Shown: positions 1 through 64,000 of the stretch, in pieces
Numbering within the stretch: the stretch's first letter is position 1
How the letters are laid out: every line of letters starts with the position of its first letter
Assembly (NCBI GenBank): GCA_963920705.1
Contig: CAWUCO010000218.1
Span: 248,001 to 312,000 of the forward strand
Source of the DNA: Odiellus spinosus
Lineage: Eukaryota > Arthropoda > Arachnida > Opiliones > Phalangiidae
Length of the DNA stretch: 64,000 bases
Direction: 5' to 3'
Made by a program: the position numbers and the translations under genes
The notes under the pieces: generated by a model
Told to the model about the DNA's origin: nothing
The model's database searches: none
What the model saw: only the letters and a program-made list of their open reading frames with translations

Positions 1-1224
1 AAAAATCCGTTGAAAAACAAGAAAAATATGGCCAATTCAAGAAATCATAGAATATCAAAATAGTCAAATTTCAGATTTTCAAAATTCGCTTTTTGATATT
101 AGATGTTTTTTGAATTGTCCATATTTTCCATGTTTTTCAACGGATTTTCCAAAACTCTTGATTTTCAGATAGACCAATATTTGCTCTTTCGAGTGGTCTT
201 AATTTTGTCTAAATCGCTTAAAAATCAAAAGTTTTGTGTCCATTTGAATCCAATAATCTTGAATTTTTAAGCGTTTTTGCTTAATTTTAACCAATTTTAT
301 ATTTGTCACAATTTTGCAATTTAGACAAAACCAAAGTCATTCGAAAGAGCAATTAATGGACAGTCTAAATAATAAGAGTTTTCAAAAATCCGTTGAAAAA
401 CAAGAAAAATATGGCCAATTCAAAAAACATCTCATATCAAAAAGCGAATTTTTAAAATCTGAAATTTGACTATTCTGATATTGTATGGTTTCTTGAATTG
501 TCCATATTTTCCATGTTTTTCAACGGATTTTCCAAAACTCTTGTTTTTTAGATAGACCAATATTTGCTCTTTCGAGTAGTCTTAATTTTTTCTAAATCGC
601 TTAAAAATCAAAAGTTTTGTGTCCATTTGAATCCAATAATCTTGGATTTTTAAGCGTTTTTGCTTAATTTTAACCAATTTTATATTTGTCACAATTTTGC
701 AATTTAGACAAAACCAAAGTCATTCGAAAGAGCAATTAATGGACAGTCTAAATAATAAGAGTTTTCAAAAATCCGTTGAAAAACAAGAAAAATATGGCCA
801 ATTCAAAAAACATCTAATATCAAAAAGCGAATTTTTAAAATCTGAAATTTGACTATTTTGATATTGTATGGTTTTTTGAATTGGCTATATTTTCCATGTT
901 TTTCAACGGATTTTCCAAAACTCTTGTTTTTTAGATAGACCAATATTTGCTCTTTCGAGTGGTCTTAATTTTGTCTAATTCGCTTAAAAATCAAAAGTTT
1001 TGTGTCCATTTGAATCCAATAATCTTGGATTTTTAAGCGTTTTTGCTTAATTTTAACCAATTTTATATTGGTCACAATTTTGCAATTTAGACAAAACCAA
1101 AGTCATTCGAAAGAGCAATTAATGGACAGTCTAAATAATAAGAGTTTTCAAAAATCCGTTGAAAAACAAGAAAAATATGGCCAATTCAATAAACCATACA
1201 ATATCAAAATAGTCAAATTTCAGA

Positions 1225-2035
1225 TTTTCAAAATTCGCTTTTTGATATTAGATGCTTTTTGAATTGTCCATATTTTCCATGTTTTTCAACGGATTTTCCA
1301 AAACTCTTGTTTTTTAGATAGACCAATATTTGCTCTTTCGAGTGGTCTTAATTTTGTCTAAATCGCTTAAAAATCAAAAGTTTTGTGTCCATTTTAATCC
1401 AATAATCTTGGATTTTTAAGCGTTTTTGCTTAATTTTAACCAATTTTATATTTGTCACAATTTTGCAATTTAGACAAAACCAAAGTCATTCGAAAGAGCA
1501 ATTAATGGATAGTCTAAATAATAAGAGTTTTCAAAAATCCGTTGAAAAACAAGAAAAATATGGCCAATTCAAGAAACCCTACAATATCAAAATAGTCAAA
1601 TTTCAGATTTTAAAAATTCGCTTTTTGATATTAGATGTTTTTTGAATTGGCCATATTTTTCTTGTTTTTCAACGGATTTTTGAAAACTCTTATTATTTAG
1701 ACTGTCCATTAATTGCTCTTTCGAATGACTTTGGTTTTGTCTTAATTGCAAAATTGTGACAATTATAAAATTGGTTAAAATTAAGCAAAAACACTTAAAA
1801 ATCCAAGATTATTGGATTCAAATGGACACAAAACTTTTGATTTTTAAGCGATTTAGACAAAATTAAGACCCCTCGAAAGAGCAAATATTGGTCTATCTGA
1901 AAATCAAGAGTTTTGGAAAATCCGTTGAAAAACATGGAAAATATGGACAATTCAAAAAACATCTAATATCAAAAAGCAAATTTTTAAAATCTGAAATTTG
2001 ACTATTTTGATATTGTATGATTTCTTGAATTGGCC
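1225..2035. repeat. Long inverted repeat at a satellite strand flip
   Basis: About 1225-1580 and 1645-2030 are reverse complements around a centre near 1613. In the inner 100 bp on each side I see only one mismatch (GATAG against GACAG). The structure arises because arm A is followed, after the loop, by a reversed arm A instead of arm B. Equivalent structures occur near 5276, 6042 and 9705. Confidence 0.82.
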
Positions 2036-5000
2036 ATATTTTTCTTGTTTTTCAACGGATTTTCCAAAACTCTTGATTTTCAGATAGACCAATATTTGCT
2101 CTTTCGAGTGGTCTTAATTTTGTCTAAATCGCTTAAAAATCAAAAGTTTTGTGTCCATTTGAATCCAATAATCTTGGATTTTTTAGCGTTTTTGCTTAAT
2201 TTTAACCAATTTTATATTTGTCACAATTTTGCAATTTAGACAAAACCAAAGTCATTCGAAAGAGCAATTAATGGGCAGTCTAAATAATAAGAGTTTTCAA
2301 AAATCCGTTGAAAAACAAGAAAAATATGGCCAATTCAAGAAATCATAGAATATCAAAATAGTCAAATTTCAGATTTTCAAAATTCGCTTTTTGATATTAG
2401 ATGCTTTTTGAATTGTCCATATTTTCCATGTTTTTCAACGGATTTTCCAAAACTCTTGATTTTCAGATAGACCAATATTTGGTCTTTCGAGTGGTCCTAA
2501 TTTTGTCTAAATCGCTTTAAAATCAAAAGTTTTGTGTCCATTTGAATCCAATAATCTTGCATTTTTAAGTGTTTTTGCTTTATTTTAACCAATTTTATAT
2601 TTGTCACGTCTTGGCAATTTAGACAAAACCAAAGTCATTCGAAAGAGCAATTAATGGACAGTCTAAATAACAAGAGTTTTCAAAAATCCGTTGAAAAACA
2701 AGAAAAATATGGCCAATTCGAAAAACCATACAATATCAAAATAGTCAAATTTCAGATTTTAAAAATTCGCTTTTTGATATTAGATGTTTTTTGAATTGGC
2801 CATATTTTTCTTGTTTTTCAACGGATTTTTGAAAACTCTTATTATTTAGACTGTCCATTAATTGCTCTTTCGAATGACTTTGGTTTTGTCTAAATTGCAA
2901 AATCCGTTGAAAAACAAGAAAAATATGGCCAATTCGAGAAACCATACAATATCAAAATAGTCAAATTTCAGATTTTCAAAATTCGCTTTTTGATATTAGA
3001 TGTTTGTTGAATTGTCCATATTTTCCATGTTTTTCAACGGATTTTCCAAAACTCTTGATTTTCAGATAGACCAATATTTGCTCTTTCGAGTGTTCCTAAT
3101 GTTGTCTAAATCGCTTAAAAATCAAAAGTTTTGTGTCCATTTGAGTCCAATAATCTTGGATTTTTAAGTGTTTTTGCTTTATTTTAACCAATTTTATATT
3201 TGTCACGTCTTGGCAATTTAGACAAAACCAAAGTCATTCGAAAGAGCAATTAATGGACAGTCTAAATAACAAGAGTTTTCAAAAATCCGTTGAAAAACAA
3301 GAAAAATATGGCCAATTCGAGAAACCATACAATATCAAAATAGTCAAATTTCAGATTTTAAAAATTCGCTTTTTGATATTAGATGTTTTTTGAATTGGCT
3401 ATATTTTCCATGTTTTTCAACGGATTTTCCAAAACTCTTGTTTTTTAGATAGACCAATATTTGCTCTTTCGAGTGGTCTTAATTTTGTCTAAATCGCTTA
3501 AAAATCAAAAGTTTTGTGTCCATTTGAATTCAATAATCTTGGATTTTTAAGCGTTTTTGCTTAATTTTAACCAATTTTATATTGGTCACAATTTTGCAAT
3601 TTAGACAAAGCCAAAGTCATTCGAAAGAGCAATTAATGGACAGTCTAAATAATAAGAGTTTTCAAAAATCCGTTGAAAAACAAGAAAAATATGGCCAATT
3701 CAATAAACCATACAATATCAAAATAGTCAAATTTCAGATTTTCAAAATTCGCTTTTTGATATTAGATGCTTTTTGAATTGTCCATATTTTCCATGTTTTT
3801 CAACGGATTTTCCAAAACTCTTGTTTTTTAGATAGACCAATATTTGCTCTTTCGAGTGGTCTTAATTTTGTCTAAATCGCTAAAAAATCAAAAGTTTTGT
3901 GTCCATTTTAATCCAATAATCTTGGATTTTTAAGCGTTTTTGCTTAATTTTAACCAATTTTATATTTGTCACAATTTTGCAATTTAGACAAAACCAAAGT
4001 CATTCGAAAGAGCAATTAATGGACAGTCTAAATAATAAGAGTTTTCAAAAATCCGTTGAAAAACAAGAAAAATATGGCCAATTCAAGAATTCATAGAATA
4101 TCAAAATAGTCAAATTTCAGATTTTCAAAATTCGCTTTTTGATATTAGATGTTTTTTGAATTGTCCATATTTTCCATGTTTTTCAACGGATTTTCCAAAA
4201 CTCTTGATTTTCAGATAGATCAATATTTGCTCTTTCGAGTGGTCTTAATTTTGTCTAAATCGCTTAAAAATCAAAAGTTTTGTGTCCATTTGAATCCAAT
4301 AATCTTGGATTTTTAAGCGTTTTTGCTTAATTTTAACCAATTTTATATTTGTCACAATTTTGCAATTTAGACAAAACCAAAGTCATTCGAAAGAGCAATT
4401 AATGGACAGTCTAAATAATAAGAGTTTTCAAAAATCCGTTGAAAAACAAGAAAAATATGGCCAATTCAAAAAACATCTAATATCAAAAAGCGAATTTTTA
4501 AAATCAGAAATTTGACTATTCTGATATTGTATGGTTTCTTGAATTGTCCATATTTTCCATGTTTTTCAACGGATTTTCCAAAACTCTTGTTTTTTAGATA
4601 GACCAATATTTGCTCTTTCGAGTGGTCTTAATTTTGTCTAAATCGCTTAAAAATCAAAAGTTTTGTGTCCATTTGAATCCAATAATCTTGGATTTTTAAG
4701 CGTTTTTGCTTAATTTTAACCAATTTTATATTGGTCACAATTTTGCAATTTAGACAAAACCAAAGTCATTCGAAAGAGCAATTAATGGACAGTCTAAATA
4801 ATAAGAGTTTTCAAAAATCCGTTGAAAAACAAGAAAAATATGGCCAATTCAATAAACCATACAATATCAAAATAGTCAAATTTCAGATTTTCAAAATTCG
4901 CTTTTTGATATTAGATGCTTTTTGAATTGTCCATATTTTCCATGTTTTTCAACGGATTTTCCAAAACTCTTGTTTTTTAGATAGACCAATATTTGCTCTT

Positions 5001-5125
5001 TCGAGTGGTCTTAATTTTGTCTAAATCGCTTAAAAATCAAAAGTTTTGTGTCCATTTTAATCCAATAATCTTGGATTTTTAAGCGTTTTTGCTTAATTTT
5101 AACCAATTTTATATTTGTCACAATT

Positions 5126-6657
5126 TTGCAATTTAGACAAAACCAAAGTCATTCGAAAGAGCAATTAATGGACAGTCTAAATAATAAGAGTTTTCAAAAA
5201 TCCGTTGAAAAACAAGAAAAATATGGCCAATTCAAGAAACCCTACAATATCAAAATAGTCAAATTTCAGATTTTAAAAATTCGCTTTTTGATATTAGATG
5301 TTTTTTGAATTGGCCATATTTTTCTTGTTTTTCAACGGATTTTTGAAAACTCTTATTATTTAGACTGTCCATTAATTGCTCTTTCGAATGACTTTGGTTT
5401 TGTCTTAATTGCAAAATTGTGACAATTATAAAATTGGTTAAAATTAAGCAAAAACACTTAAAAATCCAAGATTATTGGATTCAAATGGACACAAAACTTT
5501 TGATTTTTAAGCGATTTAGACAAAATTAAGACCCCTCGAAAGAGCAAATATTGGTCTATCTGAAAATCAAGAGTTTTGGAAAATCCGTTGAAAAACATGG
5601 AAAATATGGACAATTCAAAAAACATCTAATATCAAAAAGCGAATTTTTAAAATCTGAAATTTGACTATTTTGATATTGTATGATTTCTTGAATTGGCCAT
5701 ATTTTTCTTGTTTTTCAACGGATTTTCCAAAACTCTTGATTTTCAGATAGACCAATATTTGCTCTTTCGAGTGGTCTTAATTTTGTCTAAATCGCTTAAA
5801 AATCAAAAGTTTTGTGTCCATTTGAATCCAATAATCTTGGATTTTTTAGCGTTTTTGCTTAATTTTAACCAATTTTATATTTGTCACAATTTTGCAATTT
5901 AGACAAAACCAAAGTCATTCGAAAGAGCAATTAATGGGCAGTCTAAATAATAAGAGTTTTCAAAAATCCGTTGAAAAACAAGAAAAATATGGCCAATTCA
6001 AGAAACCCTACAATATCAAAATAGTCAAATTTCAGATTTTAAAAATTCGCTTTTTGATATTAGATGTTTTTTGAATTGGCCATATTTTTCTTGTTTTTCA
6101 ACGGATTTTTGAAAACTCTTATTATTTAGACTGTCCATTAATTGCTCTTTCGAATGACTTTGGTTTTGTCTTAATTGCAAAATTGTGACAATTATAAAAT
6201 TGGTTAAAATTAAGCAAAAACACTTAAAAATCCAAGATTATTGGATTCAAATGGACACAAAACTTTTGATTTTTAAGCGATTTAGACAAAATTAAGACCC
6301 CTCGAAAGAGCAAATATTGGTCTATCTGAAAATCAAGAGTTTTGGAAAATCCGTTGAAAAACATGGAAAATATGGACAATTCAAAAAACATCTAATATCA
6401 AAAAGCAAATTTTTAAAATCTGAAATTTGACTATTTTGATATTGTATGATTTCTTGAATTGGCCATATTTTTCTTGTTTTTCAACGGATTTTCCAAAACT
6501 CTTGATTTTCAGATAGACCAATATTTGCTCTTTCGAGTGGTCTTAATTTTGTCTAAATCGCTTAAAAATCAAAAGTTTTGTGTCCATTTGAATCCAATAA
6601 TCTTGGATTTTTTAGCGTTTTTGCTTAATTTTAACCAATTTTATATTTGTCACAATT
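5126..6657. repeat. 766-bp direct duplication inside the higher-order repeat
   Basis: Positions 5126-5891 and 5892-6657 are near-identical. Each holds one forward arm, a strand flip, a reversed monomer and a flip back. This pair explains why the middle 3,663-bp copy is 4,429 bp long. It looks like unequal exchange between two neighbouring dimers. Confidence 0.85.
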
Positions 6658-9600
6658 TTGCAATTTAGACAAAACCAAAGTCATTCGAAAGAGCAATTAA
6701 TGGGCAGTCTAAATAATAAGAGTTTTCAAAAATCCGTTGAAAAACAAGAAAAATATGGCCAATTCAAGAAATCATAGAATATCAAAATAGTCAAATTTCA
6801 GATTTTCAAAATTCGCTTTTTGATATTAGATGCTTTTTGAATTGTCCATATTTTCCATGTTTTTCAACGGATTTTCCAAAACTCTTGATTTTCAGATAGA
6901 CCAATATTTGGTCTTTCGAGTGGTCCTAATTTTGTCTAAATCGCTTTAAAATCAAAAGTTTTGTGTCCATTTGAATCCAATAATCTTGCATTTTTAAGTG
7001 TTTTTGCTTTATTTTAACCAATTTTATATTTGTCACGTCTTGGCAATTTAGACAAAACCAAAGTCATTCGAAAGAGCAATTAATGGACAGTCTAAATAAC
7101 AAGAGTTTTCAAAAATCCGTTGAAAAACAAGAAAAATATGGCCAATTCGAAAAACCATACAATATCAAAATAGTCAAATTTCAGATTTTAAAAATTCGCT
7201 TTTTGATATTAGATGTTTTTTGAATTGGCCATATTTTTCTTGTTTTTCAACGGATTTTTGAAAACTCTTATTATTTAGACTGTCCATTAATTGCTCTTTC
7301 GAATGACTTTGGTTTTGTCTAAATTGCAAAATCCGTTGAAAAACAAGAAAAATATGGCCAATTCGAGAAACCATACAATATCAAAATAGTCAAATTTCAG
7401 ATTTTCAAAATTCGCTTTTTGATATTAGATGTTTGTTGAATTGTCCATATTTTCCATGTTTTTCAACGGATTTTCCAAAACTCTTGATTTTCAGATAGAC
7501 CAATATTTGCTCTTTCGAGTGTTCCTAATGTTGTCTAAATCGCTTAAAAATCAAAAGTTTTGTGTCCATTTGAGTCCAATAATCTTGGATTTTTAAGTGT
7601 TTTTGCTTTATTTTAACCAATTTTATATTTGTCACGTCTTGGCAATTTAGACAAAACCAAAGTCATTCGAAAGAGCAATTAATGGACAGTCTAAATAACA
7701 AGAGTTTTCAAAAATCCGTTGAAAAACAAGAAAAATATGGCCAATTCGAGAAACCATACAATATCAAAATAGTCAAATTTCAGATTTTAAAAATTCGCTT
7801 TTTGATATTAGATGTTTTTTGAATTGGCTATATTTTCCATGTTTTTCAACGGATTTTCCAAAACTCTTGTTTTTTAGATAGACCAATATTTGCTCTTTCG
7901 AGTGGTCTTAATTTTGTCTAAATCGCTTAAAAATCAAAAGTTTTGTGTCCATTTGAATTCAATAATCTTGGATTTTTAAGCGTTTTTGCTTAATTTTAAC
8001 CAATTTTATATTGGTCACAATTTTGCAATTTAGACAAAGCCAAAGTCATTCGAAAGAGCAATTAATGGACAGTCTAAATAATAAGAGTTTTCAAAAATCC
8101 GTTGAAAAACAAGAAAAATATGGCCAATTCAATAAACCATACAATATCAAAATAGTCAAATTTCAGATTTTCAAAATTCGCTTTTTGATATTAGATGCTT
8201 TTTGAATTGTCCATATTTTCCATGTTTTTCAACGGATTTTCCAAAACTCTTGTTTTTTAGATAGACCAATATTTGCTCTTTCGAGTGGTCTTAATTTTGT
8301 CTAAATCGCTAAAAAATCAAAAGTTTTGTGTCCATTTTAATCCAATAATCTTGGATTTTTAAGCGTTTTTGCTTAATTTTAACCAATTTTATATTTGTCA
8401 CAATTTTGCAATTTAGACAAAACCAAAGTCATTCGAAAGAGCAATTAATGGACAGTCTAAATAATAAGAGTTTTCAAAAATCCGTTGAAAAACAAGAAAA
8501 ATATGGCCAATTCAAGAATTCATAGAATATCAAAATAGTCAAATTTCAGATTTTCAAAATTCGCTTTTTGATATTAGATGTTTTTTGAATTGTCCATATT
8601 TTCCATGTTTTTCAACGGATTTTCCAAAACTCTTGATTTTCAGATAGATCAATATTTGCTCTTTCGAGTGGTCTTAATTTTGTCTAAATCGCTTAAAAAT
8701 CAAAAGTTTTGTGTCCATTTGAATCCAATAATCTTGGATTTTTAAGCGTTTTTGCTTAATTTTAACCAATTTTATATTTGTCACAATTTTGCAATTTAGA
8801 CAAAACCAAAGTCATTCGAAAGAGCAATTAATGGACAGTCTAAATAATAAGAGTTTTCAAAAATCCGTTGAAAAACAAGAAAAATATGGCCAATTCAAAA
8901 AACATCTAATATCAAAAAGCGAATTTTTAAAATCAGAAATTTGACTATTCTGATATTGTATGGTTTCTTGAATTGTCCATATTTTCCATGTTTTTCAACG
9001 GATTTTCCAAAACTCTTGTTTTTTAGATAGACCAATATTTGCTCTTTCGAGTGGTCTTAATTTTGTCTAAATCGCTTAAAAATCAAAAGTTTTGTGTCCA
9101 TTTGAATCCAATAATCTTGGATTTTTAAGCGTTTTTGCTTAATTTTAACCAATTTTATATTGGTCACAATTTTGCAATTTAGACAAAACCAAAGTCATTC
9201 GAAAGAGCAATTAATGGACAGTCTAAATAATAAGAGTTTTCAAAAATCCGTTGAAAAACAAGAAAAATATGGCCAATTCAATAAACCATACAATATCAAA
9301 ATAGTCAAATTTCAGATTTTCAAAATTCGCTTTTTGATATTAGATGCTTTTTGAATTGTCCATATTTTCCATGTTTTTCAACGGATTTTCCAAAACTCTT
9401 GTTTTTTAGATAGACCAATATTTGCTCTTTCGAGTGGTCTTAATTTTGTCTAAATCGCTTAAAAATCAAAAGTTTTGTGTCCATTTTAATCCAATAATCT
9501 TGGATTTTTAAGCGTTTTTGCTTAATTTTAACCAATTTTATATTTGTCACAATTTTGCAATTTAGACAAAACCAAAGTCATTCGAAAGAGCAATTAATGG

Positions 9601-12600
9601 ACAGTCTAAATAATAAGAGTTTTCAAAAATCCGTTGAAAAACAAGAAAAATATGGCCAATTCAAGAAACCCTACAATATCAAAATAGTCAAATTTCAGAT
9701 TTTAAAAATTCGCTTTTTGATATTAGATGTTTTTTGAATTGGCCATATTTTTCTTGTTTTTCAACGGATTTTTGAAAACTCTTATTATTTAGACTGTCCA
9801 TTAATTGCTCTTTCGAATGACTTTGGTTTTGTCTTAATTGCAAAATTGTGACAATTATAAAATTGGTTAAAATTAAGCAAAAACACTTAAAAATCCAAGA
9901 TTATTGGATTCAAATGGACACAAAACTTTTGATTTTTAAGCGATTTAGACAAAATTAAGACCCCTCGAAAGAGCAAATATTGGTCTATCTGAAAATCAAG
10001 AGTTTTGGAAAATCCGTTGAAAAACATGGAAAATATGGACAATTCAAAAAACATCTAATATCAAAAAGCGAATTTTTAAAATCTGAAATTTGACTATTTT
10101 GATATTGTATGATTTCTTGAATTGGCCATATTTTTCTTGTTTTTCAACGGATTTTCCAAAACTCTTGATTTTCAGATAGACCAATATTTGCTCTTTCGAG
10201 TGGTCTTAATTTTGTCTAAATCGCTTAAAAATCAAAAGTTTTGTGTCCATTTGAATCCAATAATCTTGGATTTTTTAGCGTTTTTGCTTAATTTTAACCA
10301 ATTTTATATTTGTCACAATTTTGCAATTTAGACAAAACCAAAGTCATTCGAAAGAGCAATTAATGGGCAGTCTAAATAATAAGAGTTTTCAAAAATCCGT
10401 TGAAAAACAAGAAAAATATGGCCAATTCAAGAAATCATAGAATATCAAAATAGTCAAATTTCAGATTTTCAAAATTCGCTTTTTGATATTAGATGCTTTT
10501 TGAATTGTCCATATTTTCCATGTTTTTCAACGGATTTTCCAAAACTCTTGATTTTCAGATAGACCAATATTTGCTCTTTCGAGTGGTCCTAATTTTGTCT
10601 AAATCGCTTTAAAATCAAAAGTTTTGTGTCCATTTGAATCCAATAATCTTGCATTTTTAAGTGTTTTTGCTTTATTTTAACCAATTTTATATTTGTCACG
10701 TCTTGGCAATTTAGACAAAACCAAAGTCATTCGAAAGAGCAATTAATGGACAGTCTAAATAACAAGAGTTTTCAAAAATCCGTTGAAAAACAAGAAAAAT
10801 ATGGCCAATTCGAAAAACCATACAATATCAAAATAGTCAAATTTCAGATTTTAAAAATTCGCTTTTTGATATTAGATGTTTTTTGAATTGGCCATATTTT
10901 TCTTGTTTTTCAACGGATTTTTGAAAACTCTTATTATTTAGACTGTCCATTAATTGCTCTTTCGAATGACTTTGGTTTTGTCTAAATTGCAAAATCCGTT
11001 GAAAAACAAGAAAAATATGGCCAATTCGAGAAACCATACAATATCAAAATAGTCAAATTTCAGATTTTCAAAATTCGCTTTTTGATATTAGATGTTTGTT
11101 GAATTGTCCATATTTTCCATGTTTTTCAACGGATTTTCCAAAACTCTTGATTTTCAGATAGACCAATATTTGCTCTTTCGAGTGTTCCTAATGTTGTCTA
11201 AATCGCTTAAAAATCAAAAGTTTTGTGTCCATTTGAGTCCAATAATCTTGGATTTTTAAGTGTTTTTGCTTTATTTTAACCAATTTTATATTTGTCACGT
11301 CTTGGCAATTTAGACAAAACCAAAGTCATTCGAAAGAGCAATTAATGGACAGTCTAAATAACAAGAGTTTTCAAAAATCCGTTGAAAAACAAGAAAAATA
11401 TGGCCAATTCGAGAAACCATACAATATCAAAATAGTCAAATTTCAGATTTTAAAAATTCGCTTTTTGATATTAGATGTTTTTTGAATTGGCTATATTTTC
11501 CATGTTTTTCAACGGATTTTCCAAAACTCTTGTTTTTTAGATAGACCAATATTTGCTCTTTCGAGTGGTCTTAATTTTGTCTAAATCGCTTAAAAATCAA
11601 AAGTTTTGTGTCCATTTGAATCCAATAATCTTGGATTTTTAAGCGTTTTTGCTTAATTTTAACCAATTTTATATTGGTCACAATTTTGCAATTTAGACAA
11701 AGCCAAAGTCATTCGAAAGAGCAATTAATGGACAGTCTAAATAATAAGAGTTTTCAAAAATCCGTTGAAAAACAAGAAAAATATGGCCAATTCAATAAAC
11801 CATACAATATCAAAATAGTCAAATTTCAGATTTTCAAAATTCGCTTTTTGATATTAGATGCTTTTTGAATTGTCCATATTTTCCATGTTTTTCAACGGAT
11901 TTTCCAAAACTCTTGTTTTTTAGATAGACCAATATTTGCTCTTTCGAGTGGTCTTAATTTTGTCTAAATCGCTTAAAAATCAAAAGTTTTGTGTCCATTT
12001 TAATCCAATAATCTTGGATTTTTAAGCGTTTTTGCTTAATTTTAACCAATTTTATATTTGTCACAATTTTGCAATTTAGACAAAACCAAAGTCATTCGAA
12101 AGAGCAATTAATGGACAGTCTAAATAATAAGAGTTTTCAAAAATCCGTTGAAAAACAAGAAAAATATGGCCAATTCAAAAAACATCTAATATCAAAAAGC
12201 GAATTTTTAAAATCTGAAATTTGACTATTTTGATATTGTATGGTTTCTTGAATTGGCCATATTTTTCTTGTTTTTCAACGGATTTTTGAAAACTCTTATT
12301 ATTTAGACTGTCCATTAATTGCTCTTTCGAATGACTTTGGTTTTGTCTAAATTGCAAAATCCGTTGAAAAACAAGAAAAATATGGCCAATTCGAGAAACC
12401 ATACAATATCAAAATAGTCAAATTTCAGATTTTCAAAATTCGCTTTTTGATATTAGATGTTTGTTGAATTGTCCATATTTTCCATGTTTTTCAACGGATT
12501 TTCCAAAACTCTTGATTTTCAGATAGACCAATATTTGCTCTTTCGAGTGTTCCTAATGTTGTCTAAATCGCTTAAAAATCAAAAGTTTTGTGTCCATTTG

Positions 12601-15600
12601 AGTCCAATAATCTTGGATTTTTAAGTGTTTTTGCTTTATTTTAACCAATTTTATATTTGTCACGTCTTGGCAATTTAGACAAAACCAAAGTCATTCGAAA
12701 GAGCAATTAATGGACAGTCTAAATAACAAGAGTTTTCAAAAATCCGTTGAAAAACAAGAAAAATATGGCCAATTCGAGAAACCATACAATATCAAAATAG
12801 TCAAATTTCAGATTTTAAAAATTCGCTTTTTGATATTAGATGTTTTTTGAATTGGCTATATTTTCCATGTTTTTCAACGGATTTTCCAAAACTCTTGTTT
12901 TTTAGATAGACCAATATTTGCTCTTTCGAGTGGTCTTAATTTTGTCTAAATCGCTTAAAAATCAAAAGTTTTGTGTCCATTTGAATCCAATAATCTTGGA
13001 TTTTTAAGCGTTTTTGCTTAATTTTAACCAATTTTATATTGGTCACAATTTTGCAATTTAGACAAAGCCAAAGTCATTCGAAAGAGCAATTAATGGACAG
13101 TCTAAATAATAAGAGTTTTCAAAAATCCGTTGAAAAACAAGAAAAATATGGCCAATTCAAGAAATCATAGAATATCAAAATAGTCAAATTTCAGATTTTC
13201 AAAATTCGCTTTTTGATATTAGATGTTTTTTGAATTGGCTATATTTTCCATGTTTTTCAACGGATTTTCCAAAACTCTTGTTTTTTAGATAGACCAATAT
13301 TTGCTCTTTCGAGTGGTCTTAATTTTGTCTAAATCGCTTAAAAATCAAAAGTTTTGTGTCCATTTGAATCCAATAATCTTGGATTTTTAAGCGTTTTTGC
13401 TTAATTTTAACCAATTTTATATTGGTCACAATTTTGCAATTTAGACAAAGCCAAAGTCATTCGAAAGAGCAATTAATGGACAGTCTAAATAATAAGAGTT
13501 TTCAAAAATCCGTTGAAAAACAAGAAAAATATGGCCAATTCAATAAACCATACAATATCAAAATAGTCAAATTTCAGATTTTCAAAATTCGCTTTTTGAT
13601 ATTAGATGCTTTTTGAATTGTCCATATTTTCCATGTTTTTCAACGGATTTTCCAAAACTCTTGTTTTTTAGATAGACCAATATTTGCTCTTTCGAGTGGT
13701 CTTAATTTTGTCTAAATCGCTTAAAAATCAAAAGTTTTGTGTCCATTTTAATCCAATAATCTTGGATTTTTAAGCGTTTTTGCTTAATTTTAACCAATTT
13801 TATATTTGTCACAATTTTGCAATTTAGACAAAACCAAAGTCATTCGAAAGAGCAATTAATGGACAGTCTAAATAATAAGAGTTTTCAAAAATCCGTTGAA
13901 AAACAAGAAAAATATGGCCAATTCAAAAAACATCTAATATCAAAAAGCGAATTTTTAAAATCTGAAATTTGACTATTTTGATATTGTATGGTTTCTTGAA
14001 TTGGCCATATTTTTCTTGTTTTTCAACGGATTTTTGAAAACTCTTATTATTTAGACTGTCCATTAATTGCTCTTTCGAATGACTTTGGTTTTGTCTAAAT
14101 TGCAAAATCCGTTGAAAAACAAGAAAAATATGGCCAATTCGAGAAACCATACAATATCAAAATAGTCAAATTTCAGATTTTCAAAATTCGCTTTTTGATA
14201 TTAGATGTTTGTTGAATTGTCCATATTTTCCATGTTTTTCAACGGATTTTCCAAAACTCTTGATTTTCAGATAGACCAATATTTGCTCTTTCGAGTGTTC
14301 CTAATGTTGTCTAAATCGCTTAAAAATCAAAAGTTTTGTGTCCATTTGAGTCCAATAATCTTGGATTTTTAAGTGTTTTTGCTTTATTTTAACCAATTTT
14401 ATATTTGTCACGTCTTGGCAATTTAGACAAAACCAAAGTCATTCGAAAGAGCAATTAATGGACAGTCTAAATAACAAGAGTTTTCAAAAATCCGTTGAAA
14501 AACAAGAAAAATATGGCCAATTCGAGAAACCATACAATATCAAAATAGTCAAATTTCAGATTTTAAAAATTCGCTTTTTGATATTAGATGTTTTTTGAAT
14601 TGGCTATATTTTCCATGTTTTTCAACGGATTTTCCAAAACTCTTGTTTTTTAGATAGACCAATATTTGCTCTTTCGAGTGGTCTTAATTTTGTCTAAATC
14701 GCTTAAAAATCAAAAGTTTTGTGTCCATTTGAATCCAATAATCTTGGATTTTTAAGCGTTTTTGCTTAATTTTAACCAATTTTATATTGGTCACAATTTT
14801 GCAATTTAGACAAAGCCAAAGTCATTCGAAAGAGCAATTAATGGACAGTCTAAATAATAAGAGTTTTCAAAAATCCGTTGAAAAACAAGAAAAATATGGC
14901 CAATTCAATAAACCATACAATATCAAAATAGTCAAATTTCAGATTTTCAAAATTCGCTTTTTGATATTAGATGCTTTTTGAATTGTCCATATTTTCCATG
15001 TTTTTCAACGGATTTTCCAAAACTCTTGTTTTTTAGATAGACCAATATTTGCTCTTTCGAGTGGTCTTAATTTTGTCTAAATCGCTTAAAAATCAAAAGT
15101 TTTGTGTCCATTTTAATCCAATAATCTTGGATTTTTAAGCGTTTTTGCTTAATTTCAACCAATTTTATATTTGTCACAATTTTGCAATTTAGACAAAACC
15201 AAAGTCATTCGAAAGAGCAATTAATGGACAGTCTAAATAATAAGAGTTTTCAAAAATCCGTTGAAAAACAAGAAAAATATGGCCAATTCGAGAAACCATA
15301 CAATATCAAAATAGTCAAATTTCAGATTTTCAAAATTCGCTTTTTGATATTAGATGTTTTTTGAATTGTCCATATTTTCCATGTTTTTCAACGGATTTTC
15401 CAAAACTCTTGTTTTTTAGATAGACCAATATTTGCTCTTTCGAGTGGACCTAATTTTGTCTAAATCGCTTAAAAATCAAAAGTTTTGTGTCCATTTGAAT
15501 CCAATAATCTTGGATTTTTAAGTGTTTTTGCTTTATTTTAACCAATTTTATATTTGTCACGTCTTGGCAATTTAGACAAAACCAAAGTCATTCGAAAGAG

Positions 15601-17479
15601 CAATTAATGGACAGTCTAAATAACAAGAGTTTTCAAAAATCCGTTGAAAAACAAGAAAAATATGGCCAATTCGACAAACCATACAATATCAAAATAGTCA
15701 AATTTCAGATTTTAAAAATTCGCTTTTTGATATTAGATGTTTTTTGAATTGGCTATATTTTCCATGTTTTTCAACGGATTTTCCAAAACTCTTGTTTTTT
15801 AGATAGACCAATATTTGCTCTTTCGAGTGGTCTTAATTTTGTCTAAATCGCTTAAAAATCAAAAGTTTTGTGTCCATTTGAATCCAATAATCTTGGATTT
15901 TTAAGCGTTTTTGCTTAATTTTAACCAATTTTATATTGGTCACAATTTTGCAATTTAGACAAAACCAAAGTCATTCGAAAGAGCAATTAATGGACAGTCT
16001 AAATAATAAGAGTTTTCAAAAATCCGTTGAAAAACAAGAAAAATATGGCCAATTCAATAAACCATACAATATCAAAATAGTCAAATTTCAGATTTTCAAA
16101 ATTCGCTTTTTGATATTAGATGCTTTTTGAATTGTCCATATTTTCCATGTTTTTCAACGGATTTTCCAAAACTCTTGTTTTTAAGATAGACCAATATTTG
16201 CTCTTTCGAGTGGTCTTAATTTTGTCTAAATCGCTTAAAAATCAAAAGTTTTGTGTCCATTTTAATCCAATAATCTTGGATTTTTAAGCGTTTTTGCTTA
16301 ATTTTAACCAATTTTATATTTGTCACAATTTTGCAATTTAGACAAAACCAAAGTCATTCGAAAGAGCAATTAATGGACAGTCTAAATAATAAGAGTTTTC
16401 AAAAATCCGTTGAAAAACAAGAAAAATATGGCCAATTCAAGAAACCCTACAATATCAAAATAGTCAAATTTCAGATTTTAAAAATTCGCTTTTTGATATT
16501 AGATGTTTTTTGAATTGGCCATATTTTCCATGTTTTTCAACGGATTTTCCAAAACTCTTGTTTTTTAGATAGACCAATATTTGCTCTTTCGAGTGGTCTT
16601 AATTTTGTCTAAATCGCTTAAAAATCAAAAGTTTTGTGTCCATTTGAATCCAATAATCTTGGATTTTTAAGTGTTTTTGCTTTATTTTAACCAATTTTAT
16701 ATTTGTCACAATTTTGCAATTTAGACAAAACCAAAGTCATTCGAAAGAGCAATTAATGGACAGTCTAAATAATAAGAGTTTTCAAAAATCCGTTGAAAAA
16801 CAAGAAAAATATGGCCAATTCAAGAAATCATAGAATATCAAAATAGTCAAATTTCAGATTTTCAAAATTCGCTTTTTGATATTAGATGCTTTTTGAATTG
16901 TCCATATTTTCCATGTTTTTCAACGGATTTTCCAAAACTCTTGATTTTCAGATAGACCAATATTTACTCTTTCGAGTGGTCTTAATTTTGTCTTAATCGC
17001 TTAAAAATCAAAAGTTTTGTGTCCATTTGAATCCCATAATCTTGGATTTTTAAGTGTTTTTGCTTAATTTTAACCAATTTTATAATTGTCACAATTTTGC
17101 AATTTAGACAGAACCAAAGTCATTCGAAAGAGCAATTAATGGACAGTCTAAATAATAAGAGTTTTCAAAAATCCGTTGAAAAACAAGAAAAATATGGCCA
17201 ATTCAAGAAACCATACAATATCAAAATAGTCAAATTTCAGATTTTAAAAATTCGCTTTTTGATATTAGATGTTTTTTGAATTGGCTATATTTTCCATGTT
17301 TTTCAACGGATTTTCCAAAACTCTTGTTTTTTAGATAGACCAATATTTGCTCTTTCGAGTGGTCTTAATTTTGTTTATATCGCTTAAAAATCAAAAGTTT
17401 TGTGTCCATTTTAATCCAATAATCTTGGATTTTTAAGCGTTTTTGCTTAATTTTAACCAATTTTATATTTGTCACAATT

Positions 17480-17862
17480 TTGCAATTTAGACAAAACCAA
17501 AGTCATTCGAAAGAGCAATTAATGGACAGTCTAAATAATAAGAGTTTTCAAAAATCCGTTGAAAAACAAGAAAAATATGGCCAATTCAAGAAACCATACA
17601 ATATCAAAATAGTCAAATTTCAGATTTTAAAAATTCGCTTTTTGATATTAGATGTTTTTTGAATTGGCTATATTTTCCATGTTTTTCAACGGATTTTCCA
17701 AAACTCTTGTTTTTTAGATAGACCAATATTTGCTCTTTCGAGTAGTCTTAATTTTGTCTAAATCGCTTAAAAATCAAAAGTTTTGTGTCCATTTGAATCC
17801 AATAATCTTGGATTTTTAAGTGTTTTTGCTTTATTTTAACCAATTTTATATTTGTCACAATT
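17480..17862 (+). repeat. Representative satellite monomer (383 bp)
   Basis: A typical forward monomer. Arm A is about 17482-17590 and begins GCAATTTAGACAAAACC. The loop is about 17591-17657 and contains CAATATCAAAATAGTCAAAT and GCTTTTTGATATTAGATG. Arm B is about 17658-17766 and is the inverted relative of arm A; read on the other strand it also contains TCGAAAGAGCAA, AAGAGTTTT and AATCCGTTGAAAAACA. The spacer is about 17767-17862 and includes the near-palindrome CCAATAATCTTGG. By eye the arms match at roughly 80%. The monomer boundary is arbitrary because the repeat is tandem. Confidence 0.9.
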
Positions 17863-19599
17863 TTGCAATTTAGACATAACCAAAGTCATTCGAAAGAGCA
17901 ATTAATGGACAGTCTAAATAACAAGAGTTTTCAAAAATCAGTTGAAAAACAAGAAAAATATGGCCAATTCAAGAAATCATACAATATCAAAATAGTCAAA
18001 TTTCAGATTTTAAAAATTCGCTTTTTGATATTAGATGCTTTTTGAATTGTCCATATTTTACATGTTTTTCAACGGATTTTCCAAAACTCTTGTTTTTTAG
18101 ATAGACGAATATTTGCTCTTTCGAGTGGTCTTAATTTTGTTTATATCGCTTAAAAATCAAAAGTTTTGTGTCCATTTTAATCCAATAATCTTGGATTTTT
18201 AAGTGTTTTTGCTTAATTTTAACCAATTTTATATTTGTCACAATTTTGCAATTTAGACAAAACCAAAGTCATTCGAAAGAGCAATTAATGGACAGTCTAA
18301 ATAACAAGAGTTTTCAAAAATCCGTTGAAAAACAAGAAAAATATGGCCAATTCAAGAAATCATAGAATATCAAAATAGTCAAATTTCAGATTTTCAAAAT
18401 TCGCTTTTTGATATTAGATGCTTTTTGAATTGTCCATATTTTCCATGTTTTTCAACGGATTTTCCAAAACTCTTGTTTGTTAGATAGACCATTATTTGCT
18501 CTTTCGAGTGGTCTTAATTTTGTCTAAATCGCTTAAAAATCAAAAGTTTTGTGTCCATTTGAATCCAATAATCTTGGATTTTTAAGTGTTTTTGCTTTAT
18601 TTTAACCAATTTTATATTTGTCACAATTTTGCAATTTAGACAAAACCAAAGTCATTCGAAAGAGCAATTAATGGACAGTCTAAATAACAAGAGTTTTCAA
18701 AAATCCGTTGAAAAACAAGAAAAATATGGCCAATTCAAGAAATCATACAATATCAAAATAGTCAAATTTCAGATTTTAAAAATTCGCTTTTTGATATTAG
18801 ATGTTTTTTGAATTGTCCATATTTTCCATGTTTTTCAACGGATTTTCCAAAACTCTTGTTTTTTAGATAGACCAATATTTGCTCTTTCGAGTGGTCTTAA
18901 TTTTGTCTAAATCGCTTAAAAATCAAAAGTTTTGTGTCCATTTGAATCCAATAATCTTGGATTTTTAAGTGTTTTTGCTTTATTTTAACCAATTTTATAT
19001 TTGTCACAATTTTGCAATTTAGACAAAACCAAAGTCATTCGAAAGAGCAATTAATGGACAGTCTAAATAATAAGAGTTTTCAAAAATCCGTTGAAAAACA
19101 AGAAAAATATGGCCAATTCAAGAAATCATAGAATATCAAAATAGTCAAATTTCAGATTTTCAAAATTCGCTTTTTGATATTAGATGCTTTTTGAATTGTC
19201 CATATTTTCCATGTTTTTCAACGGATTTTCCAAAACTCTTGATTTTCAGATAGACCAATATTTACTCTTTCGAGTGGTCTTAATTTTGTCTTAATCGCTT
19301 AAAAATCAAAAGTTTTGTGTCCATTTGAATCCCATAATCTTGGATTTTTAAGTGTTTTTGCTTAATTTTAACCAATTTTATAATTGTCACAATTTTGCAA
19401 TTTAGACAGAACCAAAGTCATTCGAAAGAGCAATTAATGGACAGTCTAAATAATAAGAGTTTTCAAAAATCCGTTGAAAAACAAGAAAAATATGGCCAAT
19501 TCAAGAAACCATACAATATCAAAATAGTCAAATTTCAGATTTTAAAAATTCGCTTTTTGATATTAGATGTTTTTTGAATTGGCTATATTTTCCATGTTT

Positions 19600-22500
19600 T
19601 TCAACGGATTTTCCAAAACTCTTGTTTTTTAGATAGACCAATATTTGCTCTTTCGAGTGGTCTTAATTTTGTTTATATCGCTTAAAAATCAAAAGTTTTG
19701 TGTCCATTTTAATCCAATAATCTTGGATTTTTAAGTGTTTTTGCTTAATTTTAACCAATTTTATATTTGTCACAATTTTGCAATTTAGACAAAACCAAAG
19801 TCATTCGAAAGAGCAATTAATGGACAGTCTAAATAACAAGAGTTTTCAAAAATCCGTTGAAAAACAAGAAAAATATGGCCAATTCAAGAAATCATAGAAT
19901 ATCAAAATAGTCAAATTTCAGATTTTCAAAATTCGCTTTTTGATATTAGATGCTATTTGAATTGTCCATATTTTCCATGTTTTTCAACGGATTTTCCAAA
20001 ACTCTTGTTTTTTAGATAGACCATTATTTGCTCTTTCGAGTGGTCTTAATTTTGTCTAAATCGCTTAAAAATCAAAAGTTTTGTGTCCATTTGAATCCAA
20101 TAATCTTGGATTTTTAAGTGTTTTTGCTTTATTTTAACCAATTTTATATTTGTCACAATTTTGCAATTTAGACAAAACCAAAGTCATTCGAAAGAGCAAT
20201 TAATGGACAGTCTAAATAACAAGAGTTTTCAAAAATCCGTTGAAAAACAAGAAAAATATGGCCAATTCAAGAAATCATACAATATCAAAATAGACAAATT
20301 TCAGATTTTAAAAATTCGCTTTTTGATATTAGATGTTTTTTGAATTGTCCATATTTTCCATGTTTTTCAACGGATTTTCCAAAACTCTTGTTTTTTAGAT
20401 AGACCATTATTTGCTCTTTCGAGTGGTCTTAATTTTGTCTAAATCGCTTAAAAATCAAAAGTTTTGTGTCCATTTGAATCCAATAATCTTGGATTTTTAA
20501 GTGTTTTTGCTTTATTTTAACCAATTTTATATTTGTCACAATTTTGCAATTTAGACAAAACCAAAGTCATTCGAAAGAGCAATTAATGGACAGTCTAAAT
20601 AACAAGAGTTTTCAAAAATCCGTTGAAAAACAAGAAAAATATGGCCAATTCAAGAAATCATAGAATATCAAAATAGTCAAATTTCAGATTTTCAAAATTC
20701 GCTTTTTGATATTAGATGCTTTTTGAATTGTCCATATTTTCCATGTTTTTCAAGGGATTTTCCAAAACTCTTGTTTTTTAGATAGACCAATATTTGCTCT
20801 TTCGAGTGGTCTTAATTTTGTTTATATCGCTTAAAAATCAAAAGTTTTGTGTCCATTTTAATCCAATAATCTTGGATTTTTAAGTGTTTTTGCTTAATTT
20901 TAACCAATTTTATATTTGTCACAATTTTGCAATTTAGACAAAACCAAAGTCATTCGAAAGACCAATTAATGGACAGTCTAAATAATAAGAGTTTTCAAAA
21001 ATCCGTTGAAAAACAAGAAAAATATGGCCAATTCAAGAAATCATAGAATATCAAAATAGTCAAATTTCAGATTTTCAAAATTCGCTTTTTGATATTAGAT
21101 GCTTTTTGAATTGTCCATATTTTCCATGTTTTTCAAGGGATTTTCCAAAACTCATGTTTTTTAGATAGACCAATATTTGCTCTTTCGAGTGGTCTAATTT
21201 TGTCTAAATCGCTTAAAAATCAAAAGTTTTGTGTCCATTTGAATCCAATAATCTTTGATTTTTAAGCGTTTTTGCTTAATTTTAACCAATTTTATATTGG
21301 TCACAATTTTGCAATTTAGACAAAACCAAAGTCATTCGAAAGAGCAATTAATGGACAGTCTAAATAATAAGAGTTTTCAAAAATCCGTTGAAAAACAAGA
21401 AAAAAATGGCCAATTCAAGAAACCATACAATATCAAAATAGTCAAATTTCAGATTTTCAAAATTCGCTTTTTGATATTAGATGTTTTTTGAATTGTCCAT
21501 ATTTTCCATGTTTTTCAACGGATTTTCCAAAACTCTTGTTTTTTAGATAGACCAATATTTGCTCTTTCGAGTAGTCTTAATTTTGTTTATATCGCTTAAA
21601 AATCAAAAGTTTTGTGTCCATTTTAATCCAATAATCTTGGATTTTTAAGTGTTTTTGCTTAATTTTAACCAATTTTATATTTGTCACAATTTTGCAATTT
21701 AGACAAAACCAAAGTCATTCGAAAGAGCAATTAATGGACAGTCTAAATAACAAGAGTTTTCAAAAATCCGTTGAAAAACAAGAAAAATATGGCCAATTCA
21801 AGAAACCATACAATATCAAAATAGTCAAATTTCAGATTTTAAAAACACGCTTTTTGATATTAGATGTTTTTTGAATTGGCTATATTTTCCATGTTTTTCA
21901 ACGGATTTTCCAAAACTCTTGTTTTTTAGATAGACCAATATTTGCTCTTTCGAGTGGTCTTAATTTTGTTTATATCGCTTAAAAATCAAAAGTTTTGTGT
22001 CCATTTTAATCCAATAATCTTGGATTTTTAAGTGTTTTTGCTTAATTTTAACCAATTTTATATTTGTCACAATTTTGCAATTTAGACAAAACCAAAGTCA
22101 TTCGAAAGAGCAATTAATGGACAGTCTAAATAACAAGAGTTTTCAAAAATCCGTTGAAAAACAAGAAAAATATGGCCAATTCAAGAAATCATAGAATATC
22201 AAAATAGTCAAATTTCAGATTTTCAAAATTCGCTTTTTGATATTAGATGCTTTTTGAATTGTCCATATTTTCCATGTTTTTCAACGGATTTTCCAAAACT
22301 CTTGTTTTTTAGATAGACCATTATTTGCTCTTTCGAGTGGTCTTAATTTTGTCTAAATCGCTTAAAAATCAAAAGTTTTGTGTCCATTTGAATCCAATAA
22401 TCTTGGATTTTTAAGTGTTTTTGCTTTATTTTAACCAATTTTATATTTGTCACAATTTTGCAATTTAGACAAAACCAAAGTCATTCGAAAGAGCAATTAA

Positions 22501-24130
22501 TGGACAGTCTAAATAACAAGAGTTTTCAAAAATCCGTTGAAAAACAAGAAAAATATGGCCAATTCAAGAAATCATACAATATCAAAATAGACAAATTTCA
22601 GATTTTAAAAATTCGCTTTTTGATATTAGATGTTTTTTGAATTGTCCATATTTTCCATGTTTTTCAACGGATTTTCCAAAACTCTTGTTTTTTAGATAGA
22701 CCATTATTTGCTCTTTCGAGTGGTCTTAATTTTGTCTAAATCGCTTAAAAATCAAAAGTTTTGTGTCCATTTGAATCCAATAATCTTGGATTTTTAAGTG
22801 TTTTTGCTTTATTTTAACCAATTTTATATTTGTCACAATTTTGCAATTTAGACAAAACCAAAGTCATTCGAAAGAGCAATTAATGGACAGTCTAAATAAC
22901 AAGAGTTTTCAAAAATCCGTTGAAAAACAAGAAAAATATGGCCAATTCAAGAAATCATAGAATATCAAAATAGTCAAATTTCAGATTTTCAAAATTCGCT
23001 TTTTGATATTAGATGCTTTTTGAATTGTCCATATTTTCCATGTTTTTCAAGGGATTTTCCAAAACTCTTGTTTTTTAGATAGACCAATATTTGCTCTTTC
23101 GAGTGGTCTTAATTTTGTTTATATCGCTTAAAAATCAAAAGTTTTGTGTCCATTTTAATCCAATAATCTTGGATTTTTAAGTGTTTTTGCTTAATTTTAA
23201 CCAATTTTATATTTGTCACAATTTTGCAATTTAGACAAAACCAAAGTCATTCGAAAGACCAATTAATGGACAGTCTAAATAATAAGAGTTTTCAAAAATC
23301 CGTTGAAAAACAAGAAAAATATGGCCAATTCAAGAAATCATAGAATATCAAAATAGTCAAATTTCAGATTTTCAAAATTCGCTTTTTGATATTAGATGCT
23401 TTTTGAATTGTCCATATTTTCCATGTTTTTCAAGGGATTTTCCAAAACTCATGTTTTTTAGATAGACCAATATTTGCTCTTTCGAGTGGTCTAATTTTGT
23501 CTAAATCGCTTAAAAATCAAAAGTTTTGTGTCCATTTGAATCCAATAATCTTTGATTTTTAAGCGTTTTTGCTTAATTTTAACCAATTTTATATTGGTCA
23601 CAATTTTGCAATTTAGACAAAACCAAAGTCATTCGAAAGAGCAATTAATGGACAGTCTAAATAATAAGAGTTTTCAAAAATCCGTTGAAAAACAAGAAAA
23701 AAATGGCCAATTCAAGAAACCATACAATATCAAAATAGTCAAATTTCAGATTTTCAAAATTCGCTTTTTGATATTAGATGTTTTTTGAATTGTCCATATT
23801 TTCCATGTTTTTCAACGGATTTTCCAAAACTCTTGTTTTTTAGATAGACCAATATTTGCTCTTTCGAGTAGTCTTAATTTTGTTTATATCGCTTAAAAAT
23901 CAAAAGTTTTGTGTCCATTTTAATCCAATAATCTTGGATTTTTAAGTGTTTTTGCTTAATTTTAACCAATTTTATATTTGTCACAATTTTGCAATTTAGA
24001 CAAAACCAAAGTCATTCGAAAGAGCAATTAATGGACAGTCTAAATAACAAGAGTTTTCAAAAATCCGTTGAAAAACAAGAAAAATATGGCCAATTCAAGA
24101 AACCATACAATATCAAAATAGTCAAATTTC
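19600..24130 (+). repeat. Higher-order repeat, 2,297-bp unit (six monomers), two copies
   Basis: Marker variants recur at 2,297 bp. Examples are the GACAAATTT variant of the loop (about 20292 and 22589), AAGGGATTTTCC followed by CTCATG, AAAGACCAATTAATGG (about 20957 and 23254), and GTTTATATCGC in arm B. The second copy diverges near 24130, and a related run of about 1,530 bp continues to roughly 25700. All monomers here are in forward orientation. Confidence 0.85.
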
Positions 24131-27100
24131 AGATTTTCAAAATTCGCTTTTTGATATTAGATGTTTTTTGAATTGTCCATATTTTCCATGTTTTTCAAGG
24201 GATTTTCAAAAACTCATGTTTTTTAGATAGACCAATATTTGCTCTTTCGAGTGGTCTAATTTTGTCTAAATCGCTTAAAAATCAAAAGTTTTGTGTCCAT
24301 TTGAATCCAATAATCTTGGATTTTTAAGCGTTTTTGCTTAATTTTAACCAATTTTATATTGGTCACAATTTTGCAATTTAGACAAAACCAAAGTCATTCG
24401 AAAGAGCAATTAATGGACAGTCTAAATAATAAGAGTTTTCAAAAATCCGTTGAAAAACAAGAAAAATATGGCCAATTCAAGAAATCATAGAATATCAAAA
24501 TAGTCAAATTTCAGATTTTCAAAATTCGCTTTTTGATATTAGATGCTTTTTGAATTGTCCATATTTTCCATGTTTTTCAACGGATTTTCCAAAACTCTTG
24601 TTTTTTAGATAGACCAATATTTGCTCTTTCGAGTGGTCTTAATTTTGTCTAAATCGCTTAAAAATCAAAAGTTTTGAGTCCATTTTAATCCAATAATCTT
24701 GGATTTTTAAGCGTTTTTGCTTAATTTTAACCAATTTTATATTTGTCACAATTTTGCAATTTAGACAAAACCAAAGTCATTCGAAAGACCAATTAATGGA
24801 CAGTCTAAATAATAAGAGTTTTCAAAAATCCGTTGAAAAACAAGAAAAATATGGCCAATTCAAGAAATCATAGAATATCAAAATAGTCAAATTTCAGATT
24901 TTCAAAATTCGCTTTTTGATATTAGATGCTTTTTGAATTGTCCATATTTTCCATGTTTTTCAAGGGATTTTCCAAAACTCATGTTTTTTAGATAGACCAA
25001 TATTTGCTCTTTCGAGTGGTCTAATTTTGTCTAAATCGCTTAAAAATCAAAAGTTTTGTGTACATTTGAATCCAATAATCTTGGATTTTTAAGCGTTTTT
25101 GCTTAATTTTAACCAATTTTATATTGGTCACAATTTTGCAATTTAGACAAAACCAAAGTCATTCGAAAGAGCAATTAATGGACAGTCTAAATAATAAGAG
25201 TTTTCAAAAATCCGTTGAAAAACAAGAAAAAAATGGCCAATTCAAGAAACCATACAATATCAAAATAGTCAAATTTCAGATTTTCAAAATTCGCTTTTTG
25301 ATATTAGATGTTTTTTGAATTGTCCATATTTTCCATGTTTTTCAACGGATTTTCCAAAACTCTTGTTTTTTAGATAGACCAATATTTGCTCTTTCGAGCA
25401 GTCTTAATTTTGTTTATATCGCTTAAAAATCAAAAGTTTTGTGTCCATTTTAATCCAATAATCTTGGATTTTTAAGTGTTTTTGCTTAATTTTAACCAAT
25501 TTTATATTTGTCACAATTTTGCAATTTAGACAAAACCAAAGTCATTCGAAAGAGCAATTAATGGACAGTCTAAATAACAAGAGTTTTCAAAAATCCGTTG
25601 AAAAACAAGAAAAATATGGCCAATTCAAGAAACCATACAATATCAAAATAGTCAAATTTCAGATTTTCAAAATTCGCTTTTTGATATTAGATGTTTTTTG
25701 AATTGTCCATATTTTCCATGTTTTTCAAGGGATTTTCCAAAACTCATGTTTTTTAGATAGACCAATATTTGCTCTTTCGAGTGGTCTAATTTTGTCTAAA
25801 TCGCTTAAAAATCAAAAGTTTTGTGTCCATTTGAATCCAATAATCTTGGATTTTTAAGCGTTTTTGCTTAATTTTAACCAATTTTATATTGGTCACAATT
25901 TTGCAATTTAGACAAAACCAAAGTCATTCGAAAGAGCAATTAATGGACAGTCTAAATAATAAGAGTTTTCAAAAATCCGTTGAAAAACAAGAAAAATATG
26001 GCCAATTCAAGAAATCATAGAATATCAAAATAGTCAAATTTCAGATTTTCAAAATTCGCTTTTTGATATTAGATGCTTTTTGAATTGTCCATATTTTCCA
26101 TGTTTTTCAACGGATTTTCCAAAACTCTTATTTTTTAGATAGACCAATATTTGCTCTTTCGAGTGGTCTTAATTTTGTCTAAATCGCTTAAAAATCAAAA
26201 GTTTTGAGTCCATTTTAATCCAATAATCTTGGATTTTTAAGCGTTTTTGCTTAATTTTAACCAATTTTATATTGGTCACAATTTTGCAATTTAGACAAAA
26301 CCAAAGTCATTCGAAAGAGCAATTAATGGACAGTCTAAATAATAAGAGTTTTCAAAAATCCGTTGAAAAACAAGAAAAATATGGCCAATTCAAGAAATCA
26401 TAGAATATCAAAATAGTCAAATTTCAGATTTTCAAAATTCGCTTTTTGATATTAGATGCTTTTTGAATTGTCCATATTTTCCATGTTTTTCAACGGATTT
26501 TCCAAAACTCTTGATTTTCAAATAGACCAATATTTGCTCTTTCGAGTGGTCTTAATTTTGTCTAAATCGCTTAAAAATCAAAAGTTTTGTGTCCATTTGA
26601 ATCCAATAATCTTGGATTTTTAATCGTTTTTGCTTAATTTTAACCAATTTTATAATTGTCACAATTTTGCAATTTAGACAAAACCAAAGTCATTCGAAAG
26701 AGCAATTAATGGACAGTCTAAATAATAAGAGTTTTCAAAAATCCGTTGAAAAACAAGAAAAAAATGGCCAATTCAAGAAACCATACAATATCAAAATAGT
26801 CAAATTTCAGATTTTAAAAATTCGCTTTTTGATATTAGATGTTTTTTGAATTGTCCATATTTTCCATGTTTTTCAAGGGATTTTCCAAAACTCATGTTTT
26901 TTAGATAGACCAATATTTGCTCTTTCGAGTGGTCTAATTTTGTCTAAATCGCTTAAAAATCAAAAGTTTTGTGTCCATTTGAATCCAATAATCTTGGATT
27001 TTTAAGCGTTTTTGCTTAATTTTAACCAATTTTATATTGGTCACAATTTTGCAATTTAGACAAAACCAAAGTCATTCGAAAGAGCAATTAATGGACAGTC

Positions 27101-28739
27101 TAAATAATAAGAGTTTTCAAAAATCCGTTGAAAAACAAGAAAAATATGGCCAATTCAAGAAATCATAGAATATCAAAATAGTCAAATTTCAGATTTTCAA
27201 AATTCGCTTTTTGATATTAGATGCTTTTTGAATTGTCCATATTTTCCATGTTTTTCAACGGATTTTCCAAAACTCTTGATTTTTAGATAGACCAATATTT
27301 GCTCTTTCGAGTGGTCTTAATTTTGTCTAAATCGCTTAAAAATCAAAAGTTTTGTGTTCATTTGAATCCAATAATCTTGGATTTTTAAGTGTTTTTGCTT
27401 TATTTTAACCAATTTTATATTTGTCACAATTTTGCAATTTAGACAAAACCAAAGTCATTCGAAAGAGCAATTAATGGACAGTCTAAATAATAAGAGTTTT
27501 CAAAAATCCGTTGAAAAACAAGAAAAATATGGCCAATTCAAGAAATCATAGAATATCAAAATAGTCAAATTTCAGATTTTAAAAATTCGCTTTTTGATAT
27601 TAGATGTTTTTTGAATTGGCCATATTTTTCTTGTTTTTCAACGGATTTTTGAAAACTCTTATTATTTAGACTGTCCATTAATTGCTCTTTCGAATGACTT
27701 TGGTTTTGTGTAAATTGCAAAATTGTGACAAATATAAAATTGGTTAAAATAAAGCAAAAACACTTAAAAATCCAAGATTATTGGATTCAAATGGACACAA
27801 ACTTTTGATTTTTAAGCGATTTAGACAAAATTAAGAACACTCGAAAGAGCAAATATTGGTCTATCTGAAAATCAAGAGTTTTGGAAAATCCGTTGAAAAA
27901 CAAGAAAAATATGGCCAATTCAAGAAACCATACAATATCAAAATAGCCAAATTTCAGATTTTCAAAATTCGCTTTTTGATATTAGATGTTTTTTGAATTG
28001 TCCATATTTTCCATGTTTTTCAAGGGATTTTCCAAAACTCATGTTTTTTAGGTAGACCAATATTTGCTCTTTCGAGTGGTCTAATTTTGTCTAAATCGCT
28101 TAAAAATCAAAAGTTTTGTGTCTATTTGAATCCAATAATCTTGGATTTTTAAGCGTTTTTGCTTAATTTTAACCAATTTTATATTTGTCACAATTTTGCA
28201 ATTTAGACAAAACCAAAGTCATTCGAAAGAGCAATTAATGGACAGTCTAAATAATAAGAGTTTTCAAAAATCCGTTGAAAAACAAGAAAAATATGGCCAA
28301 TTCAAGAAATCATAGAATATCAAAATAGTCAAATTTCAGATTTTCAAAATTCGCTTTTTGATATTAGATGTTTTTTGAATTGTCCATATTTTCCATGTTT
28401 TTCAAAGGATTTTCCAAAACTCTTGATTTTCAGATAGACCAATATTTGCTCTTTCGAGTGGTCTTAATTTTGTCTAAATCGCTTAAAAATCAAAAGTTTT
28501 GTGTCCATTTGAATCCAATAATCTTGGATTTTTAAGTGTTTTTGCTTAATTTTAACCAATTTTATAATTGTCACAATTTTGCAATTTAGACAAAACCAAA
28601 GTCATTCGAAAGAGCAATTAATGGACAGTCTAAATAATAAGAGTTTTCAAAAATCCGTTGAAAAACAAGAAAAATATGGCCAATTCAAGAAACCATACAA
28701 TATCAAAATAGTCAAATTTCAGATTTTAAAAATTCGCTT

Positions 28740-31700
28740 TTTGATATTAGATGTTTTTTGAATTGGCTATATTTTCCATGTTTTTCAACGGATTTTCCAA
28801 AACTCTTGTTTTTTATATAGACCAATATTTGCTCTTTCGAGTAGTCTTAATTTTGTCTAAATCGCTTAAAAATCAAAAGTTTTGTGTCCATTTGAATCCA
28901 ATAATCTTGGTTTTTTAAGTGTTTTTGCTTTATTTTAACCAATTTTATATTTGTCACAATTTTGCAATTTAGACAAAACCAAAGTCATTCGAAAGAGCAA
29001 TTAATGGACAGTCTAAATAATAAGAGTTTTCAAAAATCCGTTGAAAAACAAGAAAAATATGGCCAATTCAAGAAATCATAGAATATCAAAATAGCCAAAT
29101 TTCAGATTTTCAAAATTCGCTTTTTGATATTAGATGTTTTTTGAATTGTCCATATTTTCCATGTTTTTCAAGGGATTTTCCAAAACTCATGTTTTTTAGA
29201 TAGACCAATATTTGCTCTTTCGAGTGGTCTAATTTTGTCTAAATCGCTTAAAAATCAAAAGTTTTGTGTCCATTTGAATCCAATAATCTTGGATTTTTAA
29301 GCGTTTTTGCTTAATTTTAACCAATTTTATATTTGTCACAATTTTGCAATTTAGACAAAACCAAAGTCATTCGAAAGAGCAATTAATGGACAGTCTAAAT
29401 ATTAAGAGTTTTCAAAAATCCGTTGAAAAACAAGAAAAATATGGCCAATTCAAGAAATCATAGAATATCAAAATAGTCAAATTTCAGATTTTCAAAATTC
29501 GCTTTTTGATATTAGATGCTTTTTGAATTGTCCATATTTTCCATGTTTTTCAACGGATTTTCCAAAACTCTTGTTTTTTAGATAGACCAATATTTGCTCT
29601 TTCGAGTGGTCTTAATTTTGTCTAAATCGCTTAAAAATCAAAAGTTTTGTGTCCATTTGAATCCAATAATCTTGGATTTTTAAGCGTTTTTGCTTAATTT
29701 TAACCAATTTTATATTGGTCACAATTTTGCAATTTAGACAAAACCAAAGTCATTCGAAAGATCAATTAATGGACAGTCTAAATAATAAGAGTTTTCAAAA
29801 ATCCGTTGAAAAACAAGAAATATATGGCCAATTCAAGAAATCATAGAATATCAAAATAGTCAAATTTCAGATTTTAAAAATTCGCTTTTTGATATTAGAT
29901 GTTTTTTGAATTGGCTATATTTTCCATGTTTTTCAACGGATTTTCCAAAACTCTTGTTTTTTATATAGACCAATATTTGCTCTTTCGAGTAGTCTTAATT
30001 TTGTCTAAATCGCTTAAAAATCAAAAGTTTTGTGTCCATTTGAATCCAATAATCTTGGTTTTTTAAGTGTTTTTGCTTTATTTTAACCAATTTTATATTT
30101 GTCACAATTTTGCAATTTAGACAAAACCAAAGTCATTCGAAAGAGCAATTAATGGACAGTCTAAATAATAAGAGTTTTCAAAAATCCGTTGAAAAACAAG
30201 AAAAATATGGCCAATTCAAGAAATCATAGAATATCAAAATAGCCAAATTTCAGATTTTCAAAATTCGCTTTTTGATATTAGATGTTTTTTGAATTGTCCA
30301 TATTTTCCATGTTTTTCAAGGGATTTTCCAAAACTCATGTTTTTTAGATAGACCAATATTTGCTCTTTCGAGTGGTCTAATTTTGTCTAAATCGCTTAAA
30401 AATCAAAAGTTTTGTGTCCATTTGAATCCAATAATCTTGGATTTTTAAGCGTTTTTGCTTAATTTTAACCAATTTTATATTTGTCACAATTTTGCAATTT
30501 AGACAAAACCAAAGTCATTCGAAAGAGCAATTAATGGACAGTCTAAATATTAAGAGTTTTCAAAAATCCGTTGAAAAACAAGAAAAATATGGCCAATTCA
30601 AGAAATCATAGAATATCAAAATAGTCAAATTTCAGATTTTCAAAATTCGCTTTTTGATATTAGATGCTTTTTGAATTGTCCATATTTTCCATGTTTTTCA
30701 ACGGATTTTCCAAAACTCTTGTTTTTTAGATAGACCAATATTTGCTCTTTCGAGTGGTCTTAATTTTGTCTAAATCGCTTAAAAATCAAAAGTTTTGTGT
30801 CCATTTGAATCCAATAATCTTGGATTTTTAAGCGTTTTTGCTTAATTTTAACCAATTTTATATTGGTCACAATTTTGCAATTTAGACAAAACCAAAGTCA
30901 TTCGAAAGATCAATTAATGGACAGTCTAAATAATAAGAGTTTTCAAAAATCCGTTGAAAAACAAGAAATATATGGCCAATTCAAGAAATCATAGAATATC
31001 AAAATAGTCAAATTTCAGATTTTCAAAATTCGCTTTTTGATATTAGATGCTTTTTGAATTGTCCATATTTTCCATGTTTTTCAACGGATTTTCCAAAACT
31101 CTTATTTTTTAGATAGACCAATATTTGCTCTTTCGAGTGGTCTTAATTTTGTCTAAATCGCTTAAAAATCAAAAGTTTTGTGTCCATTTGAATCCAATAA
31201 TCTTGGATTTTTAAGTGTTTTTGCTTAATTTTAACCAATTTTATATTTGTCACAATTTTGCAATTTAGACAAAACCAAAGTCATTCGAAAGAGCAATTAA
31301 TGGACAGTCTAAATATTAAGAGTTTTCAAAAATCCGTTGAAAAACAAGAAAAATATGGCCAATTCAAGAAATCATAGAATATCAAAATAGTCAAATTTCA
31401 GATTTTCAAAATTCGCTTTTTGATATTAGATGCTTTTTGAATTGTCCATATTTTCCATGTTTTTCAACGGATTTTCCAAAACTCTTGTTTTTTAGATAGA
31501 CCAATATTTGCTCTTTCGAGTGGTCTTAATTTTGTCTAAATCGCTTAAAAATCAAAAGTTTTGTGTCCATTTGAATCCAATAATCTTGGATTTTTAAGCG
31601 TTTTTGCTTAATTTTAACCAATTTTATATTGGTCACAATTTTGCAATTTAGACAAAACCAAAGTCATTCGAAAGATCAATTAATGGACAGTCTAAATAAT

Positions 31701-31740
31701 AAGAGTTTTCAAAAATCCGTTGAAAAACAAGAAATATATG
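28740..31740 (+). repeat. Higher-order repeat, 1,149-bp unit (three monomers)
   Basis: Rare variants recur at 1,149 bp. TTTTATATAGACC occurs at about 28811 and 29961, ATAGCCAAATTTC at about 29091 and 30239, and AAAGATCAATTAATGG at 29757 and 30906. The last variant occurs once more near 31673, 767 bp further on, so the third copy is one monomer shorter. Confidence 0.8.
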
Positions 31741-34679
31741 GCCAATTCAAGAAATCATAGAATATCAAAATAGTCAAATTTCAGATTTTCAAAATTCGCT
31801 TTTTGATATTAGATGCTTTTTGAATTGTCCATATTTTCCATGTTTTTCAACGGATTTTCCAAAACTCTTATTTTTTAGATAGACCAATATTTGCTCTTTC
31901 GAGTGGTCTTAATTTTGTCTAAATCGCTTAAAAATCAAAAGTTTTGTGTCCATTTGAATCCAATAATCTTGGATTTTTAAGTGTTTTTGCTTTATTTTAA
32001 CCAATTTTATATTTGTCACAATTTTGCAATTTAGACAAAACCAAAGTCATTCGAAAGAGAAATTAATGGACAGTCTAAATAATAAGAGTTTTCAAAAATC
32101 CGTTGAAAAACAAGAAAAATATGGCCAATTCAAGAAATCATAGAATATCAAAATAGTCAAATTTCAGATTTTCAAAATTCGCTTTTTGATATTAGATGTT
32201 TTTTGAATTGTCCATATTTTCCATGTTTTTCAACGGATTTTCCAAAACTCTTGTTTTTTAGATAGACCAATATTTGCTCTTTCGAGTAGTCTTAATTTTG
32301 TCTAAATCGCTTAAAAATCAAGTTTTGTGTCCATTTGAATCCAATAATCTTGGATTTTTAAGCGTTTTTGCTTAATTTTAACCAATTTTATATTGGTCAC
32401 AATTTTGCAATTTAGACAAAACCAAAGTCATTCGAAAGAGCAATTAATGGACAGTCTAAATAACAAGAGTTTTCAAAAATCCGTTGAAAAACAAGAAAAA
32501 TATGGCCAATTCAAGAAATCATAGAATATCAAAATAGTCAAATTTCAGATTTTCAAAATTCGCTTTTTGATACTAGATGCTTTTTGAATTGTCCATATTT
32601 TCCATGTTTTTCAACGGATTTTCCAAAACTCTTGTTTTTTAGATAGCCCAATATTTGCTCTTTCGAGTGGTCTTAACTTTGTCTAAATCGCTTAAAAATC
32701 AAAAGTTTTGTGTCAATTTGAATCCAATAATCTTGGATTTTTAAGTGTTTTTGCTTTATTTTAACCAATTTTATATTTGTCACAATTTTGCAATTTAGAC
32801 AAAACCAAAGTCATTCGAAAGAGCAATTAATGGACAGTATAAATAATAAGAGTTTTCAAAAATCCGTTGAAAAACAAGAAAAATATGTCCAATTCAAAAA
32901 ACATCTAATATCAAAAAGCAAATTTTTAAAATCTGAAATTTGACTATTTTGATATTGTATGGTTTCTTGAATTGGCCATATTTTTCTTGTTTTTCAACGG
33001 ATTTTCCAAAACTCTTGATTTTCAGATAGACCAATATTTGCTCTTTCGAGTGGTCTTTATTTTGTCTAAATCGCTTAAAAATCAAAAGTTTTGTGTCCAT
33101 TTGAATCCAATAATCTTGGATTTTTAAGTGTTTTTGCTTTATTTTAACCAATTTTATATTTGTCACAATTTTGCAATTTAGACAAAACCAAAGTCATTCG
33201 AAAGAGCAATTAATGGACATTCTAAATAACAAGAGTTTTCAAAAATCCGTTGAAAAACAAGAAAAATATGGCCAATTCAAGAAATCATAGAATATCAAAA
33301 GAGTCAAATTTCAGATTTTCAAAATTCGCTTTTTGATATTAGATGTTTTTTGAATTGTCCATATTTTCCATGTTTTTCAATGGATTTTCCAAAACTCTTG
33401 ATTTTCAGATAGACCAATATTTGCTCTTTCGAGTGGTCTTAATTTTGTCTATATCGCTTAAAAATCAAAAGTTTTGTGTCCATTTTAATCCAATAATCTT
33501 GGATTTTTAAGTGTTTTTGCTTTATTTTAACCAATTTTATATTTGTCACAATTTTGCAATTTAGACAAAACCAAAGTCATTCGAAAGAGCAATTAATGGA
33601 AAGTCTAAATAACAAGAGTTTTCAAAAATCCGTTGAAAAACAAGAAAAATATGGCCAATTCAAGAAATCATACAATATCAAAATAGTCAAATTTCAGATT
33701 TTAAAAATTCGCTTTTTGATATTAGATGTTTTTTGAATTGTCCATATTTTCCATGTTTTTCAACGGATTTTCCAAAACTCTTGTTTTTTAGATAGACCAA
33801 TATTTGGTCTTTCGAGTGGTCTTAATTTTGTCTAAATCGCTTAAAAATCAAAAGTTTTGTGTCCATTTGAATCCAATAATCTTGGATTTTTAAGTGTTTT
33901 TGCTTTATTTTAACCAATTTTATATTTGTCACAATTTTGCAATTTAGAGACAAAACCAAAGTCATTCGAAAGAGCAATTAATGGACAGTCTAAATAACAA
34001 GAGTTTTCAAAAATCCGTTGAAAAACAAGAAAAATATGGCCAATTCAAGAAATCATACAATATCAAAATAGTCAAATTTCAGATTTTAAAAATTCGCTTT
34101 TTGATATTAGATGCTTTTTGAATTGTCCATATTTTCCATGTTTTTCAACGGATTTTCCAAAACTCTTGTTTTTTAGATAGACCAATATTTGCTCTTTCGA
34201 GTGGTCTTAATTTTGTCTATATCGCTTAAAAATCAAAAGTTTTGTGTCCATTTTAATCCAATAAACTTGGATTTTTAAGTGTTTTTGCTTAATTTTAACC
34301 AATTTTATATTTGTCACAATTTTGCAATTTAGACAAAACCAAAGTCATTCGAAAGAGCAATTAATGGACAGTCTAAATAATAAGAGTTTTCAAAAATCCA
34401 TTGAAAAACAAGAAAAATATGGCCAATTCAAAAAACATCTAATATCAAAAAGCGAATTTTTAAAATCTGAAATTTGACTATTTTGATATTGTATGATTTC
34501 TTGAATTGGCCATATTTTTCTTGTTTTTCAACGGATTTTTGAAAACTCTTATTATTTAGACTGTCCATTAATTGCTCTTTCTAATGACTTTGGTTTTGTC
34601 TAAATTGCAAAATTGTGACAAAAATAAAATTGGTTAAAATTAAGCAAAAACGCTTAAAAATCCAAGATTATAGGATTCA

Positions 34680-34681
34680 AA
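34680..34681. other. Target-site duplication (AA), left copy
   Basis: The satellite reads GGATTCAAATGGACAC without the insertion, for example at 50432-50447. At this locus the left flank ends TTCAAA and the right flank begins AATGG, so two bases, AA, are duplicated. The partner is 45076-45077. A run of A makes the exact position ambiguous by one base. Confidence 0.75.
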
Positions 34682-34696
34682 CCCCTACGAAAATGG
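34682..34696 (+). repeat. Left terminal inverted repeat
   Basis: CCCCTACGAAAATGG pairs with the right end at 14 of 15 positions. Similarity continues loosely inward through TGATCAAATTT, which is also the first subterminal motif. The preceding bases GGATTCAAA are satellite sequence. Confidence 0.9.
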
Positions 34697-35150
34697 CTGA
34701 TCAAATTTTGATCATAAAGATTCAATCAGGAATTGGACCGATCAAATCACGATTAAACTATATTGGATTCAATTTTAGATCAAATCATTGTTAAAATATT
34801 TTAAATCTAAAACTAGACTTTGATCAAATCTCAATCAAATTACGATCAAGCTTCTTTGAAATAACATTCAAGGTTCGATCAAATTCCTATCAAACTTGTA
34901 CCAAATTCCTATCAAACTTGTACCAAATTCCTATCAAGCTGCTTTGAAATAACGATTTAGTTTCGATCAATTTCCTATCAAATTTCCATCAGATTATAAA
35001 CACGGAACGATCAAATTATTATCAAGCTTCTTTGAAAAAACGTTCAAGTTTCGATCAAACTACGACCAAATTCTCATCACGGTACGATCAAATTTCTATC
35101 AATCTTCATTGAAATAACGTTCAAGTTCTGATTAAATTCAAATCTTGCTG
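34697..35150. repeat. Left subterminal repeats, degenerate GATCAAA motifs
   Basis: Many GATCAAA, ATCAAATT and CTATCAA words occur in loosely repeated blocks, for example CGATCAAATTCCTATCAAAC and CAAGCTTCTTTGAAATAACG (near 34846, 34937 and 35018). No gene is visible. Clusters of short motifs next to the ends are where CACTA accessory proteins bind in known elements. Their role here is inferred. Confidence 0.75.
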
Positions 35151-35937
35151 CGATCAAATTCCTATCAGGCTTCAGTCAAATTCTTATTAGCCTTCAACCA
35201 AATTCTTATCAGTCTTCGATCAAATTCTTATCAGTCTTCGATCAAATTCTTATCAGTCTTCGATCAAATTCTTATCAGTCTTCGATCAAATTCTTATCAG
35301 TCTTCGATCAAATTCTAATCAGTCTTCGATCAAATTCTTATCAGTCTTCGATCAAATTCTTATCAGTCTTCGATCAAATTCTTATCAGTCTTCGATCAAA
35401 TTCTTATCAGTCTTCGATCAAATTCTTATCAGTCTTCGATCAAATTCTTATCAGCCTTCGATCAAATTCTTATCAGCCTTCGATCAAATTCTTATCAGCC
35501 TTCGATCAAATTCTTATCAGCCTTCGATCAAATTCTTATCAGCCTTCGATCAAATTCTTATCAGCCTTCGATCAAATTCTTATCAGCCTTCGATCAAATT
35601 CTTATCAGCCTTCGATCAAATTCTTATCAGTCTTCGATCAAATTCTTATCAGTCTTCGATCAAATTCTTATCAGTCTTCGATCAAATTCTTATCAGTCTT
35701 CGATCAAATTCTTATCAGTCTTCGATCAACTTCTTATCAGTCTTCGATCAAATTCTTATCAGTCTTCGATCAAATTCTTATCAGTCTTCGATCAAATTCT
35801 TATCAGTCTTCGATCAAATTCTTATCAGTCTTCGATCAAATTCTTATCAGTCTTCGATCAAATTCTTATCAGTCTTCGATCAAATTCTTATCAGTCTTCG
35901 ATCAAATTCTTATCAGTCTTCGATCAAATTCTTATCA
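35150..35937 (+). repeat. 22-bp minisatellite in the left subterminal region
   Basis: About 35 tandem copies of a 22-bp unit, GATCAAATTCTTATCAGTCT plus TC. The first few are degenerate (CAGTCAAATTC, CAACCAAATTC). A block at about 35450-35620 has AGCCTTC instead of AGTCTTC, flanked on both sides by AGTCTTC copies. Single variants are CTAATCAG near 35313 and GATCAACTT near 35726. Each unit carries one GATCAAA and one TTATCAG, so this is an amplified form of the subterminal motif. Confidence 0.93.
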
Positions 35938-36060
35938 GCTTCTTACAGTAATATTTCTATCAAGCTATGATCAAATTTAAATCCCCCAAAATGACACAAA
36001 AACGTAAAAGCTAGGCCTTTGAGATTTATTGTCCTTTTAGTTTTTGCTTACAATTAAGCC
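35938..36060. other. 3' flank of the BEN gene
   Basis: Short AT-rich stretch between the minisatellite and the BEN stop codon. Apart from the polyadenylation signal listed separately, it holds one more degenerate GATCAAA and no other feature I recognise. Confidence 0.5.
36025..36030 (-). terminator. Polyadenylation signal of the BEN gene
   Basis: TTTATT on the + strand is AATAAA on the - strand, about 30 bases beyond the stop codon of the last BEN exon. The position is suitable for a 3' end, but no transcript evidence is available. Confidence 0.6.
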
Positions 36061-39000
36061 CTAGGTGTCAGTTTGAATTTTGTTTATAGTTTCTCTTCTG
36101 ATTTCACTCAATTTATTTCCCAGTGTTCGAACTAGGTCTTTTCTAGTTTCTTTCCAATTCCTTTTCTGGGCTGCTTCCAATACATAATCTATCAATATAA
36201 AAAAAAATATAGTAATAATTTATAATTTTAATCATAGTTATGTAATTTACCAATTATAGCTTCAACAGCTGGCTTATATAATCCAGACCGGCTGTCAGTT
36301 GGTTTTCCATGTGGTCCATTGGCCATTCGTCCATAAAGTGAGCAAGTTTGTAGAAACTCAACTTCAAAAATTTCCAATAATAATAATCGAGCCATAGTGG
36401 AAGCAGTTTTACTTGAGTTTTCTACCCGTCTCAAACAAAAGCTTGGTATGAAAACTTTGGAACCGGTCACAAGCTCTACCACCTATATGTGGAAAAAATA
36501 TTTTGTTACTCGCCACTTTCAACCTTATACTTACGAATCGACCAGAAGTTTTTGATTAATTTTGAATAACAAAAATATAAAAAAGGGGGCTTTGTTCTTA
36601 TATTGACTAGTTACCCATCGGGTTTTAATATAATACTCTTCCATAGTCAGAGAATAAATATCGGCTTAGCATCTTTAACATTGCGATTTAAAAATAATAA
36701 TATTAAAAAAAGCATCGAGATTTCTATTAGATTTTACATTTTTAAATATTTATTAATCTAAATCGCTTAAAATTTGGCTGCATTTCTACTTCATATATCC
36801 CGTCTATTCGGGAGGGGCAATACTGCATAGAAAAATACCCCTATTATTTAAATTCAAGCTGACTTTAAAAAGTACAGAAACTTACGTCTGAATCAGAAGA
36901 AAAGAATTTCATGTGCTTATTTTCATTCATCTGAATATCAGTCTTTTGTTTGGGTGCTGAAAAATTCAATTAAGTTTAGAGAAAGGTGAGAAATATGAAC
37001 CCCGCACATTTTCAACATACTTGATGTTATTGCAGTAGTACTTGGTTTTGGATCTGTTATTGAAGTTGAAAGGAAATCAAAACTTGACTCATCTGAAAAA
37101 TCTATAAAGTTACTTAAAGATTTAGTTATGATTTTAGTATACCTTGAATGTAAACGTCGAAGTAAACCTATTTCGACGGACTTCGTTTGCATCCAATAAT
37201 ATATACAAAAAATAGTAACATATCAACAAAAATCATATTGTTTATTGACTGTGCATTATCTGACTCTTTGAGAGTGCAGCCCTTTATTGTTTTTTTCACT
37301 GTTGTGGCAAAGGTTCGATTGAGCTGGATTTTATGTACTTCCACGTCATCATCAGAATTAGAAGCGTTCTTGGAATGTAGTTGAACTGTCTTACTAGGAG
37401 TTTCAAAAATTGATTTTGAAAGAGCTATAATTAAGGATCGAGAGATATATTGATTAGAAATCTGACTTTTGATTCTAAAAAACCCTCTTCAAAACTTGAT
37501 ACAAGAGATTTTTGGTTAAAGTGAGGTTTGTAAGACCCCAGGCTTCGGGACGAAGGAATCCATGGAGGGAATTGTTTGTAAAGTTAATTTAACGAAAAAC
37601 ACTAAAAATGTATAAATATATACCAGTTTTCTGAATTCGGCCTTCTTGACAAAAACTGAGAATTTCATTCAAGAGAGCGTTTGCTTTGTCGACTTTGTTT
37701 TCAACGACACAAAATTTCTTTTCTAGATCATCTAGGTAGGAAATTGTAGGAAGACAGTTCTTGCAGGGAGTATTGATTTTTTTCTCATTATTTTCTAGGC
37801 CTTCTTGTTTAGACTGGAGTATTGTTTCATTGTCTGATTTGACTGAAGGCATTTTGCTACGTATATACTCCTGCATTGCTCGCTTGCCTTGATTTTTGAC
37901 ATCTTTGTCCTGAAGCTTTTTTCTTTTCTGAAATAAATTATAACATTCAGTGTTGTATAATGTAAAATTTTAAACAGCTTCAAGCAACTAATTAAGCTGG
38001 TTTATGATTTACCCAACCCCGAACAGGGTGTCAATTAGCGAGGCAAACCCAACATAAGCTGATTTAATACTTTACTTAAAAGAGGCCCAAATTTCATACA
38101 TCCCACTATCCCCTTTGATTAGAAAATTGAGTGAATCATACCTGAGTCTGTTTACATGGATTTCCTTTCCACTTCGTCACTCTTGTCGAATTTGAAAATT
38201 CTTCCTCGTCACCAGTGTGATCGTCAATCTCTTTCTTATCTCCCTTAAATGTTTCATCTAACATATTTTCTCGGAATGGAATTAACTCTTTTTTCGTGCC
38301 TATATTTGTTAAAGTCGTATATTAGCTGATGCATCGATCTATATTAATAAGCTAGTTTAATTCTTTGAAATTAAATACACAATTAAATCTGGGTTTTCAA
38401 AACAGCGGGAAACTGGCAAAGAACGTAAAATTCTCAATCCTGCTAAACAGTAACCATTTAAATAAAAGGGAGAATATTAGACAAGAGAAAAATAATCGTA
38501 TATTCTCGGTTCGATTTGTACCCGCCCGATTTTTTTTTCCTGCTACACACTCTTTTGAAAATCCAGCTTAAGCTAATCTTTTTATAGGCGTGGTGGATAG
38601 CCTCGATGTCATAGCATGCACGAATAAAAATTTACACCAGAACAAAACTCTTTCGTTGAGCATGACGCAAAATACAATAATCGGCCGCTTTGTGTAATTC
38701 ATAATTCATTCATGGTCACGAAGCTAACCAACAGCGACCTATCCTAATTATTAACGTTAACCTCAGCGGTGTTTAGATGAAAGGAGGACTCCAACAGCAT
38801 TTGGAAAGCTGTTAACTATTCAAACATCAAGTACTAATATTAAATAAGATATCATCGATAAAGAATAAAAAAATGTAAAAAATACTTACAAGCCAGCTTT
38901 ATTACAGTAGCGGAGACGATTGATCGTTTATAATTAACTAGAACGTTTGATCCTTCTTTAGGAGGATTTTTCGGATCCCATTCGCGGATGACTAAAACTC

Positions 39001-39175
39001 TGTAAATGTCTACAGCATTTTCTTCGGGAATATCTAGCAAAGCGAACTCAATTTCTTCACTAATAGTAGTATCCTCACTATCCTGTATCTCGGACACGTT
39101 CTCGGTCTTATCAATTAAGCCTTGGTTACACTTCGGCGTGTTTGGGCTTTTCACGTGATCCATTACTAATTCCAT
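36061..39175 (-). CDS. BEN-domain DNA-binding protein of the transposon (about 8 exons)
   Basis: Spliced gene of about 460 residues, read from 39175 down to a TAG at 36061. Exons: 1, 39175-38890 (donor GTAAGT); 2, 38299-38142; 3, 37927-37624; 4, from 37424 (or 37385), 3' end unresolved near 37200-37300; 5, starting at 37092 or 37101 and ending 37021 (donor GTATGT); 6, 36956-36886; 7, 36482-36251; 8, 36188-36061. Phases agree across exons 1-3 and 5-8. Exon 1 is acidic. Exon 3 has a probable coiled coil (YLDDLEKKFCVVENKVDKAN). Exon 4 is hydrophilic and rich in Ser, Asn and Asp. Exons 7-8 form a BEN domain: VELVTGSKVFI, then ARLLLLEIF, CSLYGR, and KPAVEAIIDYVLE across the splice, followed by a basic tail (KRNWKETRKDL). 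BEN domains bind DNA in insect and vertebrate chromatin factors. I infer that this protein binds the element's own repeats. A captured host gene with another role is possible. Exons 4-5 are the weak part of the model. Confidence 0.82.
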
Positions 39176-39963
39176 TTTAAAACTCGGTCTAGTCTAGCAA
39201 TTAAATTCTCTGTCTAAATCTAATTTCTAATTAATAAATATATTTATCTTTGTTCATCGCATTAAAATTTTTACTTGCCGAGCTTGCCAAATGTGGAACG
39301 ACCCGTAACATCACTCGAAAAATCCAAAGAGAAAAGAAATTACTCTTACCATAGATTATATACTAGCTCAGAGACAAGCTAGCCGTATTGATTCAATCTT
39401 TTTTTGTCTAAATATTTTTTAAAGTGGTAGGGACAATATAAGATGATCAATTATATTTTTTAAAATTAAGAATAAATAGATTAATAATTTTGAAATTATC
39501 TATAACTTATTCATTCAAATTTTATTGTACCTGATTAATTATTCAGTGGAGAGTACGTCTGTCAGACATGTTGAAAGTGTTTCCTAGGAAACAGGGCGTT
39601 AGGCAAATTACAAGTTTAAGAATTAAATATATGTGGACCCTATAGACTAAATTTTTATCAGATGAAACACATTCAAAATTAAATAACATAATATTTTTAA
39701 CAGGTAATTTTATCAGGGCGCGAGAAAATATTTTATATTTCTCGGGTTTCTTTTTTACGTTGTACGGCCAACCATCGTCGCCGTGAACTGAACTCTTTCG
39801 AGGTTGCCTATTGTGTCGTCTGCTAAGTTAGGCTATTCTGTCTGCTGATTGTGTGAAAGACGAAGGCGAATTTTCATTTATAACAGCTGGGAATTAAGTG
39901 GGACCAGGAATTCCTGAATTATGTTACCAATTTAGGTATTAATGGTGCACAGGAAAATATAAA
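39176..39963. promoter_or_regulatory. Divergent intergenic region between BEN and transposase genes
   Basis: 788 bp separates the two start codons, so both promoters must lie here or in untranslated exons within it. The region is AT-rich, with a GC-richer patch at about 39760-39850. I cannot assign TATA boxes or start sites with confidence. Two palindromes at 39557-39593 are the most distinct sites. Confidence 0.6.
39557..39593. promoter_or_regulatory. Paired palindromes between divergent promoters
   Basis: GTCTGTCAGAC (39557-39567, a 5-bp dyad around one base) is followed by TGTTTCCTAGGAAACA (39578-39593, a perfect 16-bp palindrome). The centres are about 23 bp apart. BEN proteins and many other regulators bind dyads as dimers, so this could be an operator for either gene. 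That is inference only. Confidence 0.45.
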
Positions 39964-42900
39964 ATGCCTCTAGGAAAGTATAGAAAATATATTTCAAACA
40001 AGGAAGCAAGAGTGAGTTGTCTAATTGTTAATATTATTAACAATTGGTGAATTTAAAAGTGAATCTTAATATAGATACCAAGAACAACCCGGAATCGGTG
40101 GAAAAATAATTCAATTGCAACTGTTTCTGGAAACCGCGAAGATAGTAAGAATAATTTAGTAATGTACAAACTAATGCAATCTGGAATTGGTCAGAGATTT
40201 AATATTTGGCATGGAAGACGGCATACCGACCCCCCTCATAATTATATAAAAATCCAGTATTTTGGCCTTTGCCAATTATAATCTTTTCAAAAGGACTTAA
40301 CCTAACCTAACCTAGCATAGCTAAAGTTGAGTTAAGAATGTCCTTTTGAAAAAATAATAGTCGGCAGAGGCCCAAATACCGGATTTTTATATTATTTTGA
40401 GGGGGCCGAGGGGGGTCGGTCTGCTGTCTTCTCCCCGAGATGGCATAGAAGTGAGTAGGAGGCTGCTATAGCAATTACATTATCTGAACAGATTATACAT
40501 CAAGTGCTGATACACTCCAGGCCACAGACCCGGATGACACTAATCCCAATACTATAATTAACTTGTTGGTTGAAAATAATGGTATGTTTATAGACCTATA
40601 AGTTTGAATATATATAACGCCTCGTACGTGTAGCATTAAATTAGCAAAGCTATAAATATTAGCTCTTTAGTAAACAGCCATATTGATTATTGATAATCAC
40701 TGTTCTCAGTGATAATTTAATTACAATTTAATGTATCACGTATCGGTATTATGCACTCTTAATGTGGAGCAGTTTCAGCTAGTTACAATTATTTAAGTTT
40801 CAAGAAAGCGATACTAATTTCAGGCACATGCCATGTACCCGAGCCCATAAATCACTGTGGAAATGAAGACTTTAATTCTAATGAGGATGAGCGAATCAAG
40901 GAACCCTTATACCCAGACTGTAAAATCACCAAATTTGAAAGTGCAGTAGCTATTCTATCCCTTATTATGAAACACAATCTTTCAAAGTGCTGTTTGGATG
41001 ATATAATTGCTCTTATTGGATTGCACTTACCACCGGAGACGGACTTCTTTTCTTCAAAGTTTACTTTTTATAACTTTATACAGTCCGCTCCAGCTCCTGT
41101 TAAACGTCATTCATTTTGCTCATCGTGTACATATTATTTGGGAAAAGAATCGGAGTTAAAAGCTAGCTTTGTTTGTCCAAGCTGTCGCAAAAATATATGT
41201 AAAACTAATTCAAAAGAGCTTGAATATTTTTATGAGATTGATATCATAAATTCGCTAAAGGTGCATCTTGAAAATGGTCGCCTCTTTAAACACTTAAGTC
41301 AAAGTTTCGAAGCAAGACGTGGAAAAAAACCTAATGGTGAAAAGACCTTTGAAAATATATTCGATGGTCAGGAGTATTTGAAGCTGAAAGATTTGGAAAA
41401 CGAAAACAATTTTTCTCTTATATGTAATGTGGACGGTGTACCCATATTCAAAAGTAGCAACAAAAGCTTGTGGCCCATCCAATTATCTATTCCAGAAGTT
41501 AGCTCACAATTTCAAAAAAAAATACATTATCATTGCTGGCCTTTGGTATGGCTGTAACAAACCGGATATGAATTCTTTTCTTTTTCCCCTAACACAAACC
41601 TTGAAGAAGTTGCATTCAAAAGGGTTTTCCTGGGTTCACCCAGTAAGTAAAAAGACCATAGTGTCCAAAGTATTTTCTCAAGTGTTTTGTGTTGACGCTG
41701 TAGCACGAGCACCCTTGCTTAACATGAACCAATTTAATGGTCAGTTTGGCTGTGGTATATGTGAACATCCAGGTGAATTAGAAGTATCATCAAGAGTGTA
41801 CAAATATGTTGAAGGGATACCAAACAGAACTCACGAATCAATTTTAATAGCTGCTAATGAAGCTTTAGAAAGTGAAACGATTGTTAAAGGAATCAAAGGA
41901 TTTTCTGTTCTCTCTTTGATTCCGGAATTAGATTTATCCAAATCTTTAGTTCCCGATTACATGCATGCTGTACTTCTTGGAGTTACAAGGCAATTTTTAA
42001 GCGCAATGGTGAACAGTAAAAATCATACAGAAGATTTTTATCTAGGAAATAAAACTAATCGAGTTGATCAGAAATTACTTTCAATCAAGCCTCCTAGATT
42101 TCTAACCAGGACGCCACGTTCACTTTCAACCATGAAAAATTGGAAAGCATCTGAATATAGAAACTTTTTACTTTTTTACGCATTACCACTGCTCAAGGGT
42201 ATTATTCCCTTTCGATTTTTAAAGAGCATTGCCCTTTTATGCAATGCAATCTACTTGCTTCTAAAGAGTAAAATTCAAGGTTCTGACATTGATTTAGCAG
42301 AATGCCTTCTAAAAGAATTTGTCAAATCTGTTCCTCTATTATATGGGAATAAATTTTGTTCATTTAATGTCCATCAATTACTACATTTAAGCAATACTGT
42401 ACGTAGCTGTGGACCTTTATGGACAACTTCTGCTTTTATATTTGAAGACAACAATCAAAGAATTAAAAAAGCGTTTCATGGAACCCAAGAAATCAATAAA
42501 CAAATAATCCAGTACATTCACGTAAATCATGCTCTCGAGATTAAAAAATACAGCATTAAAAAAAACTCCCCAGCAGATTCATTTTTGAATAATATGACCA
42601 GTAGCCACTCGGCCATGGTTGAAACCAAAATGGGTGAAGTTTCCTTGATAGGAAAGCACAAACGGAAAATATTTCAAACTAGAATAAAAGCAAAATTGGT
42701 TGAAATTGGATTTCCTCCAACCTTGAATATTTACCCAAGATTAAAATCTGGAAATATTGTTTATTATTCCAAAGAAATGCATCGAGCAGAAAAACGTAAC
42801 TCTTATACAGTTTTATTCAATTCAATTATGACTCCGAACGTCCAAGCATTAAGTAGACAAAATGAAAATTATGTAGGTTATATCTTGTACTTTTTTGGTT

Positions 42901-43121
42901 TTAACGGCTCAGCTTATGCTGTTGTGCAGAAATTTAAGTTGGGTATGCCACCGTTCCGATACCAAGAACCATGTAATTTTAAGGTCAGTCATTTGTTAAA
43001 AGTTGAGTCAAGATCATGTGACGGTATTTGTATTATTAGAGCCAGTTCGATTATCAGTCAAGTTATAGAAGTCCTAGAATATGTCGCTATAATACCAAAT
43101 TTTGTGGAGTATATTTTATAA
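39964..43121 (+). CDS. CACTA/CMC-type DDE transposase, frameshifted
   Basis: Four exons: 39964-40011 (starting MPLGKYRKYI), 40075-40144, 40492-40581 and 40824-43121. All splices are GT-AG and in phase. Removing one A from the A9 run at 41514-41522 gives an 834-residue frame ending in TAA. In that numbering, two CxxC pairs (168/171, 187/190) suggest a zinc-binding N-terminal fold. NVDGVPIFKS holds the probable first catalytic Asp (273), FCVDAVARAP a second Asp (360), CGIC a further CxxC (379/382), and DYMHAVLLGVTRQ the D-x2-H signature (447-450). SAFIFEDNNQRIKKAFHGT holds the probable catalytic Glu (610). The order and wording match the animal relatives of plant Tnp2/EnSpm transposases. It should cut at the element's ends in the nucleus. 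The frameshift falls after the first Asp, so the gene as assembled is inactive unless the run is misread or slippage occurs. An alternative exon 2 reaching 40450 would place the nested MITE inside coding sequence. Confidence 0.87.
40213..40440. mobile_element. Hairpin MITE nested in the transposase gene
   Basis: Imperfect inverted arms at 40214-40296 and 40340-40431 contain GACCGACCCCCCTC-like ends, AAAATCCRGTATTTGGGCC-like middles and TTTTCAAAAGGAC next to the loop. The loop includes three CCTAA-type units. The 6-bp word TGGCAT flanks it at 40207-40212 and 40441-40446, a plausible target duplication. It has no coding capacity. The left arm lacks about 8 bp present on the right. It lies in the 347-bp intron 40145-40491 in the preferred gene model. 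Confidence 0.72.
41514..41522 (+). other. A9 run with a one-base frameshift
   Basis: Upstream sequence is coding in one frame up to SIPEVSSQF. Downstream sequence is coding in the next frame from YIIIAGLWYGC. The switch coincides with nine A residues where eight would keep one frame. It may be a true mutation, an assembly error in a homopolymer, or a slippage site. Confidence 0.85.
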
Positions 43122-43327
43122 GTAATGAGATAATTAAGCTCAGCTAGCTTAACTTAACTTTTTTTCTTATAGTAATAAGTATACTTAATGAAATTTTATT
43201 TTTTACTTTTGATATACTGCTTTATATAGCAATTTTCAAGATTAAAATTTATAAACAATATGATATATCATATTCCAGTTAAAATATTAGTATTTTAAGT
43301 TATTAGCATAATTTTTGTTTGGATCAG

Positions 43328-43333
43328 AATAAA
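43328..43333 (+). terminator. Candidate polyadenylation signal of the transposase gene
   Basis: AATAAA about 210 bases after the stop codon. The region is so AT-rich that such hexamers arise by chance, so the assignment is weak. Confidence 0.35.
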
Positions 43334-44294
43334 AGTTTTAATCAAAAATTAGTAAATTATTATAATTTTACAAATTATAAATACTGAACTAATATTATTT
43401 TCAGATTCAAAGAAATAATTTTTGGTTATCAAAATCATGCGGGTAAACTAAAACTAACTTTAATTACAAAATATTGTTTATTTTATATTTCATTATGGTT
43501 ATCGTTAAGATTAGTAATTATTTATTAAAATTTTAGCAAAGAACACTAAACAATATTTTCATGCAAAAACTTATAAGATATTTCGCCAAAAACACATTAG
43601 TTTTCCCCTATTAATTAATTAAGCTCCTTTAATTTTGATCATGATCACCTTAAAGTTAATTAAGGCCCGTAAAATATAGTTCCTCAAAGTATCCAAAATT
43701 CCTAATTAGCTCATCCCAACTTGATTAAAACTTGCTTAGATGGATAACTATCCAAATAAATTCCTCGAAAAAGCTTTATAAAATTTATATAATTTTAATT
43801 GGTCGATGGCAGAAAAATTAATCATAAAAAATATAATATTTAATCCAAAATTTAATATTTCATCAAGGGCTTTATAAAATACTGTAAAAGTAAAGTTTAT
43901 CAAATGGTATTTATTCAAAAACATTTTATCAAATAGTACTTAATTTCTAAAATAGTTAATCAAACTAGTACCTTTTTATAATCAAAAACAGATTATCAAA
44001 TTAAACAAAAATAGCTAGTTCATAAATCTCTGGATATGGTTGCAGTTTATCGTTGAAATCTCTTTTTTAAAAACGTCTATAAATATAATTAAGCGATCTT
44101 AAAATTGAAAAACGGTACGTAAGATCATGTTTTTATAAACATTTGCCAAATTTTTAGTTTATTCTATTGCTTTTGATATTTTTTTAAGAAATATATTAAC
44201 TAGATTAAAATTAAGCATCTATTAATTTCCTTGGCTAAATTTAGTTAAGCAGGAATTATGTTTAAATTATCAAAGGAAGTTAAATAAACAGAAA

Positions 44295-44360
44295 ATTTAC
44301 CAAATGTTATTGATAAAAACATAATTATAATTATGTTTTTATCATTAACATTTGGTAAAT
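44295..44360. repeat. 66-bp near-perfect palindrome
   Basis: ATTTACCAAATGTTATTGAT continues through AAAAACATAATTA and then its complement, with one mismatching pair (TTATTG against TTAATG) and no loop. It can form a long hairpin or cruciform. It lies between the transposase 3' end and the right subterminal repeats. Confidence 0.85.
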
Positions 44361-44475
44361 ATACCGTTTATCAATTTTATGATCAAACGATATATAATAA
44401 AAATAATCTGTTTCAGAGACAGATTCAATACTATTTGATTGAACTCTTATTGATCAAATAATATCAAATATGGTT

Positions 44476-45060
44476 TATCAAATTTTATTTCTAATCAAAT
44501 GCATCTATATCAAGTACAACGTGATCAAAGTACGATCGAATATTGTATGTCATTTTTTATTCTGGTCAAATTCATCTGAATCAAGTACATCGTGATCAAA
44601 GACCGATCAAATATGGTATAACAAATTATTTGTTTGATCAAATGCATCTAGTAGACGTACAATTTGATAAAAGACCGATCACATATGGAATATCAATTAT
44701 TTGTTTGATCAAATGCCACTAGGTGAAAAACAATTTGATACAATACCGATCACATATGTTATATCAAATTATTTGTTTGATCAAATGCATCTAGTAGAAG
44801 TACAATTTGATAAAAGACCGATCACATATGGAATATAAATTATTTGTTTGATCAAATGCCACTAGATGAAAAACAATTTGATACAATACCGATCACATAT
44901 GTTATATCAAATTATTTGTTTGATCAAATGAAACTAGATTAAACACAAATTGATAAAATACCGATCAAATATTTTATTTCAAATTATTTGTTTGATCAAA
45001 AGGTGATCATATTATGAAAATATGATAAACTTTTGATCATATTTTGGAAATTTGATCAAA
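44476..45060. repeat. Right subterminal repeats, about 71.5-bp unit
   Basis: TTTGATCAAATG begins units at 44633, 44704, 44776, 44847 and 44919, with degenerate units before (about 44490 and 44562) and after (near 44990). Two unit types alternate: one has GCATCTAGTAGA, the other GCCACTAG followed by GTGAAAAAC or ATGAAAAAC, giving a dimer of about 143 bp. Each unit also has ACCGATCACATATG or ACCGATCAAATAT. TTTGATCAAA is a perfect palindrome and is shared in core with the left-end motif. Confidence 0.88.
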
Positions 45061-45075
45061 CCATTTTCATAGGGG
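45061..45075 (-). repeat. Right terminal inverted repeat
   Basis: CCATTTTCATAGGGG is the complement of CCCCTATGAAAATGG. It is followed directly by AATGGACACAAAAC, which is satellite sequence. Just inside lies TTTGATCAAA, in the same position as TGATCAAA at the left end. Confidence 0.9.
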
Positions 45076-45077
45076 AA
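45076..45077. other. Target-site duplication (AA), right copy
   Basis: This is the partner of the AA at the left border. The sequence returns to satellite immediately, in reversed orientation (TGGACACAAAACTTTTGATT), as expected from the left flank. Confidence 0.75.
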
Positions 45078-48000
45078 TGGACACAAAACTTTTGATTTTT
45101 AAGCGATTAAGACAAAATTAAGACCACTCGAAAGAGCAAATATTGGTCTATCTGAAAATCAAGAGTTTTGGAAAATCCGTTGAAAAACATGGAAAATATG
45201 GACAGTTCAAAAAGCATCTAATATCAAAAAGCGAATTTTGAAAATCTGAAATTTGACTATTTTGATATTCTATGATTTCTTGAATTGGCCATATTTTTCT
45301 TGTTTTTCAACGGATTTTTGAAAACTCTTGTTATTTAGACTGTCCATTAATTGCTCTTTCGAATGACTTTGGTTTTGTCTAAATTGCAAAATTGTGACAA
45401 ATATAAAATTGGTTAAAATAAAGCAAAAACACTTAAAAATCCAAGATTATTGGATTAAAATGGACACAAAACTTTTGATTTTTAAGCGATTTAGACAAAA
45501 TTAAGACCACTCGAAAGAGCAAATATTGGTCTATCTGAAAATCAAGAGTTTTGGAAAATCCGTTGAAAAACATGGAAAATATGGACAATTCAAAAAGCAT
45601 CTAATATCAAAAAGCGAATTTTGAAAATCTGAAATTTGACTATTTTGATATTGTATGGTTTCTTGAATTGGCCATATTTTCCATGTTTTTCAATGGATTT
45701 TCCAAAACTCTTGATTTTCAGATAGACCAATATTTGCTCTTTCGAGTGGTCTTAATTTTGTCTAAATCGCTTAAAAATCAAAAGTTTTGTGTCCATTTGA
45801 ATCCTATAATCTTGGATTTTTAAGCGTTTTTGCTTAATTTTAACCAATTTTATATTGGTCACAATTTTGCAATTTAGACAAAACCAAAGTCATTCGAAAG
45901 AGCAATTAATGGACAGTCTAAATAATAAGAGTTTTCAAAAATCCGTTGAAAAACAAGAAAAATATGGCCAATTCAAGAAACCATACAATATCAAAATAGT
46001 CAAATTTCAGATTTTAAAAATTCGCTTTTTGATATTAGATGTTTTTTGAATTGGCCATATTTTTCTTGTTTTTCAACGGATTTTTGAAAACTCTTGTTAT
46101 TTAGACTGTCCATTAATTGCTCTTTCGAATGACTTTGGTTTTGTCTAAATTGCAAAATTGTGACCAATATAAAATTGGTTAAAATTAAGCAAAAACGCTT
46201 AAAAATCCAAGATTATTGGATTAAAATGGACACAAAACTTTTGATTTTTAAGCGATTTAGACAAAATTAAGACCACTCGAAAGAGCAAATATTGGTCTAT
46301 CTAAAAAACAAGAGTTTTGGAAAATCAGTTGAAAAACATGGAAAATATAGCCAATTCAAAAAACATCTAATATCAAAAAGCGAATTTTTAAAATCTGAAA
46401 TTTGACTATTTTGATATTGTATGGTTTCTTGAATTGGCCATATTTTTCTTGTTTTTCAACGGATTTTTAAAAAATTCTTATTATTTAGACTGTCCATTAA
46501 TTGCTCTTTTGAATGACTTTGGTTTTGTCTAAATTGCAAAAGTGTGACCAATATAAAATTGGTTAAAATTAAGCAAAAACGCTTAAAAATCCAAGATTAT
46601 TGGATTCAAATGGACACAAAACCTTTGATTTTTAAGCGATTTAGACAAAATTAAGACCACTCGAAAGAGCAAATATTGGTCTATCTAAAAAACAAGAGTT
46701 TTGGAAAATCAGTTGAAAAACATGGAAAATATAGCCAATTCAAAAAACATCTAATATCAAAAAGCGAATTTTTAAAATCTGAAATTTGACTATTTTGATA
46801 TTGTATGGTTTCTTGAATTGGCCTTATTTTTCTTGTTTTTCAACGGATTTTTAAAAAATTCTTATTATTTAGACTGTCCATTAATTGCTCTTTCGAATGA
46901 CTTTGGTTTTGTCTAAATTGCAAAAGTGTGACCAATATAAAATTGGTTAAAATTAAGCAAAAACGCTTAAAAATCCAAGATTATTGGATTCAAATGGACA
47001 CAAAACCTTTGATTTTTAAGCGATTTAGACAAAATTAAGACCACTCGAAAGAGCAAATATTGGTCTATCTAAAAACCAAGAGTTTTGGAAAATCCGTTGA
47101 AAAACATGGAAAATACAGCCAATTCAAAAAACATCTAATATCAAAAAGCGAATTTTTAAAATCTGAAATTTGACTATTTTGATATTGTATGGTTTCTTTA
47201 ATTGGCCATATTTTTCTTGTTTTTCAACGGATTTTTGAAAACTCTTATTATTTAGACTGTCCATTAATTGCTCTTTCGAATGACTTTGGTTTTGTCTAAA
47301 TTGCAAAATTGTGACAAATATAAAATTGGTTAAAATTAAGCAAAAACGCTTAAAAATCCAAGATTATTGGATTAAAATGGACACAAAACTTTTGATTTTT
47401 AAGCGATTTAGACAAAATTAGACCACTCGAAAGAGCAAATATTGGTCTATCTAAAAAACAAGAGTTTTGGAAAATCCTTTGAAAAACATGGAAAATATAG
47501 CCAATTCAAAAAACATCTAATATCAAAAAGCGAATTTTTAAAATCTGAAATTTGACTATTTTGATATTGTATGGTTTCTTGAATTGGCCATATTTTTCTT
47601 GTTTTTCAACGGATTTTTAAAAAATTCTTATTATTTAGATTGTCCATTAATTGCTCTTTCGAATGACTTTGGTTTTGTCTAAATTGCAAAATTGTGACCA
47701 ATATAAAATTGGTTAAAATTAAGCAAAAACGCTTAAAAATCCAAGATTATTGGATTCAAATGGACACAAAACTTTTGATTTTTAAGCGATTTAGACAAAA
47801 TTAAGACCACTCGAAAGAGCAAATATTGGTCTATCTAAAAAACAAGAGTTTTGGAAAATCCGTTGAAAAACATGGAAAATATGGACAATTCAAAAAGCAT
47901 CTAATATCAAAAAGCGAATTTTGAAAATCTGAAATTTGACTATTTTGATATTGTATGGTTTATGAATTGGCCATATTTTTCTTGTTTTTCAACGGATTTT

Positions 48001-51000
48001 TGAAAACTCTTATTATTTAGACTGTCCATTAATTGCTCTTTCGAATGACTTTGGTTTTGTCTAAATTGCAAAATTGTGACAAATATAAAATTGGTTAAAA
48101 TAAAGCAAAAACGCTTAAAAATCCAAGATTATTGGATTCAAATGGACACAAAACCTTTGATTTTTAAGCGATTTAGACAAAATTAAGACCACTCGAAAGA
48201 GCAAATATTGGTCTATCTAAAAACCAAGAGTTTTGGAAAATCCGTTGAAAAACATGGAAAATACAGCCAATTCAAAAAACATCTAATATCAAAAAGCGAA
48301 TTTTTAAAATCTGAAATTTGACTATTTTGATATTGTATGGTTTCTTTAATTGGCCATATTTTTCTTGTTTTTCAACGGATTTTTGAAAACTCTTATTATT
48401 TAGACTGTCCATTAATTGCTCTTTCGAATGACTTTGGTTTTGTCTAAATTGCAAAATTGTGACAAATATAAAATTGGTTAAAATTAAGCAAAAACGCTTA
48501 AAAATCCAAGATTATTGGATTAAAATGGACACAAAACTTTTGATTTTTAAGCGATTTAGACAAAATTAGACCACTCGAAAGAGCAAATATTGGTCTATCT
48601 AAAAAACAAGAGTTTTGGAAAATCCTTTGAAAAACATGGAAAATATAGCCAATTCAAAAAACATCTAATATCAAAAAGCGAATTTTTAAAATCTGAAATT
48701 TGACTATTTTGATATTGTATGGTTTCTTGAATTGGCCATATTTTTCTTGTTTTTCAACGGATTTTTAAAAAATTCTTATTATTTAGATTGTCCATTAATT
48801 GCTCTTTCGAATGACTTTGGTTTTGTCTAAATTGCAAAATTGTGACCAATATAAAATTGGTTAAAATTAAGCAAAAACGCTTAAAAATCCAAGATTATTG
48901 GATTCAAATGGACACAAAACTTTTGATTTTTAAGCGATTTAGACAAAATTAAGACCACTCGAAAGAGCAAATATTGGTCTATCTAAAAAACAAGAGTTTT
49001 GGAAAATCCGTTGAAAAACATGGAAAATATGGACAATTCAAAAAGCATCTAATATCAAAAAGCGAATTTTGAAAATCTGAAATTTGACTATTTTGATATT
49101 GTATGGTTTATGAATTGGCCATATTTTTCTTGTTTTTCAACGGATTTTTGAAAACTCTTATTATTTAGACTGTCCATTAATTGCTCTTTCGAATGACTTT
49201 GGTTTTGTCTAAATTGCAAAATTGTGACAAATATAAAATTGGTTAAAATAAAGCAAAAACGCTTAAAAATCCAAGATTATTGGATTCAAATGGACACAAA
49301 ACTTTTGATTTTTAAGCGATTTAGACAAAATTAAGACCACTCGAAAGAGAAAATATTGGTCTATCTAAAAAACAAGAGTTTTGGAAAATCCGTTGAAAAA
49401 CATGGAAAATATAGCCAATTCAAAAAACATCTAATATCAAAAAGCGAATTTTTAAAATCTGAAATTTGACTATTTTGATATTGTATGGTTTCTTGAATTA
49501 GCCATATTTTTCTTCTTTTTCAACGGATTTTTAAAAAAATCTTATTATTTAGACTGTCCATTAATTGCTCTTTCGAAAGACTTTGGTTTTGTCTAAATTG
49601 CAAAATTGTGACCAATATAAAATTGGTTAAAATTAAGCAAAAACGCTTAAAAATCCAAGATTATTGGATTCAAATGGACACAAAACTTTTGATTTTTAAG
49701 CGATTTAGACAAAATTAAGACCACTCGAAAGACCAAATATTGGTCTATCTAAAAAACAAGAGTTTTGGAAAATCCGTTGAAAAACATGGAAAATATGGAC
49801 AATTCAAAAAGCATCTTATATCAAAAAGCGAATTTTGAAAATCTGAAATTTGACTATTTTGATATTCTATGATTTCTTGAATTGGCCATATTTTTCTTGT
49901 TTTTCAACGGATTTTTGAAAACTCTTATTATTTAGACTGTCCATTAATTGCTCTTTCGAATGACTTTGGTTTTGTCTAAATTGCAAAATTGTGACAAATA
50001 TAAAATTGGTTAAAATAAAGCAAAAACACTTAAAAATCCAAGATTATTGGATTCAAATGGACACAAAACTTTTTATTTTTAAGCGATTTAGACAAAATTA
50101 AGACTACTCGAAAGAGCAAATATTGGTCTATCTAAAAAACAAGAGTTTTTGAAAATCCGTTGAAAAACATGGAAAATATAGCTAATTCAAAAAACATCTA
50201 ATATCAAAAAGCGAATTTTTAAAATCTGAAATTTGACTATTTTGATATTGTATGGTTTCTTGAATTGGCCATATTTTTCTTGTTTTTCAACGGATTTTTG
50301 AAAACTCTTATTATTTAGACTGTCCATTAATTGCTCTTTCGAATGACTTTGGTTTTGTCTAAATTGCAAAATTTTGATAATTATAAAATTGGTTAAAATT
50401 AAGCAAAAACACTTAACAATCCAAGATTATTGGATTCAAATGGACACAAAACTTTTGATTTTTAAGCGATTAAGACAAAATTAAGACCACTCGAAAGAGC
50501 AAATATTGGTCTATCTGAAAATCAAGAGTTTTGGAAAATCCGTTGAAAAACATGGAAAATATGGACAGTTCAAAAAGCATCTAATATCAAAAAGCGAATT
50601 TTGAAAATCTGAAATTTGACTATTTTGATATTCTATGATTTCTTGAATTGGCCATATTTTTCTTGTTTTTCAACGGATTTTTGAAAACTCTTGTTATTTA
50701 GACTGTCCATTAATTGCTCTTTCGAATGACTTTGGTTTTGTCTAAATTGCAAAATTGTGACAAATATAAAATTGGTTAAAATAAAGCAAAAACACTTAAA
50801 AATCCAAGATTATTGGATTAAAATGGACACAAAACTTTTGATTTTTAAGCGATTTAGACAAAATTAAGACCACTCGAAAGAGCAAATATTGGTCTATCTG
50901 AAAATCAAGAGTTTTGGAAAATCCGTTGAAAAACATGGAAAATATGGACAATTCAAAAAGCATCTAATATCAAAAAGCGAATTTTGAAAATCTGAAATTT

Positions 51001-54000
51001 GACTATTTTGATATTGTATGGTTTCTTGAATTGGCCATATTTTCCATGTTTTTCAATGGATTTTCCAAAACTCTTGATCTTCAGATAGACCAATATTTGC
51101 TCTTTCGAGTGGTCTTAATTTTGTCTAAATCGCTTAAAAATCAAAAGTTTTGTGTCCATTTGAATCCTATATTCTTGGATTTTTAAGCGTTTTTGCTTAA
51201 TTTTAACCAATTTTATATTGGTCACAATTTTGCAATTTAGACAAAACCAAAGTCATTCGAAAGAGCAATTAATGGACAGTCTAAATAATAAGAGTTTTCA
51301 AAAATCCGTTGAAAAACAAGAAAAATATGGCCAATTCAAGAAACCATACAATATCAAAATAGTCAAATTTCAGATTTTAAAAATTCGCTTTTTGATATTA
51401 GATGTTTTTTGAATTGGCCATATTTTTCTTGTTTTTCAACGGATTTTTGAAAACTCTTGTTATTTAGACTGTCCATTAATTGCTCTTTCGAATGACTTTG
51501 GTTTTGTCTAAATTGCAAAATTGTGACCAATATAAAATTGGTTAAAATTAAGCAAAAACGCTTAAAAATCCAAGATTATTGGATTAAAATGGACACAAAA
51601 CTTTTGATTTTTAAGCGATTTAGACAAAATTAAGACCACTCGAAAGAGCAAATATTGGTCTATCTAAAAAACAAGAGTTTTGGAAAATCAGTTGAAAAAC
51701 ATGGAAAATATAGCCAATTCAAAAAACATCTAATATCAAAAAGCGAATTTTTAAAATCTGAAATTTGACTATTTTGATATTGTATGGTTTCTTGAATTGG
51801 CCATATTTTTCTTGTTTTTCAACGGATTTTTAAAAAATTCTTATTATTTAGACTGTCCATTAATTGCTCTTTTGAATGACTTTGGTTTTGTCTAAATTGC
51901 AAAAGTGTGACCAATATAAAATTGGTTAAAATTAAGCAAAAACGCTTAAAAATCCAAGATTATTGGATTCAAATGGACACAAAACCTTTGATTTTTAAGC
52001 GATTTAGACAAAATTAAGACCACTCGAAAGAGCAAATATTGGTCTATCTAAAAAACAAGAGTTTTGGAAAATCAGTTGAAAAACATGGAAAATATAGCCA
52101 ATTCAAAAAACATCTAATATCAAAAAGCGAATTTTTAAAATCTGAAATTTGACTATTTTGATATTGTATGGTTTCTTGAATTGGCCTTATTTTTCTTGTT
52201 TTTCAACGGATTTTTAAAAAATTCTTATTATTTAGACTGTCCATTAATTGCTCTTTCGAATGACTTTGGTTTTGTCTAAATTGCAAAAGTGTGACCAATA
52301 TAAAATTGGTTAAAATTAAGCAAAAACGCTTAAAAATCCAAGATTATTGGATTCAAATGGACACAAAACCTTTGATTTTTAAGCGATTTAGACAAAATTA
52401 AGACCACTCGAAAGAGCAAATATTGGTCTATCTAAAAACCAAGAGTTTTGGAAAATCCGTTGAAAAACATGGAAAATACAGCCAATTCAAAAAACATCTA
52501 ATATCAAAAAGCGAATTTTTAAAATCTGAAATTTGACTATTTTGATATTGTATGGTTTCTTTAATTGGCCATATTTTTCTTGTTTTTCAACGGATTTTTG
52601 AAAACTCTTATTATTTAGACTGTCCATTAATTGCTCTTTCGAATGACTTTGGTTTTGTCTAAATTGCAAAATTGTGACAAATATAAAATTGGTTAAAATT
52701 AAGCAAAAACGCTTAAAAATCCAAGATTATTGGATTAAAATGGACACAAAACTTTTGATTTTTAAGCGATTTAGACAAAATTAGACCACTCGAAAGAGCA
52801 AATATTGGTCTATCTAAAAAACAAGAGTTTTGGAAAATCCTTTGAAAAACATGGAAAATATAGCCAATTCAAAAAACATCTAATATCAAAAAGCGAATTT
52901 TTAAAATCTGAAATTTGACTATTTTGATATTGTATGGTTTCTTGAATTGGCCATATTTTTCTTGTTTTTCAACGGATTTTTAAAAAATTCTTATTATTTA
53001 GATTGTCCATTAATTGCTCTTTCGAATGACTTTGGTTTTGTCTAAATTGCAAAATTGTGACCAATATAAAATTGGTTAAAATTAAGCAAAAACGCTTAAA
53101 AATCCAAGATTATTGGATTCAAATGGACACAAAACTTTTGATTTTTAAGCGATTTAGACAAAATTAAGACCACTCGAAAGAGCAAATATTGGTCTATCTA
53201 AAAAACAAGAGTTTTGGAAAATCCGTTGAAAAACATGGAAAATATGGACAATTCAAAAAGCATCTAATATCAAAAAGCGAATTTTGAAAATCTGAAATTT
53301 GACTATTTTGATATTGTATGGTTTATGAATTGGCCATATTTTTCTTGTTTTTCAACGGATTTTTGAAAACTCTTATTATTTAGACTGTCCATTAATTGCT
53401 CTTTCGAATGACTTTGGTTTTGTCTAAATTGCAAAATTGTGACAAATATAAAATTGGTTAAAATAAAGCAAAAACGCTTAAAAATCCAAGATTATTGGAT
53501 TCAAATGGACACAAAACTTTTGATTTTTAAGCGATTTAGACAAAATTAAGACCACTCGAAAGAGAAAATATTGGTCTATCTAAAAAACAAGAGTTTTGGA
53601 AAATCCGTTGAAAAACATGGAAAATATAGCCAATTCAAAAAACATCTAATATCAAAAAGCGAATTTTTAAAATCTGAAATTTGACTATTTTGATATTGTA
53701 TGGTTTCTTGAATTAGCCATATTTTTCTTCTTTTTCAACGGATTTTTAAAAAAATCTTATTATTTAGACTGTCCATTAATTGCTCTTTCGAAAGACTTTG
53801 GTTTTGTCTAAATTGCAAAATTGTGACCAATATAAAATTGGTTAAAATTAAGCAAAAACGCTTAAAAATCCAAGATTATTGGATTCAAATGGACACAAAA
53901 CTTTTGATTTTTAAGCGATTTAGACAAAATTAAGACCACTCGAAAGACCAAATATTGGTCTATCTAAAAAACAAGAGTTTTGGAAAATCCGTTGAAAAAC

Positions 54001-54655
54001 ATGGAAAATATGGACAATTCAAAAAGCATCTTATATCAAAAAGCGAATTTTGAAAATCTGAAATTTGACTATTTTGATATTCTATGATTTCTTGAATTGG
54101 CCATATTTTTCTTGTTTTTCAACGGATTTTTGAAAACTCTTATTATTTAGACTGTCCATTAATTGCTCTTTCGAATGACTTTGGTTTTGTCTAAATTGCA
54201 AAATTGTGACAAATATAAAATTGGTTAAAATAAAGCAAAAACACTTAAAAATCCAAGATTATTGGATTCAAATGGACACAAAACTTTTGATTTTTAAGCG
54301 ATTTAGACAAAATTAAGACTACTCGAAAGAGCAAATATTGGTCTATCTAAAAAACAAGAGTTTTTGAAAATCCGTTGAAAAACATGGAAAATATAGCTAA
54401 TTCAAAAAACATCTAATATCAAAAAGCGAATTTTTAAAATCTGAAATTTGACTATTTTGATATTGTATGGTTTCTTGAATTGGCCATATTTTTCTTGTTT
54501 TTCAACGGATTTTTGAAAACTCTTATTATTTAGACTGTCCATTAATTGCTCTTTCGAATGACTTTGGTTTTGTCTAAATTGCAAAATTTTGATAATTATA
54601 AAATTGGTTAAAATTAAGCAAAAACACTTAACAATCCAAGATTATTGGATTCAAA
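45078..54655. repeat. Large higher-order repeat, 5,363/4,215-bp offset
   Basis: Sequence from 45078 recurs at 50441 with an offset of 5,363 bp, including the rare AAGCGATTAAGAC variant and the flips at 45680 and 46060. After about 48100 the offset drops to 4,215 bp, because the first copy holds an extra 1,148-bp duplication. The second copy diverges near 54655. Only a few differences are seen, for example GATTTTCAG against GATCTTCAG and CCTATAATC against CCTATATTC. Confidence 0.88.
46975..49270 (-). repeat. 1,148-bp tandem duplication (three monomers)
   Basis: Positions of about 46975-48122 and 48123-49270 are near-identical. Shared markers are CAAAACCTTTG, AAATACAGCC, TTTCTTTAATTGG, AAATCCTTTG, TAGATTGTCC and GGTTTATGAATTGG. 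The second large copy (from 50441) has only one of them, so the duplication is younger than the 5,363-bp event or was lost there. Confidence 0.85.
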
Positions 54656-55049
54656 TGGACACAAAACTTTTGATTTTTAAGCGATTTAGACAAAATTAAG
54701 ACTACTCGAAAGAGCAAATATTGGTCTATCTGAAAATCAAGAGTTTTGGAAAATCCGTTGAAAAACATGGAAAATATAGAAAATTCAAAAAACATCTAAT
54801 ATCAAAAAGCGAATTTTTAAAATCTTAAATTTGACTTTTTTGATATTGTATGGTTTCTTGAATTGGCCATATTTTTCTTGTTTTTCAACGGATTTTCCAA
54901 AACTCTTGATTTTCAGATAGACCAATATTTGCTCTTTCGAGTGGTCTTAATTTTGTCTAAATCGCTTAAAAATCAAAAGTTTTGTGTCCATTTGAATCCA
55001 ATAATCTTGGATTTTTAAGTGTTTTTGCTTAATTTTAACCAATTTTATA

Positions 55050-57960
55050 TTTGTCACAATTTTGCAATTTAGACAAAACCAAAGTCATTCGAAAGAGCAA
55101 TTAATGGACAGTCTAAATAACAAGAGTTTTCAAAAATCCGTTGAAAAACAAGAAAAATATGGCCAATTCAAGAAATCATACAATATCAAAATAGTCAAAT
55201 TTCAGATTTTAAAAATTCGCTTTTTGATATTAGATGTTTTTTGAATTGTCCATATTTTCCATGTTTTTCAACGGATTTTCCAAAACTCTTGTTTTTTAGA
55301 TAGACCAATATTTGCTCTTTCGAGTAGTCTTAATTTTGTCTAAATCGCTTAAAAATCAAAAGTTTTGTGTCCATTTTAATCCAATAATCTTGGATTTTTA
55401 AGTGTTTTTGCTTAATTTTAACCAATATTATATTTGTCACAATTTTGCAATTTAGACAATACCAAAGTCATTCGAAAGAGCAATTAATGGACAGTCTAAA
55501 TAATAAGAGTTTTCAAAAATCCGTTGAAAAACAAGAAAAATATGGCCAATTCAATAAATCATAGAATATCAAAATAGTCAAATTTCAGATTTTCAAAATT
55601 CGCTTTTTGATATTAGATGTTTTTTGAATTGTCCATATTTTCCATGTTTTTAACGGATTTTCCAAAACTCTTGTTTTTTAGATAGACCAATATTTGCTCT
55701 TTCGAGTGGTCTAATTTTGTCTAAATCGCTTAAAAATCAAAAGTTTTGTGTCCATTTGAATCCTATAATCTTGGATTTTTAAGCGTTTTTGCTTAATTTT
55801 AACCAATTTTATATTTGTCACAATTTTGCAATTTAGACAAAACCAAAGTCATTCGAAAGAGCAATTAATGGACAGTCTAAATAATAAGATTTTCAAAAAT
55901 CCGTTGAAAAACAAGAAAAATATGGCCAATTCAAGCAATCATAGAATATCAAAATAGTCAAATTTCAGATTTTAAAAATTCGCTTTTTGATATTAGATGT
56001 TTTTTGAATTGTCCATATTTTCCATGTTTTTCAACGGATTTTCCAAAACTCTTGTTTTTTAGATAGACCAATATTTGCTCTTTCGAGTGGTCTTAATTTT
56101 GTCTAAATCGCTTAAAAATCAAAAGTTTTGTGTCCATTTGAATCCAATAATCTTGGATTTTTAAGCGTTTTTGCTTAATTTTAACCAATTTTATATTGGT
56201 CACAATTTTGCAATTTAGACAAAACCAAAGTCATTCGAAAGAGCAATTAATGGACAGTCTAAATAACAAGAGTTTTCAAAAATCCGTTGAAAAACAAGAA
56301 AAATATGGCCAATTCAAGAAATCATACAATATCAAAATAGTCAAATTTCAGATTTTAAAAATTCGCTTTTTGATATTAGATGTTTTTTGAATTGTCCATA
56401 TTTTCCATGTTTTTCAACGGATTTTCCAAAACTCTTGTTTTTTAGATAGACCAATATTTGCTCTTTCGAGTAGTCTTAATTTTGTCTAAATCGCTTAAAA
56501 ATCAAAAGTTTTGTGTCCATTTTAATCCAATAATCTTGGATTTTTAAGTGTTTTTGCTTAACTTTAACCAATATTATATTTGTCACAATTTTGCAATTTA
56601 GACAAAACCAAAGTCATTCGAAAGAGCAATTAATTGACAGTCTAAATAATAAGAGTTTTCAAAAATCCGTTGAAAAACAAGAAAAATATGGCCAATTCAA
56701 GAAATCATAGAATATCAAAATAGTCAAATTTCAGATTTTCAAAATTCGCTTTTTGATATTAGATGTTTTTTGAATTGTCCATATTTTCCATGTTTTTAAC
56801 GGATTTTCCAAAACTCTTGTTTTTTAGATAGACCAATATTTGCTCTTTCGAGTGGTCTAATTTTGTCTAAATCGCTTAAAAATCAAAAGTTTTGTGTCCA
56901 TTTGAATCCTATAATCTTGGATTTTTAAGCGTTTTTGCTTAATTTTAACCAATTTTATATTTGTCACAATTTTGCAATTTAGACAAAACCAAAGTCATTC
57001 GAAAGAGCAATTAATGGACAGTCTAAATAATAAGATTTTCAAAAATCCGTTGAAAAACAAGAAAAATATGGCCAATTCAAGCAATCATAGAATATCAAAA
57101 TAGTCAAATTTCAGATTTTAAAAATTCGCTTTTTGATATTAGATGTTTTTTGAATTGTCCATATTTTCCATGTTTTTCAACGGATTTTCCAAAACTCTTG
57201 TTTTTTAGATAGACCAATATTTGCTCTTTCGAGTGGTCTTAATTTTGTCTAAATCGCTTAAAAATCAAAAGTTTTGTGTCCATTTGAATCCAATAATCTT
57301 GGATTTTTAAGCGTTTTTGCTTAATTTTAACCAATTTTATATTGGTCACAATTTTGCAATTTAGACAAAACCAAAGTCATTCGAAAGAGCAATTAATGGA
57401 CAGTCTAAATAACAAGAGTTTTCAAAAATCCGTTGAAAAACAAGAAAAATATGGCCAATTCAAGAAATCATACAATATCAAAATAGTCAAATTTCAGATT
57501 TTAAAAATTCGCTTTTTGATATTAGATGTTTTTTGAATTGTCCATATTTTCCATGTTTTTCAACGGATTTTCCAAAACTCTTGTTTTTTAGATAGACCAA
57601 TATTTGCTCTTTCGAGTAGTCTTAATTTTGTCTAAATCGCTTAAAAATCAAAAGTTTTGTGTCCATTTTAATCCAATAATCTTGGATTTTTAAGTGTTTT
57701 TGCTTAATTTTAACCAATATTATATTTGTCACAATTTTGCAATTTAGACAAAACCAAAGTCATTCGAAAGAGCAATTAATTGACAGTCTAAATAATAAGA
57801 GTTTTCAAAAATCCGTTGAAAAACAAGAAAAATATGGCCAATTCAAGAAATCATAGAATATCAAAATAGTCAAATTTCAGATTTTCAAAATTCGCTTTTT
57901 GATATTAGATGTTTTTTGAATTGTCCATATTTTCCATGTTTTTAACGGATTTTCCAAAAC
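55050..57960 (+). repeat. Higher-order repeat, 1,146-bp unit (three monomers)
   Basis: Markers recur at about 1,146 bp. These include CATGTTTTTAACGG (a 1-bp shorter arm B), AATAAGATTTTCAAAAATCC, CAAGCAATCATAG, ATTAATTGACAG and CCAATATTATATTTG. At least two full copies and one partial copy are present. Confidence 0.82.
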
Positions 57961-60147
57961 TCTTGTTTTTTAGATAGACCAATATTTGCTCTTTCGAGTA
58001 GTCTTAATTTTGTCTAAATCGCTTAAAAATCAATAGTTTTGTGTCCAGTTGAATCCAATAATCTTGGATTTTTAAGTGTTTTTGCTTAATTTTAACCAAT
58101 TTTATATTTGTCACAATTTTGCAATTTAGACAAAACCAAAGTCATTCGAAAGAGCAATTAATGGACAGTCTAAATAATAAGAGTTTTCAAAAATCCGTTG
58201 AAAAACAAGAAAAATATGGCCAATTCAAGAAATCATAGAATATCAAAATATTCAAATTTCAGATTTTCAAAATTCGCTTTTTGATATTATATGTTTTTTG
58301 AATTGTCCATATTTTCCATGTTTTTCAACGGATTTTCCAAAACTCTTGTTTTTTAGATAGACCAATATTTGCTCTTTCGAGTAGTCTTAATTTTGTCTAA
58401 ATCGCTTAAAAATCAAAAGTTTTGTGTCCATTTGAATCCAATAATCTTGGATTTTTAAGTGTTTTTGCTTTATTTTAACCAATTTTATATTTGTCACAAT
58501 TTTGCAATTTAGACAAAACCAAAGTCATTCGAAAGAGCAATTAATGGACAGTCTAAATAATAAGAGTTTTCAAAAATCCGTTGAAAAACAAGAAAAATAT
58601 GGCCAATTCAAGAAATCATAGAATATCAAAATTGTCAAATTTCAGATTTTAAAAATTCGCTTTTTGATATAAGATGTTTTTTGAATTGTCCATATTTTCC
58701 ATGTTTTTCAACGGATTTTCCAAAATTCTTGATTTTCAGAGAGACCAATATTTGCTCTTTCGAGTGGTCTTAATTTTGTCTAAATCGCTTAAAAATCAAA
58801 AGTTTTGTGTCCATTTGAATCCTATAATCTTGGATTTTTAAGCGTTTTTGCTTAATTTTAACCAATTTTATATTTGTCACAATTTTGCAATTTAGACAAA
58901 ACCAAAGTCATTCGAAAGAGCAATTAATGGACAGTCTAAATAATAAGAGTTTTCAAAAATCCGTTGAAAAACAAGAAAAATATGGCCAATTCAAGAAATC
59001 ATAGAATATCAAAATAGTCAAATTTCAGATTTTCAAAATTCGCTTTTTGATATTAGATGTTTTTTGAATTGTCCATATTTACCATGTTTTTCAAGGGATT
59101 TTCCAAAACTCATGTTTTTTAGATAGACCAATATTTGCTCTTTCGAGTGGTCTAATTTTGTCTAAATCGCTTAAAAATCAAAAGTTTTGTGTCCATTTGA
59201 ATCCAATAATCTTGGATTTTTAAGTGTTTTTGCTTAATTTTAACCAATTTTATAATTGTCACAATTTTGCAATTTAGACAAAACCAAAGTCATTCGAAAG
59301 AGCAATTAATGGACAGTCTAAATAATAAGAGTTTTCAAAAATCCGTTGAAAAACAAGAAAAATATGGCCAATTCAAGAAACCATACAATATCAAAATAGT
59401 CAAATTTCAGATTTTAAAAATTCGCTTTTTGATATTAGATGTTTTTTGAATTGGCTATATTTTCCATGTTTTTCAACGGATTTTCCAAAACTCTTGTTTT
59501 TTAGATAGACCAATATTTGCTCTTTCGAGTAGTCTTAATTTTGTCTAAATCGCTTAAAAATCAAAAGTTTTGTGTCCATTTGAATCCAATAATCTTGGAT
59601 TTTTAAGTGTTTTTGCTTTATTTTAACCAATTTTATATTTGTCACAATTTTGCAATTTAGACAAAACCAAAGTCATTCGAAAGAGCAATTAATGGACAGT
59701 CTAAATAATAAGAATTTTTTAAAAATCCGTTGAAAAACAAGAAAAATATGGCCAATTCAAGAAACCATACAATATCAAAATAGTCAAATTTCAGATTTTA
59801 AAAATTCGCTTTTTGATATTAGATGTTTTTTGAATTGGCTATATTTTCCATGTTTTTCAACGGATTTTCCAAAACTCTTGATTTTTAGATAGACCTATAT
59901 TTGCTCTTTCGAGTGGTCTTAATTTTGTCTAAATCGCTTAAAAATCAAAAGTTTTGTGTCCATTTGAATCCAATAATCTTGGATTTTTAAGTGTTTTTGC
60001 TTTATTTTAAACAATTTTATATTTGTCACGTTTTGGCACTTTAGACAAAACCAAAGTCATTCAAATGAGCAATTAATCGACAGTCTAAATAACAAGAGTT
60101 TTCAAAAATCCGTTGAAAAACAAGAAAAATATGGCCAATTCAAGAAA

Positions 60148-63100
60148 TCATACAATATCAAAATAGTCAAATTTCAGATTTAAAAAAAATTCGCTTTTTG
60201 ATATTAGATGTTTTTTGAATTGTCCATATTTTCCATGTTTTTCCACGGATTTTCCAAAACTCTTGATTTTCAGATTGACCAATATTTGCTCTTGCGATTG
60301 GTTTTGATTTTGTCTAAATCGCTTAAAAATCAAATGTTTTGTGTCCATTTGAATCCAATAATCTTTGATTTTTAAGCGTTTTTGCTTAATTTTAACCCAT
60401 TTTATATTTGTCACAATTTTGCAATTTAGACAATACCAAAGTCATTCGAAAGAGCAATTAATGGACAGTCTAAATAATAAGAATTTTTTAAAAATCCGTT
60501 GAAAAACAAGAAAAATATGGCCAATTCAAGAAACCATATAATATCAAAATAGTCAAATTTCAGATTTTAAAAATTCGCTTTTTGATATTAGATGTTTTTT
60601 GAATTGGCTATATTTTCCATGTTTTTCAACGGATTTTCCAAAACTCTTGATTTTCAGATAGACCAATATTTGCTCTTTCGAGTGGTCTTAATTTTGTCTA
60701 AATCGCTTAAAAATCAAAAGTTTTGTGTCCATTTGAATCCAATAATCTTGGATTTTTAAGTGTTTTTGCTTTATTTTAACCAATTTTATATTTGTCACAA
60801 TTTTGCAATTTAGACAAAACCAAAGTCATTCGAAAGAGCAATTAATGGACAGTCTAAATAATAAGAGTTTTCAAAAATCCGTTGAAAAACAAGAAAAATA
60901 TGGCCAATTCAAGAAATCATACAATATCAAAATAGTCAAATTTCAGATTTAAAAAAAATTCGCTTTTTGATATTAGATGTTTTTTGAATTGTCCATATTT
61001 TCCATGTTTTTCCACGGATTTTCCAAAACTCTTGATTTTCAGATTGACCAATATTTGCTCTTGCGATTGGTTTTGATTTTGTCTAAATCGCTTAAAAATC
61101 AAATGTTTTGTGTCCATTTGAATCCAATAATCTTTGATTTTTAAGCGTTTTTGCTTAATTTTAACCCATTTTATATTTGTCACAATTTTGCAATTTAGAC
61201 AATACCAAAGTCATTCGAAAGAGCAATTAATGGACAGTCTAAATAATAAGAATTTTTTAAAAATCCGTTGAAAAACAAGAAAAATATGGCCAATTCAAGA
61301 AACCATATAATATCAAAATAGTCAAATTTCAGATTTTAAAAATTCGCTTTTTGATATTAGATGTTTTTTGAATTGGCTATATTTTCCATGTTTTTCAACG
61401 GATTTTCCAAAACTCTTGATTTTCAGATAGACCAATATTTGCTCTTTCGAGTGGTCTTAATTTTGTCTAAATCGCTTAAAAATCAAAAGTTTTGTGTCCA
61501 TTTGAATCCAATAATCTTGGATTTTTAAGTGTTTTTGCTTTATTTTAACCAATTTTATATTTGTCACAATTTTGCAATTTAGACAAAACCAAAGTCATTC
61601 GAAAGAGCAATTAATGGACAGTCTAAATAATAAGAGTTTTCAAAAATCCGTTGAAAAACAAGAAAAATATAGCCAATTCAAGAAACCATACAATATCAAA
61701 ATAGTCAAATTTCAGATTTTCAAAATTCGCTTTTTGGTATTAGATGCTTTTTGAATTGTCCATATTTTCCATGTTTTTCAACGGATTTTCCAAAACTCTT
61801 GTTTTTTAGATAGACCAATATTTGCTCTTTCGAGTGGTCTTAATTTTGTCTAAATCGCTTAAAAATCAAAAGTTTTGTGTCCATTTTAAACCAATAATCT
61901 TGGATTTTTAAGCGTTTTTGCTTAATTTTAACCAATTTTATATTTGTCACAATTTTGCAATTTAGACAAAACCAAAGTCATTCGAAAGAGCAATTAATGG
62001 ACAGTCTAAATAAGAAGAGTTTTCAAAAATCCGTTGAAAAACAAGAAAAATATGGCCAATTCAAGAAATCATAGAATATCAAAATAGTCAAATTTCAGAT
62101 TTTCAAAATTCGCTTTTTGATATTAGATGTTTTTTGAATTGTCCATATTTTCCATGTTTTTCAACGGATTTTCCAAAACTCTTGATTTTCAGATTGACCA
62201 ATATTTGCTCTTGCGATTGGTTTTGATTTTGTCTAAATCGCTTAAAAATCAAATGTTTTGTGTCCATTTGAATCCAATAATCTTTGATTTTTAAGCGTTT
62301 TTGCTTAATTTTAACCCATTTTATATTTGTCACAATTTTGCAATTTAGACAATACCAAAGTCATTCGAAAGAGCAATTAATGGACAGTCTAAATAATAAG
62401 AATTTTTTAAAAATCCGTTGAAAAACAAGAAAAATATGGCCAATTCAAGAAACCATATAATATCAAAATAGTCAAATTTCAGATTTTAAAAATTCGCTTT
62501 TTGATATTAGATGTTTTTTGAATTGGCTATATTTTCCATGTTTTTCAACGGATTTTCCAAAACTCTTGATTTTCAGATAGACCAATATTTGCTCTTTCGA
62601 GTGGTCTTAATTTTGTCTAAATCGCTTAAAAATCAAAAGTTTTGTGTCCATTTGAATCCAATAATCTTGGATTTTTAAGTGTTTTTGCTTTATTTTAACC
62701 AATTTTATATTTGTCACAATTTTGCAATTTAGACAAAACCAAAGTCATTCGAAAGAGCAATTAATGGACAGTCTAAATAATAAGAGTTTTCAAAAATCCG
62801 TTGAAAAACAAGAAAAATATGGCCAATTCAAGAAATCATACAATATCAAAATAGTCAAATTTCAGATTTAAAAAAAATTCGCTTTTTGATATTAGATGTT
62901 TTTTGAATTGTCCATATTTTCCATGTTTTTCCACGGATTTTCCAAAACTCTTGATTTTCAGATTGACCAATATTTGCTCTTGCGATTGGTTTTGATTTTG
63001 TCTAAATCGCTTAAAAATCAAATGTTTTGTGTCCATTTGAATCCAATAATCTTTGATTTTTAAGCGTTTTTGCTTAATTTTAACCCATTTTATATTTGTC

Positions 63101-64000
63101 ACAATTTTGCAATTTAGACAATACCAAAGTCATTCGAAAGAGCAATTAATGGACAGTCTAAATAATAAGAATTTTTTAAAAATCCGTTGAAAAACAAGAA
63201 AAATATGGCCAATTCAAGAAACCATATAATATCAAAATAGTCAAATTTCAGATTTTAAAAATTCGCTTTTTGATATTAGATGTTTTTTGAATTGGCTATA
63301 TTTTCCATGTTTTTCAACGGATTTTCCAAAACTCTTGATTTTCAGATAGACCAATATTTGCTCTTTCGAGTGGTCTTAATTTTGTCTAAATCGCTTAAAA
63401 ATCAAAAGTTTTGTGTCCATTTGAATCCAATAATCTTGGATTTTTAAGTGTTTTTGCTTTATTTTAACCAATTTTATATTTGTCACAATTTCGCAATTTA
63501 GACAAATACAAAGTCATTCGAAAGAGCAATTAATGGACAGTCTAAATAATAAGAGTTTTCAAAAATCCGTTGAAAAACAAGAAAAATATAGCCAATTCAA
63601 GAAACCATACAATATCAAAATAGTCAAATTTCAGATTTTCAAAATTCGCTTTTTGGTATTAGATGCTTTTTGAATTGTCCATATTTTCCATGTTTTTCAA
63701 CGGATTTTCCAAAACTCTTGTTTTTTAGATAGACCAATATTTGCTCTTTCGAGTGGTCTTAATTTTGTCTAAATCGCTTAAAAATCAAAAGTTTTGTGTC
63801 CATTTTAAACCAATAATCTTGGATTTTTAAGCGTTTTTGCTTAATTTTAACCAATTTTATATTTGTCACAATTTTGCAATTTAGACAAAACCAAAGTCAT
63901 TCGAAAGAGCAATTAATGGACAGTCTAAATAAGAAGAGTTTTCAAAAATCCGTTGAAAAACAAGAAAAATATGGCCAATTCAAGAAACCATACAATATCA
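60148..64000 (+). repeat. Higher-order repeat, 1,919-bp unit, second copy partial
   Basis: A divergent monomer type (AGATTTAAAAAAAATTCGC, CTCTTGCGATTGGTTTTGAT, TTAACCCATTT) lies at 60148, 60917 and 62836, and without the A-run change at 62103. The series 60917-62835 repeats from 62836 to the window end. 60148 and 60917 are 769 bp apart. Confidence 0.82.

Follow-up and report, generated by a model that had tools for sequence, protein, structure and literature searches.

The window, a stretch of 64,000 nucleotides of the Odiellus spinosus genome, is filled by a 383-bp satellite array, which is interrupted by a single insertion of 10,394 bp carrying two divergent genes, one for a transposase and one for a protein with a BEN domain (Table 1). 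The satellite itself serves as the empty site: after removal of 2 bp, 119 of the 136 spanning matches were gap-free, and duplications of 0, 3 or 4 bp were rejected, with 0 gap-free satellite matches in each case. The target duplication is AA, and the inverted termini, with exact borders at 34682 and 45075, measure 15 bp and are identical at 14 of the 15 bases. The original prediction of one insertion with matching inverted termini and a 2-bp duplication is thus borne out by the satellite empty site and the exact ends. The terminal 15-mer CCCCTAYGAAAATGG occurs 13 times in the 443-Mb genome, 11 of these occurrences being ends of six copies of the element (reversed control, 0).

Table 1. Features of the element and its insertion site, with positions in the window.
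Feature	Position	Strand	Evidence or remark
Left copy of target duplication, AA (2 bp)	34680..34681		satellite empty site
Complete transposon, 10,394 bp	34682..45075		empty site; terminal 15-mer occurrences
Left terminal inverted repeat, CCCCTACGAAAATGG	34682..34696	+	
Left subterminal repeats	34697..35977	+	22-bp tandem array 35151-35942; GATCAAA x44 in first 1300 bases
BEN exon 8, end of BEN domain and stop	36061..36188	-	splicing, Pfam, copies, C12 match
BEN exon 7, core of BEN domain	36251..36482	-	splicing, Pfam, present in copies
BEN exon 6	36886..36956	-	splicing, copies
BEN exon 5	37021..37112	-	splicing, copies; 5' border 37092 or 37112
BEN exon 4	37250..37424	-	splicing, copies; 3' border 37250 or 37395
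BEN exon 3	37624..37927	-	splicing, copies
BEN exon 2	38142..38299	-	splicing, copies
BEN exon 1, start codon	38890..39175	-	splicing, copies
Intergenic region between divergent genes	39176..39963		putative promoter region
Transposase exon 1 (model)	39964..40011	+	
Transposase exon 2 (model)	40075..40144	+	
Transposase exon 3 (model)	40492..40581	+	
Transposase main exon	40824..43121	+	Cys pairs, Transposase_21-like core; frame broken at A run 41514-41522
Right subterminal repeats	44463..45060	-	72/143-bp array, then 30-bp repeat
Right terminal inverted repeat, CCCCTATGAAAATGG	45061..45075	-	
Right copy of target duplication, AA (2 bp)	45076..45077		satellite empty site

The transposase frame of the window is interrupted at a run of nine A; the C47 copy likewise carries the transposase in two pieces, and the four other copies have an open frame of 785 aa. 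The Transposase_21 scores of the window family (12.6 bits for the window piece, 15.3 bits for the open copy L010) lie below the cut-off of 28.6, which was passed by three of the six proteins scanned, namely the aligned relatives L028 (41.2 bits), L032 (40.6 bits) and L033 (29.0 bits), the last of which also matches DUF4218 (29.7 bits). Residues D224, D311 and E561 are invariant among 13 aligned transposase proteins, and we take them to be the candidate acidic catalytic triad of a CMC DDE transposase. Plant En/Spm CACTA elements make a target duplication of 3 bp. The duplication in the window family is 2 bp, and the plant terminal core is absent as well: the ends of the window element start with CCC (CCCCTA), and those of its relatives read CCCTTACRAAAA. 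With CCC ends and 2-bp duplications, the element belongs to the animal CACTA (TRC) family in the terms given in PMC1636069. The original prediction of a CACTA-like transposon stands in that the element groups with animal CACTA elements, although its ends are CCC, not CACTA, and its transposase frame in the window is broken.

The predicted divergent, multi-exon gene ending in a BEN domain was recovered as eight exons with GT-AG junctions and compatible phases, the splice dinucleotides being identical in the copies examined. The exon 4/5 junction is the uncertain part of the gene model. The spliced product passes the Pfam BEN model (PF10523) with 25.5 bits against a cut-off of 23.2, confirming the domain assignment, and exon 7 by itself stays below this cut-off (16.6 bits). 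The last exon has a 65% match in the C12 relative. The BEN frame is unbroken throughout in four of the five copies examined whole (the window copy, C261, C149 and C47).

The six copies share 95-100% transposase identity and, across most of the transposase region compared, 98.9-99.5% nucleotide identity, falling to 95.3% along a single 1.1-kb segment in C207. All six are flanked by a 2-bp duplication (AA, AA, AA, TA, CC, TT), which empty sites in the satellite prove in three cases, and three of the six reside in satellite DNA. The BEN exon is present in every copy, which rules out private capture of a host gene by the window copy; the expectation that copies with these termini would keep both genes is upheld, since 6/6 members of the TIR family carry BEN.

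Dense subterminal repeats were found at both ends, the arrangement expected of a TnpA-like two-component element. The motif GATCAAA has 44 occurrences at the left end and 21 within the final 900 bases at the right, compared with 9 and 10 for the best 7-mer of 100 shuffles, and GATCAA/TTGATC occurs just 4 times in the 7394-base interior; the right end also contains TTTGATCAAA seven times. The subterminal motifs of the subfamilies are GATCAAA, GGATCCA, TTAAGAA and TTCCCAA, and at the ends of the C4 subfamily no motif exceeded the shuffles. Exact palindromes are clearly enriched at the right end of the window element and the left end of C12 but not in the left array of the window, and because the enrichment is clear at two ends only, a general palindromic nature of these motifs was dropped.

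The relatives all come from one species' genome, with transposase identities of 36-61% where the BEN pairing recurs. Among the matches listed, 24 of the 73 transposase places have BEN within 25 kb, and in 18 of these pairings BEN is upstream and divergent. The pairings are not independent, since several have a BEN place in common or belong to redundant contigs. By arithmetic, 35 BEN sites placed at random would fall within 25 kb of about 0.4% of places. In the line of C215:982998 and C8:789993, BEN is downstream on the same strand as the transposase. No BEN was found within 25 kb of the other 49 of the 73 places among the matches listed; most of these are 29-40% identical to the window protein, and four were placed in the tree. 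Some are fragments that share 72-85% identity with the L027 transposase, which is BEN-linked, and the 61% copy C215:658367, counted here, has a BEN exon 34 kb away. The ORF lists of five loci of relatives without BEN contained no nameable partner gene. DUF4806, described as a BEN subtype (PMC11075544), gave no genome match as their partner, in a search that was also silent in all control genomes. Collections of viral contigs and genome contigs yielded no confirmed relatives.

Distances between BEN proteins agree with those between transposases (Mantel r 0.87, p about 1e-4, nine elements), and between the window and C12 families the two genes are constrained alike (pS/pN 0.803/0.229 and 0.807/0.230 for BEN and transposase). 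These sequence comparisons indicate that BEN has co-diversified with the transposase in the relatives and has been retained through long divergence. That BEN is a passenger, acquired from the host by an ancestral element and serving no function for it, is highly improbable: some BEN places have no transposase match within 25 kb among the matches listed, with C3:7204133 and C6:6149885 as possible host genes, but purifying selection on BEN equals that on the transposase, the frames are unbroken in 4/5 copies examined whole, and the distances remain congruent over deep divergence. A doubtful alternative is that related elements recruited BEN twice, with separate events in the window/C12 and C4/C8 clades. 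A long branch separates the two BEN groups, the closest sequence match in PDB is NAC1 (E 0.077) for the first and BEND6 (5.8e-6) for the second, no N-terminal similarity between them was found (the window N-terminus had no match in the C4 subfamily), and midpoint rooting puts the window transposase clade with relatives where BEN was not found. However, in the unrooted tree a single branch (100/100) splits nine BEN-bearing from four other transposases, and the divergent gene arrangement is common to both clades.

BEN probably acts as a TnpA-like partner that binds the ends of the element. Binding to repeats would be in keeping with the dense subterminal motif, which is specific to the element, and with the known biochemistry of BEN domains: those of Insv, Bsg25A and NAC1 recognise short palindromic sites, CCAATTGG and ACATGT, and that of NAC2 has a non-palindromic site (PMC7764960). 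A fold resembling BEN is also a key determinant in how the bacterial Tn3 TnpA recognises ends (PMC9579193). The DDE-type transposase, judging from its family, would cut and join at the CCC ends and would thereby make the observed 2-bp duplication, and the BEN protein would bind the GATCAAA repeats behind both ends and might mark or bridge these ends for the transposase. An additional action on the putative promoter region between the two divergent genes is possible, by analogy with TnpA of plant Spm. A less probable explanation, which we regard as unlikely, is that BEN serves the element as a transcription or chromatin factor, binding its ends or the divergent promoter so as to repress or activate it or to insulate it against silencing, and that the transposase alone recognises the ends. 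Drosophila BEN-solo proteins function in repression and chromatin insulation (PMC6911014), half of the copies (3/6) lie in satellite DNA, a setting in which silencing would be of consequence, and a Cys-pair region and a basic N-terminus are present in the transposase itself; against this, the motif arrays are located at both ends, distant from the shared intergenic region. The two roles are not mutually exclusive, because TnpA of Spm, without which the element does not transpose, acts on its promoter too (PMC1636069).

As a whole, the element is best read, with a probability of roughly 60%, as a recently mobile two-gene animal CACTA (TRC) transposon with BEN as its long-term end-binding partner. 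The proposal that BEN has assumed the part of repeat-binding partner is borne out in part: the element groups with animal CACTA elements, and BEN is a regular second gene that co-diversified with the transposase in relatives. More tentatively, there might be an entire lineage of animal CACTA transposons with BEN as the end-recognition subunit, the BEN of each subfamily co-evolving with its own motif (GATCAAA, GGATCCA, TTAAGAA or TTCCCAA). BEN may then steer insertions into satellite heterochromatin (3/6 copies), and the spread of BEN genes among animals and to viruses could have taken place partly by way of elements of this sort. A BEN-carrying transposon was not described in the titles and abstracts surveyed, Repbase and most subscription papers lying outside the survey. 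If the end-binding reading is true, animal CACTA elements have a DNA-binding partner of their own, comparable to TnpA in plants but derived from an unrelated domain, and transposon components are added to the chromatin factors and viruses from which BEN has been known; the subfamilies would supply naturally matched BEN proteins and motif arrays from which the rules of BEN recognition could be learned.

The window protein shares its Pfam domain with the BEN proteins Insensitive, Elba1, NAC1 and BEND6, which are encoded by animal genes and, in the literature surveyed, are not described as transposon genes; matches to solved BEN chains are significant for the C4-family relative and weak for the window. 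BEN also occurs in bracoviruses and chordopoxviruses (PMC4574769). The element resembles SmTRC1 and other animal TRC elements in its CCC-starting inverted ends, 2-bp direct repeats, which flank 7 of 14 SmTRC1 copies, and a transposase homologous to proteins that pass the Transposase_21 cut-off; TRC members of Tribolium and Aedes, about 5.2 and 9.2 kb long, also have CCC-type ends (PMC1636069). It differs in its BEN protein, which is not part of the TRC elements as described there; the other proteins of SmTRC1 come from differently spliced transcripts and have no detectable similarity outside Transposase_21 (PMC1636069). With plant En-Spm (TnpD, TnpA) it shares the combination of a transposase and a second element protein, both of which are required for En-Spm transposition (PMC1636069). 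Plant ends, however, read CACTA and those of the window element CCC, and TnpA comes from the same transcription unit, whereas the window BEN is a divergent gene. The dense subterminal repeats of En-Spm are bound by TnpA, which is not known to be a BEN protein. PIF/Harbinger DNA transposons likewise encode two proteins, a transposase and, as a separate partner that binds DNA, a MYB-like protein, but they have an unrelated transposase, a 3-bp duplication and another DNA-binding domain.

The window consists of a satellite of about 383 bp (1-34679 and 45078-64000), the sole break in which is an insertion of 10,394 bp (34682-45075) with 15-bp inverted ends, CCCCTACGAAAATGG and CCCCTATGAAAATGG. After joining the flanks minus 2 bp, 119 of 136 spanning satellite places matched gap-free, and none did so minus 0, 3 or 4 bp, which sets the target duplication at precisely AA. 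These observations bear out the single insertion with matching inverted termini and a 2-bp duplication proposed in the original prediction.

The gene predicted to be divergent, multi-exonic and BEN-encoding was recovered opposite the transposase (table), with only the exon 4/5 junction of the model uncertain. Exon 7 alone scored 16.6 bits against Pfam BEN, and the spliced protein (481 aa) scored 25.5 bits over model positions 2-69 of 76, above the cut-off of 23.2. Solved structures matched the window domain weakly throughout (best NAC1, E 0.077); the C4-family domain matched BEND6 best (5.8e-6), followed by Insensitive (4ix7, 0.009) and Bsg25A/Elba1 (4x0g, 0.039). The window transposase carries a frame shift at nine A's (41514-41522). 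A foldback of about 218 bp (40214-40431, z -10.7) in its second modelled intron is also present at loci L010, L011, L012 and L026.

Genes of the window element and BEN-bearing relatives (C, contigs of the same genome)
Feature	Coordinates	Strand	Duplication	Details
BEN gene	39175 down to 36061	minus		eight exons; GT-AG junctions, phases agree
Transposase gene	39964-43121	plus		modelled, four exons
61% family	C12:1386741-1401613		TA	carries BEN; end CCCTTACGAAAAT
36-40% family	C4:16106279-16117344		TC	carries BEN
36-40% family	C9:694741-705630		TG	carries BEN
36-40% family	C207:486733-512051		CA	carries BEN; loci L008, L025, L064

In the O. spinosus genome (443 Mb, 286 contigs; window, C215:248001-312000), six transposase places, the window's own included, showed 95-100% protein identity, and all six copies hold the BEN exon (98-99%). 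The terminal 15-mer occurs 13 times in 443 Mb (reversed control, 0), and 11 of these are ends of the six copies. Another, C6:7069644 (L062), is a related single end that carries GATCAAA repeats; the matches listed include neither a transposase nor a BEN place near it. That at C7:23485947 looks like a chance occurrence. The duplications are AA (window, C47, C261), TA (C149), CC (C183) and TT (C207, the right end of which has one mismatch). The three AA copies lie at differing unit positions of the satellite; with 2 bp removed, the empty site matched gap-free in 136 of 267 spanning places for C47 and in 136 of 137 for C261, and in none of them with 0, 3 or 4 bp removed. Intact BEN frames were found in four of the five copies read whole, the exception being C207 (1-bp loss in exon 3); C183 is open over exons 3-8, the only ones read. 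The C47 transposase is in two pieces, and the remaining four are open over 785 aa. The C183 copy (C183:951297-967696) spans 16.4 kb and thus has about 6 kb of extra sequence, and the C4-type element on C207 hosts a nested window-family copy. Contig C17 carries several partial COX1 copies with stops, probably nuclear mitochondrial inserts. The mitochondrial COX1 of this genome has an open frame in the invertebrate code and, on visual inspection, resembles insect sequences.

All copies and relatives come from this one genome; no relative was confirmed in the viral_contigs and genome_contigs searched. The 61% family and the 36-40% families, of which the table gives examples, have in common a CCC(C/T)TAC start and 2-bp duplications. 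Among the matches listed, a BEN place lies within 25 kb of 24 of 73 transposase places; it is upstream and divergent in 18 cases and arranged differently in 6, and several transposase places have one BEN place in common. No BEN was found within 25 kb of the other 49. Most of these have 29-40% identity to the window protein; they also include fragments with 72-85% identity to the transposase of locus L027, which is linked to BEN, and C215:658367, with a BEN exon 34 kb off. Conversely, 15 of 35 BEN places have no listed transposase match within 25 kb; they include duplicates of the C8 element with its left flank and, probably, host genes. Since some contigs look redundant (C8/C169, C178/C202), these places are not all independent. 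One sub-lineage (C215:979506-984005 and C8:789993-794464) departs from the divergent arrangement, with BEN on the strand of the transposase and downstream of it.

For nine elements, the matrix of BEN distances was correlated with that of transposase distances (r 0.87, p about 1e-4), and BEN being a mere passenger is unlikely. The C12 relative matches the final BEN exon at 65%. Between the window and C12, pS and pN were 0.803 and 0.229 for BEN (75 codons) and 0.807 and 0.230 for the transposase (554 codons), with synonymous sites saturated. One branch (100/100) splits nine BEN-bearing transposases from four for which no BEN was found, and the BEN-tree groups agree with the transposase tree, with weak forks (69/66 and 68/69) within the larger BEN group. 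Midpoint rooting would place the window clade next to those four, and BEN may therefore have been recruited twice.

The left 1300 bases of the element contain 44 copies of GATCAAA, and the right 900 contain 21 (7-mer maxima in 100 shuffles, 9 and 10); for GATCAA/TTGATC, the counts are 4 in the 7394-base interior and 2 in 4600 bases of satellite. Relatives have motifs of their own: GGATCCA (45 times, C12 left end), TTCCCAA (27, C9), ATTTCCC (16, C215:690k) and TTAAGAA (13, C8); at the C4 ends and C183:522k none exceeded its own shuffles. Several BEN domains bind short palindromes and NAC2 does not (PMC7764960). In the likeliest reading, the arrays at the ends are binding sites of the BEN protein, which would act as a partner of the transposase and be needed for movement, like TnpA, the repeat-binding protein of plant Spm; it may also affect the divergent promoter. 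Alternatively, its role might be regulatory or chromatin-related only. No BEN-bearing transposon was described in the literature titles and abstracts covered, which for some searches were those of the first 20 results.

The window-family transposase stays below the Transposase_21 cut-off (15.3 against 28.6 bits), but relatives aligning to it at 27-30% exceed it (41.2, 40.6 and 29.0), one also passing the DUF4218 threshold (29.7). Plant CACTA elements make a 3-bp target duplication, in contrast to the 2 bp here, and their CACTA core is absent from the window element. The element shares CCC ends and 2-bp duplications with the animal TRC group of the CACTA superfamily, in which these are marks (PMC1636069). 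In the TnpA of Tn3, a BEN-like fold is a key end-reading domain (PMC9579193).
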